Of a DNA stretch of 64,000 nt, positions 1-64,000 are shown piece after piece. Origin of the DNA: Kiloniella spongiae (lineage in GTDB: Bacteria > Pseudomonadota > Alphaproteobacteria > Kiloniellales > Kiloniellaceae); assembly GCF_001026905.1 (NCBI RefSeq), contig NZ_LAQL01000011.1, forward strand, positions 1 through 64,000, written 5' to 3'. Position 1 is the first letter of the stretch. Every line of letters starts with the position of its first letter. A program made the translations under genes and the position numbers. The notes beneath the pieces were generated by a model. The model saw nothing but the letters and a program-made list of their open reading frames with translations, was not told the origin of the DNA and searched no databases.

Positions 1-329
1 TTCCAATTCATATCAACAATGTCAAACAACAGAACTTCCAAACACCAGGCTCGAAAGCACAACGATAGAGAGCTATAAGCTCTTTTTCGCTTTATATTTT
101 CTTAAAATATACTGCCTAGATTTAAGCTGTGATGAAGATCACAAATCCAAGGTTAGCTATTATAAGTCGGTTAAAAATTAGATCAAGTCATTATTTAAAT
201 TTCTCTTTAACCGTCCAGCGCATCTTCCAGTTTGTCACCGTTGTCTGCGCCGGTGAAGCTGGGTTATAAGGAGGTCCTTGGGTCTTGTCTATAGAAAAAA
301 ACAAAAAAATGAGTTTTTTTTTACAGCAA
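1..329. other. Gene-free left edge
   Basis: No convincing gene is visible in this AT-rich stretch. It holds one clear regulatory palindrome (128-143, listed separately). The part from about 208 to 265 has coding-like composition on the minus strand but no start codon in frame. The gene that owns the regulatory site probably lies to the left, outside the window. Confidence 0.5.
128..143. promoter_or_regulatory. CRP/Vfr-type binding site
   Basis: The sequence is TGTGA, six bases (TGAAGA), then TCACA: a perfect match to the two half-sites of the CRP-family consensus TGTGA-N6-TCACA. The surroundings are AT-rich and non-coding, which suits an operator. No downstream gene start is visible close by inside the window, so its target is unknown and probably lies off the left end. 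Confidence 0.5.
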
Positions 330-761
330 TCACAAAAGTCCCAGTTTCTCTAGCTCTTCTAGCATTTCTTCCGGCATTTTTTCTGATTCGCCATCACCAA
401 ACGATTCGTAATCTGAGGCATCTAACGGGGAATCCTCTGCCCTTAAATAACGCCAACCCTGAAAAGGACGATGTTTACGACTTCTTACCCGAACAAGATT
501 CTGATCAAGGATAAAGCGAGTCATAGATTTTCCCTCACTATCTTCAACCCGGACAATGTCCGTTACCAACTGCCTTGCCCTCACCTGGCCTTTGATCACC
601 CAATAGATAGATCCGCCTGCGATTATTTCTTCACGTCTTTTGGGAAACATCCGCGTTTGGTGAAAAATCTCCCCGTACTGAGCCAAGCGGAGAGCTTGAA
701 ATTCTTCGAGCGTATCAGGACTTTCTGAGCCGACAGATAATTTAATCAAGTGAAGAGGCAT
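330..761 (-). CDS. DUF1489 family protein
   Basis: A 143-residue acidic protein that I recognise as the DUF1489 family, small conserved proteins found almost only in Alphaproteobacteria and of unknown function. Typical family features are the N-terminal MPLHLIKL start, a central hydrophobic strand with IYWVIKGQVRARQ, and an acidic C-terminus rich in Glu. A longer reading frame extends 15 codons upstream, but the family normally starts at the methionine used here. No catalytic motif is evident. It appears to be a single-gene unit; the next gene downstream on this strand is outside the window or absent. Confidence 0.75.
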   Translation of the reverse strand: MPLHLIKLSVGSESPDTLEEFQALRLAQYGEIFHQTRMFPKRREEIIAGGSIYWVIKGQVRARQLVTDIVRVEDSEGKSMTRFILDQNLVRVRSRKHRPFQGWRYLRAEDSPLDASDYESFGDGESEKMPEEMLEELEKLGLL

Positions 762-936
762 AGAAAACTTACTCAACCAACTATTATAACAAACAAGACC
801 AACCAAAATGATCTAAACAGACAACAAGAGGTACATTCAACATAAAACGTACGAAAGTTATCGCGCATGAGAATTAAGCCGTAAGAATTACGAAATGAAA
901 GTTATTGGGTGAGTGTTAATGGATTTTTTACCGAAC

Positions 937-1866
937 TTACTTTTGTTCTCTCTTCTCGGGTCCGCTTCTCGAATAAGACATAATTTCAGAAAACCCAAAT
1001 AACAAGAGCATGACGCTAACAACAATTTGAATAGAGACAACAGCTTTGACGGCATCGGTCACAGGAATAATATCGCCATAACCTACTGTGCTGAGTGTAA
1101 TGATTGAAAAATACAAACTGTCCAGAAAGGAGATCGCACGAACTTCACCCTGGATCGAAAAATGAGTTACCGCACTGTAGTGATCGATGATCCGATATAG
1201 AAAGCCAAATATCATCACATTCATGGAGTAGAAAGTCAGAAATGCAAAGGCAGGCATGACAAGCATTTCGATGCGTAAGAAAAACTCTTCAAACAACAAT
1301 CCTGCTTCCAACAGAAAAGTCGCAACATCTTTGCTCACGACACTCACAACAAGTGTAATCCCCCCCATAGAGGCAAAGAAAATAACATCTCCCCAAAGAA
1401 CAGGAATTGTATTTTCGGGAACAAAGAACGTCACCACACCAATAAGACTTATAGGAAATAACCATTTCACAGAACGAACGGTTAGTCCTTTGGCATTTTT
1501 GCGATGTTCAACAACCACAGACTTTATGCTTTTTCGATTAATCCAAGTTCCGCCAAAGAAACCAAGAATAGGCATAAAATACCCCACCCCCAGTAATTCG
1601 CCACTCACAAAGCTGAAGTTTGCCGTAACAAAAAAGCTAAATAAACAGGTGTAGAGAGCAATAAAATTTGCAACTGATATGGAAAAGAAACGGCTACCCG
1701 GAAAGACGCTGTAGAGATAAACAACATTAAATACGACAGCAGAAAAATAGACGATGAACTGAACAAAGTTTACTGATCCAATGGCCAGGGCCACAAGGAG
1801 AAAGATAAACGCTGTAAAGCCAGCTGCTTTCCAACTTCCGCTTTTAACCCTCGGCATCGCTTTCAC
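937..1866 (-). CDS. Ion channel family membrane protein
   Basis: A 309-residue polytopic inner-membrane protein. About seven hydrophobic segments fill the first 225 residues; the C-terminal quarter holds a pore loop with the potassium selectivity filter TVGYGD (residues 260-265) followed by one last membrane helix. This is the Ion_trans_2 type of pore. The long multi-helix N-terminal part is not the usual six-helix voltage-sensor layout, as no regularly spaced arginine helix is visible. No RCK/TrkA nucleotide-binding domain follows the pore. Potassium conduction is inferred from the filter alone. The gene stands alone, 33 bases downstream of the neighbouring isomerase gene on the same strand, so readthrough from that operon is possible. 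Confidence 0.75.
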   Translation of the reverse strand: MKAMPRVKSGSWKAAGFTAFIFLLVALAIGSVNFVQFIVYFSAVVFNVVYLYSVFPGSRFFSISVANFIALYTCLFSFFVTANFSFVSGELLGVGYFMPILGFFGGTWINRKSIKSVVVEHRKNAKGLTVRSVKWLFPISLIGVVTFFVPENTIPVLWGDVIFFASMGGITLVVSVVSKDVATFLLEAGLLFEEFFLRIEMLVMPAFAFLTFYSMNVMIFGFLYRIIDHYSAVTHFSIQGEVRAISFLDSLYFSIITLSTVGYGDIIPVTDAVKAVVSIQIVVSVMLLLFGFSEIMSYSRSGPEKREQK

Positions 1867-1899
1867 CCCTTCTTCTTACACCATCAACAAAGCACTTTA

Positions 1900-2502
1900 T
1901 TACCATCCCTTTTTTGTTATCCACTCCCCTAACAAAGGCATCTTGTCATATCCCCAGAAGGGTTCATTATTAAAGATAAAGTAAGGGCTACCAAAGACAC
2001 CTGCTTCTTGAGCATCCTCTACGGCAGTCCACAGGGTATCCTTTATGCCTTGGTCCTTTATTCCTGTTTGGATCTCGTTTGTTTTAAAGTCAAGCGAGAC
2101 CACAAGATCTGTGACGACACCGTTATCAGAAATATCCAAGCCCATTTGGTATCCAGCTTTAAAGACATTCTTGGCAAAAGTTTGTGCCAAAAATCGATCT
2201 TGATGCTTAAGCCAATAGAACGCACGACAGGCAGTAAGAGACATAAAGGGCATTTTGGGTGGCATGATGAAGGGTAACTTTTTTAGCCGCGCCGTACGCT
2301 CTAGATCATGTAGGGCATAATCCTGTTTCAACGGCATGGAAAGCAAGGGCTGCGCCCCAGTCTTTTTAAAAATTGCCCCAAGCAAAATAGGGTGCCAATG
2401 AACTGCTATGTCATAACGTTCAGCAAATTTATCCACATCCATTGCTGCGAAATATGCATAGGGGCTGGAAAAATCAAAATAGAAATCCAGCATCCCATTC
2501 AT
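1900..2502 (-). CDS. 2-hydroxychromene-2-carboxylate isomerase (DsbA/GST-kappa family)
   Basis: A 200-residue protein of the thioredoxin-fold family that includes 2-hydroxychromene-2-carboxylate isomerase (NahD) and kappa-class glutathione transferases. The N-terminus shows the diagnostic FDFSSPYAYF, with the glutathione-activating serine in place of the DsbA cysteine, and the C-terminal part has the cis-proline region FGSPYF. Family members are glutathione-dependent isomerases in aromatic degradation, but most genomic copies are of unknown substrate. The start at 2502 overlaps the stop of the acyl-CoA dehydrogenase gene in an ATGA junction, which argues for translational coupling and against the longer upstream start. 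It is the last gene of a three-gene SDR / dehydrogenase / isomerase operon. Confidence 0.8.
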   Translation of the reverse strand: MNGMLDFYFDFSSPYAYFAAMDVDKFAERYDIAVHWHPILLGAIFKKTGAQPLLSMPLKQDYALHDLERTARLKKLPFIMPPKMPFMSLTACRAFYWLKHQDRFLAQTFAKNVFKAGYQMGLDISDNGVVTDLVVSLDFKTNEIQTGIKDQGIKDTLWTAVEDAQEAGVFGSPYFIFNNEPFWGYDKMPLLGEWITKKGW

Positions 2503-3650
2503 GCGTCGTCTTCCTGTAAAATCTGTCGGCTGATAACCAGACGCTGTATATCTGATGTGCCTTCGTAAATCTGGCACACCCTGACATCACGATAGATCCG
2601 TTCAACTTCGTAATCGCGTAGATATCCGTACCCGCCGTGGATCTGGATCGCATCCGAACACACACGCTCTGCCATTTCAGAAGCAAAGAGCTTGGCCATT
2701 GATGCTTCTTTCAAGCAAGGCTGACCGTTATCACGAAGTCGCGCGGCTTCTAGCAACAATAGCTCTGCCGCCTGTAAAGACGTTGCCATATCAGCAAGAC
2801 GGAAAGCAACGGCCTGGTGCTTGGCGATCTCCTTACCAAAGGTTTTCCGCTCCTTGGCATAGCTTTTTGCTAACCTGTAGGCACTGCGCGCCATACCAAT
2901 CGATTGCGACGCAATACCAAGCCGTCCGCCCTCTAAATTGGAAAGCGCGATCTTATAGCCTTGGCCTTCAGCGCCTAACAGATTGTCTTTTGATACTTTA
3001 CAGTCTTCAAAAACCAGATGTGCCGTATCCGAAGCATGCTGGCCGAGTTTATCTTCAATATTAGCACAGGAGAAACCCGGTGTTTTTGTCGGCACAATAA
3101 AGGCAGAGATACCCTTTTTACCAGCATCAGGATCTGTAACGGCGAAGACAACAGCTATATCAGCATTTTTCCCCGTTGAGATAAACTGTTTCGATCCATT
3201 GAGGATATAATGATCACCGTCTTTCTTAGCTCGCATCTCTAAGGCTGACGCATCAGAGCCAGCCCCAGGTTCTGTCAAACAAAAACACCCAAGTAACTCA
3301 CCAGTAGCAAGAGGCTTGAGATAAGTTTCTTTTTGCTCTTCTGTGCCGTAGTTCAGAATAGGAGAGCAAACCAAAGAATTTTGGACTGACATAATCGTCG
3401 AGCACGAGCCATCCCCCGCCGCAATTTCAATCAGGGCCAACACGTAAGAGATATGATCTGCACCTGCCCCGCCATATTCTGGCGGCACCAGCATTCCCAT
3501 AAACCCAAGCTCTCCAAGTGCATCAATTGCCTGTCGAGGGAAAATTGCTTCTTTGTCCCACTTTGCCGCAAAGGGTGCGAGCTGCTCACGCGCAAATGAT
3601 TGAGCCGTCTCGCGAATTAAAGTTTGCTCTTCGCTAAAGCGTGATGACAT
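2499..3650 (-). CDS. Acyl-CoA dehydrogenase
   Basis: A 383-residue FAD-dependent acyl-CoA dehydrogenase, the usual length of the short-chain/butyryl-CoA group. Visible signatures are the first family motif CFCLTEPGAGSDASAL, the second motif DAIQIHGGYGYLRDYEVERIYRD near the C-terminus, and the catalytic base in YEGTSDIQR (Glu363), the position used by short- and medium-chain enzymes. It oxidises an acyl-CoA to the 2-enoyl-CoA and passes electrons to ETF. The chain length or branching preferred cannot be read from sequence alone. It lies 12 bases after the SDR gene and overlaps the isomerase gene, so the three are cotranscribed. Confidence 0.88.
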   Translation of the reverse strand: MSSRFSEEQTLIRETAQSFAREQLAPFAAKWDKEAIFPRQAIDALGELGFMGMLVPPEYGGAGADHISYVLALIEIAAGDGSCSTIMSVQNSLVCSPILNYGTEEQKETYLKPLATGELLGCFCLTEPGAGSDASALEMRAKKDGDHYILNGSKQFISTGKNADIAVVFAVTDPDAGKKGISAFIVPTKTPGFSCANIEDKLGQHASDTAHLVFEDCKVSKDNLLGAEGQGYKIALSNLEGGRLGIASQSIGMARSAYRLAKSYAKERKTFGKEIAKHQAVAFRLADMATSLQAAELLLLEAARLRDNGQPCLKEASMAKLFASEMAERVCSDAIQIHGGYGYLRDYEVERIYRDVRVCQIYEGTSDIQRLVISRQILQEDDA

Positions 3651-3662
3651 AGAAGCACCTTT

Positions 3663-4343
3663 CTACCAGGGAATTATGGTCCCATCATAATTGAAAAATT
3701 GTCCGGTTTGTTCGTGCGTAACCTTGCCAATAAGTTTACGTAATCCGGATACCGATTTTGCGATTGATAGCGGGGCCTGTTCACCGCCCATATCTGTCTG
3801 AACATGACCTGGGTGAACACAAATGACGGTGACCCCTTGTTCCTTTAGGTCAACGGACAGGCTTTTGGTCACAACATTCAGTGCTGACTTCGAAGAACGG
3901 TAAACATAGGCCCCGCCTTTCTCATTGTCTGCAACCGATCCCATTTTACTGGAAACATTTACGATTAGCTTTCGATCACTGCCAGCGACATGCTCGATAA
4001 AATTTTCAACCATGCGCAAGGGGGCCATGGTATTGACCGCAAAAGTATGCGCCCAGTCCTCGTAATCTATTTCGCCAAATCCAAGCCGGGGGCCGTAATA
4101 GCCAGCATTGTTGATCAGGATATCAATTTTTTCATCAAGCATCCCACGTGCAAGACTTGCCACGCGAAGACCATCGGTCACATCCAGTTTATGGGTGCTG
4201 ACATCCCCCTCGATACCATGAAGGCCTTTTGCCTTATCCGGCTGGCGGCAACAGGCATGAACTTTCCAGCCATCAACAGCAAATGATTGTGCGAAAGCAA
4301 GTCCGATACCCTTATTGGCACCTGTGATTAAGACACTTGGCAC
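3663..4343 (-). CDS. Short-chain dehydrogenase/reductase (SDR)
   Basis: A 226-residue classical SDR. The NAD(P)-binding motif TGANKGIG is at residues 7-14, NNAGYYG in the middle, and the catalytic Tyr-x-x-x-Lys is seen in YVYRSSK with the preceding serine in VSSKMG. Overall it resembles the C-factor/CsgA-like SDR branch. Substrate unknown. The start is GTG at 4343 with GGGGTGG upstream. As first gene of the SDR / acyl-CoA dehydrogenase / DsbA-like isomerase operon it may act on a hydroxyacyl or oxo intermediate of the same pathway, but that is inference. Confidence 0.82.
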   Translation of the reverse strand: MPSVLITGANKGIGLAFAQSFAVDGWKVHACCRQPDKAKGLHGIEGDVSTHKLDVTDGLRVASLARGMLDEKIDILINNAGYYGPRLGFGEIDYEDWAHTFAVNTMAPLRMVENFIEHVAGSDRKLIVNVSSKMGSVADNEKGGAYVYRSSKSALNVVTKSLSVDLKEQGVTVICVHPGHVQTDMGGEQAPLSIAKSVSGLRKLIGKVTHEQTGQFFNYDGTIIPW

Positions 4344-4600
4344 GTGGCCACCCCATAGTCTGTTATCCCGATGGACATATATTGTCCTTCGCGCACCTTA
4401 CGCCTTTCCCATTTCCAGTCAACACGCAGAAGCCTAATCAAACTGCGTAGTTAGTATAAAATTTGGAATTATCTATCATCACGGGATTTACCATTTTAAA
4501 CGAAATTTATGAAGTTTTTTTGATAAGTAATTGTATTTAAATAAAACAAATGATTATTTTTCATCAAACACCAAATGTAAAAAAATAGCACCAAAGGGTT
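4344..4600. other. AT-rich intergenic region between mgtE and the SDR operon
   Basis: Very AT-rich spacer of 257 bases. It must contain the promoter of the SDR operon (minus strand) and the 3' end of the mgtE transcript. I see no clear terminator hairpin or other defined element. Confidence 0.4.
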
Positions 4601-5992
4601 TCAGAGCAAGAATATTGCCGCTAATCCCAAGAAGGCGAAAAAGCCAATCACATCAGTAACTGTTGTCAGAAACACACTGGAAGCAACAGCCGGATCGATT
4701 TCAAATTTCTCCAGCCCTAAGGGGATAAGCGTACCGCACAACCCGGCAACAACCATATTAATCACCATCGCTGCGCCGATAACCAAAGCCAAGGCAGCCT
4801 GATCAAACCAAAGCCACGTCACAACACCTGTAAGGATCGCAAAGAGAAAACCGTTTATAATACCAATAATGAGCTCTTTACCGACAAAACGAGCTGCATT
4901 GGCTTCAGAGAGGTCTTTCATTGCTAATGATCGTACCGCAACCGTCAGGGTTTGCGTGCCCGCATTCCCGCCCATAGAGGCAACAATTGGCATCAAAACC
5001 GCCAAAGCAACAACTTTTTCGATCGTCGCATCAAAGAGACTGATGACAATAGATGCCAGAACAGCCGTTAAAAGATTGACCCCAAGCCAGGTAAAACGGG
5101 CTTTTGTTGTATCCGTAACATCTTCATAAAGATCGGGTTCGCTCACCCCACCCATTTTCATCAGGTCATCGCCGGCCTCTTCATCAATAACGTCGACAAC
5201 ATCATCAACTGTTATCACCCCGACCAGACGACCGCTTGCTTCCACCACCGGGGCCGAGATCAAGCCGTATTGCCGGAACATATGGGCAACGTCTTCCTGA
5301 TCAAGCTCAAGAGGAATAATCCGCATATCATCGTCCATCACTTCATCAAGGCGAACATGACGCCGCGCTCTCATAACGCGGCTTGCGGGAATAAAGCCTA
5401 CCGGATGATGACGTGGATCAACAACAAAGATGTCATAAAAATCATCCGGTAAATTATCGCTGACACGCATATAATCAATGGTTTCACCAATAGTCCACAC
5501 AGATGGTACTGCAACGATTTCCCGCTGCATCAAGCGTCCGGCTGAATCTTCCGGATAACTCAGACTTTCTTCTATGACACGTCGATAAGCCTGTGGAAGA
5601 GCCGCCAGAATATGCATCCGGAGATCTTCATCCAGATCCTGAACCAGTTCGACCGCATCATCACTGTCCAGTTCCTGAACCAGCTTGGCGATGCCTTTCG
5701 GGCCAAGCCATTCAACAATCTCTTCACGGATAGTTTCATCAAGGTAGGGAAGGATTTCAGGATCAAACCCGGCCCCGATCACTTCCATCAAACGATAACG
5801 TTCATCACGCCCAAGAATTTCAAGCAGGTCAGCGGTATCAGCTTCGTGAAGGCCCTCGACAAGATCTTCAACATCGGAATCTCTGCTTTCTTCGAGGGCA
5901 TCCTCAACAGCATGAATAAGATCAGAAGAAAGACCGAAGTTTTCCTCTTCTGAGAGACTTTGAAGATCGCTGTTGTTTTTTGTATCTTCCAT
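4601..5992 (-). CDS. mgtE: Magnesium transporter MgtE
   Basis: A 463-residue MgtE magnesium channel. The order is the acidic superhelical N domain (to about residue 135, with the ELDSDDAVELVQDLDED repeats), a pair of CBS domains (about 140-265), a connecting helix, and five membrane helices from about residue 290 to the end, with the PIVASMGGNAGTQTLT pore signature and DVIGFF in the last segment. In characterised MgtE the N and CBS domains sense cytosolic Mg2+ and close the pore. The start is ATG at 5992; a GTG codon immediately upstream is less likely. It follows maeB on the same strand with a 147-base gap that contains a hairpin. Confidence 0.93.
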   Translation of the reverse strand: MEDTKNNSDLQSLSEEENFGLSSDLIHAVEDALEESRDSDVEDLVEGLHEADTADLLEILGRDERYRLMEVIGAGFDPEILPYLDETIREEIVEWLGPKGIAKLVQELDSDDAVELVQDLDEDLRMHILAALPQAYRRVIEESLSYPEDSAGRLMQREIVAVPSVWTIGETIDYMRVSDNLPDDFYDIFVVDPRHHPVGFIPASRVMRARRHVRLDEVMDDDMRIIPLELDQEDVAHMFRQYGLISAPVVEASGRLVGVITVDDVVDVIDEEAGDDLMKMGGVSEPDLYEDVTDTTKARFTWLGVNLLTAVLASIVISLFDATIEKVVALAVLMPIVASMGGNAGTQTLTVAVRSLAMKDLSEANAARFVGKELIIGIINGFLFAILTGVVTWLWFDQAALALVIGAAMVINMVVAGLCGTLIPLGLEKFEIDPAVASSVFLTTVTDVIGFFAFLGLAAIFLL

Positions 5993-6058
5993 CACCTCAC
6001 CCCTACCGCTTGTCTTTTTGATACTGTTTTAATGCTTACTCTTCTGACTTTTACTACA

Positions 6059-6093
6059 GGAGGAACGTTACACCTTTTTATGCAACGCTCCTC
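6059..6093 (-). other. Hairpin between maeB and mgtE
   Basis: Arms at 6060-6069 (GAGGAACGTT) and 6084-6093 (AACGCTCCTC) pair over ten positions with one wobble on the minus-strand RNA and a 14-base loop. No U-run follows, so it is not a textbook terminator. It could stabilise or attenuate the transcript leading into mgtE. Confidence 0.35.
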
Positions 6094-6142
6094 TCAGCAC
6101 TCATCAGAACCAGTATTTTCTGATCACGTATTTATCAGGCGA

Positions 6143-8428
6143 TTATTTTTGAATCCGCCTTTCTCTGTTCTGTGCATCAACTACAGCAATTGCGGTCATG
6201 TTCACAACCCCTCTTCCTGTGACAGAAGGTGTTAAAATATGTGCAGGCTGTGCCGCGCCAACCAGGATCGGTCCGACGGGTAAGCCGTCTTCAACCGTCT
6301 TCATCAGATTAAAAGCGATATTAGCGGCGTCCAGATTAGGGAAAATTAACAGATTTGCAGGTCCAGTCAGGTTCGAGTTCGGGAAAACCCGATCACGAAG
6401 CTCGGTATCAAGTGCCGCGTCTGCATGCATTTCGCCATCAACTTCCAACTCTGGATCCATCTCTTCAATCAGAGAAAGAGCTTTGCGTACCCGGCAAGCT
6501 GATTCGCTATCAGAACTTCCGAAATTAGAATGAGAAAGCAAGGCAACCCGAGGCTTAAGACCAAAACGACTAACATGTTTAGCCGCGAGGATCGTGGTTT
6601 CAGCCAATTGTTGGGACGTTGGTTCCTGCGTTACATAAGTATCCGCCATGAAATACGTTCCACTCGGCATCAACATCAAATTGAGAGACGAGAAATCAGA
6701 TACACCATCCTGAAGTCCAAGAACACCACGAACGTGCTTTAGATGACGATGGTAACCACCTGTCACCCCACAGATCATAGCATCCGCATCCCCGCGATAA
6801 ACGGCAAGAGCAGCAATTACGGTATTACGTGTCCGTACAATCACTTTGGCTGTTTCAGGGGAAATCCCTTTGCGTTCCATACGACGGTGATACGTCGTCC
6901 AGTAATCATTATAACGGGGATCATCCTGTGGATTAATGATTTCAAAGTCTTTTCCAACCTTGAGCTTAATTCCCACCTTATCCATACGCATTTGCACAAC
7001 ATCCGGGCGACCAACGACAATAGGCACAGCCATTTTTTCATCGATTGCAACCTGTACGGCACGCAATACGCGCTCGTCTTCACCCTCGGCATAAATAACA
7101 CGTTTGGGATCTTTTTTCGCACGTTCAAAAAGAGGCTTCATCACCATACCGGAACGATAGACAAAGCGTTTCAGTTTTTCACAATAAGCATCAAAATCTT
7201 CGATAGGACGGCTGGCTACACCTGTTTCCATTGCAGCTTTGGCAACGGCTGGCGCAATAATCGAAATCAGGCGTGGATCAAAGGGGCTGGGAATAATGTA
7301 TTCCGGGCCAAAATTCTTGGCTTCACCACCCATGGCCTTGATAACGATTTCATCCTGCTCTTCCATTGCAAGGTCAGCAATTGCCTTCACACAAGCAACC
7401 TTCATCTCTTCATTGATGGCAGTTGCGCCAACATCCAGAGCACCACGGAAGATATAGGGGAAACACAAAACGTTATTAACCTGATTTGGATAATCTGAAC
7501 GTCCCGTAGCCATAATGGCATCATCGCGGATCGCTTTTACTTCCTCGGGCATGATTTCGGGTGTCGGGTTAGCCAATGCCATAATGATTGGGTCTTTGGC
7601 CATACGTTTCACAAAATCAGGCTTCAGAACACCTGGTGCAGAAAGACCTAAGAAAATATCGGCCCCATCGATAACATCAGATAGTGTTCTCGCGTCTGTT
7701 TTCTGTGCGAAAACAGACTTCCAACGATCCATAAGCTCGTTGCGGCCATCATAAACAACGCCTTCAATATCTGTAACCCAGATGTTTTTGCGGTCAATTC
7801 CCAGAGAAACCAAAAGATTGAGACAGGCCAATGCAGCCGCACCAGCGCCAGAGGCAACAACTTTGACGTCTTTCTTGTTCTTTTTCACAAGACGTAGCGC
7901 ATTATAAATGGCCGCAGCTACGATAATCGCTGTACCGTGCTGGTCATCGTGAAAAACAGGAATGTTCATTTTTTCACGAAGCGCATCTTCAACAATAAAA
8001 CATTCCGGCGCTTTGATATCTTCCAGATTAATACCGCCAAAGGTTGGTTCCAATGCGGAAATTACATTGATCAATTTGTTTGGATCGGTTTCATCAATCT
8101 CAATATCAAAAACATCAATACCTGCAAACTTTTTGAAAAGAACCGCTTTTCCTTCCATAACAGGTTTGGATGCAAGCGGCCCAATAGCTCCCAGGCCGAG
8201 AACGGCCGTACCATTTGTAATAACGCCAACAAGATTACCGCGTGAGGTCACGGTAGAAGCTTCGGCTGGGTCTTCAACTATGACTTCACAAGCCGCGGCG
8301 ACACCAGGCGAATAGGCCAAGGCCAGATCACGTTGGTTACCAAGTGGCTTGGTTGCGGAAATTTCAAGTTTTCCAGGTGTGGGATAACGATGATAGAATA
8401 GTGCAGCGTCGCGCAGGTCTTGCGTCAT
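6143..8428 (-). CDS. maeB: NADP-dependent malic enzyme, MaeB type
   Basis: A 761-residue two-part protein: an N-terminal malic enzyme domain (to about residue 430) and a C-terminal phosphotransacetylase-like domain. The malic part shows [10 protein letters not shown], the catalytic region FHDDQHGTA and the nucleotide-binding [14 protein letters not shown]. The C-terminal half has the PTA-like [16 protein letters not shown] and [27 protein letters not shown] region, with no sign that it retains transacetylase activity; in E. coli and rhizobia it is a regulatory domain responding to acetyl-CoA. The enzyme decarboxylates malate to pyruvate with NADP+ reduction. A strong ribosome site (AAGGAG) precedes the ATG. 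It is divergent from lipB. Confidence 0.95.
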
Positions 8429-8577
8429 AAAGTTTATTGCTCCTTAGGGCAGTCGATGCCTTATATATAAATTGGGAACGGCTCGTTCCTGCCAATGACG
8501 GTCTTGACAGTGTGGCGCATAAAAGCGACACCCTGACGCGATTAAAACATAGCAATCCATGCGATGCCATAGATAGG

Positions 8578-9312
8578 ATGAGTAAAACAGTGAAAAATTC
8601 CCTGATACTCCCAAATGATGGGCCAGAGGGTAAAGTTGAAGATGGATTACAGATCTCACAGGAAGAGCTGGGAATCGAGTGGCGCATTACGGAAAACCAC
8701 GTCACCTATCCTGATGCTCTGAAGTTTATGGAAGATCGCGTTGGAAAAATTTTTAAGAAAGAATCTCCGCAAACTGTCTGGCTATTGGAACATCCCCCAC
8801 TATACACTGCGGGCACATCTGCTGACAAAAAAGACCTGATCGATCCCGATCGTTTCCCTGTTTATGATGCAGGTCGAGGAGGTCAATATACCTATCACGG
8901 TCCAGGGCAACGGGTTGCCTATGCCATGCTTGATCTTAATCTCTACAACAAAGATGTTCGCAAGTTTGTGTACAATCTGGAAGAATGGATCATCCGCACA
9001 CTGGCAAAATTCAACGTCAAAGGCGAACGCCGCGAAGGCCGTGTCGGTATTTGGATTGACCGAGGAAATGGCCGTGAGGACAAGATCGCCGCAATTGGTG
9101 TCCGCGTTCGAAAATGGATCACTTTTCACGGCATAGCCATTAATCTCGATCCTGACTTGTCACACTTTGAAGGCATTGTTCCCTGTGGAATTAATCAACA
9201 CGGGGTCACATCACTTGTTGATCTGGGATTATGTGTCTCAATGGAAGATCTTGATGTGGCAATGAAAGAAGCTTTTTATGAAGTTTTTAAACCAAAAGGT
9301 TTACCAGCCTAA
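8578..9312 (+). CDS. lipB: Octanoyl-[acyl-carrier-protein]:protein transferase LipB
   Basis: LipB moves octanoyl groups from acyl carrier protein to lipoyl domains, the first step of lipoate synthesis. This 244-residue protein has the family signatures [12 protein letters not shown], the catalytic lysine in KIAAIGVRV and the acyl-binding cysteine in [13 protein letters not shown]. The open frame begins further upstream at 8437, but the conserved part starts well after that, and the ATG at 8578, just after ATAGG, gives the normal family length with a modest N-terminal extension. The start is the least certain part. It is transcribed away from maeB. Confidence 0.92.
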
Positions 9313-9339
9313 AAAACAAACCTGAAAAACTCGAAACCA

Positions 9340-9618
9340 TCAAATTTGAACAAAATCAAGTTCACTGACCAACACAGATGTATCGATAATTTCCTCAACC
9401 GAGGTTACCTTAGCATGCTCAGGTCCTTCATAACATAGCTTGATCAATATATCGATCTTATCTAACTCTCCTTTGACAACAGCCTCAACCTGCCCTGTTG
9501 ATAGATTTCGGACCCAGCCTACAAGCCCCAACTTTTGTGCAGTTTCAACAGTCCATCCCCGGTACCAGACACCCTGAACGCGTCCGGAAATCAAAAGTCT
9601 TATCTGTTTTGTCGTCAT
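9340..9618 (-). CDS. acyP: Acylphosphatase
   Basis: A 92-residue acylphosphatase, which hydrolyses carboxyl-phosphate bonds such as acetyl phosphate or carbamoyl phosphate. The substrate-binding loop GRVQGVWYR (catalytic Arg) and the GWVRNLSTGQVEAVVKG segment with the catalytic Asn are both present, and the length is typical. It is convergent with lipB, 27 bases apart, and downstream of the AceE-like gene on the same strand but separated from it by a strong hairpin, so it is probably its own unit. Confidence 0.92.
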   Translation of the reverse strand: MTTKQIRLLISGRVQGVWYRGWTVETAQKLGLVGWVRNLSTGQVEAVVKGELDKIDILIKLCYEGPEHAKVTSVEEIIDTSVLVSELDFVQI

Positions 9619-9729
9619 TTGGATGATCCCGATCTTTGCCCTGCACTTCTTTTCCAGCTTTTACTTCCTTACTCAGAAAAAGCAAGCCTAACTCTATCTT
9701 TAACAGCAATTATACGCCGCAATAAAGCA

Positions 9730-9765
9730 CTTGAGCCAACGAAGAAAAGTATTCGTCGGCTCAAG
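9730..9765 (-). terminator. Terminator downstream of the AceE-like gene
   Basis: Arms at 9730-9743 and 9752-9765 pair over 14 positions with one wobble (CTTGAGCC...GGCTCAAG), loop of eight bases. On the minus strand the stem is followed by TGCTTTATTG, a weak U-rich tail. It most likely ends the transcript of the TPP enzyme gene 82 bases upstream. Confidence 0.6.
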
Positions 9766-9797
9766 TAATAGAAACAAGTAAAAAGAAGCGATGCAGT

Positions 9798-9837
9798 CTT
9801 ATCAGGAAAACAACCGGCTTATTAGGAAAACAACTAG
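9798..9837. repeat. Imperfect 20-base tandem duplication
   Basis: Two copies of CTTATYAGGAAAACAAC lie at 9798-9814 and 9818-9834, giving a 20-base period with one difference in the 17 matching bases. It sits in the 3' untranslated region after the AceE-like gene. Probably a slippage duplication; a protein-binding role cannot be excluded. Confidence 0.6.
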
Positions 9838-9847
9838 CTGCCCCTGC

Positions 9848-12235
9848 CTACGACGCTATTTCATAGGGTGTTTGCAGCGCGTTATTTGCTGATCTGGCAA
9901 TTGATTCTGAATCTAGGCCAAAGTGACGGTAAAGATCCCCAATCGTGCCTGTTTGGCCAAAGTGCTCAACACCAAGAGGAATTGTGCTATGTCCGCCAAC
10001 AGCCCCGAGCCATGACAGCGTCGCCGGATGACCATCAATGACAGTCAGAACAACACAGTGCTTCGGCAAACGTGAGAATAATTGCTCAACATGACTTGTG
10101 GCCTGACGATTGCCGCGACTGCGATCTCGCTGTGCTGCGGTCCACCCCGCATTCAACCGATCCGCAGACGTAACAGCAAGAACGCCAACGTCACGATTGT
10201 GTTGTGACAGCTTACCTGCTGCATCAATAGCTTCATTAGCAACGGCACCCTGATACACAATCACCAGCTCACAGTTTGGTCCCGGCTTACGCATCCAATA
10301 GGCACCATCGATAACGCCCTGTTCAAAGTCAGCATTTGACCTTTGTCCCGGCTGTTCCAACGGGTTTGTCGTCAAGCGGAGATACACGGATCCTCCCGTT
10401 TCATCCCGAAGCCAAGTACGTTCGTTCGGCTCGCCTTCGCCATCGCGCTGCATATAGTCAAAAGCCCACCCCATGATGATTGCCAACTCATCCACAAAAG
10501 CGGGTTCGAAGGCTGCCAAACCATCCTGAGACATACCAATCAAAGGTGATCCAATGGATTGGTGTGCCCCACCTTCCGGTGCCAGTGTAATGCCAGACGG
10601 TGTGCCAACAATCATAAAGCGTGCATCCTGATAACAGGCATAGTTCAGGGCATCCAAACCTCTGGCAACAAAGGGATCATAAACCGTTCCGATTGGTAAC
10701 AGACGCTTCCCATAAAGAGAATGCGATAGGCCAGCAGCTCCAAGAAGCAGAAAAAGGTTCATTTCTGCAATACCAAGCTCAATATGCTGGCCTTCGGGCG
10801 TGAATTCCCATTTTGCTGTTGAAGGGATTTTTTCGTTAATAAAGGTGTCGCTCTGTTCACTACGGGCAAAGAGTTTTCGACGATTTACCCAAGGACCAAG
10901 GTTTGTTGTTCCTGTCACATCAGGCGATGTTGTTACAATACGCTGCGCAAGTTCAGAACTCCCCTTGGACAAGTCATCCAGGATTTTACCAAAGCCCATC
11001 TGGGTTGAAATTTCGCGATCACTTGCCAGCTCAATTTTTGGAACCTCGACAGTCGTATCAGAAAAGCGACGCATTCCCTTGGCAAAGAATGGTGTTTTAT
11101 CCAGAAATTTCTGTAGCCCCTCGACATCTGAAACAGCAGCGAACTTCTCCCATTCCTGTCCTTTCGGCACGCCCATGTGAGCTTGCCACTCGGCCATTTG
11201 TGGTTGGTTCATCAATCCGCCGTGATTGTCTTTGTGTCCGGCAATCGGTGTCCCCCATCCCTTGATGGTATAGGCTAGAAAGCAAACGGGTCGATCATGA
11301 TCGATGGCATCAAAAGTTTCCGCCATGGTTTGAACGCAGTTACCACCCAGATTTTCCATCAACTCGGCAAGCTCATCATCACTTCGCTTGTTGATCAGGG
11401 CCGTTACATCACCCTGATCCCCCAAAGCATCCATGAGGCGTTCGCGCCAAACTTTCCCCCCCATATAGGTCAAAGCGGAATAAAGTTGGTTCGGGCAACT
11501 ATCGATCCACTCTTTTAACTTCTCTCCGCCCGGTTCCTGAAATGCTGCACGTTGCAGGTGACCGTATTTCACCCGAACAACATCCCACCCAAAAGCATCA
11601 AAAATCTGCTCTATACGCTGAAACAAACCTTCACGTACAATGCCATCGAGAGACTGGCGATTATAATCAATAATCCACCAGGTATTACGCAGGTCATTTT
11701 TCCAGCCCTCTTGCAGGGTTTCGTAAATATTGCCCTCATCCAGTTCCGCATCACCGACAAGGGCAACCATACGCCCAAGAGGTAAATCTTTGCCCCATGA
11801 CTTCGCCTGAATGTAATCCTGAACCAAAGATGCAAAAGACGTTATCGCAACACCCAAACCAACAGAGCCCGTTGAAAAATCAACATCATCAATGTCTTTT
11901 GTTCGCGAAGGATAGGATTGAACGCCTTTGTACCCTCTGAAATTTTGCATCTTTTCCAGAGTTTGATTTCCCATCAGATATTGCATCGCGTGGAAGATCG
12001 GCGATGCATGAGGCTTCACAGCCACACGGTCTTCGGGTTTCAGAGCAGAGAAATAAAGCGCGGTCATGATTGACACCATAGAGGCCGAAGACGCTTGATG
12101 CCCGCCGACCTTGATACCATCTTCCTTGGGACGAAGATGATTGGCGTTGTGAATCATCCAATGCGAAAGCCACAGCAATCGTTGTTCAATTGTTTTCAAA
12201 TGATTTATTTTTATTTGGCTCGCTTTATCAGACAC
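9848..12235 (-). CDS. AceE-like homodimeric 2-oxoacid dehydrogenase E1 / transketolase-like enzyme
   Basis: A 795-residue thiamine-diphosphate enzyme laid out like the homodimeric pyruvate dehydrogenase E1 (AceE): GGHQASS at residues 44-50, cofactor motif GDAELDEG at 161-168 ending at Asn192 in DYNRQSLDG (compare AceE NCNLQRLDG), a pyrimidine-binding domain near 490-680 and a C-terminal domain. It is about 90 residues shorter than AceE. Alphaproteobacteria normally use a two-gene PdhA/PdhB E1, so this paralogue probably takes another substrate. It is divergent from an Lrp-type regulator; the same family pair exists in Pseudomonas putida as mdeB/mdeR, where MdeB is linked to 2-oxobutyrate from methionine breakdown. 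That function is inference here. Start GTG at 12235 after GGGAGGA. Confidence 0.8.
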   Translation of the reverse strand: MSDKASQIKINHLKTIEQRLLWLSHWMIHNANHLRPKEDGIKVGGHQASSASMVSIMTALYFSALKPEDRVAVKPHASPIFHAMQYLMGNQTLEKMQNFRGYKGVQSYPSRTKDIDDVDFSTGSVGLGVAITSFASLVQDYIQAKSWGKDLPLGRMVALVGDAELDEGNIYETLQEGWKNDLRNTWWIIDYNRQSLDGIVREGLFQRIEQIFDAFGWDVVRVKYGHLQRAAFQEPGGEKLKEWIDSCPNQLYSALTYMGGKVWRERLMDALGDQGDVTALINKRSDDELAELMENLGGNCVQTMAETFDAIDHDRPVCFLAYTIKGWGTPIAGHKDNHGGLMNQPQMAEWQAHMGVPKGQEWEKFAAVSDVEGLQKFLDKTPFFAKGMRRFSDTTVEVPKIELASDREISTQMGFGKILDDLSKGSSELAQRIVTTSPDVTGTTNLGPWVNRRKLFARSEQSDTFINEKIPSTAKWEFTPEGQHIELGIAEMNLFLLLGAAGLSHSLYGKRLLPIGTVYDPFVARGLDALNYACYQDARFMIVGTPSGITLAPEGGAHQSIGSPLIGMSQDGLAAFEPAFVDELAIIMGWAFDYMQRDGEGEPNERTWLRDETGGSVYLRLTTNPLEQPGQRSNADFEQGVIDGAYWMRKPGPNCELVIVYQGAVANEAIDAAGKLSQHNRDVGVLAVTSADRLNAGWTAAQRDRSRGNRQATSHVEQLFSRLPKHCVVLTVIDGHPATLSWLGAVGGHSTIPLGVEHFGQTGTIGDLYRHFGLDSESIARSANNALQTPYEIAS

Positions 12236-12428
12236 GATGCTTTCCTCCCAAACTCAAAACGCCCAAAACCCATATCTCAGGGAACAATATAAAGACGCGC
12301 CCAAATGCTATTGAGGCAAAATACTGTTCAATTATAAACGGTACCATCTAACAAAAAGCGATATCTTGCTATTTGCACCTATTTCGAGATAATAATTAGG
12401 TGTTTTTTATGTTTTTAAGGATTTTTTA
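12236..12428. promoter_or_regulatory. Divergent promoter region between AceE-like gene and lrp-like gene
   Basis: A 193-base AT-rich spacer between two outward-reading genes. Lrp/AsnC regulators usually bind such a region to control both the neighbouring gene and themselves. I do not see one clear palindrome to name as the site. The plus-strand gene has AAGGA upstream of its GTG start. Confidence 0.45.
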
Positions 12429-12896
12429 GTGGCTTCAGCTAACTTAGACGAAATAGACATTCGAATCTTACGCGAACTCAGAAATGATGGGCGGATTACT
12501 GCTGCGGAGCTCAGCCAACGTGTTGGTCTAAGCGTAACACCCGTTATCAGGCGTCTGAAGCACCTTGAGAACACTGGTATTATTACAGGCTATGTTGCTT
12601 TGATCGACGAAGTTGCCCTTGGCTATGAAATGTCGGTCTTTGTTTCCGTAAAGCTGGACAAACAGATAGATGCAGCCATCGAAAACTTCGAAAATGAAAT
12701 GTTGAAGTTCCCAGAGGTTGTCGATTGCTGGTTGATGACGGGACACAGAGACTATCTGTTACGTGTCGCTATAACTGGTTTGAAAGAGTTTGAAGCGCTT
12801 ATGATTGAAAGGCTCGTAAAGATCAAAGGTGTAGCCTCTATCGAATCATCTATTCCGATACGTCGGGTAAAGTCTGGGATCTCGAGAACGCCTTAA
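12429..12896 (+). CDS. Lrp/AsnC family transcriptional regulator
   Basis: A 155-residue regulator with the standard two parts: an N-terminal winged helix-turn-helix (LDEIDIRILREL to about residue 60, recognition helix in GLSVTPVIRRLKHLE) and a C-terminal RAM/AsnC ligand-binding domain (about 65-150, with the DCWLMTGHRDYLLRV strand). The family binds amino acids and forms octamers. Translation starts at GTG with AAGGA upstream. Its divergent position next to the AceE-like gene makes that gene its likely target; in the comparable P. putida locus the regulator is MdeR, responding to methionine. The effector here is unknown. Confidence 0.88.
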   Translation: MASANLDEIDIRILRELRNDGRITAAELSQRVGLSVTPVIRRLKHLENTGIITGYVALIDEVALGYEMSVFVSVKLDKQIDAAIENFENEMLKFPEVVDCWLMTGHRDYLLRVAITGLKEFEALMIERLVKIKGVASIESSIPIRRVKSGISRTP

Positions 12897-12927
12897 CTCC
12901 ACCTTTAACTCCAAAGTCCAAATTGGT

Positions 12928-12963
12928 GAAGGCTGATATACAGTACATACCAGCCTTCATTTT
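12928..12963 (+). terminator. Terminator of the Lrp-type gene
   Basis: A perfect 8-bp stem (GAAGGCTG at 12928-12935 with CAGCCTTC at 12951-12958), 15-base loop, then CATTTTTGG. It is 31 bases after the stop codon of the regulator gene. Confidence 0.65.
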
Positions 12964-13208
12964 TGGTAATAACAGTTACCTTTTCAGATCTTAGATCTTT
13001 GCCAATTTCAACTCTTGTTCAATAGAGGAAAAAGAGCTCGCAACAGATAGATCACCTTTGCTATCAAACCGATCAGGGTCTTTTCATAAAAAGCGCCCCT
13101 TTCGATTTCGAGAGATTATCGGCATATAGATAGTTTCTTTTCTTCCCCACAAAATTCGACCTCGTGGATTTAAGTTCTGCATTTCAAAAAGCCTATATCG
13201 AGTTTCAT
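12964..13208. other. Non-coding spacer between convergent genes
   Basis: The rest of a 312-base gap between the Lrp-type gene and the convergent GlyA-family gene. It contains AGATCTTAGATCT (a short repeat of an AGATCT palindrome, around 12988-13000) but no gene or strong second terminator that I can support. Confidence 0.4.
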
Positions 13209-14471
13209 TCAAGAATAAATCGGGAAACGATCACAGATACTTGCAACCTGTTTCTTAGACTTTTGGATAACGGCCTCTTCTGCTTCAGTACCCGCGGCCA
13301 AAATCATTTGGCTGATCATTTGTCCCAATTCGGAAAATTCAGCTTCCCTCATACCCCGTGTTGTTGTCGCACTCACACCGAGACGCAGACCAACCCAATC
13401 AACCGGGCGTTTGCTATCAAAGGGGATCGGGTTTTTGTTTGACGTAATATCTGCACGCTCCAAAAGCCTTTCAATCGTTTGTCCTGTCTTGTTGTGTGCA
13501 CTGAGATCAAGCAAAACAATATGCGTATCTGTTCCACCAGATACGAGGTTAATCCCCTGCCCCAACAGCGTCTCGGCCAAGGTATGGGCGTTATTCTTTA
13601 TTTGTCTCGCATAGGACTTGAACTCTGGCTGCAACGCTTCGCCCAGACAAACCGCTTTTGCCGCGAGAACTTGCGTATGGATAGATCCTTGAACACCTGG
13701 GAAAACCGCAGCCTGTATCTTCTTTTCATAGTCACCAGACTTGGAAAGAATAATTCCTCCGCGAGGACCACGCAGTGTTTTTGTCGTTGTGCAGGTCACA
13801 AGATCTGCATGGGGAATTGGGCTTGGGTGAGCACCACCCGCAACCAGACCCGCGAAGTGCGCCATATCAACATGAAAGAGCGCATCCACCTTTTTAGCAA
13901 TGGCCGCCATCCGTTCAAAATCAATCTCCCTTGGATAGGCTGATCCCCCTGTGATCAACAGCTGGGGACGAATTTCCAATGCCTGAGCCTCCAACTTGTC
14001 ATAATCAATCTGCCCGGTTTCACGCTCTACGCCATAGTGATGTGCTTCGAACCAACGACCAGATAAATTAGCGCCCAAGCCATGACTTAAATGACCACCT
14101 GCGGCAAGGTCCAGACTCAAGACCTTGTCGCCGGGTTTTAAAAGCGTAAAGAAAACAGCCAAATTGGCCTGACTGCCGGAATGAGGCTGAACATTAGCGT
14201 AGGCGCAGTTAAACAGTTCTTTAGCCCGATCAATCGCAGCCTGTTCAACAACATCGACATAACGGCCACCGCCATGAAAGCGCGCACCGGGATAACCTTC
14301 TAGCGTTTTGTTCGTCATCTCATGCCCCAAGGCATCAAGAACCGCACGACTGACAATATTCTCAGATGCAATCAATTCAATCTGGTCTTGTTGACGGGCT
14401 TTTTCATTTCGCAAAGCCTCGGCAATTAACGGGTCAGTCGCTGAAACGGGGGCGTCAAAATACACTGACAT
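13209..14471 (-). CDS. Serine hydroxymethyltransferase family enzyme (divergent GlyA paralogue)
   Basis: A 420-residue PLP enzyme with the SHMT architecture: IELIASENIVS (31-41), NVQPHSGSQAN (93-103), DLAAGGHLSHG (121-131), DMAHFAGLVAGG (202-213) and the PLP-lysine Lys231. SHMT interconverts serine and glycine with tetrahydrofolate. Several normally invariant positions differ: the stretch before the lysine reads VTCTTTKTLRG where SHMT has TTTTHKTLRG, so the His next to the lysine is Thr230; the usual QGGPLMH reads QGSIHTQ; and NKYAEGYPG reads NKTLEGYPG. This suggests a specialised paralogue (for instance an alpha-methylserine or other beta-hydroxy amino acid enzyme) rather than the housekeeping GlyA. 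A GcvA-like regulator is divergent from it. Confidence 0.8.
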   Translation of the reverse strand: MSVYFDAPVSATDPLIAEALRNEKARQQDQIELIASENIVSRAVLDALGHEMTNKTLEGYPGARFHGGGRYVDVVEQAAIDRAKELFNCAYANVQPHSGSQANLAVFFTLLKPGDKVLSLDLAAGGHLSHGLGANLSGRWFEAHHYGVERETGQIDYDKLEAQALEIRPQLLITGGSAYPREIDFERMAAIAKKVDALFHVDMAHFAGLVAGGAHPSPIPHADLVTCTTTKTLRGPRGGIILSKSGDYEKKIQAAVFPGVQGSIHTQVLAAKAVCLGEALQPEFKSYARQIKNNAHTLAETLLGQGINLVSGGTDTHIVLLDLSAHNKTGQTIERLLERADITSNKNPIPFDSKRPVDWVGLRLGVSATTTRGMREAEFSELGQMISQMILAAGTEAEEAVIQKSKKQVASICDRFPIYS

Positions 14472-14690
14472 CTGAAATATTCCCTATAAAAGTATGCGCC
14501 AGCCCAAACCAATAGGCTTAAACATTATATGCAGGTTTAAACCCAAACGACATTCACAAATCAGCTTTATTCAAACTGGCGCAATTGAGTTACTGTCTCT
14601 TGAGGACCCAGTTATCATCACTCGAATTCAATGGACGTCGCAAATCAGTTTTGCTATATCTTAGGCCTAGAAAAACTGAGTCTAATTATT
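14472..14690. promoter_or_regulatory. Divergent promoter region between SHMT-like and LysR genes
   Basis: A 219-base spacer between the minus-strand SHMT-like gene and the plus-strand LysR gene. LysR proteins typically bind here to control the divergent neighbour. No T-N11-A box is distinctive enough to place. Confidence 0.4.
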
Positions 14691-15596
14691 ATGGCTATTG
14701 CTCCTCCACGCCCGCAAATTCCTCCCCTGAATTCTCTCCGTGCCTTTGAAGCAGCAGCGCGACTTGGCGGCTTTTCGATGGCATCTGACGAGCTTTGTGT
14801 GACCCCCGGTGCCGTGGCTCAACATGTAAAATCACTGGAAGCATGGGTTGGCGCCGAGCTTTTCATTCGAAGGTCACAAGGTGTGGAGTTAACTGAATTG
14901 GGGCAAAACGTCCTTTCAGAGTTCAGCGCTGCTTTTGATCAACTCGGTCTCGCCGTCCAAACACTGCGATCACAAGCAACACCCAAACATATTCGTATTG
15001 CCGCTCTCCCCAGTATTGCCCAACTCTGGCTCTCTCCCAAATTGCCTTCTGTCCGGAAAGCTGCGCCGGAACTAACAATCTCTGTCACAGCACTGGAGAA
15101 ACAACCTAATCTACAACGTGAGCCTTTTGATTTATGTATTTTCTATCAAGATAACGTGAGCAACGATAAAGATGTCTTTTCCACTACATATGAAGTCTGT
15201 AAGGATATCATCTTTCCCGTCTGTTCCCCCCTAGTTGCCAAACGCTTGAATAACTATGAAGATCTAGACAAAGAACTTTGTCTTCATGACGCATCCTGGG
15301 CAGAAGACTGGTCTAAGTGGGTTTCCTATGCTTTTCCAAATGGCTTCCTGAACACCGATGGCTCTGTTTTTTCACTCTATGGTCTCGCCATAGAAGAAGC
15401 CCGTAATGGCGCAGGCATTATGATGGGGCACAAGGCACTGGTAGAAAACCATCTTAAAGACGGTAGCCTGGTCGTACCATTTGACGCCCCCTTAGCACTT
15501 GAGCGTGCTTTAGTCATCACAACGGCGAAATCGGCAAAGGATAATCCTTATCTTGGTTTGATTATCCAGACCCTACTGGAAAACAAATCAAAATAA
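14691..15596 (+). CDS. LysR family regulator, GcvA-like
   Basis: A 301-residue LysR-type regulator. The N-terminal part PPLNSLRAFEAAARLGGFSMASDELCVTPGAVAQHVKSLE is the winged helix-turn-helix with the sequence style of the GcvA/TrpI group, followed by a periplasmic-binding-like effector domain from about residue 90. GcvA controls the glycine cleavage system in enterics, and a glycine/serine-linked role would fit the divergent SHMT-like gene, but this is only inference. The frame is open 20 codons further upstream; the start chosen at 14691 begins just before the conserved domain, although its ribosome site is weak. A terminator overlaps its stop codon. Confidence 0.85.
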   Translation: MAIAPPRPQIPPLNSLRAFEAAARLGGFSMASDELCVTPGAVAQHVKSLEAWVGAELFIRRSQGVELTELGQNVLSEFSAAFDQLGLAVQTLRSQATPKHIRIAALPSIAQLWLSPKLPSVRKAAPELTISVTALEKQPNLQREPFDLCIFYQDNVSNDKDVFSTTYEVCKDIIFPVCSPLVAKRLNNYEDLDKELCLHDASWAEDWSKWVSYAFPNGFLNTDGSVFSLYGLAIEEARNGAGIMMGHKALVENHLKDGSLVVPFDAPLALERALVITTAKSAKDNPYLGLIIQTLLENKSK

Positions 15597-15628
15597 GATG
15601 ATAAAAATATCCTTCTTATTTTGTTTTT
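15589..15628 (+). terminator. Rho-independent terminator of the LysR gene
   Basis: A perfect 10-bp stem, CAAAATAAGA (15589-15598) with TCTTATTTTG (15614-15623), followed by five T. The left arm overlaps the last codons and stop of the LysR gene. Confidence 0.75.
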
Positions 15629-15739
15629 AAAGGTTCCAAGAAGTGTCACATTTATGCAATGGCTAGTAAGTAAGCGTTAAGCATTCAAAAATGATAAAGC
15701 CAACTCCCATTGAGGATGTTGTGCGCTTAGGAGTGCAAA

Positions 15740-17635
15740 ATGAATGAAAACAAAAACGATGACCTTTCTTTTGATGAATTTGATGAAATCACCAATCCTG
15801 GCCCGGAAGTAACCGGGTTTGAGCAGGTTGTTGAACGCGCTATGTCACGCCGTAATTTTCTTGGCGGTGGCCTAGCCATTGGGGCATCTGCCTTTGTTTT
15901 GGGATCAACAGCTTTAACGCCTTTCACAGCAAAGGCAGCAAGCAATTTTGATTTTGAACCTATTCCAGCAAACTCTTTGGATACGGTAACTGTTCCCAAA
16001 GGATATTCATGGCAAGTTGTAACTCAATGGGGGGACGAGTTGTGGTCCAAATCCATTCCATTCGATCACAAAACACGCGGGACAGGCGAAAGCCAAGAGC
16101 TTGCCATAGGCGATAACAACGACGGCATGTCACTCTTTACAGTTGATGGACATCATCTGCTGGTTTCGAACAATGAATACACAAACCGCAGCATTATGTA
16201 TGACAACCGTGAGAGCAAGTTACCGGAAACAGCCGATGACATTCGCAAGAGCAAAGCCGCTCATGGTGTTACTGTGGTAGAGGTAAAACAAGACGGTAAG
16301 AAATGGAATATTGTAAAAGATTCCAAATATAACCGCCGTATTACAGCTGATTCACCTATGGAAATTTCCGGCCCTGCACGTGGTCATGACCTGCTAAAAA
16401 CATCCGCAGATCCATCCGGCACGCAGTCACTCGGCACATGGAATAACTGCGGAAATGGCCGCACACCTTGGGGCACCTATCTCGCCTGTGAAGAAAACTT
16501 CAACGGTTACTTCTCTAGCAGTGATGAAAGCTATACGGCAAGTGATGAGCTAAAACGTTATGGCGTCAAGAATGAAGACTGGGGCTATGCCTGGGCTACG
16601 GAAGACGATCGTTTTGACATTAGCAAAAACCCGAATGAGCCAAACAGAGCTGGTTATGTTGTGGAAATAGATCCTAGCGATCCGACATCAACACCCAAAA
16701 AGCGTACAGCTCTGGGACGCTTCAAGCACGAAAATGCAGAAGTTGTCATCAATAAAGACGATCATGTTGTCGTTTACATGGGTGATGACGAGCGCGGTGA
16801 ATTCATCTATCGCTTTGTCTCCAAAGAAAAATTTGTTGAGGGTGGCGACAATAGAAATCTTCTGGATGAAGGTCAGCTTTACGTTGCCAAGTTCAACGAT
16901 GACCAAAGTGGTGAATGGCTTGAGCTTTCCCCTGCCACAACGGGCATGAAGTCTCAGGCTGAAGTTTGCATTCATGCCCGCATCGCGGCCTCAAAAGTTG
17001 GTGCAACGACAATGGATCGTCCTGAATGGGTCGCATCACATCCAAAAAAAGCAGAAATTTACTGTGCTTTGACCAACAACAAAAATCGGGGCAAAAAGCC
17101 AAATGCTGGCGGTGACGAAACGCCGGTAACAGGCCCCAATCCGAGGGCTGCAAACCTCTATGGTCAGATCGTCCGTTGGAGACCTGAGGGCGAAAATCAT
17201 ACTTCAAAAGCTTTCTCATGGGATCTATTTGTGATGGCTGGCAACCCCACCGTTCACAAAGATACCTATGCAGGTTCCAAGAACATTGACGCGCACAATA
17301 TGTTCAACTCACCAGATGGTATCTCATTCGATAACAATGGTAAGCTCTGGATCCAAACGGATGGCAAATATTCCAACAAGGATGATTTTGCGGGTATGGG
17401 AAATAACCAGATGCTGATCGGTGATACCGAAACTGGCGAAATTCAACGCTTCCTTGTTGGCCCTAAAGAATGCGAAGTTACAGGCATTACCTGGAGTGAA
17501 GACCGAAAAACAGTCTTTGTAGGCATTCAACATCCGGGAGAAAAAGGGGACAGCACGTTCCCCGGTGGTGAAGGAACTGCACCACGTTCTGCAATCATTG
17601 CAGTTACCAAAGACGATGGGGCGATTCTCGGCTAA
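15740..17635 (+). CDS. phoX: PhoX family phosphatase
   Basis: A 631-residue exported protein of the PhoX/DUF839 family, Ca2+/Fe3+-dependent alkaline phosphatases that release phosphate from organic esters outside the cytoplasm. A twin-arginine signal is clear: SRRNFLGGG (36-44), a hydrophobic stretch, then AKAAS near 68. Family motifs include TWNNCGNGRTPWGTYLACEENFNGYF with its metal-ligand Cys/Glu, AEVCIHARIAA and SPDGISFDNNGKLWIQTDG. The signal is preceded by about 35 acidic residues, common in this family. A good ribosome site (TTAGGAG) precedes the ATG. It is a single-gene unit ending at a strong terminator. Pho-box regulation is likely from the family but I could not place a box. Confidence 0.9.
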   Translation: MNENKNDDLSFDEFDEITNPGPEVTGFEQVVERAMSRRNFLGGGLAIGASAFVLGSTALTPFTAKAASNFDFEPIPANSLDTVTVPKGYSWQVVTQWGDELWSKSIPFDHKTRGTGESQELAIGDNNDGMSLFTVDGHHLLVSNNEYTNRSIMYDNRESKLPETADDIRKSKAAHGVTVVEVKQDGKKWNIVKDSKYNRRITADSPMEISGPARGHDLLKTSADPSGTQSLGTWNNCGNGRTPWGTYLACEENFNGYFSSSDESYTASDELKRYGVKNEDWGYAWATEDDRFDISKNPNEPNRAGYVVEIDPSDPTSTPKKRTALGRFKHENAEVVINKDDHVVVYMGDDERGEFIYRFVSKEKFVEGGDNRNLLDEGQLYVAKFNDDQSGEWLELSPATTGMKSQAEVCIHARIAASKVGATTMDRPEWVASHPKKAEIYCALTNNKNRGKKPNAGGDETPVTGPNPRAANLYGQIVRWRPEGENHTSKAFSWDLFVMAGNPTVHKDTYAGSKNIDAHNMFNSPDGISFDNNGKLWIQTDGKYSNKDDFAGMGNNQMLIGDTETGEIQRFLVGPKECEVTGITWSEDRKTVFVGIQHPGEKGDSTFPGGEGTAPRSAIIAVTKDDGAILG

Positions 17636-17660
17636 AGAGAATAGCTTTTATTCATTTCAA

Positions 17661-17695
17661 GAAGGCAGAAAACGTAATGTTTTCTGCCTTCTTTT
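17661..17695 (+). terminator. Rho-independent terminator of phoX
   Basis: A perfect 13-bp stem (17661-17673 with 17679-17691; GAAGGCAGAAAAC and its complement), a five-base loop and a TTTT tail, 25 bases after the stop codon. Confidence 0.92.
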
Positions 17696-17727
17696 GTGAA
17701 CGCCTAGACTTAAAAGCTTCCCTCCTC

Positions 17728-17758
17728 TTGACTAACAGTGTCATTTATTCTTAATAAT
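17728..17758 (+). promoter_or_regulatory. Promoter of the PLP enzyme/sugar ABC operon
   Basis: TTGACT at 17728-17733 matches the -35 hexamer at five of six positions, and AATAAT at 17753-17758 matches the -10 hexamer at five of six, with a 19-base spacer that is slightly long. The palindromic operator follows directly at 17760. Confidence 0.5.
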
Positions 17759-17759
17759 A

Positions 17760-17774
17760 AGACGTCTGACGTCT
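17760..17774. promoter_or_regulatory. Palindromic operator, probably for the operon's FadR-type regulator
   Basis: AGACGTC-T-GACGTCT is a perfect 15-bp palindrome around a single central base. It lies one base after the -10 hexamer and 23 bases before the start codon, where a bound repressor would block transcription. Its odd-length, GTC/GAC-centred form suits FadR-subfamily GntR regulators, and such a regulator is encoded as the sixth gene of the operon. Confidence 0.6.
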
Positions 17775-17796
17775 GATAAATAAGAAATGATAAAAA

Positions 17797-19002
17797 ATGG
17801 TTGGAATAGATAAAAAGCGCCAAATTCTTACACAGGATGAAGCATTTGAATATGGTTCAATTGTTCCCCCGATCTATCAGACCTCAACATTTACCTTTAC
17901 TGATTATGATTCGCTAGAAGACAGATATTCAGGCAAAAGTAATGCCGATATCTATTCCAGAACAGAAAACCCGACCTCGCGTATCCTTGAAGAAAAACTT
18001 GCACAGTTAGAGGGGGGAGAAGCAGCAGCTGTATTCGGTAGCGGTATGGCTGCCATTTCCAGTACAGTGCTCGCATTGGTGAAATCAGGCGACAAAGTAG
18101 TATCCGTACAACACGCCTATTCTGATGCCTACCGTCTTTTCGAAGTCTTACTCAAGCAGTTCAACGTTTCAGTAGAATATGTTGATTGCTCTGACCTAGA
18201 AGCACTTGATGTTGCCCTGTGCGGTGCCAGATTACTTTTCCTGGAAAGCCCATCCAGCTTTACCTTTGAAACACATGACATAAGTGCAGTTGCCCAACTG
18301 GCCAAGAAACATAAGGTCATAACCCTTATCGACAATAGCTTTGCAACACCCCTTTACCAAAACCCGATTGAACACGGCATCGATCTCGTGGTTCATTCTC
18401 TCTCGAAATACCTCTCGGGTCACAGTGATGTGGTTGCTGGTTGCACGATTGGTTCAGAACAACTGATTAAAAATATCAGAGACACAAGCCTATCCCTTCT
18501 TGGCGGCAAACTGTCCGCAATGGAATCATCACTGATACTACGTGGTATGAGAACTTTAGAATTGCGACTGAAAGCCCACAGTGAAGCGGCTGATTATATC
18601 TTAAAGCACTTAGGAAAAGATCACCGTATCGCACAGATTAACTTCCCCGGTTATTCATCAAAAATCCCTGATAGCCTGACAGGAACCGGCGGACTTTTCT
18701 CTATTCAACTCGCCCAAGGTGCCAATATCAAAGCCTTTTGCGATGCTCTCGACGTATTTCGCCTTGGGGTTAGCTGGGGAGGTTATGAAAGCCTTGTATT
18801 ACCCGTAGAGGTCGCAGGACGCATAGATTCAGGTCCCAACGCAATTAACGATTTCGGCGTACATAGAAATACCGTGCGCCTCTTTGCCGGGCTGGAAGGA
18901 AATGACCTGTTATTACAGGACATTCTTACAGGCCTCGCGGCCGCATTTTCTTCAGATCAACAACATATTTCTGATCAGAATAATGTGGCCATAAACAACT
19001 AA
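17797..19002 (+). CDS. Cys/Met metabolism PLP-dependent enzyme (trans-sulfuration family)
   Basis: A 401-residue fold-type I PLP enzyme of the cystathionine gamma-synthase / beta-lyase / methionine gamma-lyase group. Visible are YSRTENPT (53-60), FGSGMAAIS (80-88), the ring-stacking Tyr108, LESPSSFTFETHD (149-161, closest in style to cystathionine beta-lyases) and the PLP lysine Lys204 in HSLSKYLSGHSD. The segment after the tyrosine reads Y-S-D, where methionine gamma-lyase has Y-G-C, so the lyase-specific cysteine is absent. It cleaves or forms a C-S (or C-O) bond at the beta or gamma carbon of an amino acid; the substrate is unknown. Unusually, it leads a sugar-type ABC operon, 27 bases before the binding-protein gene. 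Confidence 0.85.
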   Translation: MVGIDKKRQILTQDEAFEYGSIVPPIYQTSTFTFTDYDSLEDRYSGKSNADIYSRTENPTSRILEEKLAQLEGGEAAAVFGSGMAAISSTVLALVKSGDKVVSVQHAYSDAYRLFEVLLKQFNVSVEYVDCSDLEALDVALCGARLLFLESPSSFTFETHDISAVAQLAKKHKVITLIDNSFATPLYQNPIEHGIDLVVHSLSKYLSGHSDVVAGCTIGSEQLIKNIRDTSLSLLGGKLSAMESSLILRGMRTLELRLKAHSEAADYILKHLGKDHRIAQINFPGYSSKIPDSLTGTGGLFSIQLAQGANIKAFCDALDVFRLGVSWGGYESLVLPVEVAGRIDSGPNAINDFGVHRNTVRLFAGLEGNDLLLQDILTGLAAAFSSDQQHISDQNNVAINN

Positions 19003-19029
19003 AAAAAATAATCAATCTGGGAGGACGTA

Positions 19030-20289
19030 ATGAAGTTCAAAAAATATCTATCAGGAAGTGTTGCTGCCCTGTGCCTAGCGGCAACATGTTTCGGAACAGC
19101 TGCTTTGGCTGATGGAAAAAAAGCTGAAGTGATCCATTGGTGGACATCCGCAAGTGAAGCTGCTGCAATCAAGGTCTTTGCCGATCGCTTTCAAGAAGCC
19201 GGCGGCGAATGGGTTGATAACGGTATCGCTGGTGATGCTGCCAAACAAACTTTCACCAACAGATTACTGGGTGGTAATCCGCCACAAGTAGGGCAGTTCA
19301 ACGTTACCCGTGAATTCGAAGAAATCGTTGACGCAGGGTTACTCAACAATCTGAATGCCGAAGCCGAAGCAGGCAACTGGGCCGAAGTTCTTCCCGGCAT
19401 TATCAACAACGTTATCAAACGCGATGGCAACTACTATGCGGTTCCCGTTAATATTCACGGGTCAAACTGGCTGTGGTATAACAAGGCCGCTTTTGAAAAA
19501 GCAGGCGCAAAGCCCCCTACCGACTGGGACAGCTTCTTCGAAGCAGTTGACAAGCTGAAAGCCGATGGCGCGGTTCCTCTGGCTGTCGGTGGTGAAGCAT
19601 GGCAGGAAAGACTGACCTTTAACGCCGTTCTGCTATCTGTTGCTGGTAGAGATTTTTACCTCAAGCTATTTAATGATCGTGATGCAGAGTTAATCAAGTC
19701 AGAAAAGATGGGCGAAGTCATCGACGTCTATACCCGTCTGCGGGATCTAGTAAGAGAAACCGACAAAGGATCTCCGGGACGTAGCTGGAACGAAACCACC
19801 AGCATGGTTATTACCGGCAAAGCTGCGATGCAGATCATGGGCGATTGGGCCAAGGGTGAGTTTATTTCTGCCGGTCAGAAAGCTGGTGTGGACTATGGCT
19901 GTATTCCAGCCGTTATCCCGCAATCACCTTACATGATCTCTGGTGATGTCTTCGTTTTCCCGAAAACAGGAAACGAGGCTGATCGCGAAACACAGTCTTT
20001 GATGGTCAACGTAATGCTGGACAAGGAAACCCAGGTTGCCTTCAATAACGTAAAGGGTTCAATCCCTGTACGTTCAGATGTTGATCCAAGCAAGCTGGAT
20101 CCCTGTGGGGCACAAGCGATCAAATTAACATCAAGTGACGCAACCCATGTTGGGTCAACAGGTATGTATATCACGCCTGATCTCGCAGGCGCTATTCAAG
20201 ATATTTATACTGAATACTGGAACGCAAGTGACATGACCAAAGAAGATATGGTTGCACGTCTTGTCGAAACTTTCGAAACAGTAAACTAA
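19030..20289 (+). CDS. Carbohydrate ABC transporter substrate-binding protein
   Basis: A 419-residue periplasmic binding protein of family 1 (MalE-like), close in style to the glucose/mannose-binding GtsA proteins: after a Sec signal peptide (cleavage after about residue 27, ALA-DG) the mature protein opens with KAEVIHWWTSASEAAAIKVF. Further marks are GNPPQVGQFN and IHGSNWLWYNKAAFEKAG, and two cysteines (YGCIP, DPCGAQ) in the C-terminal half that could form a disulfide. It captures a sugar or sugar-like ligand for the two permeases and ATPase downstream. A hairpin in the following spacer may stabilise its mRNA. The ligand cannot be named; the leading PLP enzyme hints at an amino-acid conjugate. 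Confidence 0.88.
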   Translation: MKFKKYLSGSVAALCLAATCFGTAALADGKKAEVIHWWTSASEAAAIKVFADRFQEAGGEWVDNGIAGDAAKQTFTNRLLGGNPPQVGQFNVTREFEEIVDAGLLNNLNAEAEAGNWAEVLPGIINNVIKRDGNYYAVPVNIHGSNWLWYNKAAFEKAGAKPPTDWDSFFEAVDKLKADGAVPLAVGGEAWQERLTFNAVLLSVAGRDFYLKLFNDRDAELIKSEKMGEVIDVYTRLRDLVRETDKGSPGRSWNETTSMVITGKAAMQIMGDWAKGEFISAGQKAGVDYGCIPAVIPQSPYMISGDVFVFPKTGNEADRETQSLMVNVMLDKETQVAFNNVKGSIPVRSDVDPSKLDPCGAQAIKLTSSDATHVGSTGMYITPDLAGAIQDIYTEYWNASDMTKEDMVARLVETFETVN

Positions 20290-20299
20290 CAGATAATCT

Positions 20300-20365
20300 G
20301 AACCCGGTATTATATTTGATTGAATGATAACAAGTTTGATTAACAAAATATCGGGTTCCTTTTAT
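20300..20365 (+). other. Intercistronic hairpin after the binding-protein gene
   Basis: Arms at 20300-20311 (GAACCCGGTATT) and 20347-20358 (AATATCGGGTTC) pair at 12 positions with one non-standard pair, enclosing 35 bases, then CCTTTTATT. It may act as a partial terminator or as a 3' mRNA stabiliser that keeps the binding protein more abundant than the permeases, as known for malE-type operons. Confidence 0.55.
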
Positions 20366-20385
20366 TCCCCCAACCAGGCGAGAAA

Positions 20386-21270
20386 ATGAAATACCCTTTG
20401 ATATCATCTCGGTTGGCTGCACGTTTGACGATTTTACCGTTTGTTGTCATTGCTTTGACAATTTTTGTCGGTTGCGTCCTCTGGTCTGTACAGCTTTCTT
20501 TTACCAGCTCCAAGCTGCTCCCGAATTCTGACTTTGTTGGCTTGGATCAATACATCCGTCTGTTTAATACGACGCGGTGGATTGTTTCCCTGAAGAACAT
20601 GGTGATCTTTGGCGTTCTCTTTACGTCCGGGTCCCTGATCTTAGGGTTTTTGCTTGCTGTCTTCATTGATCAGAAAGTACGGGCTGAGTCCTTTTTCCGA
20701 ACTGTCTTTCTCTATCCCCATGCTTTGTCCTTTGTTGTCACAGGACTTGCCTGGCAATGGTTTTTAAATCCTGCACTGGGTTTACAGGAAATGGTGCGCG
20801 TTGCAGGTTGGGAAAGCTTTACTTTTGACTGGCTTGTTAATCGGGATTTTGCCATTTACACCGTGGTTTTTGCAGCTATTTGGCAGGCATCCGGTTTGGT
20901 AATGGCCTTAATGCTTGCTGGCCTGCGAGGTGTTGACCCGGAAATCTGGAAAGCAACAAAAATAGACGGCGTTCCGACATGGCGCGTTTACTTGCACGTC
21001 ATTATCCCTATCCTCGGCCCTGTCATCTTTACCTCCGTCATTTTATTATCTCTGTCAGTTGTTAAGGGGTATGACATCGTTGTTGCCATGACAGGTGGTG
21101 GCCCGGGTATTGCCACTGAAGTTCCGGCAAAATTTGTACTCGACCATCTTTTACAGCGTGCCAATATCGGCCTCGCAATGGCTGGCGCAACAGTGATGTT
21201 GTTGACCGTGATTGCTGCCCTAGCCCCTTGGCTTTACGTCAAACACGTCAAAAAGGGAGCTAATGGGTAA
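20386..21270 (+). CDS. Sugar ABC transporter permease, MalF/UgpA type
   Basis: A 294-residue inner-membrane permease with six predicted helices. The EAA loop that docks to the ATPase is seen as EIWKATKIDGVPTWRVYLHVIIPILGP near residues 186-212. N-terminal RLAARLTILPFVVIAL forms the first helix. It pairs with the next gene, two bases downstream, to form the translocation pore. Substrate specificity is that of the binding protein and is unknown. Confidence 0.9.
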   Translation: MKYPLISSRLAARLTILPFVVIALTIFVGCVLWSVQLSFTSSKLLPNSDFVGLDQYIRLFNTTRWIVSLKNMVIFGVLFTSGSLILGFLLAVFIDQKVRAESFFRTVFLYPHALSFVVTGLAWQWFLNPALGLQEMVRVAGWESFTFDWLVNRDFAIYTVVFAAIWQASGLVMALMLAGLRGVDPEIWKATKIDGVPTWRVYLHVIIPILGPVIFTSVILLSLSVVKGYDIVVAMTGGGPGIATEVPAKFVLDHLLQRANIGLAMAGATVMLLTVIAALAPWLYVKHVKKGANG

Positions 21271-21272
21271 TT

Positions 21273-22172
21273 ATGACAATGACACAAAGTACATCAACAC
21301 CCTCTCTTAAAAAACCTAGAACAATAATATCCAAAGAACGGATTGCGATTTATCTCTTTCTAATCATCTGTTCTCTTTTCTTTCTGCTACCACTTTACAT
21401 AGTTCTGATTACATCGCTCAAAACCATGCCCGAGATCCGTATGGGCAATATCATGAGTTGGCCGGAAACATGGAACACAGATGCCTGGGTCAAAGCCTGG
21501 TCCACGGCGTGTACTGGTCTGCAGTGCGAAGGGGTAAGTGTCGGCTTCTGGAATTCTATCAAAATTCTAATCCCCAGCCTCTTCGTATCTATTCTGTCCG
21601 GCGCGATCTGCGGGTACGTTCTTTCATACTGGCGATTTAAAGGCGCAGAACTATTCTTTGGGATTATTCTATTCGGAGCCTTTATTCCCTATCAGGCCCT
21701 CATCTATCCGATGATTAAGATTTTCGCGACTTTTGGCCTCTATGGAACTCTTCCGGGGATTATTCTCGTCCATACAATTTTTGGGCTGCCCATCATGACG
21801 TTGATATTCAGAAATTATTATTCGACATTACCGTCAGAGATTTTCAAAGCAGCTCGTGTTGATGGTGCAGGTTTCTTTGGCGTGTTCTTTCATGTTTTGT
21901 TGCCCATGTCGACGCCGATCCTGATTGTCGCCGTCATCCTACAGGTCACAGGTATCTGGAATGATTTCCTGTTGGGATTGATTTTCGGCGGGCGTGAAAA
22001 CATGCCCATGACCGTTCAACTAAATAATATTGTCAATACGGCGCGCGGTGCCAAGGAATATAACGTCAACATGGCGGCAACGTTCCTGACCGCTATGGTT
22101 CCTCTGTTGGTGTACTTTTTTTCCGGGCGTTGGTTCGTTCGCGGAATTGCAGCTGGTGCTGTTAAAGGATAA
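21273..22172 (+). CDS. Sugar ABC transporter permease, MalG/UgpE type
   Basis: A 299-residue permease of the MalG group. It has an N-terminal cytoplasmic stretch, six hydrophobic segments and the EAA motif EIFKAARVDGAGFFGVFFHVLLPMSTP around residues 190-215. The loop containing TACTGLQCEG between the first two helices resembles glucose/mannose transporter permeases. It starts two bases after the preceding permease and ends three bases before the ATPase gene, so all are translated from one message. Confidence 0.9.
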   Translation: MTMTQSTSTPSLKKPRTIISKERIAIYLFLIICSLFFLLPLYIVLITSLKTMPEIRMGNIMSWPETWNTDAWVKAWSTACTGLQCEGVSVGFWNSIKILIPSLFVSILSGAICGYVLSYWRFKGAELFFGIILFGAFIPYQALIYPMIKIFATFGLYGTLPGIILVHTIFGLPIMTLIFRNYYSTLPSEIFKAARVDGAGFFGVFFHVLLPMSTPILIVAVILQVTGIWNDFLLGLIFGGRENMPMTVQLNNIVNTARGAKEYNVNMAATFLTAMVPLLVYFFSGRWFVRGIAAGAVKG

Positions 22173-22175
22173 GAG

Positions 22176-23267
22176 ATGCAAAACAATACAAATACAGCAC
22201 ATGTAAGTGCAAAAGATCTCAGTGTCAGCTTTGGCAAGGTCGATGTTCTTAAAAAACTAAACCTTGAAATCAACAAGGGGGAATTTCTTGTTCTTCTTGG
22301 TGCATCCGGTTGCGGGAAATCCACACTACTCAATACTTTTGCGGGCCTTCAGGAAGCAACAGACGGCGATGTCTGGATTGATGATCGGAACGTTACGTTT
22401 ATGGAACCAAAAGACCGTGGCATCGCGATGGTATTCCAGTCCTACGCTCTCTACCCTAAGATGACTGTTCGTGGTAATTTATCTTTCGGTTTGAAAATGA
22501 ACAAAACGCCGAAAGACAAAATTAATGAACTGGTCGCTTATGCCGCGCGGGTTCTTCAAATAGAAAACCTGTTGGACAGAAAACCCGGTGAGCTTTCGGG
22601 CGGGCAAAGGCAAAGGGTTGCAATTGGCCGCGCACTAGTACGAAAAGCCGATGTCTTTCTGTTTGATGAACCATTGTCAAATCTGGATGCAAAGCTGCGC
22701 TCAGAGCTTCGTGTAGAGTTAAAGCGCCTACACGAAGAACTTGGCGCAACCATGATTTACGTAACGCATGATCAAGTTGAAGCCTTGACCCTTGCCGATC
22801 GTATTGCCGTTATGAAAGCAGGTGTCATCCAACAACTTGGAACGCCGGATCAAATCTACAAAGAACCGGCAACACGCTATGTCGCCCAGTTTGTCGGCAT
22901 GCCAAGCATGAACTTCGTTACCGGAAAAATAATAAACACTTCTGGTGGCACATACTTCGAAAATGGCGATATCAAATTTTCCATTGATGAGTATATCTCG
23001 AAACAACCGCTGAGAGACGGTCAGACAGTTGAACTCGGTATACGCCCGGAACATGTGGTTTTGGATACTGATGGTTCAACTACCTTTAATGTTGATATCA
23101 TAGAAAAGCTAGGATCAGAGCTTATTGTCTGGGGTAAAGTTGGATCGACGTCCTTAACTCTGCGCGCTGAACCGGAATCTTCTGTTGCTTCAAAAGAAGT
23201 GCGAAAGATCAGCTTTAAGATTTCTGGATTGAATTTTTTCGACCCGGAAACAGGATTGCGTTTATAA
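22176..23267 (+). CDS. Sugar ABC transporter ATP-binding protein, MalK/UgpC type
   Basis: A 363-residue ATPase of the CUT1 class. It shows Walker [10 protein letters not shown] (about residues 43-51), Q-loop in VFQSYALYP, signature [15 protein letters not shown], Walker [17 protein letters not shown] and the H-loop YVTHDQVEA, followed by a C-terminal TOBE/OB domain from about residue 235 ([20 protein letters not shown]). It powers the importer formed with the two permeases immediately upstream. MalK-type ATPases are often shared between importers, so it could serve others. Confidence 0.92.
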
Positions 23268-23324
23268 AAGCTGTTATAGTCTCGTATTATATCTGAATAA
23301 ATAAGATAAAATTGGAATTTTAAT

Positions 23325-24023
23325 ATGCTGGGTCTAGCCCCTATTTCCACAACGAATAAATCGGATATGATTGCTGAGCAGTTGATTCATTTCATCAATC
23401 TGAACAACTACAAGGCAGGCGATCAACTGCCATCCGAACGTGAATTGATGGAAGCTTTGGGCGTTGGACGCTCTTCTGTTCGTGAAGCCGTCAGAAAGCT
23501 CGAAGCCAAAAATATTATCCAAATCAGAAGAGGTGCAGGAACCTTTCTTTGTCGTCAGGTAAGTAAAGACGAAGTTCTGGTACCTATTAACATCGGACCA
23601 GAGCGGGATAGCCTTATTTTTGCGCTTGATATCCGGCGCGGGCTTGAAGCTGAAGCGGCCATGATTGCAGCAAGCAGAGGCACAGATGAAGCAATTGCCT
23701 TCATTGAAAAATGCCTTATAGCCATGGAACATGCCCATCAGACAAATGGCAGTGCGCGGGACGAAGACGCTGTCTTTCATCGTTCTATTTATCAGGCCAC
23801 CGGCAATCCGCTTTTTGAGCAGTTAATTTCTGGTATGCGCGGACCGTTTCAAAGCTTCTTCAGCAAGCCTTTTGATCGACAGGACTTTGGACAAAGATCT
23901 TTTCCCTTACACCGGGAACTATACGAAGCAATCGCTAAACGAGACCCCGAGCTAAGCAGAATAACAACGCTAAAGCTCCTGGATTGCGTTGAGAGAGATA
24001 TTCTAGAAATGGCTCCTGCATAA
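23325..24023 (+). CDS. GntR family regulator, FadR subfamily
   Basis: A 232-residue repressor-type protein. Residues about 10-75 are the GntR winged helix (YKAGDQLPSERELMEALGVGRSSVREAVRKLEAKNIIQIRRGAGTF), the rest an all-helical FCD ligand domain with the metal-binding pattern seen in FadR-subfamily members (DEDAVFHRSIYQATGN, and FPLHRELYEAI near 200). It is the sixth gene of the PLP enzyme/ABC operon and is the natural candidate to bind the palindrome at 17760-17774, giving substrate-induced expression with autoregulation. Confidence 0.88.
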   Translation: MLGLAPISTTNKSDMIAEQLIHFINLNNYKAGDQLPSERELMEALGVGRSSVREAVRKLEAKNIIQIRRGAGTFLCRQVSKDEVLVPINIGPERDSLIFALDIRRGLEAEAAMIAASRGTDEAIAFIEKCLIAMEHAHQTNGSARDEDAVFHRSIYQATGNPLFEQLISGMRGPFQSFFSKPFDRQDFGQRSFPLHRELYEAIAKRDPELSRITTLKLLDCVERDILEMAPA

Positions 24024-24056
24024 GTATATTTAAAATCTAACCATTATTTTTGATAA

Positions 24057-24596
24057 ATGAACATGCTTAAAAAATCACTCGCGACATGGGACATGAAATC
24101 TGCCAAGGATATTCGTGCGATCTATACCCAATACGTGAATACACCAAGCTTTGAACAGGATTTAATGGATGTTCTGCTGGACAGAGAACTTCAATCTGGC
24201 TCCACATGGATTTTAAAGAACCACCTCTGTAATAAGGGTTCTTTTACCCCGCTCTATTCAAAAACCATACTCGATCATCTAGAGCTATTTGATCAGTGGG
24301 AAAGTCAGCTCCATATCCTTCAATCTTTTGAGCATTTGACCATAACCGCCGCACAAAAATTTACGGTAGAGAATTTCATTCGTCTTTGCTTGAGAAGCGA
24401 AAGGAAATTAATTCGTGCCTGGGGGTATCACGGATTTCATTTCTTCAGTAAGAAATTTCCTGAATATAAGACGGAAGCAGAGACTATAATGCAAAAAGCT
24501 CTGTTCGATGAAGCAGCATCAGTAAAGGCGCGAATTAGAAATTTACTCAGGGAATCCCCCCCTCAAAAAAAATCAACTAAACTTGAGAAAATCTGA
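24057..24596 (+). CDS. Hypothetical helical (HEAT-like) protein
   Basis: A 179-residue protein I do not recognise as a named family. It is soluble, has no signal peptide, and is almost wholly helical; repeated Leu/Trp/Phe-rich helix pairs (for example FEQDLMDVLLDREL, FIRLCLRSERKLIRAWGYHGFHFF, ASVKARIRNLLRES) look like an alpha-solenoid of HEAT or ARM type. It follows the FadR-type regulator by 33 bases on the same strand and may be the seventh gene of the operon or separate. Its last 20 bases overlap the convergent histidine kinase gene. No function can be given. Confidence 0.6.
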   Translation: MNMLKKSLATWDMKSAKDIRAIYTQYVNTPSFEQDLMDVLLDRELQSGSTWILKNHLCNKGSFTPLYSKTILDHLELFDQWESQLHILQSFEHLTITAAQKFTVENFIRLCLRSERKLIRAWGYHGFHFFSKKFPEYKTEAETIMQKALFDEAASVKARIRNLLRESPPQKKSTKLEKI

Positions 24597-25962
24597 GTCT
24601 GAAACAAGCCCCCTGCCCCTGTGTCGCTTCCTTATACTCTATAAATCCACCATGACGTTCCATAATTTCCCTGACAATTGGCAAGCCCAGACCACAGCCT
24701 TCATCGTCCCGTGTTTCAGAGCGATAAAAACGTTCAAAAATTTTATCGCGCTCGTCCTTAGAAACGCCGGGACCATCATCTTCAACCTCAATCATAGCAT
24801 CTTCCAATTCCTGTTTTATCCGCACCGTAACCGTCGAATTTTCAGGACAATAATGTAATGCATTTTCAATTAAATTCTTCAATGCCTCTTTGATAAGCTC
24901 CTCATTCCCGACAACCGAATTAATTTGGTCTTCTTGCTCAAATCCCAAGTCAATTCGCAACGCAACCGCCTGAGGAACATAAACTCGCGTCACCTCCTCA
25001 CTCAGTAGCTTTAAATCTATTATTTCCGATTGGAAGTTCTCCTCTTCCTGATGTGTTCTCGCCAAACTGAGAAGCTGATTAATCAAGCGTGATGTTTGTT
25101 TCGTACTCCGATTTAAATGCTCTAGTCGTTTCGTGATTTTCACCGGATCTTTTTCATCTTGCGCCAACTCAGCCTGAGTTTGGATCGCCGCAAGTGGTGT
25201 TCTGAGTTGATGTGCTGCGTTGGATGTAAAACGTTGCATCGCCTCAATAGAAGCGCCCAGTCTCTTCATCAGGTCATTAATTGCCTCAATCAAATGACGT
25301 ACTTCTTGCGGAACTTCGTGCTCAATAGGCCTTAGATCCGAAGGTGTTCGTCTATTTAATGCTGCTTCCAACCTTACAAGCGGCTTAAGTCCCCATCCGA
25401 TCCCGATCCATAACACAATTCCCGCAACCAATATCAACACCAGTTGACGAACAATGGCAGCTGTCATCATTTCATTGATCAGATTATTGCGCCCCTCAAT
25501 CGTTTCGGCGACCATCACCGTAAAACGTGCTGACAAACGCCCCCCGGAAATGTGACGGGATATCACGCCAACCCGAATTGCATCACCGCGATAATCAGCA
25601 TCAAAGAAAAGCGGTGCGCCATTTTTAGGAATTTCCTTATCATCCACGATGGGCAAATCATCATAGCCTGTAATAAAGCTATTTCCCGGGCCAACAACCT
25701 GATAAAATACGCGATCTTGCGCGGCCGAAGTTAACATTTCAAGCGCAACATAAGGCACATCAACTTCTAGCTGTTCTCCAACAACAACAACTCGTTCTGC
25801 AATCGCCAGTGCAGACCCCAGCAATACCCGGTCATAGGCCTCGTTGGCTGCTTTACTTGCACTGGAGCGAACTTCGAAAAGCATCAGAGCTGAGATAATC
25901 GCAAGCGCACCTAGCAACCATAGTAACAAACGACGGCGAAGGGACTTGCGTTGCCACCTCAT
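24577..25962 (-). CDS. Sensor histidine kinase, TctE-like
   Basis: A 461-residue membrane histidine kinase. A first helix (about 10-27), a periplasmic sensor region to about residue 175, a second helix, a HAMP-like segment, the phospho-acceptor H-box NAAHQLRTPLAAIQTQ near residue 250, and the HATPase domain with N-box LIENALHYCPE and G-box DDGPGVSKDERDKIFERF, then GCGLGLPIV. The N-terminal arrangement matches the 2CSK_N/TctE group. The start codon overlaps the stop of the response regulator gene by one base (TAATG). With that partner and the divergent binding protein it probably controls the TctCBA transporter genes a few kb away. Confidence 0.9.
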   Translation of the reverse strand: MRWQRKSLRRRLLLWLLGALAIISALMLFEVRSSASKAANEAYDRVLLGSALAIAERVVVVGEQLEVDVPYVALEMLTSAAQDRVFYQVVGPGNSFITGYDDLPIVDDKEIPKNGAPLFFDADYRGDAIRVGVISRHISGGRLSARFTVMVAETIEGRNNLINEMMTAAIVRQLVLILVAGIVLWIGIGWGLKPLVRLEAALNRRTPSDLRPIEHEVPQEVRHLIEAINDLMKRLGASIEAMQRFTSNAAHQLRTPLAAIQTQAELAQDEKDPVKITKRLEHLNRSTKQTSRLINQLLSLARTHQEEENFQSEIIDLKLLSEEVTRVYVPQAVALRIDLGFEQEDQINSVVGNEELIKEALKNLIENALHYCPENSTVTVRIKQELEDAMIEVEDDGPGVSKDERDKIFERFYRSETRDDEGCGLGLPIVREIMERHGGFIEYKEATQGQGACFRLRFSQV

Positions 25963-26630
25963 TATTTTTCCAACAGATACCCAAGACCGCGAACAGTCTT
26001 GATATTGATATCGGCCGCCGCCAGCCTCTTTCTCAAACGGCTAATATAAAGCTCAACAGCATTGGGACTCATATCCTGATCAAAATTGGCAAGACTGTCT
26101 GCAATCTGTTCTTTGCTGACAACCTGTCCGGCCCGGCTGATCAAAAGCTCAAGCAAGCAAAATTCACGGCGTGGCAAGTCCAGAGGCTCACCCATCATCG
26201 AAACCCGGCGCGCCACACTGTCAAAGATCAGCTCACCGATGACAATTTCGGGTGATTTCAAGCCGCTTTGTCGCCGGAGAAGTGCTCGCACTCTTGCTTC
26301 AAGCTCAACCAGATCAAAAGGTTTGGTCAGGTAATCATCCGCCCCAAGGTCAAGACCTTTGACCCGATCATTTAGTGTATCCCGCGCAGTCAGAATTAGG
26401 ACCTGAGCTTTACCACCATTCTGACGATATCGTTTTAAGATCTCCAGCCCGTCATAACCCGGCAGGTTTAGATCCATTACGACCAGGTTAAATTCCTGGG
26501 TTCGTAAAATATTGTCTGCTTCGGTACCGTCACCAACAACATCCACAGCCATTTCCATGCGGGTCAGCGCACTGGATATTCCATCAGCCAAAGCGGCATT
26601 ATCTTCAACGACTAGTATTCTCATGCCCAA
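25962..26630 (-). CDS. Response regulator, OmpR/TctD-like
   Basis: A 222-residue two-domain regulator: receiver domain (1-120) with acidic pocket VEDNAAL, the phospho-acceptor Asp in VVMDLNLPGYDG, and Lys in DDYLTKPFDL; then an OmpR-type winged helix (about 130-220) with the recognition helix SPNAVELYISRLRKRL. It is cotranscribed with the TctE-like kinase. TctD in Salmonella activates tctCBA for tricarboxylate uptake; here the ligand may be a different carboxylate. Confidence 0.92.
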   Translation of the reverse strand: MGMRILVVEDNAALADGISSALTRMEMAVDVVGDGTEADNILRTQEFNLVVMDLNLPGYDGLEILKRYRQNGGKAQVLILTARDTLNDRVKGLDLGADDYLTKPFDLVELEARVRALLRRQSGLKSPEIVIGELIFDSVARRVSMMGEPLDLPRREFCLLELLISRAGQVVSKEQIADSLANFDQDMSPNAVELYISRLRKRLAAADINIKTVRGLGYLLEK

Positions 26631-26852
26631 AAGACTAACTTTGTTCCAAGGGTTTTGAAAAGCCCGGGAATTAAAGAAAATCTATTTTCCTTCCTATGAC
26701 AGGTTCTCGACAGCTTTGAACCATAATGTGAAGAAAAAAACAAAAACAGTAATTGGTTCCTAAGAAAGCAATAATGGACCAAGTATAAATCAGGGGCTCG
26801 GACTATTAAGACACGATCAACAACGCTACAACATAAGCTTGGTTTATTTTGT

Positions 26853-27935
26853 ATGCCATTGCTTCAGGCTTTGTATTTGGTAATCATAATTGCCATCACC
26901 CAATCATATGTACATTCAGCCAAGGCCAAAGCTTTTGATTTTCCCGCAATTTCGGGCAAGGAAAACAATGTCATTACGATTTATAGCGTTACAGATGTTG
27001 ATATTTTCCAAGGCACAATTGCTGACTTTCAAGAACTCTTTCCCGACATCTCGATCGTTTATCATGACCTGCAATCTCTTGAACTCTATGAACGCATCCA
27101 AGATGAAACCTTGAACAGTGATGTAACCGCAGATATTGCCATCAGTTCGGCCATGGATCTGCAAATGAAGCTCGCCAACGATGGCTTTGCACAACGCGTG
27201 GAAATATCGACAGCACAGGATATGCCGTCGTGGTCACAATGGCGGAACGAAGTCTTTGGCTTTACTTCTGAACCCGCAGTCACGATATACAACAAGGAAT
27301 ATTTTAAAGACCAACCGCTCCCCAAAACCCGTTTGGAAATGCAGCGCTTCCTCGCCGAAAGGCCTTCCGATCTTTTCGGTCGTATTGCCACGTACGATAT
27401 AGAACGGAGTGGTGTTGGCTTTCTGTTTATGGGGGTTGATTCAGAACGATACAAAGGAATCTGGAATCTTATAAAAACCTTTGGCGCAAATGGCGTTAAG
27501 CTATCCACGAGCTCTACGGCAATTATCAATAACGTCAACAGTGGCAAATATGTTATCGGATACAATGTTCTAGGTTCATACGCCCTTGCAAGATTAGACA
27601 GCTCCCCGAACCTCGGAATACTCTACCCGGAAGACTATACAACGGTTCTATCTCGCCTTGCTATTATTCCCAAGGCTGCAAAATCGAAAGAAGCTGGTAA
27701 GCTTTTTCTAGAGTATCTTCTCTCAGAGCGAGGACAACAATTGCTCACGACCAGCGCGAAGCTTAATGCTGTGCATCCTGGAATAAAAAGTAGCGGCCCA
27801 GAAGAAATTCTCGCAGCTCAAGCCCGTAGTAATTTACAACCAATTAAAGTTGGTCCTGGCCTGTTAGTTTATCTTGATCAGGTAAAAAGACGGAAAACGA
27901 TAAACCAATGGAACAAGTCATTGCGTGGCGAATAA
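26853..27935 (+). CDS. Extracellular solute-binding protein linked to the two-component system
   Basis: A 360-residue exported binding protein of the family 1 / ferric-iron and polyamine type, with an N-terminal hydrophobic signal (about residues 1-25, ending HSAKAKA). The mature part begins with NVITIYSVTDVDIFQGTIADFQELFPDISIVYHD, typical of FbpA-like proteins. No permease or ATPase follows. It is divergent from the response regulator with a 222-base gap. Binding proteins of this kind next to TctDE-type systems are thought to present a ligand to the sensor kinase; here that is inference from position. A free-standing transporter component is the alternative. Confidence 0.75.
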   Translation: MPLLQALYLVIIIAITQSYVHSAKAKAFDFPAISGKENNVITIYSVTDVDIFQGTIADFQELFPDISIVYHDLQSLELYERIQDETLNSDVTADIAISSAMDLQMKLANDGFAQRVEISTAQDMPSWSQWRNEVFGFTSEPAVTIYNKEYFKDQPLPKTRLEMQRFLAERPSDLFGRIATYDIERSGVGFLFMGVDSERYKGIWNLIKTFGANGVKLSTSSTAIINNVNSGKYVIGYNVLGSYALARLDSSPNLGILYPEDYTTVLSRLAIIPKAAKSKEAGKLFLEYLLSERGQQLLTTSAKLNAVHPGIKSSGPEEILAAQARSNLQPIKVGPGLLVYLDQVKRRKTINQWNKSLRGE

Positions 27936-28221
27936 TAAATAACATTAAACAAACACTTTATACATCTGTATTAATTGATAATTTTATTTAATAAAAATTA
28001 TTTTTCAAAACGACAGGGTAGTGACAGCTTTATCCCCTAGCCTACAGGTATTGAATGATAGGCCGCAGCTAAAAAAATAATAAAAGCGGTTAGGGAGACA
28101 GTAAAAAAACAGTTCAGACAATCTTCTGATCTGATAATTCCAATATGGACACCTCCCCCATCCGACTTCGTTCGGCGGTTTGTTATTCATCGAATTAACA
28201 ATCATACTCGGAGGCCAATTC
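27936..28221. other. Spacer upstream of tctC-like gene
   Basis: A 286-base AT-rich region that must carry the promoter of the TTT transporter operon and probably the TctD-like binding site. A small stem is seen in CCGACTTCGTTCGG around 28160-28173 and a strong ribosome site (CGGAGG) at the end. I cannot place a promoter with confidence. Confidence 0.4.
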
Positions 28222-29220
28222 ATGTTTGGCAAAACAACAAAATTATCCCGTCGTCTTGTGCTATCTATGGCAGCTGCTGCTGTTTCAGTGGGTATGGCCA
28301 TGCCGCTTTCTTCTGCATCTGCCGCAGATCTCGAAAAAATCCATTTCCTTATTCCCGGTGGTGCCGGCGGTGGTTGGGATGGCACAGCACGCGGTACAGG
28401 CGAAGCCTTGACAAAATCGGGTCTACTTGGCTCTGCTTCGTTTGAAAACATGTCTGGTGGTGGTGGTGGTAAAGCCATCGCGCATCTTATCGAAACGGCT
28501 GAACGTCAGGGCGATACCTTGATGGTAAACTCAACCCCGATCGTTATCCGTTCACTAACAAAGGTTTTCCCACAGTCATTCCGTGACCTTGTCCCTGTTG
28601 CAGGTGTCATCGGTGACTATGCTGCTTTTGTTGTTCCGGCTGATTCCAAGTACAAATCTTTCGCAGAGGTTGTCGCTGATTTCAAGGCAGATCCAAAATC
28701 CGTGAAAATCGCTGGCGGCTCTGCACGCGGCAGCATGGATCACCTAGTCGCTGCACAGGCATTTAAAGCTGCGGGCGGTGACCCGAAAGCTGTGAAGTAC
28801 ATTCCCTATGATGCGGGCGGCAAAGCAATGGCTGGCCTTCTATCCGGGGAAACAGCACTACTTTCAACCGGTCTTTCCGAAGCGTTGGAACTGGAACGTA
28901 GTGGTCAGGTACGCATTCTGGCAATGACTGGCGCCAATCGTATTGAAGATGCGCCGAATATCCCGACCCTAACAGAACAGGGAATTGATGCGACATTCGT
29001 AAACTGGCGCGGTTTCTTTGCAGCCCCGGGTACATCCAAAGAAAAAGTAGCTGCCTATAACGCAACTCTTGAAAAAATGTACGACACACCGGAATGGGAA
29101 ACTGTTCGTTCACGTAATGGGTGGGTTGAAGTCTTCCAACCTGCTGACGTTTTCTACACTTTCCTTGAAGAACAGGAAGGCATTGTTGGAGACCTGATGA
29201 AAGAGCTTGGCTTCTTATAA
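28222..29220 (+). CDS. tctC: TTT transporter substrate-binding protein, TctC family
   Basis: A 332-residue periplasmic binding protein of the tripartite tricarboxylate transporter family (Bug/TctC). A signal peptide ends near ASAAD (about 35); the mature protein starts with EKIHFLIPGGAGGGWDGTARG, the TctC form of the ligand loop, and has VKIAGGSARGSMDHLVA and the Bug-like YDAGGKAMAGLLSGE. The frame opens earlier at 28180, but the ATG at 28222 has CGGAGG upstream and gives a proper signal peptide. It delivers a carboxylate (tricarboxylate or another organic acid) to TctAB. Confidence 0.88.
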   Translation: MFGKTTKLSRRLVLSMAAAAVSVGMAMPLSSASAADLEKIHFLIPGGAGGGWDGTARGTGEALTKSGLLGSASFENMSGGGGGKAIAHLIETAERQGDTLMVNSTPIVIRSLTKVFPQSFRDLVPVAGVIGDYAAFVVPADSKYKSFAEVVADFKADPKSVKIAGGSARGSMDHLVAAQAFKAAGGDPKAVKYIPYDAGGKAMAGLLSGETALLSTGLSEALELERSGQVRILAMTGANRIEDAPNIPTLTEQGIDATFVNWRGFFAAPGTSKEKVAAYNATLEKMYDTPEWETVRSRNGWVEVFQPADVFYTFLEEQEGIVGDLMKELGFL

Positions 29221-29273
29221 GCCAAACATCTTTCAGTAGTATCTGCCAATAGAATAAAGAAGGAATGGAGACA

Positions 29274-29753
29274 ATGACCCTCAGCAAGGAAAAAGCGGGA
29301 GCCTTGTGTTTTCTTGTTCTCGCAATCGCTTATGGTATGGAAGCAAGGCATATTCCCTTGTTTCCGGGTGATGAATTGGAACCCTTTACCGCCCGAACCA
29401 TGCCAATAGCCCTTTCCTGGCTTACAGGCATTGTCTCCTTCCTTCTTCTCGTTCTTCCGCAGCGAGAAGAAACGGATGACATCTTCTCAGTTTTTAGAGG
29501 TCTGAATTGGGGAAAGACATTTGTTCTGATCGCCCTCATGGTCTTTTATGGGTTAACCTTGAGCCCGTTAGGCTTCCTGCTATCCACGGCCTTATTCCTG
29601 ATTGGTGGAATCTATGCCCTGGGTGAAAGACGTTGGTCTGTTATTCTTCTCTCTTCAGTACCTGCTACCGTTGGGTTCTGGTTTATTCTCGATAAGCTCC
29701 TGGGTATCTATCTCGCGCCCGGTGAGATCTTTACTATGCTCGGAGCAAATTAA
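29274..29753 (+). CDS. tctB: TTT transporter small membrane subunit, TctB family
   Basis: A 159-residue membrane protein with four predicted helices, the size and pattern of TctB (for example GALCFLVLAIAYG, SLLL..., FYGLTLSPLGFLLSTALFLIGGIYALGERRW). TctB is the poorly conserved small permease subunit, required together with TctA. Of two in-frame ATGs nine bases apart, the second (29274) is better spaced from AAGGA. Its stop overlaps the tctA start by one base. Confidence 0.82.
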   Translation: MTLSKEKAGALCFLVLAIAYGMEARHIPLFPGDELEPFTARTMPIALSWLTGIVSFLLLVLPQREETDDIFSVFRGLNWGKTFVLIALMVFYGLTLSPLGFLLSTALFLIGGIYALGERRWSVILLSSVPATVGFWFILDKLLGIYLAPGEIFTMLGAN

Positions 29754-31288
29754 TGCTTGATGGTATTCTTCAAGGGTTAAGCACCGCTGCTTCCCCCGTT
29801 AATCTTCTGATGGTTTTTGTTGGCTGTTTCGCAGGAACCTTTATCGGCATGTTACCCGGCCTCGGTCCGATTTCAGCCATTGCCCTCATGATTCCGATTA
29901 CCTATGGTTTTGATCCCGCAACGGGAATGATCTTGATGGCTGGTGTTTATTATGGTGCTATTTTTGGCGGATCAACATCTGCGATCCTGATCAATGCACC
30001 AGGTGTTGCAGGTACTGTTGCCACAGCATTTGACGGCTATCCCCTCGCCAAGCAAGGTCATGCAGGGAAAGCCTTGGCAATCGCAGCCTATAGCTCTTTC
30101 AGCGGCGGTACCATTGCCGCAATTTTCCTTCTTTTCGCAGCACCAGCTTTGGCTTCCGTATCACTCAGTTTTCAGTCTGCCGATTATTTCGCCCTTATGG
30201 TTCTGGGATTAACAGCAGTATCTGCCTTTGCTGGAAAAGGGAAGTTTCTGGTTGCCGTTCTGATGACGCTCTTTGGTTTGATGCTTTCAACCATTGGAAC
30301 AGATCAAACAGCCGGACTTCAGCGATTTACCTTTGGATCTCTGGATCTGATTGATGGTATCAGTTTTCTTCTACTAGCCATGGCAACCTTTGCCCTGTCG
30401 GAAGCCCTGATGGTGGTTCTCAAGCCGGAAAAAGTATCTCAAGAAGCAGAAGACGCGACCAAAGGCAAGCTCGGTAGCATGAAAGTCAGTAGAGAAGAGG
30501 TCAAAGACCTCGCACCTGTAGTCGGGCGTAGCTCTGTTCTCGGTTTCTTTATCGGCGTTCTCCCCGGTGCCGGCGCAACAATTGCCTCTTTTCTCGCCTA
30601 TGGCATGGAACGCAGCTTTGCCAGTGCAAAAGAAAAACTCAAATTCGGCAAAGGTTCTTTGCGCGGTTTGGCTGCCCCGGAAACGGCAAACAATGCCGCT
30701 TGCTCAGGATCTTTTGTGCCGCTTTTGACACTTGGAATTCCAGGATCAGGCACAACAGCCGTTATGCTTGGGGCTCTTATCTCCTATGGTGTTCAGCCAG
30801 GCCCAAGACTTTTTGTAGAACAACCAGCCGTGTTTTGGTCCGTGATTATTTCCATGTACATCGGAAACATTATCCTGCTTGTTCTCAACTTACCCTTAAT
30901 TCCTTACATTGCGCGACTGTTGGCTTTACCCAAGAAAATTCTGACGCCCCTGATACTATTCTTCTCGTTGATCGGGGTTTACCTCGTCTCTTTTAATACC
31001 TTTGACATTCACATCATGGTTATCGTCGCTATTCTTGCGATCATCTTCCGGTTGATTAACTTCCCCCTCGCCCCCATGCTCCTTGGGTTTATCCTTGGCG
31101 GAATGATGGAAGATAATCTACGCCGTGCATTAGCGATCAGTGATGGCGAGCTTTCATTTCTGTGGGAACGTCCAATTACAGCAAGTATTCTGGCTATTAC
31201 TGTTATTGTCCTACTTGCTCCATTGATACAGAACATCATCGATGTTCGCAGAAGACGCGCCCTCAAAGTTAATGATGGTGAAGGATAG
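29753..31288 (+). CDS. tctA: TTT transporter large permease, TctA family
   Basis: A 511-residue permease with about twelve helices. The diagnostic TctA sequence GTFIGMLPGLGPISAIALMIP occurs near the N-terminus and is echoed in the second half as GFFIGVLPGAGATIASFLAYG, reflecting the internal duplication. It takes the carboxylate bound by TctC across the inner membrane using an ion gradient. Translationally coupled to tctB (TAATG) and followed after three bases by the AbrB-type gene. Confidence 0.93.
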   Translation: MLDGILQGLSTAASPVNLLMVFVGCFAGTFIGMLPGLGPISAIALMIPITYGFDPATGMILMAGVYYGAIFGGSTSAILINAPGVAGTVATAFDGYPLAKQGHAGKALAIAAYSSFSGGTIAAIFLLFAAPALASVSLSFQSADYFALMVLGLTAVSAFAGKGKFLVAVLMTLFGLMLSTIGTDQTAGLQRFTFGSLDLIDGISFLLLAMATFALSEALMVVLKPEKVSQEAEDATKGKLGSMKVSREEVKDLAPVVGRSSVLGFFIGVLPGAGATIASFLAYGMERSFASAKEKLKFGKGSLRGLAAPETANNAACSGSFVPLLTLGIPGSGTTAVMLGALISYGVQPGPRLFVEQPAVFWSVIISMYIGNIILLVLNLPLIPYIARLLALPKKILTPLILFFSLIGVYLVSFNTFDIHIMVIVAILAIIFRLINFPLAPMLLGFILGGMMEDNLRRALAISDGELSFLWERPITASILAITVIVLLAPLIQNIIDVRRRRALKVNDGEG

Positions 31289-31291
31289 AAT

Positions 31292-32347
31292 GTGTCTTCC
31301 CTGAAAACAGGGCGCTCGAAAACAGCATTTAAGCTGCTTCTGACTTTTCTATCCGGTTTGACGGGGGGCTGTGTGTTTTGGACACTTGGCCTCCCGCTTC
31401 CCTGGATGTTGGGTTGTTTGACAGGCAGCCTTATCGCGTCGCTATCAGGTGTCCCCGTTGGAGTTACCAAGCCTGTTCGTCTGATCATTATGGTCATTCT
31501 TGGCGTTATGCTGGGCGGAACCTTTTCTCCCGAAGTTCTCGCCCGCGCTGGTGAATGGATACCTACCTTGATCGCTGCGGTGCTCTATCTCGCTGTACTG
31601 ACATTTATCGCACAGTTCTACTGCCGAAAATTTATGAAGATGGATCGCCTGACAGCAATCTTTGCAGGATTTCCAGGCGGGCTATCAGAAATGACACTAC
31701 TTGGCGAAGAAGCCGGTGCTGACGTCCCCGCACTTACTCTCGCTCACGCCTGCCGCGTGGCAACTATTCTCCTCGCAATCCCATTGTTTCTCACCTATTG
31801 GTCCGGGCTTGAGATGGTGGAGAGAGAAAGCACTGCCCCTCTCTGGTCTCTTCTTGATATTATTATCTTGCTTATCATTGCTTCAGGCGGGTTGTTTTTA
31901 GGCAAGATTGCCAAATTCCCTGCCTATCAATTGACAGGTCCTCTGTTATTGAGTGCCATCGTTCACACCAGCGGACTAGTTCAGGGCGAACCACCTGAAA
32001 TCGTTACGGTCTTGTTGCAATTAACGCTGGGTTCCGCTTTGGGTGCTCGCTTTGCTGGCTATTCTCTCGGTCAGGTCGGTAAATTAATGCTTTTGTCTGT
32101 CGTTATGGCATTCTTGATGCTCGCGGTTACATTGCTTGTTTCAGGCATCTTATCCTATGCCTTTGATCTTGAGTTTGAAGCCCTGATCTTAGCCCTGTCG
32201 CCCGGCGGATTTGCAGAGATGACATTAGCCGCCTTGTCCATGGGTATCGACCCGGCCTTTGTCACCACGCATCACGCCCTACGCCTTTTGGTAATCGTCT
32301 TTATTGTTCCCGTCTTTTTAACCCGAATTATCAAACGAAATAGTTAG
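31292..32347 (+). CDS. AbrB family membrane protein (duplicated AbrB domain)
   Basis: A 351-residue polytopic membrane protein of the AbrB (PF05145) family, once labelled ammonia monooxygenase. Two similar halves are visible: LPLPWMLGCLTGSLIASLSGVP in the first and PAYQLTGPLLLSAIVHTSG in the second, with the paired motifs AGFPGGLSEMTLLGEEAGADVPALTLAHACRV and LSPGGFAEMTLAALSMGIDPAFVTTHHALRL. It starts at GTG, spaced six bases from AAGGA, three bases after tctA. Such proteins are often found beside TTT transporters; they may be an accessory or alternative permease. The function is not established. Confidence 0.82.
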   Translation: MSSLKTGRSKTAFKLLLTFLSGLTGGCVFWTLGLPLPWMLGCLTGSLIASLSGVPVGVTKPVRLIIMVILGVMLGGTFSPEVLARAGEWIPTLIAAVLYLAVLTFIAQFYCRKFMKMDRLTAIFAGFPGGLSEMTLLGEEAGADVPALTLAHACRVATILLAIPLFLTYWSGLEMVERESTAPLWSLLDIIILLIIASGGLFLGKIAKFPAYQLTGPLLLSAIVHTSGLVQGEPPEIVTVLLQLTLGSALGARFAGYSLGQVGKLMLLSVVMAFLMLAVTLLVSGILSYAFDLEFEALILALSPGGFAEMTLAALSMGIDPAFVTTHHALRLLVIVFIVPVFLTRIIKRNS

Positions 32348-32424
32348 AGAAAAAACCATGTTTCCTCTCCTGGAACTGATGTTATGAACAACATACATTA
32401 AGATATAATTTTTTTGCATCTTTC

Positions 32425-32438
32425 TTGACTTACATCAA
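32425..32438. promoter_or_regulatory. FNR/DNR-type anaerobic activator site upstream of nosR
   Basis: TTGAC-TTAC-ATCAA has exact TTGAY and ATCAA half-sites separated by four bases, the FNR/FixK/NnrR-type consensus. It lies 77 bases before the nosR start, a suitable distance for class II activation, and fits oxygen- or NO-responsive control of nitrous oxide reduction. Confidence 0.75.
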
Positions 32439-32514
32439 AGGCAATTCTTCAAAATAAGCAGATGCTTGTTCCCATTAGGATTTTTGTCAGTATGTAAGCG
32501 AAAGGAGATGCTTC

Positions 32515-34908
32515 ATGCCGAACCAAAAGGCATGGGCAAAGGGTATAACGGAAAAAAACATCAACAAACCACGGGCACTTACTGCCTGTTGTGATGTTTC
32601 TGCTGTGTTTATTCACAAGCTCATTTATATATCGCTTCTACTCGGGCTCTCTTTCCTGTTCGCTTTCGCCACAGCGAATGCGGCAACAAATAGTTTTGAG
32701 AAATATATTTCCAAAGTACAGCCCGCTGAAATTTTTGACGGAGCTACTGAATTTCGCATTATCTCCGGCACTCCTTCTTATGCGGAGATTTTAAAAGGCA
32801 CCCAAAAAGTCGGTTATGCCTATCTGAATACCGACTTTGTAAATGCCACGGGTTATTCAGGTAAACCCATCAATGTCATGGTTGGTCTGACCCCGGAAGG
32901 CGTGGTCAGTGGATCAAAGCTTGTAAAGCACAGTGAACCCATCGTTCTTATCGGAATTCCAGAAGAAAAAATTTCCAATTTTATGTCCAGCTATACTGGT
33001 ATTGATGCTGTCAGTCGGACAGGGCAAAGCCGGGATACTGGCGAAGTTGATATGATCAGTGGCGCAACAGTCACCATCATGGTCATCGAAGATTCCATCT
33101 TCAGATCAGCCATTAAGTTTGCACGATATCTTGGCATTGCTGGCATACAACAAGATCAGGCATCCGGGCCAACCGAAATAAGACACGTCAACAAAGACAT
33201 CACCGACGTTACGGATTGGCAAACACTACTTGGCAATGGTGCTGTTCGCCACCGCGTTATTACACTGGCTGAAATTAATGAAGCCTTTGAAAATTCCGGG
33301 AATAAAAAGGCGGCTGCCCGCCCTGAAAAAGGGGCTCCAGACGATATCTATATTGATCTTTATGTTGCGCCGGTCAGTGTTCCCGTCATCGGCAAAACTC
33401 TTTTGGGTGATGCAGAATACGAACATTTACAGAAACAACTAAAACCAGATCAGGAAGCGATACTCATTTTTGCCAATGGCCGCTATTCATTCAAAGGCTC
33501 TGGCTATGTCCGTGGTGGTATCTTTGATCGCTTCCAGCTCATCCAAGGTGAAAGTTCTGTCCGTTTCCGGGATAAACTTCATAAGCGCATTGGTGATCTT
33601 GGTGCTGATGACGCCCCCTATTTCAAGGAAATAGCTCTCTTCCGCATCCCGACGGATGTTGAGTTTAATCCGGCAGATAATTTCCGTATCGAACTACTTG
33701 CCAACCGCGAGATTGCCGCCATCAAAAAGATTTTTCTAGCCTTCGAATTAAATTATGACCTGCCAGACAAGTACGTCACAATAGAGAAACTAGCACCAAC
33801 ACCTGCTGTGGCAACAAAAACACCAGAACTTTCTGTAAAACAGGAAGCATCAGAAAATGCGCAACGCGTAGAACTATGGAAACGTATGTGGGATCTCAAA
33901 AGACCCGACATTGCTGTCCTTAGTATTGCTATAGCCATACTCACAGTGATTTTCTTTTTTCAGGATTGGCTGGTTAAACGCCCCAGACTTTTGACATGGA
34001 CCAGAAACCTGTTTCTTGTCTTTACGGTTCTCTTTATTGGGTTTTACGCTCAGGCACAACTTTCTGTCGTCAATGTGCTCACCTTTGCAAATGCCCTTAT
34101 AACAGATTTCAGCTGGAACTACTTCCTGATGGAACCCATGATCTTTTTATTGTGGTTGTCTGTTGCTGGCGCGCTGCTCTTTTGGGGTCGTGGCGCCTAT
34201 TGTGGATGGCTATGTCCCTTTGGTGCGTTGCAAGAACTCCTAAATCAGGCTGCCAAATTCTGCAAAGTACCACAGTTCGAGCTTCCTTGGGGATTGCATG
34301 AACGTTTGTGGCCTTTGAAATACATCATTTTTCTCGGTCTATTCGGTTTATCTCTCTACTCTTTGCAAGACGCAGAGCATTGGGCTGAAGTCGAACCTTT
34401 CAAAACCTCAATCATTCTGAAATTTGTGCGTGATTGGCCATGGGTTCTTTATGCCTTTGCCCTTCTGGCAGCAGGTCTGTTTGTTGAGCGTTTCTACTGC
34501 CGATACATTTGTCCTTTAGGCGCAGCCCTAGCCATTCCCGGTCGCATGCGCATGTTTGAATGGCTCAAAAGACACCCAAAAGACTGTGGCAATCCCTGTC
34601 AAACTTGTGCGAAGGAATGCATGGTTCAGGCGATCCATCCAACTGGCGAAATCAACCCGAACGAATGCCTCTACTGTCTGCATTGTCAGGTTGTTTACCA
34701 CGACGAACATCGTTGTCCGCCAATGGTGCAAAAACGTAAGCGTAGAGAACGCCTTCAGGACCTTCAAAGCAAAAGCGCTGCTGTTGTTAAAGCAAGCTGC
34801 TCTGCAACTGAAATTCCAGATTTCATAGGTGATGATAAAAATAATCCCGGACCTTCTGCAAAAGCCAGAGGGAAAGGTGCTAACCCGGAGAAAATCATCC
34901 CGGGTTAG
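32515..34908 (+). CDS. nosR: Nitrous oxide reduction protein NosR
   Basis: NosR is a membrane flavo-iron-sulfur protein needed for nosZ expression and for electron delivery to NosZ. This 797-residue copy has an N-terminal helix, a periplasmic FMN-binding domain with the covalent flavin threonine in DMISGATVT (about residues 181-189), several membrane helices from about 470, two cysteine clusters facing the cytoplasm (CGWLCPFGALQEL and CRYICPLGAA), and a C-terminal 2[4Fe-4S] ferredoxin-like domain (CGNPCQTCAKEC, CLYCLHCQ). The ATG has AAAGGAG upstream. It is the first gene of the nos cluster and has the FNR-type site in front. Confidence 0.95.
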   Translation: MPNQKAWAKGITEKNINKPRALTACCDVSAVFIHKLIYISLLLGLSFLFAFATANAATNSFEKYISKVQPAEIFDGATEFRIISGTPSYAEILKGTQKVGYAYLNTDFVNATGYSGKPINVMVGLTPEGVVSGSKLVKHSEPIVLIGIPEEKISNFMSSYTGIDAVSRTGQSRDTGEVDMISGATVTIMVIEDSIFRSAIKFARYLGIAGIQQDQASGPTEIRHVNKDITDVTDWQTLLGNGAVRHRVITLAEINEAFENSGNKKAAARPEKGAPDDIYIDLYVAPVSVPVIGKTLLGDAEYEHLQKQLKPDQEAILIFANGRYSFKGSGYVRGGIFDRFQLIQGESSVRFRDKLHKRIGDLGADDAPYFKEIALFRIPTDVEFNPADNFRIELLANREIAAIKKIFLAFELNYDLPDKYVTIEKLAPTPAVATKTPELSVKQEASENAQRVELWKRMWDLKRPDIAVLSIAIAILTVIFFFQDWLVKRPRLLTWTRNLFLVFTVLFIGFYAQAQLSVVNVLTFANALITDFSWNYFLMEPMIFLLWLSVAGALLFWGRGAYCGWLCPFGALQELLNQAAKFCKVPQFELPWGLHERLWPLKYIIFLGLFGLSLYSLQDAEHWAEVEPFKTSIILKFVRDWPWVLYAFALLAAGLFVERFYCRYICPLGAALAIPGRMRMFEWLKRHPKDCGNPCQTCAKECMVQAIHPTGEINPNECLYCLHCQVVYHDEHRCPPMVQKRKRRERLQDLQSKSAAVVKASCSATEIPDFIGDDKNNPGPSAKARGKGANPEKIIPG

Positions 34909-34937
34909 CAAAACCGTCGTCCAAAGGGCGACAGCAC

Positions 34938-34977
34938 GCCCAGCCTGTTGAATGGTGAGACACGCGACAGGTTGGGC
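34938..34977 (+). other. Stem-loop between nosR and nosZ
   Basis: Arms at 34938-34948 (GCCCAGCCTGT) and 34967-34977 (ACAGGTTGGGC) form an 11-bp stem with one G-U pair and an 18-base loop, ending five bases before the nosZ ribosome site. No U-run follows. It may mark an mRNA processing or protection site so that nosZ is expressed above nosR. Confidence 0.6.
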
Positions 34978-34997
34978 CCTTAAAGAGGAGCATATAA

Positions 34998-36899
34998 ATG
35001 TCAAAAGATAAAGGTCTGTCCAGACGTGATCTGCTTGGGGGTTCAGCTAAACTAGCGACTATTGCTGGTGTCGGTGCTGCCTCTGGTATTGCTGGATTAG
35101 GTGGTGTTTCAACAGCATCTGCTGCTGGTGCAAATAACCCTGCAATGGTTGAACCGGGACAGTTGGACGAATACTACGGTTTCTGGTCATCAGGGCAAGC
35201 GGGTGAGCTTCGCATTCTGGGGCTTCCTTCTATGCGTGAACTTATGCGCGTTCCCGTCTTCAACAGATGTTCTGCTACGGGCTGGGGGCAAACCAACGAA
35301 AGTAAGAAAATTCTTACTGAAAATCTGTTACCACAAACCAAAAAGTTTCTCGAAACTCGCGGTGGTGACTATATGAACGGTGACTTGCACCATCCTCATA
35401 TGTCCTTTACCGACGGTGCCTATGATGGCCGATATCTCTTCATGAATGACAAGGCAAACACTCGTGTTGCTCGTGTTCGTTGTGACATCATGAAAGTTGA
35501 TAAAATCATCGAAATTCCAAATGCCTCAGATATCCACGGCTTACGACCACAGCGATATCCACGTACGGGTTATATTTTTGCGAATGGCGAGCATCGGGTT
35601 CCCCTACCAAATGATGGCTCTGTTCTTGATGATCCAAGTAAATACTTTGCCGTGTTCTCAGCTATTGACGGCGACACCATGGAAGTTAAGTGGCAGGTTA
35701 AAGTCAGTGGTAACCTTGATAACGTCGATGCAGATTATCAGGGTAAATATGCCATTTCTTCATCTTACAACTCTGAAGAAGGTGTCAATCTGGCTGAAAT
35801 GACATCATCAGAGCAGGACCATGTCGTCGTTTTCAATATCAAGCGTATTGAAGAAGCTGTTGCCAAGGGTGAATACGAAGTATTTGACGGTGGCGTTCCA
35901 GTTGTTGATGGAACCAAAGGTTCATCATTAACCACATACATTCCTATCTCTAACAGCCCACACGGTGTCAATGCGGCACCGGACAAACGCCACATTGTTG
36001 TGAATGGCAAACTATCACCAACAGTATCTGTAATAGACGTAGAGCGTCTGGATGATGTGTTTGAAGGTAAGATCAAGCCTCGCGATGCTATTGTTGCAGA
36101 ACCGCAGCTCGGCCTTGGTCCTCTTCACACAGCATTTGACGGGCGCGGCAGCGCCTATACCACCCTCTTCCTCGATAGTCAGGTTGTTAAGTGGGACATG
36201 GAAAAAGCTATCCGTGCCTACAAAGGCGAAGATGTAGATCCCATCATTCAGAAAATCGATGTTCACTATCAGCCTGGCCACAACCATACATCTATGGGGG
36301 AAACCTCTGAGGCTGATGGTAAATGGCTGATCTCTATGAACAAGTTTTCTAAAGATCGATATATCAATGTTGGACCTCTTAAACCAGAAAACGAACAATT
36401 GATTGATATCTCTGGCGATGAAATGAAGATCGTTCATGACGGTCCGACTTTTGCCGAACCACATGATTGTATCATCGTTCATCGTTCAACCGTAAACCCT
36501 GTTCACGTTTATGATCGTAACGATCCAACTTTTGCTGATACCGTTGCAATGGCAAAAGCTGATGGTATCGATCTGGAAGATTGTCAGGATGTTATAAGGG
36601 ACGGCAACAAGGTTCGGGTTTACATGAACTCTGTTGCACCAGAATTCAGCCTTGAAAAGTTTACTGTCAAACAAGGCGATGAAGTCACTGTTGTGGTTAC
36701 GAACCTTGATGATGTTGAAGATCTGACCCATGGCTTTACGCTAGCAAACTACGGCGTTTGCTTCGAAGTCAGCCCTCAACAAACAGCTTCTATAACCTTC
36801 ATCGCAGATCGCCCCGGTGTTCATTGGTTCTATTGTCAGTGGTTCTGTCACGCGCTTCATATGGAAATGCGTGGCCGTATGCTGGTTGAACCGGCTTAG
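34998..36899 (+). CDS. nosZ: Nitrous oxide reductase NosZ (Tat-exported, clade I)
   Basis: The terminal enzyme of denitrification, reducing N2O to N2 in the periplasm. The 633-residue precursor carries a Tat signal ([10 protein letters not shown], residues 7-16, cleavage near SAAG). The beta-propeller part includes the CuZ ligands, seen in [12 protein letters not shown], and further His in [15 protein letters not shown] and HNHTSMGE. The C-terminal cupredoxin domain has the CuA ligands: His in HGFTLANYG and the Cys/Trp/Cys/His/Met set in [15 protein letters not shown]. The Tat signal and sequence place it in clade I. A clear AAAGAGGAG ribosome site precedes it. All copper ligands expected appear to be present. 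Confidence 0.97.
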
Positions 36900-36917
36900 G
36901 TAAAGTTGAGTAGATCG

Positions 36918-38252
36918 ATGGCTTGGTTTTCAAAAAAACTGACAATGAAACAATCTGTTTTGGCGTTCTTTTTAAACATCATCGTCTTGTTGGTGATGTT
37001 TGAGAGCCAAGCCGTCGTTTTACAGGTAACACCTGAGACGCTGATAGCATCCTTGAACAAGGCACAGGACGGTGATGTTCTCGTCTTGGACAAGGGTATC
37101 TATACAGGCCCTATTTTACTCACAAAATCGCTCACACTTATCGGCAAAGAAGGTGCGATCATTGATGGCAATAGCATAGGCAACACGATTGAGGTTCTAG
37201 CACCAGATAGTGTTGTCTCTGGATTGAAGATCATCAACTCTGGCCAGGACCTTTCCCAGCAAAACAGCGGCGTTTTTGTCAATAAAACGGCTCATAATAC
37301 TGTTGTCGAAAATAACATCCTTCAAGACAACCTGATCGGAATTTATCTCTGGGGTCCTAAAAATGCAGTTGTCAGAAATAATCGCGTAGAGGGATTACAG
37401 GTCCTACAGGTCAACGACAGGGGTAACGGTGTCCAGCTTTGGAATACGCCAGGGTCAATTGTCGAAGATAATACAATTCTTTTTGGCCGTGACGGCATCT
37501 TCACCACCACTAGTAAAAAGAACATATTCAGAAACAATATTTTTGAAAAGACACGCTTTGCAATTCATTACATGTACACAAACAACAGCGAGGTCAGTGG
37601 CAATATTTCCCGCGGAAACGATGTCGGGTACGCCTTGATGTTTTCCAAGAAGCTGAAAATAACCAACAACCAGTCTATCAACGACAAAGAGCATGGCTTT
37701 GCGCTTAACTATGCAAATTCATCACTTTTCAAAGGAAACATTGTTGAGAACGGTGGTGTGAAATGTGTTTTCATCTATAACTCGAACAAAAACCGTTTTG
37801 TTCAAAATCGCTTTGAAGGATGTCAAATTGGCATCCATTTCACGGCAGGATCAGAAAAGAACATCGTTAGTGAAAATGCCTTTATTGGTAATCAACATCA
37901 GGTCAAATATGTTGGCACTCGTCATCTGGACTGGTCAGAGAACAATCGCGGTAATTACTGGAGTGATAACCCCGCCTTTGATCTGAACGGTGATAACATT
38001 GCTGATAGTGTCTATCGCCCTAACGATGTTCTAGATCAAGTAATTTGGGCTTACCCCTCTGCCAAACTATTAATCAATTCACCGGCCATGGAAATTTTGC
38101 GCTGGTCACAATCTCAATTCCCATCCTTACAACCCGGTGGTGTTTTTGATAGCGCTCCCCTGATGACTCCCCCACAAATCGATCGTGTTTCATTAAATTC
38201 AGATATATCTATTTCTGGCAGATTAAACCCTGACATGGAGACAAATCCATGA
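36918..38252 (+). CDS. nosD: NosD, copper-centre assembly protein
   Basis: A periplasmic right-handed beta-helix (CASH domain) protein that acts with the NosFY ABC transporter to build the CuZ centre of NosZ. The 444-residue product begins with a hydrophobic signal segment (about residues 20-36) and then shows repeated short strands with Asn ladders, for example NNILQDNLIGIYLWGPKNAVVRNNRVEG and NIFEKTRFAIHYMYTNNSEVSGN. A TTG codon four residues upstream is an alternative start and an ATG nine residues downstream another; the first ATG is used here. It overlaps nosF by an ATGA junction. Confidence 0.93.
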   Translation: MAWFSKKLTMKQSVLAFFLNIIVLLVMFESQAVVLQVTPETLIASLNKAQDGDVLVLDKGIYTGPILLTKSLTLIGKEGAIIDGNSIGNTIEVLAPDSVVSGLKIINSGQDLSQQNSGVFVNKTAHNTVVENNILQDNLIGIYLWGPKNAVVRNNRVEGLQVLQVNDRGNGVQLWNTPGSIVEDNTILFGRDGIFTTTSKKNIFRNNIFEKTRFAIHYMYTNNSEVSGNISRGNDVGYALMFSKKLKITNNQSINDKEHGFALNYANSSLFKGNIVENGGVKCVFIYNSNKNRFVQNRFEGCQIGIHFTAGSEKNIVSENAFIGNQHQVKYVGTRHLDWSENNRGNYWSDNPAFDLNGDNIADSVYRPNDVLDQVIWAYPSAKLLINSPAMEILRWSQSQFPSLQPGGVFDSAPLMTPPQIDRVSLNSDISISGRLNPDMETNP

Positions 38253-39172
38253 TTAAAAACAGCATTATTTTAGAAAATGTGAGCAAACATTACCCGTCTC
38301 ACAAAGCAGTAACAGATATTAATTTCTCTGTGCCCGAAGGTTGCCTTATGGCTTTGGTTGGACATAATGGTGCCGGGAAGACCACGTTGATGAAACTCAT
38401 TCTGGGTTTGGTGCAACCGACAACCGGATCACTCTCAATCCTCGGGCATAATCCAAAAGATCAAGCATCTGTAACCTATCGCAACGCTATCGGCTTTCTA
38501 CCGGAAAATGTCTCGTTTGATGCAAACATGACAGGCAAGGAGCTCATCGCATTTTATGCAAGCCTGAAAGGCGAAATAAAATCACGTAGTCTTGAGCTTA
38601 TGGACATGGTTGGCCTCTCGGCAGCACTTAATCGGCGTTATAAAACTTATTCCAAAGGCATGAAACAACGCCTGGGATTGGCACAGGCGCTTTTGGGTAA
38701 GCCACGATTGCTACTTCTTGATGAGCCAACATCCGGACTTGATCCAGCAGCCAGACAACACTTTTACGATATAATCAGAGACCTTAGAAAAGACGGTGTC
38801 ACGATTTTACTTTGCTCTCATGTTTTAACTGAACTCGAAGCGCAGACAGATGCCGTAACTGTTATGAACTCTGGCAGAGTTGTCGCTTCAGGATCATTGG
38901 AAGATCTTCGCACACAAGCCGGATTACCCCTTAGTCTTCGCATAACAGTCCAAGAAGGTATGAGCGAAAAAATCGCTCAGCCACTTCAAAATCAAAATGC
39001 AACGATAACCAATATGAACGGCAGATATCTGGAAATTGAATGCGCCCCAAGCTCAAAGATGACAATGCTCCGCCACTTGGGGGAACTTGGATCTATTGTT
39101 GAAGACATCGAACTTCAAAACACTTCATTAGATCAACTCTATGCCGTCTTTAGTGACCAGAGAGGGCAATAA
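38249..39172 (+). CDS. nosF: NosF, ABC transporter ATPase
   Basis: A 307-residue ATPase with Walker A GHNGAGKTT, a YSKGMKQRLGLAQAL signature, Walker B LLLLDEPTSGLDP and an H-loop in CSHVLTELE. NosF drives NosY and, with periplasmic NosD and lipoprotein NosL, supplies copper (and earlier-proposed sulfur) for NosZ maturation. Its start overlaps the stop of nosD and nosY starts two bases after its stop. Confidence 0.95.
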   Translation: MIKNSIILENVSKHYPSHKAVTDINFSVPEGCLMALVGHNGAGKTTLMKLILGLVQPTTGSLSILGHNPKDQASVTYRNAIGFLPENVSFDANMTGKELIAFYASLKGEIKSRSLELMDMVGLSAALNRRYKTYSKGMKQRLGLAQALLGKPRLLLLDEPTSGLDPAARQHFYDIIRDLRKDGVTILLCSHVLTELEAQTDAVTVMNSGRVVASGSLEDLRTQAGLPLSLRITVQEGMSEKIAQPLQNQNATITNMNGRYLEIECAPSSKMTMLRHLGELGSIVEDIELQNTSLDQLYAVFSDQRGQ

Positions 39173-39174
39173 TA

Positions 39175-40005
39175 ATGAAAACAATCTGGATCATTGCCCT
39201 AAAAGAACTGAAAGACGCATTGCGAAACCGTTGGATCATTGCCGCTTCTTGTTTATTGGCTGTACTCGCCCTTAGTTTAGCTTTTGTTGGAACAGCACCT
39301 GTAGGCGGCGCTAAAATAAGCACCATGCAAGTAACTGTCGTCAGCCTTTCCAGCCTGTCAGTTTTTCTTGTGCCGTTGATATCTCTGATGCTTTCTTATG
39401 ACAGTATTGTCGGCGAGGTCGAGCGTGGCTCTATGTTATTGCTCCTCACCTACCCGATCAATCGATGGCAAATCATCTTCGGGAAGTTTCTCGGACATAC
39501 GCTCATTTTGTCTATCGCCACAATTCTTGGTTATGGCGCAGCAGGTTTTTTGATTGGCCTTAGTTCCAATGGTGCCAATATTCAGGACTGGCTCGTATTT
39601 AGCAGTTTAATCGCTTCAACTGTTTTACTCGGCAGTGCCTTTTTGTCTATCGGTTATCTCTTGAGCGTTTGTGTCAAAGAACGCGCAACAGCCATTGGTC
39701 TGGCCGTCGCTGTCTGGTTGCTGTTTGTCTTGCTGTTTGATATGGCTGTTTTGGGGGCTTTGGTCGTTGATCAAGGTGAAAACCTGAAGTCTGATTTCGT
39801 CAACTTCCTACTCCTTTTTAATCCAGCAGATTCCTTTAGGTTGCTAAATCTTACAGGCTTTGACAGTACGGCGGCCCTTTCAGGAATGTCGTCTATTGCC
39901 GGACGTGCAGTGCTTCCCGTTCAATATGCCATTATTGCGCTTCTTGGTTGGATTTCTCTACCTCTCTTGCTTTCCGGATATCTTTTTTCAAGGAGAGAGA
40001 TATGA
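39175..40005 (+). CDS. nosY: NosY, ABC transporter permease
   Basis: A 276-residue membrane protein with six predicted helices, the partner of NosF in copper-centre assembly of nitrous oxide reductase. It begins with the typical cytoplasmic helix IWIIALKELKDALRNRWI and has LMLSYDSIVGEVERGSMLLLLTYPINRWQIIFGKFLGH near residues 80-120, characteristic of the family. The last codon overlaps the nosL start (ATGA). Confidence 0.94.
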   Translation: MKTIWIIALKELKDALRNRWIIAASCLLAVLALSLAFVGTAPVGGAKISTMQVTVVSLSSLSVFLVPLISLMLSYDSIVGEVERGSMLLLLTYPINRWQIIFGKFLGHTLILSIATILGYGAAGFLIGLSSNGANIQDWLVFSSLIASTVLLGSAFLSIGYLLSVCVKERATAIGLAVAVWLLFVLLFDMAVLGALVVDQGENLKSDFVNFLLLFNPADSFRLLNLTGFDSTAALSGMSSIAGRAVLPVQYAIIALLGWISLPLLLSGYLFSRREI

Positions 40006-40535
40006 AAAAGCTTTCAACTTTACTTCTGTTATCAAGTTGTATTCTCTTAAACGGTTGTTTTGGTTCGGATGATACCCCTAAGCCAGATCCGGCAACACTT
40101 ACTTCAGATGATCAAAGCTATTTCTGTGGCATGACTGCCGCGGGACATCCGGGACCAAAAGCACAAATCCATATTCTTGGACAGGCCGTTCCTATCTGGT
40201 TTGCGGCCACCAGAGATGCCGTGGGTTATATGAAGCTCCCGGATGAAAGCAATGAAATTACTGCCGTTTATGTCACTGACATGGGAAAAGCCAACTGGCA
40301 ATCACCAGATGCAGGACCCTGGATTGATATAAAAGAAGCAACCTTGGTCATTGAAAGCAAACGTCGTGGCGGTATGGGGGCCCCTGCTGTGGTGCCTTTC
40401 AAAGATCAATCTGCCGCCGAAAGTTTTATAACTCAATATGGCGGCAAGATTACTTCTCTTAATGATATCCCCATTGATTACGTACTGGGGATGGTAGAAA
40501 TCCCCGATAATCCAGTGTTATCTGTAATCGAATAA
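40002..40535 (+). CDS. nosL: NosL, copper chaperone lipoprotein
   Basis: A 177-residue outer-leaflet lipoprotein that hands Cu(I) to the NosDFY machinery. A signal peptide ends in the lipobox LNGC (Cys18). The copper-binding CGM motif appears in YFCGMTAAGHPGPKAQIH, followed by a conserved Met-rich strand (VGYMKLPDE, YVTDMGKANW). An open frame runs upstream, but the ATG overlapping the nosY stop at 40002 gives the correct lipoprotein signal. Confidence 0.94.
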   Translation: MKKLSTLLLLSSCILLNGCFGSDDTPKPDPATLTSDDQSYFCGMTAAGHPGPKAQIHILGQAVPIWFAATRDAVGYMKLPDESNEITAVYVTDMGKANWQSPDAGPWIDIKEATLVIESKRRGGMGAPAVVPFKDQSAAESFITQYGGKITSLNDIPIDYVLGMVEIPDNPVLSVIE

Positions 40536-40560
40536 CGAACCTATAGTCAGGTAAATAACC

Positions 40561-41562
40561 ATGCTCACGAATAAAGCCAGACGACGCGTTCTTCAAATTA
40601 TCGGAACAGCATCACTTCTTTCGCCCGCTTTAATAAAACAGGCTGTCGCGCAGGATAATTTAAAAGAAACGGCACTTCATAAATGGCAGGGTATTGCCCT
40701 TGGGGGACAAGCTGAAATCATCCTTCCAAAGGAAAATGGATCAAAAGAGCTCGCGCATAAAATCCGACAAGAAATAAAGCGTTTAGAAAATATCTTTAGC
40801 CTCTATATTCCAGGTTCCGAAATTAATCGTTTAAATACTAGAGGCGAAATATTAAATCCTTCGCCAGAACTTTATCATGTGATCTCAACATCACATTCGA
40901 TCTCATCCCTTACCAAAGGAGCGTTTGACATAACGGTACAGCCCATGTGGTTGCTTCACAGCGAAATGCCCAACCTGACAGACTACAAACGCCATCAAAT
41001 GGCGCAATCAATCAGTGAATTGGTTGATTACAGAAACATTGATACTTCGGTGAACAAGATATCTTTCAAAAAAAGTGGCATGGCAATTACATTAAATGGT
41101 ATCGCCCAGGGCTTTATTACCGATCACATATATCAATTACTGAAAAGCCATGGATTAACAAAAAGCCTTGTAAATATTGGAGAAATCAAAGCCCTTGGAA
41201 CACATCCTTCTGGGCGAGAATGGACGATCGCGATTGATAATGAAGGACAACAGTCTTTAGAAAACGCTGTAAATCTACACGCAGGGAAAGCGATTGCCAC
41301 CTCGACCCCAACCGGAACGGTTCTGCGTGATGGACATTCACATCTAATTCAAGCGCACTCATTACTGGTCCGTGATTTTCGTACCCAACCTCTTTACAAA
41401 TCTATGAGTGTAATCGCCAATAACGCAACCAAGGCTGATGCGTTATCGACAGGACTGTCTTTCATCCCAGTGCAAGAGTTGAAGGATACCCTATCAACAG
41501 AGAACGATATAGAAATCATAGCAAAAACGAGTACTGGCGAGACCATCCGTATCCAAGTTTAA
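40561..41562 (+). CDS. nosX: NosX, FAD:protein FMN transferase (ApbE family)
   Basis: A 333-residue periplasmic ApbE-family flavin transferase that attaches FMN to the threonine of NosR. It has a Tat-like signal (KARRRVLQIIG, ending near KQAVAQ at 31), then the family segments LGGQAEIIL, FSLYIPGSEINRLN, KGAFDITVQPMW, INLNGIAQGFITDHI (ALNGIAQG) and a C-terminal metal-binding part with NNATKADALSTGLSFIP. It follows nosL by 25 bases and closes the nosRZDFYLX operon. The end is 24 bases from the convergent potI gene. Confidence 0.92.
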   Translation: MLTNKARRRVLQIIGTASLLSPALIKQAVAQDNLKETALHKWQGIALGGQAEIILPKENGSKELAHKIRQEIKRLENIFSLYIPGSEINRLNTRGEILNPSPELYHVISTSHSISSLTKGAFDITVQPMWLLHSEMPNLTDYKRHQMAQSISELVDYRNIDTSVNKISFKKSGMAITLNGIAQGFITDHIYQLLKSHGLTKSLVNIGEIKALGTHPSGREWTIAIDNEGQQSLENAVNLHAGKAIATSTPTGTVLRDGHSHLIQAHSLLVRDFRTQPLYKSMSVIANNATKADALSTGLSFIPVQELKDTLSTENDIEIIAKTSTGETIRIQV

Positions 41563-41586
41563 GTCCTGATTGTCATCAGCATTTGA

Positions 41587-42402
41587 TTAGGATTCAGCCA
41601 TTAATTCATCGGCTTTGCGTTGTGCTTCAGCTCTTTTTGTTAGAATTGACGCCGTAATAACCCCCATCGTGACAATCATGATCAATATGGTTGAAAGTGC
41701 ATTAATTTTTGGCGTCACACCAAGCCGAACCTGACTATAGATTTTCATTGGCAACGTTGTCGCCCCCGGCCCAGAGGTAAAGGATGCAATCACCAGATCA
41801 TCCAAAGACAAAGTAAAGGCTAAAAGCCAGGCAGAAATAATCGCTGGGGCCATGATCGGAAGTGTAACCTTTATAAAGGACTGAAAAGGCGTACAGCCCA
41901 AATCGGTCGCAGCTTCTTCTAATGAACGATCAAAGGTAACCATCCGCGAAGAGACCACAACAGCCGCGTAACACATCGAAAATGTAATGTGCGCCATTGT
42001 AATGGTCCAAAACCCTCTATCGACGCCCATGGCAACAAAAAGTAAAAGCAGGGAAAGTCCGGTTATCACTTCTGGCATCACCAACGGCGCATATATCATT
42101 CCGGAAAAAAGAGTGCGTCCCCGAAAACGTCCGGCACGGACCATTACAACAGCCGCAAGGGTTCCCAGGATTGTCGCTACCGTTGCCGATAACAATGCAA
42201 CACGCAACGTAACCAAGGCCGCATCGAGAAAAGCTTCATCTTTGAAAAGCTCGACATACCATTTGGTTGAGAAACCAGCCCAAACGGTTACAAGCCGAGA
42301 TTCATTAAAACTGAAGAAAACCAGAATAAGAATGGGGAGATACAGAAAGACAAAACCCAATGTCAGTGACGTGGTATTAAACCAGGTAAAACGATTACTC
42401 AC
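41587..42402 (-). CDS. potI: Putrescine ABC transporter permease PotI
   Basis: A 271-residue permease of the PotC/PotI group with six helices and the EAA loop SLEEAATDLGCTPFQSFIKVTLPIMAPAI near residues 160-190. It forms the channel with PotH. It begins at GTG overlapping the potH stop (GTGA), so is translationally coupled. It is the last gene of the left arm of the putrescine locus and is convergent with nosX. Confidence 0.92.
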   Translation of the reverse strand: MSNRFTWFNTTSLTLGFVFLYLPILILVFFSFNESRLVTVWAGFSTKWYVELFKDEAFLDAALVTLRVALLSATVATILGTLAAVVMVRAGRFRGRTLFSGMIYAPLVMPEVITGLSLLLLFVAMGVDRGFWTITMAHITFSMCYAAVVVSSRMVTFDRSLEEAATDLGCTPFQSFIKVTLPIMAPAIISAWLLAFTLSLDDLVIASFTSGPGATTLPMKIYSQVRLGVTPKINALSTILIMIVTMGVITASILTKRAEAQRKADELMAES

Positions 42403-43301
42403 TGTTCTGCCTCCTGCGCACGCTCTTGCTGTTTTTGGAACAGAACAATCGGTACGATCAACAATAATAGAAGCAATACCGCAACTGCTGATGCCACTGG
42501 CCAGTCTCTATTACTAAAGAATTCAGCCCAGAGAGTCTTACCAATCATCTTGGTGTCAGATCCGCCAAGAAGATCTGGAATAACAAATTCACCAATTGCC
42601 GGAATAAAGACCAGGAAAGATCCTGCAATAATACCCGGCATAGAAAGAGGTAAAGTTACCTTCCAAAAGGCAGAAATCGCCGTACAGCCAAGATCTTGCG
42701 CCGCTTCCAGAAGTGATCCATCCATCTTTTCAAGCGAGGAATAGAGCGGAAGCACCATAAAGGGCAGATAAGAATAGACAATCCCTATATAAACGGCTGT
42801 ATCTGTATTCAGGATCTGTAGCGGATCGTCAATAATACCCACAAACATCAGAAGCTGATTAAGAAGGCCCTCGGTTTTCAGGATACCAATCCAGGCATAA
42901 ACCCTGATCAGAAAACTCGTCCAAAAAGGCAGGATAATTAGCATCAGCAGTGTTGGTCGCCATTCAGAAGGCGCCTTTGCCATGGAATAGGCCAAGGGAT
43001 AGCCGATCAACAATGTCAAAACCGTGGAAACAAACGCAATTCTCAAGCTGGATAGGTAACTCGTCCAATAGAGATCATCTTCGGTAAGCCAGATATAATT
43101 CTCAAAATCCAGCTCAACCAGTAAAGCCTTGAGCCCTTCCCATCCGCTTTCAAGATCAAAGGTCGGCGTGTAGGGAGGAATGGCAACAGCAACATCCGAG
43201 AGTGAAATTTTAAGCACAATCCCGAAAGGAACGAGAAAAAGCAGGAACAACCAGAAATAAGGTATCCCGATAAGTAATAAGCGTCCGAGTTTCTTATCCA
43301 T
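42399..43301 (-). CDS. potH: Putrescine ABC transporter permease PotH
   Basis: A 300-residue permease of the PotB/PotH type, with an N-terminal helix (LGRLLLIGIPYFWLFLLFLVPFGIVLK), the conserved family segment GYPLAYSMAKAP and the EAA loop SLLEAAQDLGCTAISAFWKVTLPLSMPGI in residues about 205-235. Works with PotI, PotG and PotF for putrescine import. It lies 11 bases after potG. Confidence 0.93.
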   Translation of the reverse strand: MDKKLGRLLLIGIPYFWLFLLFLVPFGIVLKISLSDVAVAIPPYTPTFDLESGWEGLKALLVELDFENYIWLTEDDLYWTSYLSSLRIAFVSTVLTLLIGYPLAYSMAKAPSEWRPTLLMLIILPFWTSFLIRVYAWIGILKTEGLLNQLLMFVGIIDDPLQILNTDTAVYIGIVYSYLPFMVLPLYSSLEKMDGSLLEAAQDLGCTAISAFWKVTLPLSMPGIIAGSFLVFIPAIGEFVIPDLLGGSDTKMIGKTLWAEFFSNRDWPVASAVAVLLLLLLIVPIVLFQKQQERAQEAEQ

Positions 43302-43312
43302 GATTCCCGCCC

Positions 43313-44458
43313 TTAATCCAAAAGGACACCGGCGGTATTACGCCAGGACAACCAAACCTGATCTTCCCAGGTAAATTCACGATTTGCGAGACGACGGCGG
43401 TTTGATTCCTGTGCTTTGAAAATCATACCGTTGCTTAGCTTTACGTAATAGGTTGATAGATTACCGATATAAGCAATATCATCTATCTGCCCTCTGATCC
43501 TATTATCTGCATCCAGCGGCTCTTCACGAGAAACATGTACTTTTTCAGGGCGAATAGCAAAACAGGCATTCTCATTCTCTGACCGCTTTGTATTATTCGC
43601 TATGGCGATTTCCGGTTGTCCTTCGGCCCAGGATAGCTTGATTCCCTCGTCGGTTCGATTATCAAGCCGACCTTCAATAATATTTACATCGCCGATAAAG
43701 TCAGCAACATAGCGGCTATTAGGGTATTCATATATAACTTCAGGTGTTGCAACTTGCATGATCTTGCCGTCATCCATCACCGCTATGCGGCTGGCGACGG
43801 TCATGGCTTCTTCCTGATCATGCGTTACAATAACAAAGGTCATACCCAGTTTTTCCTGAATATCCATCAGCTCAAACTGGGTTTGTTCCCGCAGCTTTTT
43901 ATCAAGTGCGCCAAGCGGTTCATCCAACAAAAGAAGCTTCGGTTTTTTTGCCAATGAACGGGCAAGTGCCACCCTTTGACGCTGTCCACCGGAAAGTTGG
44001 TGAGGTTTGCGCTTGGCAAACTTACGTAGCTGCACAAGCGACAGCATTTCCTCAACGCGTTCTTCAATGAGATTTTTTGGCCATTTATCCTGTTTCAACC
44101 CAAAGGCAATATTAGCCTCAACCGTCATATGCGGGAAAAGGGCATAGGATTGAAACATCATATTTACAGGACGTTTATAAGGCGGGACCGCGCCAATATC
44201 ATCATCGCCAAGAGAAATTATACCTTCGCTGGGCGTTTCAAACCCGGCAAGCATACGCATCATCGTTGTTTTCCCACAGCCAGAAGGCCCGAGTAAAGCA
44301 AAGAACTCACGCTCATAGATATCAAGACTGATATCATCAATCGCGGTAAATGATCCGAAACGCTTGGTAACATTCTTAAATTGCACCAACGGCTTTTCAT
44401 TGGGGTTGTCCCAAGGCTCAAAGCGAGTTGATGGTTTCTTGGCTGATGAAATATTCAT
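43313..44458 (-). CDS. potG: Putrescine ABC transporter ATPase PotG
   Basis: A 381-residue ATPase of the PotA/PotG family. It has Walker A GPSGCGKTT, signature [15 protein letters not shown], Walker B LLLLDEPLGALDKKLRE and the H-loop VTHDQEEAMT, then a C-terminal TOBE domain (FAIRPEKVHVS, DIAYIGNLSTYYVKL). The frame is open for 33 more codons upstream, but the ATG at 44458 has GAGGGTG in front and gives the E. coli PotG-like N-terminus. A hairpin separates it from potF. Confidence 0.93.
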   Translation of the reverse strand: MNISSAKKPSTRFEPWDNPNEKPLVQFKNVTKRFGSFTAIDDISLDIYEREFFALLGPSGCGKTTMMRMLAGFETPSEGIISLGDDDIGAVPPYKRPVNMMFQSYALFPHMTVEANIAFGLKQDKWPKNLIEERVEEMLSLVQLRKFAKRKPHQLSGGQRQRVALARSLAKKPKLLLLDEPLGALDKKLREQTQFELMDIQEKLGMTFVIVTHDQEEAMTVASRIAVMDDGKIMQVATPEVIYEYPNSRYVADFIGDVNIIEGRLDNRTDEGIKLSWAEGQPEIAIANNTKRSENENACFAIRPEKVHVSREEPLDADNRIRGQIDDIAYIGNLSTYYVKLSNGMIFKAQESNRRRLANREFTWEDQVWLSWRNTAGVLLD

Positions 44459-44487
44459 AGCACCCTCAAATAAGACTCTATACAAAC

Positions 44488-44520
44488 AAAGCATCGCCTC
44501 AACAAATGAGACGATGCTTT
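44488..44520 (-). other. Intercistronic hairpin between potF and potG
   Basis: Arms at 44488-44501 (AAAGCATCGCCTCA) and 44507-44520 (TGAGACGATGCTTT) pair over 14 positions with one wobble and a five-base loop. On the minus strand TGTTTGT follows the stem. It is nine bases after the potF stop codon and may reduce readthrough into potGHI or protect the potF 3' end. Confidence 0.65.
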
Positions 44521-44529
44521 TATCTGGAT

Positions 44530-45627
44530 TTAACTGCCGCTTTTGATCTTCGTCCACGCGCGTGTCACAACACGTTGAGTTTTTGGATCATAGGGTGTCA
44601 GTGTATAGAGGCCTTCCATGGTACCTGAATCAGGATAAATCGCCGGGTCGCCGATAACATCTTCTTCCAGAAGCTTTTGGGAAGCAAGATTACCATTAGC
44701 GTAATAAACATAATTTGAAGCTTTCGCCATCACGTCATCACGCATGATATAGTCAATAAACTTATGTGCATTTTCAGCGTTTGCAGCATCAGCAGGAATA
44801 GCCATCTGATCAAACCACATCAAGGCACCTTCTTTAGGGATGCTGTAGTCAACAATAACACCGTTATCTGCCTCTGTCGCTCTGTCCCGCGCGATAAGCA
44901 TATCGCCAGACCACCCCACTGAAAGGCAGATATCACCATTAGCCAGGGCCGATATATTTTCCGATGAATGGAATTTCTGAACAAAAGGACGAATTGACAT
45001 CAGAAGATCTTCGGCAGCTTTCAAATCTGCTTTATCGCGGCTATCTGGATTTTTCCCCAGGTAATTAAGAGCAGCCGGAATCATTTCATCCGATGCATCA
45101 AGAAGATAAACGCCGCAATCTTTGAGCTTTGCCAATTTTTCAGGATTAAAGACAATATCCCAGCTTTCAATGCGCTCAAGGCCAAGGCGCTCTTTAACCA
45201 TATCAACATTGTACCCGATACCCGTGGTGCCCCACATATAATTCACGGAATAAACGTTACCCGGGTCGTATTTTTCGACGCGCTCGCTCACAACATCCCA
45301 AAGATTGCCTTTGTTCGTCAGTTTTGATTGATCAAGTTTTTGGAAAACACCAGCCTGGATTTGACGGGCGAGAAAGGTACCGGACGGGACGACCACATCG
45401 TAACCGGAACTACCGGCAAGAAGTTTTGTCTCCAAGACATCATTTGAATCAAAAACATCATAGACCACTTTGATCCCGGTTTCTTTTTCAAAATCCGCAA
45501 GAATTTCTTCGTCAATATAATCTGACCAGTTAAAGACATTAACGACTTCTTCTGCACTCGCTTGGGTACTCACTGCCAAGCCAAGTGCCAAAACACTGGT
45601 CAGCAAACCATTTCCAATTTTTTTCAC
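44530..45627 (-). CDS. potF: Putrescine-binding periplasmic protein PotF
   Basis: A 365-residue binding protein of the PotD/PotF family. A Sec signal (to about residue 25, STQASAEE) is followed by VVNVFNWSDYIDEEILADFEKETGIKVVYDVFDSND, the standard start of polyamine binders, with ligand-pocket features GYDVVVPSGTFLARQI and DICLSVGWSGD. It starts at GTG with GGAGG upstream. Hairpins lie on both sides of the gene. Downstream are its ATPase and permeases; upstream are putrescine-degrading enzymes, which supports putrescine as ligand. Confidence 0.92.
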   Translation of the reverse strand: MKKIGNGLLTSVLALGLAVSTQASAEEVVNVFNWSDYIDEEILADFEKETGIKVVYDVFDSNDVLETKLLAGSSGYDVVVPSGTFLARQIQAGVFQKLDQSKLTNKGNLWDVVSERVEKYDPGNVYSVNYMWGTTGIGYNVDMVKERLGLERIESWDIVFNPEKLAKLKDCGVYLLDASDEMIPAALNYLGKNPDSRDKADLKAAEDLLMSIRPFVQKFHSSENISALANGDICLSVGWSGDMLIARDRATEADNGVIVDYSIPKEGALMWFDQMAIPADAANAENAHKFIDYIMRDDVMAKASNYVYYANGNLASQKLLEEDVIGDPAIYPDSGTMEGLYTLTPYDPKTQRVVTRAWTKIKSGS

Positions 45628-45667
45628 GATGTAGCCTCCGTTATGTATATGTACCCGGTAAAGTTAT

Positions 45668-45710
45668 GTGGATATCAGTCTCATTTTTTTGATGAGTTTT
45701 CAATATCCAC
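45668..45710 (-). other. Nested stem-loop upstream of potF
   Basis: An outer 8-bp pair (GTGGATAT 45668-45675 with ATATCCAC 45703-45710) encloses an inner 5-bp pair (CTCAT 45680-45684 with ATGAG 45692-45696). It lies seven bases after the aminotransferase stop and 40 before the potF start. It may be a processing site that defines a separate potF message. Confidence 0.5.
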
Positions 45711-45716
45711 TCCCAG

Positions 45717-47090
45717 TTATAACTTTCCAAGATCTTTTGCTGTCAAATCAAGACAATATTTCACTTTTTCCAACAACTCGTCAATTTCCGCCTTCGTCAT
45801 GACCAATGGCGGCGAAAGAACCATTCGGTCTCCACAAGCCCGCATAATCAGGCCGTTGTTAAAACAATGATCGCGACAAATGTTACCTACTTCGGATCCA
45901 TTTTCAAAGAGTTCACGGGTTTCCTTGTTTTTTACCATCACCATGCCGGCAACCAGGCCATAACCGACAACTTCACCAATCAAAGGATGATCTTCCAGTT
46001 CACGCAACCGCTTTTGGAAATAAGGTCCTGTTTCGTCCCGAACTCTATCAACAATACCTTCATCGCGCATAAGGCGAATATTTTCAATTGCCACAGCACA
46101 AGACGCGGGATGACCGGAATAGGTATACCCGTGATAGAACTCACCACTTTTTTCAATAAGACTGTCGGCGACACGATCCCCAACCATCACAGCTGAAATA
46201 GGCAGATAACCAGATGACATTCCTTTTGCCATGGACATAAGATCTGGCTTGATTCCAAAAGTCTCACTGCCGAACCAATTTCCGGTACGACCAAATCCAC
46301 AGATCACTTCATCAGCAACCAATAGAATATTGTACTTTTCACAGATCCGTTGAATTTCAGGCCAATAGGTTTCCGGCGGTACAATCACGCCCCCGGCGCC
46401 CTGAATAGGCTCACCAATAAAGGCAGCTACCTTTTCCGGACCAACCTCAAGAATACGTTCTTCCAATGCCTGAGCTGCCTTCAACCCGAATTCTTCAGGC
46501 GACAGGTCTCCGCCATCCTTGTACCAATATGGTTGCATGATGTGCTCGATCCCGGGCATCATAAGCCCGCTTTGCTCATGCATCGGATCCATACCACCAA
46601 GGGAGGCACCGGCAACGGTACTTCCATGATAGGCATTATTTCGGCTGATGATCACATTTCTGTCGGGCTGTCCCTCTACCTGCCAATAGCGACGCACCAA
46701 ACGAATAACAGTATCAACCGCTTCTGATCCGGAATTGGCAAAGAACACCCTGTTCAGCCCTTCTGGCGTGATTTCAGCCAAAAGCTGAGACAGTTCTGTC
46801 GCAGGTGCATTCGTGGTCTGAAAGAAGGTGTTGTAATAGGGAAGTTCCATCATCTGACGCTGAGCAGCATCTACCAGTTCTTTTCGTCCGTATCCTATAT
46901 TCACACACCACAGGCCCGCCATACCGTCAAGCACGCGATTACCATCGGAATCCCACAGATAAATGCCATCAGCTTTGGTAATAACGCGGGTGCCTTTTTC
47001 ATTCAGGCTCTTGGTATCCGTAAAGGGATGCAGATGATGCGCCCGATCCAGTTCCTGCCAATACTCAGTACTTTTATTTATATGGTTCAT
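45717..47090 (-). CDS. Putrescine-pyruvate (omega) aminotransferase, SpuC-like
   Basis: A 457-residue class III PLP aminotransferase. It shows the Gly-rich PLP phosphate site FANSGSEAVDTVIRLVRRYW, VICGFGRTGNWFGSETFGIKPDL with the cofactor Asp, and the PLP lysine in MSMAKGMSSGYLPISAVMV. This branch transfers the amino group of putrescine, spermidine or similar omega-amines to pyruvate; SpuC of Pseudomonas makes 4-aminobutyraldehyde. The context between a gamma-glutamylpolyamine synthetase and potF supports a polyamine substrate. The gamma-glutamylated intermediate or 3-aminopropyl compounds are alternatives. Confidence 0.85.
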   Translation of the reverse strand: MNHINKSTEYWQELDRAHHLHPFTDTKSLNEKGTRVITKADGIYLWDSDGNRVLDGMAGLWCVNIGYGRKELVDAAQRQMMELPYYNTFFQTTNAPATELSQLLAEITPEGLNRVFFANSGSEAVDTVIRLVRRYWQVEGQPDRNVIISRNNAYHGSTVAGASLGGMDPMHEQSGLMMPGIEHIMQPYWYKDGGDLSPEEFGLKAAQALEERILEVGPEKVAAFIGEPIQGAGGVIVPPETYWPEIQRICEKYNILLVADEVICGFGRTGNWFGSETFGIKPDLMSMAKGMSSGYLPISAVMVGDRVADSLIEKSGEFYHGYTYSGHPASCAVAIENIRLMRDEGIVDRVRDETGPYFQKRLRELEDHPLIGEVVGYGLVAGMVMVKNKETRELFENGSEVGNICRDHCFNNGLIMRACGDRMVLSPPLVMTKAEIDELLEKVKYCLDLTAKDLGKL

Positions 47091-47133
47091 AACACCCTCT
47101 TAACTGCCGATCTCACAAACAAGACCATGGGCA

Positions 47134-48480
47134 CTAAACATTAAGCAACAGATGTTCGCGTTCCCACGAACTAATGACTTGGTGGTAATTGTTGTATTCA
47201 ACTTCTTTCGTCGCACAGTGAGCCTCGACAAAACGATCTCCCAATACGTCTTTTATTGGCTTACAATCCATCAGCGCTGTAATCGCATCAGATAAATAGA
47301 GCGGTAATCCCCGTGGTAAGATATAGGCATTATCTTCGATTTTCGGTTCAGCCTTCAGACCTTTAGTCATTCCCAAATAACCGCAAAGCAAACTCCCTGC
47401 AATCGCCAGATAAGGGTTAACATCAGAACCACACAAACGGTTCTCGACACGTCGACTCTGTGGACTTGAGTTTGGGACCCTGAAACCACAGCTCCGATTA
47501 TCAATTCCCCAATGCATATTAATTGGGGATTCATCATACCCAAAGCGTCGATAGGAATTCACATTCGGGGCAAAGAAAGGCATTGCCGCACTGGAATAGC
47601 GTTGAAGACCTGCGATAAAGTTTTCAAATAGCTCGGTTGCATTGCCATCTGGATCACTGAAAATGTTATTACCCGTTTTGGTATCAACGACAGAATGATG
47701 AATATGCATAGAGCTTCCTGGCTCATCCTTCATTGGCTTGGCCATAAAAGTTGCATAGATATCGTGGGATAGAGCTGTTTGTCTCACTGTACGTTTAAAG
47801 AGAAAAACCTGATCGGCAAGTGACAAAGGATCGCCGTGTAGAAAATTGATTTCAATCTGGGCCGCACCAGCTTCATGGTTAAGTGTATCAATATCAAGGC
47901 CCTGAGCCTCACAATAATCATATACATCTTCGAAAACAGGATCGAATTCGTTCACCGCATCAATGCCGTAACACTGACGAGCGGTTTCTGGACGTCCATT
48001 CTTGCCAATAGGGGGCACCAAAGGCATATCCGGATCGGTGTTTTTTTGGACCAGATAGAATTCCAGTTCAGGGGCAATGACAGGTTCCCAGCCTTTTTTC
48101 TCGTATAGCCCCAGTACGGTCCGAAGGATTTGACGCGCATAGAGATCTACAGGTCTGCCATCGGGGTAAACACAATCACAAATAACTTGAGCAGTTGGTT
48201 CTTTATACCAGGGAACAGGCCGTATTGTGGTCGTATCAACTTCAAGAATCACATCATGATCAGCGATATCAACCCACGTATCTTCTTCTGGCCATTCCCC
48301 CGTTATGGTTTGTGTAAAAATACTTTCAGGAAGACGGTGCCCGTTACTTCCAATGCCACGCAAGAATTTTTCAGTAGGCAAGATTTTGCCACGTGGCACG
48401 CCTGAAATATCAGGTATCATGCATTCGACTTCGGTAATCTTTCGTTCCTTACACCACTGCTCTAATTCTTCAAACGTCAT
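47134..48480 (-). CDS. Gamma-glutamylpolyamine synthetase (glutamine synthetase family), left-arm copy
   Basis: A 448-residue enzyme of the glutamine-synthetase fold that joins glutamate to putrescine or another polyamine using ATP, rather than ammonia. It keeps the GS metal and nucleotide motifs APELEFYL, HEAGAAQIEINFLHGDPL, SSMHIHHS and NSYRRF. In type it is closer to the PauA/SpuI group than the right-arm copy at 49604. Ribosome site AGGTGA precedes the ATG. Substrate within polyamines is not decided by the sequence. It is followed by the aminotransferase gene after 43 bases. Confidence 0.88.
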   Translation of the reverse strand: MTFEELEQWCKERKITEVECMIPDISGVPRGKILPTEKFLRGIGSNGHRLPESIFTQTITGEWPEEDTWVDIADHDVILEVDTTTIRPVPWYKEPTAQVICDCVYPDGRPVDLYARQILRTVLGLYEKKGWEPVIAPELEFYLVQKNTDPDMPLVPPIGKNGRPETARQCYGIDAVNEFDPVFEDVYDYCEAQGLDIDTLNHEAGAAQIEINFLHGDPLSLADQVFLFKRTVRQTALSHDIYATFMAKPMKDEPGSSMHIHHSVVDTKTGNNIFSDPDGNATELFENFIAGLQRYSSAAMPFFAPNVNSYRRFGYDESPINMHWGIDNRSCGFRVPNSSPQSRRVENRLCGSDVNPYLAIAGSLLCGYLGMTKGLKAEPKIEDNAYILPRGLPLYLSDAITALMDCKPIKDVLGDRFVEAHCATKEVEYNNYHQVISSWEREHLLLNV

Positions 48481-48559
48481 AAATCACCTGTTTTATTGGA
48501 TATCGGTTTCCTATACCAAATCCTGTTTTACCTACCGTCAACTCATTACCGCCTACTTG

Positions 48560-49315
48560 TTATCGTTTCCTGGCGCGTTCCCGGCAAGCATCCCCAAAAG
48601 CTTTAAAAATCTTGTTGGAGAATTCATTATCACTGGCGTTCCATTCCGGGTGCCACTGCACTGCCAGCGCAAATGCAGAAGCCCCGGAAACGCTGACGGC
48701 TTCGACCAACCCGTCTGGGGCATAGGCTTCTATCGTCAACCCCTCTCCTAAACGGTCAATGCCTTGAGCATGTACGGAATTAACTTTAACTGTCGGACCA
48801 TTGTTTAACCCTGCCAGAATTCCACCAGATACCAACTCAATATCGTGGGCCAGTGCGAAACGGTCTTCGATCGCGCCAGTCATATCAGCTCTGTGATCCA
48901 TTTTTCCGGGTTGGTCCTGCACTTTCTGGAAAAGCGTACCGCCAAAAACAACATTCAGCTCCTGATATCCTCGACAGATCGCCAACATTGGAATGCCTCT
49001 CTCCAATACTTTTTTGATCAACGGTAGTGTTGTGGCGTCTCGTGCCGGATCATGCAGTGTTCCTTCGTCACTCTGCTCACCTGCATAGTACTTGGGCTCA
49101 ACATTTGACGGGCTCCCTGTAAAAAGCACGCCATCCAGATGATCCAACAGAGAGTCACTATCTAATTGATCACCTAATGCAGGTATCCCAAGTGGGATTA
49201 CTTGCGCAACATTAGCACTAGCCTCGGAATAATATCGGCTTACGCTATCGTACTCATTGCCATTCTTCGGCATACGACAGGTGGAAACACCAACAAAGGC
49301 CTTACCAATACTCAT
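48560..49315 (-). CDS. puuD: Gamma-glutamyl-gamma-aminobutyrate hydrolase PuuD
   Basis: A 251-residue class I glutamine-amidotransferase-like hydrolase that releases GABA and glutamate from gamma-glutamyl-GABA, the last step of the Puu route. The nucleophile cysteine is in MLAICRGYQELNV and the catalytic His-Glu in AVQWHPEWNA. The frame runs on another 39 codons upstream into low-complexity Phe/Lys/Asn sequence; the ATG at 49315, following CAGGGTAG, matches the family start (KAFVGVSTCRMP). It is the first gene of the minus-strand arm. Confidence 0.92.
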   Translation of the reverse strand: MSIGKAFVGVSTCRMPKNGNEYDSVSRYYSEASANVAQVIPLGIPALGDQLDSDSLLDHLDGVLFTGSPSNVEPKYYAGEQSDEGTLHDPARDATTLPLIKKVLERGIPMLAICRGYQELNVVFGGTLFQKVQDQPGKMDHRADMTGAIEDRFALAHDIELVSGGILAGLNNGPTVKVNSVHAQGIDRLGEGLTIEAYAPDGLVEAVSVSGASAFALAVQWHPEWNASDNEFSNKIFKAFGDACRERARKR

Positions 49316-49467
49316 TTTTGAACTACCCTGATGCAGATGATGATCGTTATTCTGAACAGAATGATAGTTCTCATTTTTAAAAAAGAGAACATAAAAATTT
49401 ATTTTTTTAAAAAATACATAGGAATATTTCAAAATTATTCATTAGTTACAGATAATTAAATACCGAT

Positions 49468-49481
49468 CAATATAACGAACA
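49468..49481. promoter_or_regulatory. Candidate PuuR-type operator
   Basis: CAATATAACGAACA lies in the divergent promoter region of the putrescine locus. From memory the E. coli PuuR box is AAAATATAATGAACA; over the 15 aligned bases this site differs at three. A PuuR homologue is encoded nearby at 52319. The match to a remote consensus is not decisive. Confidence 0.4.
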
Positions 49482-49537
49482 CGCTTCAACCTGAATCCTA
49501 AAACTCAAACAAAAGAGTTCTTTTTATTGGACATCAC

Positions 49538-49568
49538 TTGACAAATATAAGACCAGGATGCGCATAAT
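49538..49568 (+). promoter_or_regulatory. Promoter of the right-arm putrescine operon
   Basis: A perfect -35 TTGACA at 49538-49543 and a good -10 CATAAT at 49563-49568, five of six matching, with a 19-base spacer. It lies 36 bases before the start of the synthetase gene. Confidence 0.55.
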
Positions 49569-49603
49569 CTTGAAAATTGCGTTAAATCTGGGCGATAAAT
49601 AAA

Positions 49604-50989
49604 ATGAACAATACAACCGATCATTATTCTGAACACGCTGATTTTCTAGAAGCACATCCTGAAATTGGGTTGATTGAACTTCTTATCGCTGATGGCAATG
49701 GCATTTTACGTGGTAAGCGCATTACACGAGACAAGCTCGCTTCTGTTTATAAAGAAGGGATTCTTCTGCCCGGGTCCATTTTTTGCCTTGATACGTCAGG
49801 CGCCAATGTGGAAGGCACTGGCCTGGTTTGGGCAAATGGTGATGCAGATCGCGTCTGTCACGTCGTGCCAGGAACACTCAAACCCGCGCCATGGCATAGA
49901 AAAGGTCTGGCACAGGTTCTTCTTACCATGCACGAAGAAGACGGTTCGCCCTTCTTTGCAGATCCCCGCCATGTACTAAAAGGTATTATTGATCGTTTTA
50001 CTAAAATGGGGCTAAAGCCAGTAACAGCTGTCGAGTTGGAATTCTACCTTATCGATAAAGACAGAACCATGGCTGGCTACCCACAGCCTCCGGTGTCTCC
50101 GATTTCCGGGTTACGGCACGCACAACCTGCCGTTTACGGCATTGACGAGCTCTATGATTTCGACGACTTTCTGGACGAAGTTGCTGCAACAGCCAAAGCC
50201 CAAGGCATACCAGCGGACACAATGGTAGCGGAATACGCCCCTGGACAATACGAAGTTAACCTACATCACGTGGATGATCCGCTTCTGGCCTGTGATCAAG
50301 CCGTACTGCTTAAACGCCTGATCAAACACGTCGCCCAACGTCATGGTATGGAAGCCACCTTTATGGCGAAGCCCTACACACAAGAATCAGGGAATGGCAC
50401 TCATATCCACGTCAGTTTGCTGGACGAAGACGGAAAAAACATCTTTCAGGGTAAGGGAACAGAAGACGAAGAACGTCTGAGCGATGAAATAAAATGGGCG
50501 ATGGGCGGCCTGTGTGATTCCATGGCAGAATCAATGGCACTTCTTGCCCCCAATGCAAATTCCTATCGCCGTTTTCAGTTAGGTTCTTACGCCCCGCATA
50601 CACCTTGTTGGGGCATAAACAACAGAACAGTTGCCCTACGCATACCCGCCGGACACCCAGCAGCGACACGGATAGAACATAGGCTGGCCGGTGCCGATGC
50701 CAGCCCGCACCTAGTCATGTCTGCTGTTTTATCGGGCATGCTCCATGGGTTGGAAAATAAAATTGATCCCGGCCCGCGGATTACAGGAAATGCTTACGAA
50801 GAAAAAGAAGCAACCCTGCCCAACATCTGGCCGGATGCAATTGATATCTTTGAAAAGGCCGAAATTTTACCAAAATACATGGGCAAAGAATTCTGCAACG
50901 TCTTTACCATCTGTCGCAAAACCGAGCGAGAGCGCTTCAACAGCCATATATCCCCTGTCGAATTTGATTGGTATCTGAGGAGCGTTTGA
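49604..50989 (+). CDS. puuA: Gamma-glutamylputrescine synthetase PuuA
   Basis: A 461-residue glutamine-synthetase-family ligase, the first enzyme of the gamma-glutamylated putrescine pathway. GS-type motifs are VELEFYLIDKD, VAEYAPGQYEVNLHH, GNGTHIHVSL and NSYRRFQLGSYAP, and a typical PuuA N-terminus (IGLIELLIADGNGILRGKRI). It is followed within three bases by puuB, so gene order puuA-puuB-puuR is preserved. It is the second such enzyme in the locus; this one is nearer to E. coli PuuA in style than the left-arm copy. Confidence 0.92.
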   Translation: MNNTTDHYSEHADFLEAHPEIGLIELLIADGNGILRGKRITRDKLASVYKEGILLPGSIFCLDTSGANVEGTGLVWANGDADRVCHVVPGTLKPAPWHRKGLAQVLLTMHEEDGSPFFADPRHVLKGIIDRFTKMGLKPVTAVELEFYLIDKDRTMAGYPQPPVSPISGLRHAQPAVYGIDELYDFDDFLDEVAATAKAQGIPADTMVAEYAPGQYEVNLHHVDDPLLACDQAVLLKRLIKHVAQRHGMEATFMAKPYTQESGNGTHIHVSLLDEDGKNIFQGKGTEDEERLSDEIKWAMGGLCDSMAESMALLAPNANSYRRFQLGSYAPHTPCWGINNRTVALRIPAGHPAATRIEHRLAGADASPHLVMSAVLSGMLHGLENKIDPGPRITGNAYEEKEATLPNIWPDAIDIFEKAEILPKYMGKEFCNVFTICRKTERERFNSHISPVEFDWYLRSV

Positions 50990-50991
50990 AT

Positions 50992-52269
50992 ATGAGCGAT
51001 CAGGACTACACAAATTCCTATTACACAGCAAGCATGAACCCGAGCCATGATCGCCCGGAAATAACGGGCGAACATAACTGTGACGTATGCGTCATAGGTG
51101 GCGGTATGACGGGGACTTCAGCTGCACTTCACCTCGCCGAACGCGGCTACAAGGTTATTCTGCTCGAGGCCAGTAAAATTTCTTGGGGTGCATCCGGGCG
51201 TAGCGGCGGCCAGATGATTATTGGCTATAACCAGTCTTATCAAGACATCAAAAAGATGGTCGGTAAGGATGATGCCAGTAAACTCTGGAAAATGGGTGAA
51301 GAGGCTATGTCTCTCGCCAAAAGCCAAATTAAAAAACACCACATAGATTGCGATCTGGCTTCCGGCCATTATCACGTAAGCACCAAACAACGCCATGTTG
51401 GCGAACTCGAAGAATACCTCGAAGATTTGGAAGCAGCGGGTTACAAAGGTTGTAAACTTCTGAATCAAAGCGAAATTCGCCAGAAAATCGACAGTGATAA
51501 ATACCTGTCCGGCATGTACGACCCCAATGGAGGACACCTACACCCTCTTAACTACACATTGGGTTTAGCCAATGCGGCTGAAAAAGCAGGTGCAACACTC
51601 TACGAACACAGCCGCGTAACCAACATTGAGCACGGAAAAGCCCCTAAAGTCTATACCGACAAAGGCGTTATAAACTGCAAACACGTTGCCCTCTGCACCA
51701 ATGCCTATCTCGACGGTCTTAACAAAAAGATTGATAAAAAGATCATGCCCGTCGGCACCTATATACTTGCGACAGAACCTCTGTCTGAAAATGAAGCAAC
51801 CAAACTAATCCCTGACAACGCTGCCGTTGCCGATATTCTCTTTGTCCTTAACTATTACCGACTATCCGGAGACAGACGCATGCTGTTTGGCGGCGAGGTC
51901 AACTATTCAGGTAAAGACCCATCGAATATCGGTAAGATCATGCAAAAAACCATGCTTGAATATTTTCCCCAGCTTGCATCAAAAAAAATTGATTATGCTT
52001 GGGGCGGAAATGTCGCCATAACCGTCAACCGCCTTCCCCATTTTGGCAAACTGGCAGAAAGCACGTATTTTGCCCATGGTTTCTCAGGTCACGGTGTTGT
52101 TTTGACAGGACTGGCAGGGAAGTTAATCGCCGAAGCTATTGCCGGCTCGGAAGAACGCTTTGATGTGTTCAATCGTATTCCGCACCAATCATTCCCTGGC
52201 GGACGTTTGCTGAGAACCCCTGCCCTGATTCTGGCTATGGCTTATTACCGTTTACGAGACCTACTATAG
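50992..52269 (+). CDS. puuB: Gamma-glutamylputrescine oxidase PuuB
   Basis: A 425-residue FAD-dependent oxidase of the DAO family, converting gamma-glutamylputrescine to gamma-glutamyl-gamma-aminobutyraldehyde with release of ammonia and H2O2. The dinucleotide motif GGGMTGTSAALHLAERG follows CDVCVI near residue 35, and ASGRSGGQMIIGYNQ and a C-terminal FSGHGVVLTGLAGKLIAEAI close the FAD fold. ATG at 50992 is preceded by TGAGGAG, better than the frame's earlier start. Confidence 0.92.
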   Translation: MSDQDYTNSYYTASMNPSHDRPEITGEHNCDVCVIGGGMTGTSAALHLAERGYKVILLEASKISWGASGRSGGQMIIGYNQSYQDIKKMVGKDDASKLWKMGEEAMSLAKSQIKKHHIDCDLASGHYHVSTKQRHVGELEEYLEDLEAAGYKGCKLLNQSEIRQKIDSDKYLSGMYDPNGGHLHPLNYTLGLANAAEKAGATLYEHSRVTNIEHGKAPKVYTDKGVINCKHVALCTNAYLDGLNKKIDKKIMPVGTYILATEPLSENEATKLIPDNAAVADILFVLNYYRLSGDRRMLFGGEVNYSGKDPSNIGKIMQKTMLEYFPQLASKKIDYAWGGNVAITVNRLPHFGKLAESTYFAHGFSGHGVVLTGLAGKLIAEAIAGSEERFDVFNRIPHQSFPGGRLLRTPALILAMAYYRLRDLL

Positions 52270-52318
52270 AGAAAATTCATTGAACGAGATCATTATTGAA
52301 CGAGGTGAAACAGAACAG

Positions 52319-52867
52319 ATGTCAGCCAGTGTTGGAAAACGCCTAAAAGCACTACGCGCCATGCACGGCCTCTCACAGCGGGAACTTGCCCGACGTGCAG
52401 GCGTTACCAACAGTGCAATCTCTATGATTGAGCAGGATCGCGTTAGCCCGTCTATCGACTCATTGACAAAAGTTCTTGCCGGTTTTCCGGTTACCATGAT
52501 CGAATTTTTCTCAATGGAACCAGAACAGGAAGAGAAGATCTTTTATGCCGAGGACGAACTGGTCGAGATGTCTGATGGTACGATGTCAGTACGCTTGGTT
52601 GGCGCCGCCAAAAAAGATCGAAAAATGCGGGTACTGCACGAAAAATACCCCCCGCATGGCGACACAGGCGAAAAGATGATTGTTCAGGAAGGCGAAGAAG
52701 CTGGCGTCATCATTCGCGGGCAACTGGAAATCACTGTTGGCAACGAAGTTAAAATACTCAATGCCGGTGAAGCCTATTACTTTAATGCAGAAATCCCACA
52801 CCGCTTCCGCAATCCCGGTGACAAGGAATGTGAAGTCGTGAGTGCAGCAACCCCGCCGTCGTTCTAA
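52319..52867 (+). CDS. puuR: Putrescine-responsive regulator PuuR
   Basis: A 182-residue helix-turn-helix/cupin regulator closely matching E. coli PuuR in length and order: XRE-type HTH at 6-60 (GKRLKALRAMHGLSQRELARRAGVTNSAISMIEQDRVSPS), then a cupin domain (KYPPHGDTGEKMIVQEGEEAGVIIRG to IPHRFRNPGDKECEVVSA) that binds putrescine. PuuR represses the puu genes until putrescine is present. A TTG codon 13 residues upstream is possible, but the ATG at 52319 with GAGGTG upstream gives the family length. The candidate operator lies in the divergent region at 49468. Confidence 0.92.
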   Translation: MSASVGKRLKALRAMHGLSQRELARRAGVTNSAISMIEQDRVSPSIDSLTKVLAGFPVTMIEFFSMEPEQEEKIFYAEDELVEMSDGTMSVRLVGAAKKDRKMRVLHEKYPPHGDTGEKMIVQEGEEAGVIIRGQLEITVGNEVKILNAGEAYYFNAEIPHRFRNPGDKECEVVSAATPPSF

Positions 52868-52921
52868 AATCCAACCCGATAAATTTCACAATAAAATCCA
52901 AGATCGTTCTGGAGACACAGT

Positions 52922-53890
52922 ATGACCGATATATCTGGTATCAATTCCGAAGGTGATAACGCCTTTATGGCAAAAGGCTTGTTGGGAACAGATGTTGAAC
53001 CTATGTATTCCGGTGCAAATTCTTTTATGCGCCGTAAATACACCCGCGATCTTCGCGATGCAGATGTAGCTATATCAGGTATCCCCTATGATTGCGCCAC
53101 CACAGGTCGCTCAGGCACCCGATTGGGCCCACAAGCAGTCAGAAAAGCTTCGGCCAATCTTGCTTGGGCACCACACTTTCCTTCCGGACTTGATGTTTTC
53201 GAAATTTTAGCCGTGGCGGATTATGGTGATCTTGTTTTTGATCCCGGTGAACCAATGACCATCCCAGGTGCCATAGAGACTCACGCAAAAACCATTCTGG
53301 ATACAGATACCGCAATGCTCACCTTGGGCGGGGATCATTTTGTCACCTACCCCATCCTAAAGGCCCATGCAGAAAAACATGGACAACTCGCCTTAATCCA
53401 GATCGATGCCCATTCAGATACCTGGGAAGAAGATCAGCAACGCATTGATCATGGTACCATGTTTTATCATGCCGCCAAACAGGGGATTATTGATCCCTCA
53501 TCTTCTGCACAGGTTGGTATTCGTACGCACAATGACAAAACCCATGGCTTTAATATCATTCACGCGCCCTGGGTTCATGAAAAAGGTCCTGAAGCAGTTG
53601 TCGCAGAAATTAAGCGGATCGTTGGCAACAGAAAAGCTTATCTCACTTTTGATATTGATAGTCTCGATCCAGCCTTTGCCCCCGGCACAGGAACTCCCGT
53701 CACAGGCGGCTTAACCCCACACCAAGCCCTGACAATACTCCGCGGCCTAGAGGGTATAAACATTGTCGGCGCGGATGTAGTCGAGGTATCCCCGGCCTAT
53801 GATGTCAGCGACATTACTGCCCTTGCTGGCGCGACCATGGCCTTTGAAATGCTCTATCTTATGGCGATACAAAAACAGAAAAAGGGATAA
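52922..53890 (+). CDS. speB: Agmatinase
   Basis: A 322-residue Mn2+-dependent ureohydrolase that converts agmatine to putrescine and urea. The binuclear manganese ligands are seen in GGDHFVTYP, QIDAHSDTW and FDIDSLDPAFAPGTGTP, and the agmatinase-type substrate region is in GTMFYHA. A good ribosome site (GGAGA) precedes the ATG. Placement behind puuABR lets the cell feed agmatine into the same route. It is the last gene of the right arm and ends at a strong bidirectional-looking terminator. Confidence 0.93.
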   Translation: MTDISGINSEGDNAFMAKGLLGTDVEPMYSGANSFMRRKYTRDLRDADVAISGIPYDCATTGRSGTRLGPQAVRKASANLAWAPHFPSGLDVFEILAVADYGDLVFDPGEPMTIPGAIETHAKTILDTDTAMLTLGGDHFVTYPILKAHAEKHGQLALIQIDAHSDTWEEDQQRIDHGTMFYHAAKQGIIDPSSSAQVGIRTHNDKTHGFNIIHAPWVHEKGPEAVVAEIKRIVGNRKAYLTFDIDSLDPAFAPGTGTPVTGGLTPHQALTILRGLEGINIVGADVVEVSPAYDVSDITALAGATMAFEMLYLMAIQKQKKG

Positions 53891-53915
53891 GAGCGCCACA
53901 AAGAAAACCAACAGA

Positions 53916-53949
53916 ACAAGGGCACTCCATGCGAAGTGCCCTTGTTTTT
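53916..53949. terminator. Terminator between speB and the convergent GNAT gene
   Basis: A perfect 11-bp stem (ACAAGGGCACT 53916-53926 with AGTGCCCTTGT 53935-53945), eight-base loop, followed by TTTT. It can end the speB transcript; the convergent GNAT gene stops at 53951, so it may serve both. Confidence 0.85.
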
Positions 53950-53950
53950 A

Positions 53951-54379
53951 TCAATCTTTCACCAATGTCAATTTCAGCGAAATCTCATTTGTCGGCTCAT
54001 GACAATAACGATCAACTTCGACAAAGCCATATAGATCGTAAAACCGTCGACCCACTTTGTTTTTCTCAAAGACCTCTACACTCAGAGAACCTTTCAACTT
54101 CACCGCATGATCGACCAAAGCTTTACCCAACCGCTTACCATGAAATTCTGGGTCCAGAAATAATCCCCCAATTTCAGTATTGATAAGCGCAATAAAACCA
54201 ATGGGCTTTTGGTCGAACTCAAGAACCCAGGTTTCGGCATTGGGAAGGTAAATATCCCGCATATCCTTTGCGACCTGTGCGACAAAAACATCGCTCAGAA
54301 AAGGGTGAGCAACTTTATTTGCCGCGGACCAAATCTCGACCAAGGCTGTCGTATCTGTAGTTTCGTACTTTCTAATCAT
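53951..54379 (-). CDS. GNAT family N-acetyltransferase
   Basis: A 142-residue acetyltransferase. The acetyl-CoA pocket is visible in GGLFLDPEFHGKRLGKALVDHA (about residues 88-109, Q/R-x-x-G-x-G/A type as H-G-K-R-L-G-K-A) and the C-terminal part NKVGRRFYDLYGFVEVDRY is characteristic of YjaB-like GNATs. Substrate is unknown. It follows the YjhX homologue by 26 bases on the same strand, echoing E. coli yjhX-yjhQ, but it is shorter and of a different GNAT subgroup than YjhQ. Confidence 0.85.
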   Translation of the reverse strand: MIRKYETTDTTALVEIWSAANKVAHPFLSDVFVAQVAKDMRDIYLPNAETWVLEFDQKPIGFIALINTEIGGLFLDPEFHGKRLGKALVDHAVKLKGSLSVEVFEKNKVGRRFYDLYGFVEVDRYCHEPTNEISLKLTLVKD

Positions 54380-54405
54380 AACAATATCTTTCTACGTTTG
54401 TTGAT

Positions 54406-54663
54406 TTATCTGTTATCCAGTTGCGATCGGACAGATCGAATGCCCAAACGGGTAATCCGATAGGGTTTTCCCTTTTGGGATTTCACAAATGATCGCCGCC
54501 TCAAACGCTGAAAAACTCGATAGTTACAATCAGCAAGCACATGGCCATCCCGGGTATAGCAAACCACCTTTGTAATCTTGCCATTCTCGCCACGCTCATA
54601 GTGGATAGCTCCACCCTGAGCGAGAACGTGTAAAACACGCTGTTCATACTTTGAAATATTCAA
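54406..54663 (-). CDS. YjhX family protein (TopAI-like toxin homologue)
   Basis: An 85-residue protein recognisably homologous to E. coli YjhX (TopAI), which inhibits topoisomerase I and is neutralised by YjhQ. Shared features are the start MNISKYEQRVLHVLAQGG, VVCYTRDGHVLADCNY and the C-terminal RITRLGIRSVRSQLDNR, of the same length as E. coli's. The start codon is TTG, indicating weak translation. It leads a two-gene unit with a GNAT gene. Whether this copy is toxic is untested. Confidence 0.85.
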   Translation of the reverse strand: MNISKYEQRVLHVLAQGGAIHYERGENGKITKVVCYTRDGHVLADCNYRVFQRLRRRSFVKSQKGKPYRITRLGIRSVRSQLDNR

Positions 54664-54825
54664 TGGATTTTCATCTTATGTGAGCACAGAAAAAGGTATC
54701 GCTCAGCGCACAGCTTGAACGTTACAACAGTTTCAAATGTTCCTAAAGCTCAGGAACTAGCGGATTACCGCAATCTCTAACATAAAATCTCCGTCGGGCC
54801 TGTGCGGGCAATAGAATTGCACAGA

Positions 54826-54855
54826 CAAACACAGATCTAACAAAATCTGTGTTTG
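54826..54855. other. Perfect 11-bp inverted repeat of unknown role
   Basis: CAAACACAGAT (54826-54836) and ATCTGTGTTTG (54845-54855) are exact complements around an eight-base spacer. No U-run follows on either strand. It may be an operator for the yjhX-like gene or a second 3' structure of nsrR. Confidence 0.5.
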
Positions 54856-54890
54856 CGAACAAGAAAGAAAATTTCACACATATCAAAATA

Positions 54891-54928
54891 GAAAACAATA
54901 AAGGCGGTTATGAAGAATCATACCCGCC
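54891..54928 (-). terminator. Rho-independent terminator of nsrR
   Basis: On the minus strand GGCGGGTATGA pairs with TCATAACCGCC over 11 positions with one mismatch and a four-base loop, then TTTATTGTTTTC. It lies 30 bases after the nsrR stop codon. Confidence 0.7.
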
Positions 54929-54957
54929 TGGAACCAAGATAGCTGAATAAATACAGA

Positions 54958-55398
54958 TTACATAAATGAAATACTCAACGCTTTCTGAAGCCCTTGCCTG
55001 TTAGACATTAAATCTTTCAGAGTGTAGCGGGATAAAACATCAAAGAAGGCAATAACAGCCTCACCCAAAATACCTTGCAACTGACAATAGCCATCGATTT
55101 GGCAGCAGCCTTTTTTCTTATCGAAACATTCCACAATATCCAGGTTATCTTCCATGTCCCGGACCACATCCCCAAGATTTATTTCTGCAGGAGAACGCGC
55201 AAGGAGCATACCGCCTTTTTTACCGCGAATGGTTTTAAGGTACCCATCCTGAGACAGTTGATTGACAACTTTCATCAAATGATTGCGTGAAATGTCATAG
55301 CGTTCTGAAATTTCAGTAATCGTTGTCAACTCATCACCTTTTAGCCCGACAAAAATCAGGACGCGTAATGAATAGTCAGTATAGGTTGTCAGTCTCAT
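54958..55398 (-). CDS. nsrR: Nitric oxide-sensing repressor NsrR (Rrf2 family)
   Basis: A 146-residue Rrf2-family regulator. The winged helix occupies residues 1-65 (MRLTTYTDYSLRVLIFVGLK, HLMKVVNQLSQDGYLKTIRGKKGGMLLA), and the three [Fe-S]-ligand cysteines are in the loop CFDKKKGCCQIDGYC, spaced as in NsrR. NO destroys its cluster and derepresses NO detoxification and denitrification genes. It is far from the nos cluster but probably part of the same nitrogen-oxide response. Confidence 0.88.
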   Translation of the reverse strand: MRLTTYTDYSLRVLIFVGLKGDELTTITEISERYDISRNHLMKVVNQLSQDGYLKTIRGKKGGMLLARSPAEINLGDVVRDMEDNLDIVECFDKKKGCCQIDGYCQLQGILGEAVIAFFDVLSRYTLKDLMSNRQGLQKALSISFM

Positions 55399-55515
55399 CT
55401 CGGGCCAAACATTTCAAAAAAACAGGTGTCTTATATATAAACTCAAAATAGGGTCACACCATACAGAAAACAATAGGACAGGATGACGCTATTGAAATCG
55501 GATACACTCTATCGA

Positions 55516-56304
55516 TCAGGAAAATATATTTCGCGCAGTATCCAACCACCCAAGTCCCGATTTGGTATCCGTTTTCGGTGTGTATTCACAACCGACCCAA
55601 CCATCATATTTAGCCTTTAGCAATTCAGAAAATATCCAACCATAGTTTATTTCCCCATCCGATGGCTCATGACGATCTGGCACACCCGCAATCTGGATAT
55701 GTCCTACATAGTCCATTTGATGGCGAATCAACACCGAGAGATCACCTTCCATAATCTGGGCATGGTACAAATCCATTTGTAGTTTGAGGTTCGGCATGGC
55801 GATATGATCAATAATCTTCCGCGCCTGGGCTTGATGAGATAAAAGATATCCAGGGAAGGCCCTCGTATTCAAAGGCTCAATCAGCACCATAATGTTTGCA
55901 GCCTGTGCCTGTTCGCAAGCATAGGCCAGATTTGCGAGATACACTTCGAAGCAAGATTCCAGCGTTTCACCTTCGGGGCAAACCCCTGCCATGATATGCA
56001 GCTTGCGACAGTTTAAATGATCAGCATATTCCAACGCCAACTCGACACTATGCAGAAACTCGCTTTCCCGTCCTGGCAAAGCAGCAATCCCACGCTCTCC
56101 CTTTCCCCAGTTACCAGCCGGAAGGTTGAACAGTACCTGCTCGAGCCCTGTATAATCCAGTCTTGCTTTAAGATCCTGTTTTGACCACTCATAGGGAAAA
56201 AGAAACTCAACTCCCTCAAAGCCAGCATCCTTTGCAGCCCTGAAACGATCAAGGAAGGGAATTTCGGTAAAGAGCATGCTGAGATTAGCTGCGAAACGAT
56301 ACAT
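55516..56304 (-). CDS. hyi: Hydroxypyruvate isomerase
   Basis: A 262-residue TIM-barrel enzyme of the xylose-isomerase-like family. It shows the Hyi features FAANLSMLFTEIPFLDRFRAAKDAGFEGVEFLFPY at the start, the catalytic glutamate in MVLIEPLNTRAFPGYLL, and a second glutamate in VGCEYTPKTDT. It interconverts hydroxypyruvate and tartronate semialdehyde. It is 14 bases after the reductase gene on the same strand, so the two make a unit for glyoxylate or hydroxypyruvate use. The gene name follows from family and neighbour. Confidence 0.88.
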   Translation of the reverse strand: MYRFAANLSMLFTEIPFLDRFRAAKDAGFEGVEFLFPYEWSKQDLKARLDYTGLEQVLFNLPAGNWGKGERGIAALPGRESEFLHSVELALEYADHLNCRKLHIMAGVCPEGETLESCFEVYLANLAYACEQAQAANIMVLIEPLNTRAFPGYLLSHQAQARKIIDHIAMPNLKLQMDLYHAQIMEGDLSVLIRHQMDYVGHIQIAGVPDRHEPSDGEINYGWIFSELLKAKYDGWVGCEYTPKTDTKSGLGWLDTARNIFS

Positions 56305-56318
56305 AATAGCAACCTTAA

Positions 56319-57227
56319 TTAATTGAGTTTTTCGACAATTCGGATAAAGCCTGCCTGATCCAGCTCCCCCAACCCGTCATCAACCATGCCTTGCCACAAA
56401 GTAAGCGCCGTTTCTAGTCCAGAGAGCTGGAGACCATAATGTTCTGACAATTCAATTGCCTGCTTAACATCCTTTAGCTGGATAGTCGCTCTCGCCCCCG
56501 GCTCAAAGTTGCGTTCGATCATACGTTGACCGTGCAACTCAAGTATGCGGCTATCGGCAAAGCCCCCTAAAAGAGCGTTACGGACTTTGGCAGGATCGGC
56601 ACCGGCTTTTGATGCCAATGTCAGAGCCTCGGCAACAGCATCTATAGTCATGGCAACAATCATCTGGTTGGCGGTTTTGGCAATTTGCCCCGCACCAAGA
56701 GGCCCAACGTGATTGATATTCTCACCGAGAACCTTAAAGAGTGGTATGGCACGATGAAAATCACCTTCTGCACCACCAACCATAATAGAGAGCGTCCCTT
56801 GCTCTGCACCGATGACACCACCACTCACGGGCGCATCCAGATACTTAGCACCAAGCTGTTCGACCCGTCCCGCAAGATCGCGTGTATTCATAACCTGGGT
56901 CGTTCCCATATCAATCACAAGAACGTCGGAGCGTATAGCCGATAACAGCCCGTGATCACCGCAAAGCACCTGCTCAACAGCGGCCGTATCTGTCACGCAA
57001 ATAACAATAAATCCGCGATCGACATGCTGCGCAAGATCAGTGGGCGATTTACAGTATGTAAGTCCACTCGCTTCCAGATCAGTTGCTTTGTTCCGCGTTC
57101 TGGAATGGATGAATACCTGCGCCCCAGAATCGTGCAAACGACGGGCAAAGCTCCAGCCCATTTTACCCAGGCCGATAACACCTACTTTTATTCCTGACAG
57201 GGATGACGTTTCAGAAGATTTACTCAT
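56319..57227 (-). CDS. 2-hydroxy-3-oxopropionate (tartronate semialdehyde) reductase family
   Basis: A 302-residue beta-hydroxyacid dehydrogenase. The NAD(P) motif GVIGLGKMGWSFARRL is at about residues 13-28, the substrate loop DAPVSGGVIGAEQGTLSIMVGG in the middle and the catalytic lysine in GAGQIAKTANQM. In company with hyi it is most likely tartronate semialdehyde reductase (GarR/GlxR), giving glycerate; 3-hydroxyisobutyrate dehydrogenase is the other possibility. A TTG codon four residues upstream is an alternative start; the ATG is used. Confidence 0.82.
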   Translation of the reverse strand: MSKSSETSSLSGIKVGVIGLGKMGWSFARRLHDSGAQVFIHSRTRNKATDLEASGLTYCKSPTDLAQHVDRGFIVICVTDTAAVEQVLCGDHGLLSAIRSDVLVIDMGTTQVMNTRDLAGRVEQLGAKYLDAPVSGGVIGAEQGTLSIMVGGAEGDFHRAIPLFKVLGENINHVGPLGAGQIAKTANQMIVAMTIDAVAEALTLASKAGADPAKVRNALLGGFADSRILELHGQRMIERNFEPGARATIQLKDVKQAIELSEHYGLQLSGLETALTLWQGMVDDGLGELDQAGFIRIVEKLN

Positions 57228-57310
57228 ACGACAAGACAATCTAACAGCTGTTTATTCCTAAACATTCTGAAAGAGTTATCGTACAAGGTCAAAATAAATA
57301 AGTTGGCTGC

Positions 57311-58312
57311 CTAACTCACCCGCGCAAGGCGATCTTCCCGAGGGGTTGACCCAAAATACCCTCTGTAAGCGCGCGAGAAATAAGAGAACGATGTAAAGCC
57401 ACAAGCAATCGCGACCTCACTGACAGGTAGTGCCGTTTGTCGTAAAAGAGAACGGGCTCTTTTCAGTCTCAGGCGCTTATAGTACCGCTTTGGACTGCAC
57501 CCGAGGTGGCGCGCAAACAATCTTTCAATTTGACGTTTAGAGCTTCCAATTTCTTTGGCAATTTCCTCTGCGGTCAACAAAACTTCCAGATTTTCTTCCA
57601 TTATACGAACCGCTTCGGCCAACTTGCCTGATAGCTTCTGCAGAGTGAGGTTTCTCTGACGCAAAGGAATAGAGGCACCACCTCTGACTTCGTAGTTAAA
57701 GGCTTCGGCTACCTGTCCGGCGATATCGGTACCGCACTGGTGCTCTATAATATTAAGAATAAGGTCGAGGCACGCAGCTTTTCCCGTACAGGTAATGCGC
57801 TTTCGATCCCAGGAAAAGAGCGCATCCTGTATTTCAACAGTGGGATAAAGCTCTTTGAAACTGTCATGATATGCCCACGGAACAGCACATTGATAGCCAT
57901 TTAACAAACCAGCACTTGCCAGCTCATAACAGGCTCCACCAACAGCGCCGACATAAACACTCTGTCGATCAAGTCGCTTGAGCCAATTAACAAAATAATT
58001 TGACTTACCGGTTCGGACACCCCATTCACCAAACACAAGGGCAAGATCAATAGCCTCGTCATCGCCCACAGCCATATCAGGTTGCAGGATAAAACCATCT
58101 TCCAGATCAATCGCTTGACCATCCATTGTCGCAATACGCCAATGAAAAGCGGCATAGCCAGCAACCGCATTGGCGGTTTTTAATGCTTGAATGGTTAAGC
58201 TGGTATCCAGAGAAGCTGTGCCTGGAAGAACAACAAAAACCACACGCTGCAAATCTCTTCGCGGCGCTTTTCTTTTTAACTGCGGTTCTGCACTATACAC
58301 TTTCAAATGCAT
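57311..58312 (-). CDS. GlxA family transcriptional regulator (DJ-1/PfpI + AraC)
   Basis: A 333-residue regulator joining an N-terminal DJ-1/PfpI-like sensor domain (VVFVVLPGTASLDTSLTIQALKTAN, VGAVGGACYELASAGLL) with a C-terminal AraC-type double helix-turn-helix (about 230-330, LTAEEIAKEIGSSKRQIERLFARHLGCSPKRYYKRLRLKRARSLL). ATG at 58312 with GGGAGG upstream is a convincing start; the frame's longer extension is not. Immediate neighbour of the hyi/reductase genes, 83 bases upstream on the same strand, hence their probable regulator. A large inverted repeat lies in its promoter. Confidence 0.88.
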   Translation of the reverse strand: MHLKVYSAEPQLKRKAPRRDLQRVVFVVLPGTASLDTSLTIQALKTANAVAGYAAFHWRIATMDGQAIDLEDGFILQPDMAVGDDEAIDLALVFGEWGVRTGKSNYFVNWLKRLDRQSVYVGAVGGACYELASAGLLNGYQCAVPWAYHDSFKELYPTVEIQDALFSWDRKRITCTGKAACLDLILNIIEHQCGTDIAGQVAEAFNYEVRGGASIPLRQRNLTLQKLSGKLAEAVRIMEENLEVLLTAEEIAKEIGSSKRQIERLFARHLGCSPKRYYKRLRLKRARSLLRQTALPVSEVAIACGFTSFSYFSRAYRGYFGSTPREDRLARVS

Positions 58313-58423
58313 CAATGCCTCCCTTTCCTGACAGCTCAACCCCTCGCTTCTCGGGTCTTCAGCTTTTGCTTGCTCGGTATCTGAAAAAATTATGCAGCAT
58401 CCTGCGTTTTTCGCCAAACAAAC

Positions 58424-58471
58424 ATATAAAGAAATCTTTATACAGTCAACAAAATAAAGATTTCTTTATAT
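58424..58471. repeat. 18-bp perfect inverted repeat, likely operator of the GlxA-type gene
   Basis: ATATAAAGAAATCTTTAT (58424-58441) is repeated in exact inverted form at 58454-58471, spaced by 12 bases. Each arm itself contains the palindrome AAAGA-N2-TCTTT, so it can be read as two dimer sites 30 bp centre to centre, about three helical turns. The element is 112-159 bases before the regulator start. No terminator-like U-run follows. Confidence 0.6.
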
Positions 58472-58600
58472 TGCACCAAAAAATGATATAAATTATTTAT
58501 TATCAATAAATTACACTAAATTAATGACCTAAAAAATTAATAATATGAAGATATAAAATAATTATAAGCGACCTGTTTTCATCAATTAACGCCTTAAAAA
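58472..58600. other. AT-rich spacer
   Basis: Extremely AT-rich sequence between the inverted repeat and the stop of the MEKHLA gene. No gene or further element is supported. Confidence 0.4.
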
Positions 58601-59155
58601 TCACTCATCTAAATATGCCCACGAAGAGAATGTTGCAGCCTGACCGTTCTTTTGAGCATCAAGATCTTTACTCCCAATAACTGGCGGCACAGTCCAAATA
58701 ATCGCTTTTTTGATTAAAAATCTTTTGCCTGAACGGGAAATCCTGATCCCCGTGTAATTGTCAAAATACCCCTTTTCTTTGGCCTGTTTTAACATGACGG
58801 CGCGATCATCACGGAATTCTGGCTCTGCAGTTTTACGCGAAGGTGTCCTTGTAAAATCCTCCCACCTCATTTCCCACAAATCCAGAGCAGCCAAATTTCC
58901 ATAGTTAAGAATGGGATCATCGCCACCATTATGCGACACCACAACAAATGGTGCCTCGAATAGCTGTTGCCCCACACTTTTACTTTTCGCGAAGATGTTT
59001 TTCTCTGGGATATTTTTCTTCGGGATATTTATTTTTGGCGTATCTTGTTCTCGAACACCTTCATGAGACGTAATCAAATCTTTTCCCGTTACAGCCATAA
59101 AACTTTCTATCAGCCTTTTTGCATGCTGTTCTTGAAATTCGCTAATTATTGTCAC
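58601..59155 (-). CDS. MEKHLA domain protein
   Basis: A 184-residue protein of the MEKHLA family, a PAS-like domain first described in plant HD-ZIP III transcription factors and found alone in many bacteria. Its signature is in PFVVVSHNGGDDPILNYGNLAALDLWEMRWEDFTRTPSRKTAEP and GYFDNYTGIRISRSGKRFLIKKAIIW. A charged linker (residues about 45-70, with INIPKKNIPEKNIF) precedes it. No partner domain is attached. The start is taken as GTG at 59155, ten bases after AGGA; the longer frame adds a low-complexity stretch. Light- or redox-sensing roles have been suggested for the family but none is shown here. Confidence 0.75.
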   Translation of the reverse strand: MTIISEFQEQHAKRLIESFMAVTGKDLITSHEGVREQDTPKINIPKKNIPEKNIFAKSKSVGQQLFEAPFVVVSHNGGDDPILNYGNLAALDLWEMRWEDFTRTPSRKTAEPEFRDDRAVMLKQAKEKGYFDNYTGIRISRSGKRFLIKKAIIWTVPPVIGSKDLDAQKNGQAATFSSWAYLDE

Positions 59156-59551
59156 TTTGAATATTTTCCTGTGATTTAAATTTAAAAGAATAATACTGGA
59201 TAAAATTCTCCACAAAGAGTTGTGAAAACAATAGAAACCAAATTAATCCTTGCTTAAAATCATAATCTTTCAAATAATATGTGCATACGATTATTATCTT
59301 ATTTTTCAAATGGGCCAAAAGCTGACAAGAGAATACCGTACCCGGTATCACTCAAAACTTTATTATGCCCAAATCCTGATAATACTTGACTTTTCTCAAA
59401 ATTCGTAGATAAAGCTTCTATGGTTTTAAAAGTCCCGGCCTCCTCTGCCTGCCCTACACTGGTCACTAAAGAAGATTCCCGGCCTTGCCGAACCCTTTAC
59501 CAACGGCTGATTTTGGCTGTCACACAAGATAAGTAATTAGGAGTCTCTTTA
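59156..59551. other. Long spacer and csp leader
   Basis: A 396-base non-coding gap. The left third is AT-rich promoter sequence for the MEKHLA gene. The right third is the untranslated leader of the cold-shock gene, with a candidate promoter at 59386 and a 9-base direct repeat TCCCGGCCT at 59433-59441 and 59477-59485. I see no other gene. Confidence 0.5.
59386..59413 (+). promoter_or_regulatory. Candidate promoter of the cold-shock gene
   Basis: TTGACT at 59386-59391 and GATAAA at 59408-59413 with a 16-base spacer. It would give an approximately 130-base untranslated leader, as seen for cspA-type genes whose leader folds differently in the cold. Confidence 0.4.
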
Positions 59552-59761
59552 ATGGCGACTGGCGTAGTAAAATGGTTTAACTCCACTAAAGGTTTTGGCT
59601 TTATCGAGCCTGATGCTGGTGGGGATGATGCTTTCGTTCATATTTCTGCTGTAGAACGTGCAGGCCTACAAGGTTTGAACGAAGGCCAACGTGTTGAGTT
59701 CGAACTAGAACGCGGCCGTAACGGCAAAATGGCTGTCTCATCAATCGCGGTTGCTGAGTAA
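59552..59761 (+). CDS. Cold-shock protein, CspA family
   Basis: A 69-residue single cold-shock domain protein. RNA-binding motifs RNP1 (KGFGFI) and RNP2 (FVHIS) are intact, with the family start [19 protein letters not shown]. It binds single-stranded nucleic acid and acts as an RNA chaperone. The ATG is preceded by TTAGGAG, and a strong terminator ends the short transcript. Its long leader suggests post-transcriptional control. Confidence 0.95.
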
Positions 59762-59802
59762 GTCATTTTACAATCATTAATTTGATTGTGATGCAAAAGA
59801 TT

Positions 59803-59830
59803 AAAGGGTACCGACTAGGTACCCTTTTTT
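59803..59830 (+). terminator. Rho-independent terminator of the cold-shock gene
   Basis: AAAGGGTACC (59803-59812) and GGTACCCTTT (59818-59827) form a perfect 10-bp stem with a five-base loop, running into a T-run of six. Confidence 0.92.
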
Positions 59831-59981
59831 CATGCCTGATTTTAAATTCCACCTTACTAAATAAGCTCGCTAAACAAACCAAACTTAGTGGAATCGGCCA
59901 GTTACATCTTTACGGCAAAGCTGAACTCACAGATTATTTCAGCTCAACCTCAGATTCCCCTCAAAAAAATCACGTTATTAT

Positions 59982-60000
59982 AAAAGCCATCGGCTTTAAA
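59982..60000 (-). terminator. Possible terminator of the TPP enzyme gene
   Basis: On the minus strand AAAGCC-GAT-GGCTTT forms a short stem followed by TTATAATAA, 9 bases after the stop codon. Short and with a weak U-tract, so uncertain. Confidence 0.4.
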
Positions 60001-60006
60001 AAAATT

Positions 60007-61635
60007 TTACTCCCAGACGTTCGGCACTTTCATATGAATAAGGGCTGGCTTGCCACTATCTCTGGCCTGTTCAAATGCTTCGGGAAACTGATCTGCGTTA
60101 TCAACAATGACGCCAAACCCGCCATAAGCGCGTGCAAGAGCAGCAAAATCCGGATTATTCAAACGGGTTGAGATAACACGGTCCGGATATTCCCGCTCCT
60201 GATGCATTCGGATTGTTCCAAAACACCCATTATCGACCACGATAATAATAACATTGGCTCCATACTGAACAGCAGTTGCTATTTCCTGCCCATTCATCAT
60301 AAAGCAGCCATCCCCAGCCAAGGTCACAACAACTCTATCGGGTTCCGTAATTTTGGCGCTAATACCAGCAGGAACACCATACCCCATAGCACCGGAAGTT
60401 GGTGCCAACTGACTTGGATAGGATGAGAATTGATAAAACCGCTGCCCCCAAATCGTATAGTTCCCCGCACCATTGGTAATGATTGCATCGTCTGGTAAGT
60501 TTTCCCTCAGATAGCTGCTGATTTTGTGCATTGGGAAATCTTTGATGCCAGCTTCTTCAGCAATAAAGGCCTCATAATCAGCCCGCGCCTCGGCAATCAT
60601 ACCTTTCCAAACAAGCGTATTAATAGGCTCAAGATCCAACGCCGCCTTTGTGAAGGCAGTCAAATCACTCAAGATTGCCAGCTCTGCGTTAAAAACACGA
60701 TTAAGCTCTTCTGCACCAGGCAGAATGTGCACAAGCTTCTGTTTGGTATTGGGGCTGTCAAACAAGCTATATCCACTGGTTGTCATCTCACCCAGGCGCG
60801 GCCCGACCACAATAAGGAGATCGCTTTCTTTCACCCGTGCAGCAAGTTTGGGGTTAGGCGCGATACCGACTTCACCAATATATTGAGCATGGTGATTATC
60901 AAAGGCATCCTGTCTGCGGAAAGCACAGGCAACAGGCAGATGATTCTTTTCGGCAAAGGCCGTTATATTTTTACTGGCCTCTTTTGACCACCCGCCGCCA
61001 CCAATAAGCAACAAAGGTCTTTGCGCTTCACTTAACAGTGCTCTGAACTCAGCCATGTCTTCTGGTCGAGGTGCTGAAGCGACCTTTTTGTAGGCGGGCG
61101 TATCCGCAACCGCTGCCATTTCAGTCAGCATATCTTCAGGCAGAGCCAACACCACAGGCCCCGGTCTTCCTGATGTCGCAGTATGGAACGCACGATTAAG
61201 GTATTCAGGGATACGATCAGCCGTTTCGATTTGGGCAACCCATTTCGCCATTTCGCCAAACATACGGCGATAATCAATTTCCTGAAAAGCTTCCCGATCT
61301 TCCTGATCACGTGCTACCTGACCAATAAACAAGATCATCGGCGTGGAATCCTGATAGGCAGTATGAACGCCGATAGAGGCATTGGTTGCCCCCGGCCCTC
61401 TCGTCACAAAACAGATCCCCGGCGTCCCTTTTAACTTACCATAAGCTTCCGCCATATAGGCCGCGCCGCCTTCTTGTCGGCAGGTCACAACATTGATGTC
61501 TTTTTTCAAGTCATAAAGACCATCCAGAACAGCCAGATAGCTTTCACCCGGAACACAAAACACTGTATCCACGCCATGTGTTTGCAGACCTTGCGCCAGA
61601 ATTTCCCCGCCTGAACGTTCTTTTAGATTTACCAT
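60007..61635 (-). CDS. Thiamine-diphosphate enzyme, acetolactate synthase-like
   Basis: A 542-residue member of the acetolactate synthase / benzoylformate decarboxylase family in three domains. The catalytic glutamate is present (Glu55 in CRQEGGAAYMAEAYG), so it is not glyoxylate carboligase, which lacks it. The cofactor motif is GDGCFMMNGQEIATAVQYGANVIIIVVDNGCFG near residues 425-457. No FAD- or regulatory-subunit partner gene (ilvH) is adjacent, which argues against a housekeeping valine/isoleucine role. A dedicated decarboxylase or synthase for an oxoacid is likely, substrate unknown. It lies 58 bases after the CoA-transferase gene and is probably cotranscribed with it and gcdH. Start at ATG 61635. 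Confidence 0.8.
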   Translation of the reverse strand: MVNLKERSGGEILAQGLQTHGVDTVFCVPGESYLAVLDGLYDLKKDINVVTCRQEGGAAYMAEAYGKLKGTPGICFVTRGPGATNASIGVHTAYQDSTPMILFIGQVARDQEDREAFQEIDYRRMFGEMAKWVAQIETADRIPEYLNRAFHTATSGRPGPVVLALPEDMLTEMAAVADTPAYKKVASAPRPEDMAEFRALLSEAQRPLLLIGGGGWSKEASKNITAFAEKNHLPVACAFRRQDAFDNHHAQYIGEVGIAPNPKLAARVKESDLLIVVGPRLGEMTTSGYSLFDSPNTKQKLVHILPGAEELNRVFNAELAILSDLTAFTKAALDLEPINTLVWKGMIAEARADYEAFIAEEAGIKDFPMHKISSYLRENLPDDAIITNGAGNYTIWGQRFYQFSSYPSQLAPTSGAMGYGVPAGISAKITEPDRVVVTLAGDGCFMMNGQEIATAVQYGANVIIIVVDNGCFGTIRMHQEREYPDRVISTRLNNPDFAALARAYGGFGVIVDNADQFPEAFEQARDSGKPALIHMKVPNVWE

Positions 61636-61693
61636 CAATTTTTCCTGTCCAACTTTTTGATTTTATTTTGTTAATTCGTTTTTGGTTCGATAA

Positions 61694-62917
61694 TTATGCA
61701 ATAGCTCCGATATTTCGCAGCTTTTCAATGTCATCTTTGTTTGTACCAAGAATCTCACATAAGACTTCATCCGTATGCTGACCCAGCATCGGTGGCGAAA
61801 GTTCAGCACCTGACTTTGCCTGCCCATATTTGATCGGCGTTGAAACCAGCTGCTGCTTTGCGCCCCCTGGATGCTCATATTCTTTGAGAATGCCGCGCTG
61901 CTGAATGTGCGGGTCAGCAAAAACCTGTGAAAGATCATTAATGGGACCACAGGGAACCTTCACGTGTTCAAGTGACTTAATCCAAAAATCTGTTGGCTTT
62001 TCCTTCAACATCCCCTGAACAAAAGGAACAAGTTGCTCTCTGTTTTCAACCCGTGCCGTATTTGTCTGGTACTTTGGATCTTTAGCAAGCTCGACACAGC
62101 CTGCAACACCGCAAAAAGCTTCGAATTGGCGGTCATTGCCAACGGCCAAAATCATATAGCCATCCGACGTTTCAAAAACTTCATAGGGTGAAATATTGGG
62201 ATGCGCATTGCCTCTGCGATGCGGCACTTTATCAGAAACCAGATAGTTCGTGGCCTGATTAGCAAGCATCGCCGCCTGACAATCCATCAGCGCAATATCT
62301 ATATGATCACCGCGCCCGGTGCGTTCGCGTTTAAACAGCGCGGCGAGAATGCCTGTTACCCCGTACATCCCGCTAAACAGATCAACAACAGCAACGCCGA
62401 CTTTCATCGGTTGACGGTCAGCTTCGCCGGTAATACTCATCAAGCCGCCCATGCCCTGTATCATCAGGTCATAGCCAGCCTTGTCCGCATAGGGACCTTC
62501 CTGACCAAATCCCGTGATCGAACAGTAAATGAGCTTGGGGTTTATCTTTGCCAGACTTTGGTAATCAAGGCCGAACTTTTTCAAGCCGCCGACCTTGAAG
62601 TTCTCAATAACGATATCACAGTGAAGAACAAGTTCCTGAAGGATTTTCTGCCCCTCTGGCTTTGTCATATCCACCGCCAGAGATCGTTTTCCCCGATTGG
62701 CAGACATGTAATAGGCAGATTCTTGCGTGGTTTCATCCGCAGCGGTCTTGATAAAAGGAGGCCCCCAGGCACGGGTATCATCCCCGCAACCCGGGCGCTC
62801 TACCTTGATCACATCACATCCCAAATCGGCCAATGTCTGACCAACCCAGGGACCGGCTAGTACACGTGACAGATCAAGAACCCTAATCCCCGATAAGGGC
62901 ATGTCCTCATGAGACAT
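61694..62917 (-). CDS. CaiB/BaiF family CoA-transferase (possible glutarate CoA-transferase)
   Basis: A 407-residue class III CoA-transferase. It has the family start LSGIRVLDLSRVLAGPWVGQTLADLGCDVIKVERP, ANRGKRSLAVDMTKPEGQ, the catalytic aspartate in DIALMDCQAAML (the position used by formyl-CoA transferase), and the GNGNAHPNISPYEVFETSDG-type region seen as HPNISPYEVFETSDGYMILAVG. Neighbouring glutaryl-CoA dehydrogenase suggests it makes glutaryl-CoA from glutarate, as human SUGCT does. The frame opens at a GTG 11 codons upstream; the ATG at 62917 fits the conserved start better. Confidence 0.85.
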   Translation of the reverse strand: MSHEDMPLSGIRVLDLSRVLAGPWVGQTLADLGCDVIKVERPGCGDDTRAWGPPFIKTAADETTQESAYYMSANRGKRSLAVDMTKPEGQKILQELVLHCDIVIENFKVGGLKKFGLDYQSLAKINPKLIYCSITGFGQEGPYADKAGYDLMIQGMGGLMSITGEADRQPMKVGVAVVDLFSGMYGVTGILAALFKRERTGRGDHIDIALMDCQAAMLANQATNYLVSDKVPHRRGNAHPNISPYEVFETSDGYMILAVGNDRQFEAFCGVAGCVELAKDPKYQTNTARVENREQLVPFVQGMLKEKPTDFWIKSLEHVKVPCGPINDLSQVFADPHIQQRGILKEYEHPGGAKQQLVSTPIKYGQAKSGAELSPPMLGQHTDEVLCEILGTNKDDIEKLRNIGAIA

Positions 62918-62985
62918 ATCGTCTTTCTGATTACCAGAAGGTTTTGTCACCGCTTTGAATCCGTGTCTTACATAAAGGCCCGACC

Positions 62986-64000
62986 TTACATAAATGCCTG
63001 CAAGCCGGTTTGTGCCCGCCCCAGAATAAGCGCGTGCACATCATGAGTGCCTTCGTAAGTGTTCACAGCCTCCAAATTCATCACATGCCGTATGACATGA
63101 AATTCATCGGACACACCGTTACCACCATGCATATCACGGGCTGTTCTTGCAATTTCAAGTGACTTGCCACAGGAATTGCGTTTGATCATGGAGATAAGTT
63201 CCGGGGCAATCTTGCCTTCGTCAAACAACTGACCAGCCCGCACACAGCCCTGTAATCCCAAAGAAATTTCGGTTTGCATATCCGCAAGCTTCTTCTGCAC
63301 CAATTGTGTTTGCGCCAAAGGGCGACCAAACTGCTTGCGATCCAGCGTGTATTGACGCGCGGCATGCCAACAGAATTCAGCGGCCCCCAACGCCCCCCAG
63401 GCAATGCCGTACCGCGCACGGTTGAGGCACCCAAACGGCCCTTTGAGCCCGGTAACTTCCGGGAACATATTTTCCTCTGGCACAAAGACATTATCCATAA
63501 CGATCTCACCCGTTATGGAAGCGCGCAGACTGAACTTGCCTTCGATTTTTGGTGTGGAAAGTCCTTCCATGCCCCGCTCAAGAACGAAACCGCGAATAAT
63601 ACCTTCGTCGTTTTTGGCCCAAACCACCATCACATCAGCGATGGGTGAGTTCGTAATCCACATCTTCGCACCAGACAGTTCATACCCACCGTCAACTTTA
63701 CGGGCGCGGGTTTTCATACCACCGGGATCTGACCCGGCATCTGGCTCTGTTAAACCGAAACAGCCGACATATTCGCCCGTCGCCAGTTTTGGCAGGTACT
63801 TTTGCTTTTGCTCTTCAGATCCATAAGCATAGATCGGATGCATCACGAGGGACGATTGAACAGACATGGCAGAGCGATAGCCACTGTCCACCCGTTCAAT
63901 TTCACGGGCAATCAGACCATAGCTGGTATAGCTGACACCTGCGCAACCATAGCCATCAATCGTCGCGCCCAGAAAGCCAAGCTCCCCCATTTCGCGCATA
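62986..64000 (-). CDS. gcdH: Glutaryl-CoA dehydrogenase (5' end outside window)
   Basis: The C-terminal 338 or so residues of an acyl-CoA dehydrogenase of the glutaryl-CoA type, which oxidises and decarboxylates glutaryl-CoA to crotonyl-CoA. Diagnostic are [57 protein letters not shown] and the catalytic glutamate in [16 protein letters not shown]. About 50-60 N-terminal residues are missing because the gene continues past position 64000. It precedes the CaiB-type CoA-transferase gene by 68 bases on the same strand. Confidence 0.93.

Follow-up and report, generated by a model that had tools for sequence, protein, structure and literature searches.

A sugar-type ABC importer paired with a VbsL-clade PLP enzyme in Kiloniella spongiae, a possible uptake module for an amino-acid-bearing solute

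The analysis points to a seven-ORF locus of Kiloniella spongiae as the local version of a widespread uptake module, in which an imported, amino-acid-bearing, sugar-like solute would most likely be alpha-epimerised by the PLP enzyme; we favour this reading at slightly less than even confidence. The locus lies in the window, the stretch of 64,000 nucleotides that was analysed (contig NZ_LAQL01000011.1, positions 1 to 64,000), and the features on which the argument draws are as follows.

9848..12235, - strand: AceE-like E1 dehydrogenase, a possible functional partner (TIGR00759 177.4 bits, far under the cut-off of 859.9)
12429..12896, + strand: Lrp/AsnC-type regulator that diverges from the E1 gene (Lrp model 109.3 bits, cut-off 233)
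17659..17693, no strand assigned: inverted repeat with 15-bp arms and a 5-base loop, between phoX and the operon, a possible phoX terminator
17728..17756, + strand: promoter-like TTGACT-17-TTAATA, read by eye, weak
17760..17774, + strand: proposed FadR operator AGACGTCTGACGTCT, a perfect palindrome with the core GTCTGAC
17797..19002, + strand: PLP enzyme of the VbsL/PRK05968 clade, probable amino-acid epimerase/racemase, possibly a lyase (profiles, trees)
19030..20289, + strand: substrate-binding protein of the glucose-binding family, of a group without K92/N301/H379 (profile, structure match, residue alignment)
20386..21270, + strand: permease 1, CUT1 (PF00528)
21273..22172, + strand: permease 2, CUT1 (PF00528)
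22176..23267, + strand: ATPase of UgpC/MalK type (NF008653 432.6 bits, cut-off 432)
23325..24023, + strand: FadR/GntR-type regulator with an FCD domain (Pfam, alignment)
24057..24596, + strand: mainly helical protein without a family match, operon membership uncertain (80% in K. majae)

The seven ORFs (17797-24596) share a strand and follow the order that the earlier note had given; the gaps between them measure 27, 96, 2, 3, 57 and 33 bases. The importer has the parts of a CUT1 sugar-type ABC system, namely a binding protein (SBP_bac_1, 97.4 bits), two permeases (BPD_transp_1, 48.9 and 64.5 bits) and a MalK/UgpC-type ATPase (ABC_tran, 118.1 bits; OB_MalK, 41.8 bits), and the regulator carries GntR and FCD domains above cut-off (71 vs 27 bits and 81.8 vs 24.3 bits). 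Pfam and NCBIfam profiles found no glycoside hydrolase, sugar kinase or dehydrogenase family among the seven ORFs, which confirms what had been noticed from the sequence alone, and the locus has no further dedicated enzyme beyond the PLP enzyme. The last ORF, with its homologue at 80% identity in K. majae, had no Pfam or NCBIfam match, Pfam staying empty even at E 0.1; assignment to a known fold was set aside because the structure model was too poor for a structure search (pLDDT 49.7). Within the genus the operon was found in two of nine genomes, that of the window and one that is evidently K. majae (G045), a count that includes one operon-free genome only 77% complete.

The operon is not a plain run-on of phoX. 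The two are separated by 161 bases that hold the inverted repeat and the proposed operator, and in the K. majae genome three other ORFs lie between them. A terminator scan did not list the inverted repeat, and the promoter-like element is graded weak because a consensus promoter scan found none in that region. As for the proposed operator, 78 related loci were compared, and 56 of them carry the motif GTCTGAC/GTCAGAC 5' of the regulator, against one of 78 coding controls; the 22 upstream stretches without it include those of Rahnella (L117) and Pantoea (L134). When the gap was shuffled 5000 times, 45 shuffles contained the core, but never flanked by 7-base arms. Pattern and k-mer counts gave this signal above control, unlike palindrome counting with 5-base half-sites, which gave nothing above control. 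The putative site at 17760-17774 places a GTCWGAC core before the PLP transcript, as expected for a FadR of this module. It is the sole exact copy in the window genome, and across 121 genomes the exact 15-base sequence occurred in 20, once in each and every time 5' of FadR-PLP. The FadR-type regulator, which is 38-51% identical to its counterparts at related PLP loci (counting the loci that it, of two references, matched better), seems to control its own operon only.

The coupling of importer and PLP enzyme is not chance. Of the 80 closest loci, 66 contain the complete unit, in which a regulator and the PLP gene stand with a binding protein, both permeases and the ATPase. When 385 alphaproteobacteria were drawn evenly, the five other genomes with the PLP enzyme were the same five with the partner binding protein, always adjacent. 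In a draw across the phylum the linkage held for 20 of the 25 matches that lie beyond the window genome. At one further locus (L158) the enzyme is again paired with a glucose-family importer. The pairing proposed in the earlier note is therefore conserved well outside Kiloniella, so that both probably act on the same solute, and it is a fair inference that this solute has a sugar-like and an amino-acid part.

The PLP enzyme belongs to the Cys/Met-metabolism family (PF01053 Cys_Met_Meta_PP, 316.7 bits, gathering score 27). Y108, D179, K204 and R361 are invariant in 28 clade sequences and common to 3vk2, and by analogy with methionine gamma-lyase they presumably include the PLP lysine, the stacking tyrosine and their partner residues. 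Against the NCBIfam model PRK05968 (NF004627) the enzyme scored 503.8, which is 4.2 short of the cut-off of 508, so its membership of the clade is claimed from the trees only. In three trees the enzyme fell into a VbsL/PRK05968 clade, together with VbsL and module enzymes, that was supported at 100/99. The clade comprised 49 and 19 rows in the two trees that include lyase paralogues, and 53 rows in the tree where 9iz5 and L160 stood outside it. VbsL rows fell inside a supported set with the module enzymes in two trees (98/83 and 96/91); the VbsL at L161 scores 661 bits on PRK05968 and shares 97% identity with that of R. leguminosarum 248. At positions 201 and 330 of the window enzyme, VbsL-type rows have A and P and module enzymes have S and H/Y/F, a point against the epimerase reading. 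One clade for the eight siderophore-type rows was not rejected (p-AU 0.102; 55-row tree, L197 outside the group), and such a clade was supported for three rows (96/88; 28-row tree). Read by eye, L197 has a GNAT-MATE-PLP arrangement.

In the profile search no lyase or listed synthase model reached its cut-off for the PLP enzyme, which scored 281.5 vs 549.7 for methionine gamma-lyase (TIGR01328) and 248.1 vs 365.9 for cystathionine beta-lyase (TIGR01324). For those two activities the window genome has other enzymes, a methionine gamma-lyase and a cystathionine beta-lyase, each above its cut-off. With scores this far under the lyase cut-offs, separate lyases in the genome and a VbsL epimerase inside the clade, the label of sulfur amino acid C-S lyase that had first been attached to the gene is not supported. 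The alanine/glutamate racemase model NF041088 also fell short (354.9 vs 629), and it was the second-best model for all six clade enzymes scanned. Structure comparison confirmed the fold family and did not separate lyase from racemase, the methionine gamma-lyases standing slightly above 9iz5 (Z 46.5 vs 44.6). We know of no activity for any module PLP enzyme. Canavanine gamma-lyase, a PLP enzyme known from rhizobia, was set aside by its description; PMC10018355 places it in an operon next to a tRNA-editing gene.

A lyase reading nevertheless has a substantial chance of being correct, though one clearly below even. Here a side-chain group of the imported sugar-like or glycosylated amino acid would be released by elimination, along with ammonia and either pyruvate or 2-oxobutyrate, and the nearby E1 dehydrogenase may oxidise the 2-oxo acid. 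Lyases or synthases make up most of the solved relatives. The enzyme also agrees with methionine gamma-lyase at most of the active-site positions that were compared, and departs from it in C116 to D110, T210 to S203, and K240/D241, in what we take to be the numbering of methionine gamma-lyase. Two further enzymes, a cystathionine beta-lyase (L005) and TM1270 (9iz5, whose PDB title calls it 'multifunctional'), stand close to the clade in an order that the trees do not settle, so elimination chemistry is close by. The E1 gene, whose product we take to resemble Pseudomonas MdeB, lies 5.5 kb from the PLP gene in the window. A homologue (72%) is the next gene after the module ATPase at L065, and another (63%) adjoins the module at L091, where the divergent Lrp/E1 pair is found too; a nearby E1 fits a 2-oxo-acid product and with it a lyase. 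However, an AceE-like E1 adjoins the module in only 2 of 79 loci (by estimate, up to ~0.25 expected if each 5-Mb genome has one copy), and the failure of every lyase model to reach cut-off, the separate genomic lyases and the epimerase activity of the characterised enzyme inside the clade all argue against a lyase.

The binding protein bears on what is carried. Compared with a list of 12 glucose-contact residues of GltB, taken from PMC7927077, it keeps eight (W35, W36, E41, Q90, W250, W270, D303 and K339), which favours a sugar-like solute; K92 is replaced by N and N301 by S, H379 is lost (T or a gap, depending on the alignment), and G68 falls in or beside a gap. From these pocket residues plain glucose uptake is predicted not to be its role. 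K92, N301 and H379 are marks of true glucose binders, and the window genome's other glucose-type operon (L040) retains all three. The permeases are 48% (permease 1) and 47% (permease 2) identical to those of that operon, and 26% and 25% to those of the module at L036. The linkage of PLP gene and importer, which the earlier note had made a test of its reading, holds for relatives of the PLP enzyme, 66 of 80 with an importer, but not for closer relatives of the binding protein, where no PLP gene lay within 1.5 kb in any of the 29 loci fetched. This last count speaks for a bystander enzyme, with the importer taking a sugar or glucoside and the PLP enzyme acting elsewhere, linked by regulation only. 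Binding-protein relatives (42-46% identity) do occur in ordinary sugar operons, beside an isomerase/epimerase and Gfo/Idh/MocA (L164, L170), a GH3 (L166) or an enolase-superfamily enzyme (L165). We consider a bystander improbable, since importers from two or more lineages accompany the PLP gene and 66 of 80 loci hold a unit of nothing but regulator, PLP gene and importer. Scavenging of siderophore fragments, in which D-configured acyl-hydroxyornithine-like pieces would be imported and returned to the L form in the reverse of VbsL, is very improbable given a FadR-type regulator, sugar-type binding proteins and seven genes without a siderophore gene, even though VbsL-type enzymes are nested among the module enzymes and a module enzyme from Phyllobacterium is 60% identical to a VbsL.

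Under the favoured epimerase reading, the imported solute would combine a free alpha-amino-acid group with a sugar-like or polyol-like part, and FadR would keep the operon repressed until released by this solute or by what is made from it. Inside the cell the PLP enzyme would form an external aldimine with the solute and remove the alpha-proton, which would most likely be returned from the other face, as in an epimerase or racemase. A D-configured or otherwise unusable form could in this way become one that ordinary enzymes degrade. Related bacteria pair the enzyme with another pump, and the nearest relative to have been studied inverts an amino acid from one hand to the other, so that by analogy the cargo is probably an unusual amino-acid compound. 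A fuller proposal, which we put forward tentatively and regard as rather unlikely, is an undescribed module whose sugar-type importer admits an alpha-amino acid, glycosylated or sugar-like and unusual in configuration, for a PLP enzyme of the VbsL clade to epimerise at the alpha-carbon inside the cell. In such a module the importer could be swapped for another, whereas the enzyme, its regulator and the operator core would stay.

Among plasmid records alone, 337 contain a match to the enzyme at 1e-80. Among the 40 plasmid matches listed, the annotation was none, 'PLP-dependent transferase' or, once, 'cystathionine gamma-synthase', and PRK05968 itself is named 'hypothetical protein'. Because the enzyme is in most cases accompanied by an importer of its own and by a regulator of seemingly one target, its substrate is directly testable. 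Once found, the substrate would name a nutrient that many bacteria of soils, plants and the sea use, and it could account for the recruitment of VbsL into siderophore synthesis.

No description of a FadR-PLP-importer module was found in searches of the open-licence PMC literature, and several known systems share parts of it. The Frl system of Bacillus works with a deglycase and a kinase, where the window has a PLP enzyme. FrlONM-FrlP is described as a type I importer for fructosevaline under a local repressor, FrlR; likened by description, it is a precedent for importing an amino-acid-sugar conjugate, which makes such an importer less unprecedented than had been thought. The Pseudomonas glucose importer GltBFGK (GtsABCD) has a binding protein (4r2b) of the same lineage, and the window permeases are 47-48% identical to those of the genome's own glucose-type operon L040, but the window binding protein is without K92, N301 and H379 and the seven genes include no glucose-catabolic gene. 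TM1270 and the alanine-glutamate racemase group (PDB 9iz5, NF041088) are the nearest solved sequence relatives after the methionine gamma-lyases and share VSWG-x-x-E with the window enzyme, although identity is 37%, W stands at window D110 and the racemase cut-off is not reached. VbsL of the R. leguminosarum vbs cluster, an enzyme of vicibactin biosynthesis called an 'acyl-hydroxyornithine epimerase' in PMC12971057, is of the same PLP clade (45% identity) and has in common the PRK05968 model and a Y-x-D-x-[YF]-R stretch. It differs in having A and P at positions 201 and 330 and in its biosynthetic siderophore cluster with NRPS, monooxygenase, GNAT and MATE, with no importer or FadR beside it; none of those four is found among the seven genes, phoX and the LysR gene of the window. 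A further likeness is to the FadR-PLP-SBP2-permease-permease-UgpC modules of rhizobia, Rahnella, Pantoea and others, in the regulator (38-51%), the PLP enzyme (41-51%) and the operator core (56 of 78 loci). Those modules place the regulator first, whereas in the window it follows the ATPase, and they use another CUT1 lineage (permeases 25-26% in L036). Kiloniella retains the enzyme, the FadR-type regulator and the operator core, and has exchanged the importer for one of the glucose-binding family.

The pairing of the PLP enzyme with an importer across genomes is real, and joint action of the importer, the enzyme and the regulator is well supported. The seven ORFs at 17797-24596 lie in the order claimed in the earlier note, and the claimed families match: a Cys/Met-type PLP enzyme, a family-1 solute-binding protein, two permeases, a MalK/UgpC-type ATPase and a GntR/FCD regulator. 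Profile scans assigned no family to the last ORF. The operon was found in 2 of 9 Kiloniella genomes; identity between the window and the same-genus genome G045 is 92-99% from the PLP gene through the regulator and 80% for the last ORF, and a K. majae record (L045) has the same arrangement. Of 61 genomes of the order, 10 gave a hit to the PLP enzyme at 1e-60; apart from the window's own genome, the 92% match was confined to G045. In G045, three ORFs that the window does not have separate phoX from the PLP gene (L035 2701-6661), two of which weakly resemble histidine-kinase or response-regulator genes. By eye, a two-component system adjoining a tripartite tricarboxylate transporter set (24577-32347) is convergent with the operon end, and a nitrous-oxide reductase (nos) cluster occupies 32515-41562. 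Also in the window, 13209-15596 holds one of the genome's two serine hydroxymethyltransferase genes (481.8 bits versus 558 for the other), divergent from a GcvA-like LysR gene.

Homologues of the PLP enzyme were gathered by a named-genome scan, an even alphaproteobacterial draw and a phylum draw. Among the 80 best loci of the named-genome scan, which are the closest relatives and hence a biased sample, 66 had a complete set (regulator, PLP gene, a binding protein termed SBP2, both permeases, ATPase) inside 6.5 kb, five had partial sets (L045, of the window type, L066, L084, L111 and L120) and nine were without such an importer. The even draw of 385 alphaproteobacteria detected the PLP enzyme at 1e-85 in six genomes, including that of the window, and SBP2 at 1e-85 in five; the five non-window PLP genomes are those same five, with the two genes adjacent (chance of the overlap 1.5e-11, genomes treated as independent and kinship ignored). 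From 398 genomes the phylum draw gave 26 PLP rows at 1e-75. SBP2 adjoins the PLP gene in 20 of the 25 non-window rows, many being genomes of one genus; the PLP gene lies in siderophore clusters in three, beside a glucose-family importer in one (L158) and elsewhere in one. The same six genes occur on annotated plasmids of R. etli, R. leguminosarum, S. meliloti and Pantoea. The conservation that the earlier note asked about is seen as linkage from the side of the PLP gene (66 of 80 loci) but not from that of the window binding protein, a PLP gene lying within 1.5 kb at 0 of 29 fetched loci of its relatives (the weaker L158 protein fell outside the cut-off). At L062, L074, L115, L121 and L124 an NhaC-type Na+/H+ antiporter-family gene follows the PLP clade member in place of the ABC importer, with a sugar-kinase-like and an epimerase-like gene nearby at L115 by eye. 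At L063 and L066 (Rhizobium rhizogenes) the PLP gene has another GntR-type regulator on one side and, on the other, a class II aldolase/adducin gene.

Judged by sequence, the window importer is of a different lineage from that of the SBP2 module. Its permeases share 25-26% identity with those of the SBP2-type module of G045 (L036) and 47-48% with those of the glucose-type operon of its own genome (L040), whose neighbours are sugar-catabolic genes by eye. Yet the window FadR shares 38-51% identity with the regulators of the modules, so the importer differs while the enzyme and regulator persist. L158, from another class, has its PLP gene divergent from a LysR gene and a glucose-family importer and is a further pairing.

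The closest solved relatives of the window binding protein are 4r2b, a Pseudomonas glucose-binding protein, and Pseudomonas-type chains. It retains eight of the twelve glucose-contacting residues listed in PMC7927077; K92 (to N), N301 (to S) and H379 (to T or a gap by alignment) are lost, and G68 is ambiguous by alignment. In a 50-row alignment that includes some near-copies, H379 is present in 23 members, all with N301 and all except 4r2b with K92, whereas K92 and N301 are absent from all 27 members that lack H379, among them the window protein. Relatives in this second group belong to operons of the sugar-oxidation or glucosidase type. The tryptophans and charged residues that are retained point to a ring-like sugar moiety in the predicted ligand, and the loss of K92, N301 and H379 speaks against plain glucose.

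The core GTCTGAC/GTCAGAC lies 5' of the regulator in 56/78 loci versus 1/78 coding control stretches, and GTCAGACCA in 49/78 versus 0/78; the core is missing from 22/78 upstream stretches, including Rahnella L117 and Pantoea L134. The 15-mer GATGTCAGACCAATT occurs in 20 of 121 genomes of one family, as a single copy that always directly precedes FadR-PLP (reversed-pattern control, 0/121). The window's candidate operator, AGACGTCTGACGTCT at 17760-17774, has the same core, lies 22 bases 5' of the PLP start and is the only exact copy in the genome; two-mismatch sites elsewhere number three, equal to the control's three. Of 5000 shuffled versions of the 161-base gap, 45 contained the core and none a core with 7-base arms. 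FadR thus looks like the regulator of a single operon, which it would repress until a ligand, the solute or its product, releases it.

No profile model reached its cut-off for the window PLP enzyme. PRK05968 ("hypothetical protein") was narrowly missed (503.8 against 508), and the second-best model was alanine/glutamate racemase. In the siderophore contexts the PLP gene is accompanied by genes for a MATE exporter, a GNAT acyltransferase and an ornithine/lysine monooxygenase (some by eye), matching the vbsLDAGSO set given in PMC6421345. Citing Heemstra et al. 2009, PMC12971057 names VbsL as the acyl-hydroxyornithine epimerase. L161, a VbsL, scores 661 bits on PRK05968, and VbsL rows are nested in a set with the module enzymes (support 98/83 in one tree, 96/91 in another). 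Mainly because of this nesting, epimerase is moderately preferred over lyase. At window positions 110 and 113 the clade carries Asp and Arg, compared with His (from a C116H mutant chain) and Ala in the row for methionine gamma-lyase. Counting against the epimerase, a true cystathionine beta-lyase encoded in the same genome (530 against a cut-off of 365.9) and TM1270, titled multifunctional, branch near the clade base, in an order that the trees do not resolve.

That the enzyme is a lyase is a possible but lesser reading, and it draws on a gene pair in the window:

9848-12896, AceE-like E1 gene and divergent Lrp-type gene

An E1 homologue (72%) directly follows the module ATPase at L065, and another (63%) adjoins the module together with an Lrp gene at L091, making 2/79 loci against a roughly estimated 0.25 or less expected by position. 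Pseudomonas mdeB and mdeR, which adjoin methionine gamma-lyase, encode such an E1/Lrp pair, acting on 2-oxobutyrate.

The importer would most likely take in an alpha-amino acid bearing a sugar-like part, whose alpha-carbon the PLP enzyme would most likely then invert. A literature search of open-licence PMC papers found no published description of the module. The import of a conjugate does have a precedent, since Bacillus FrlONM-FrlP is a type I importer able to carry a sugar-amino-acid conjugate, but the window operon contains neither a deglycase nor a kinase.
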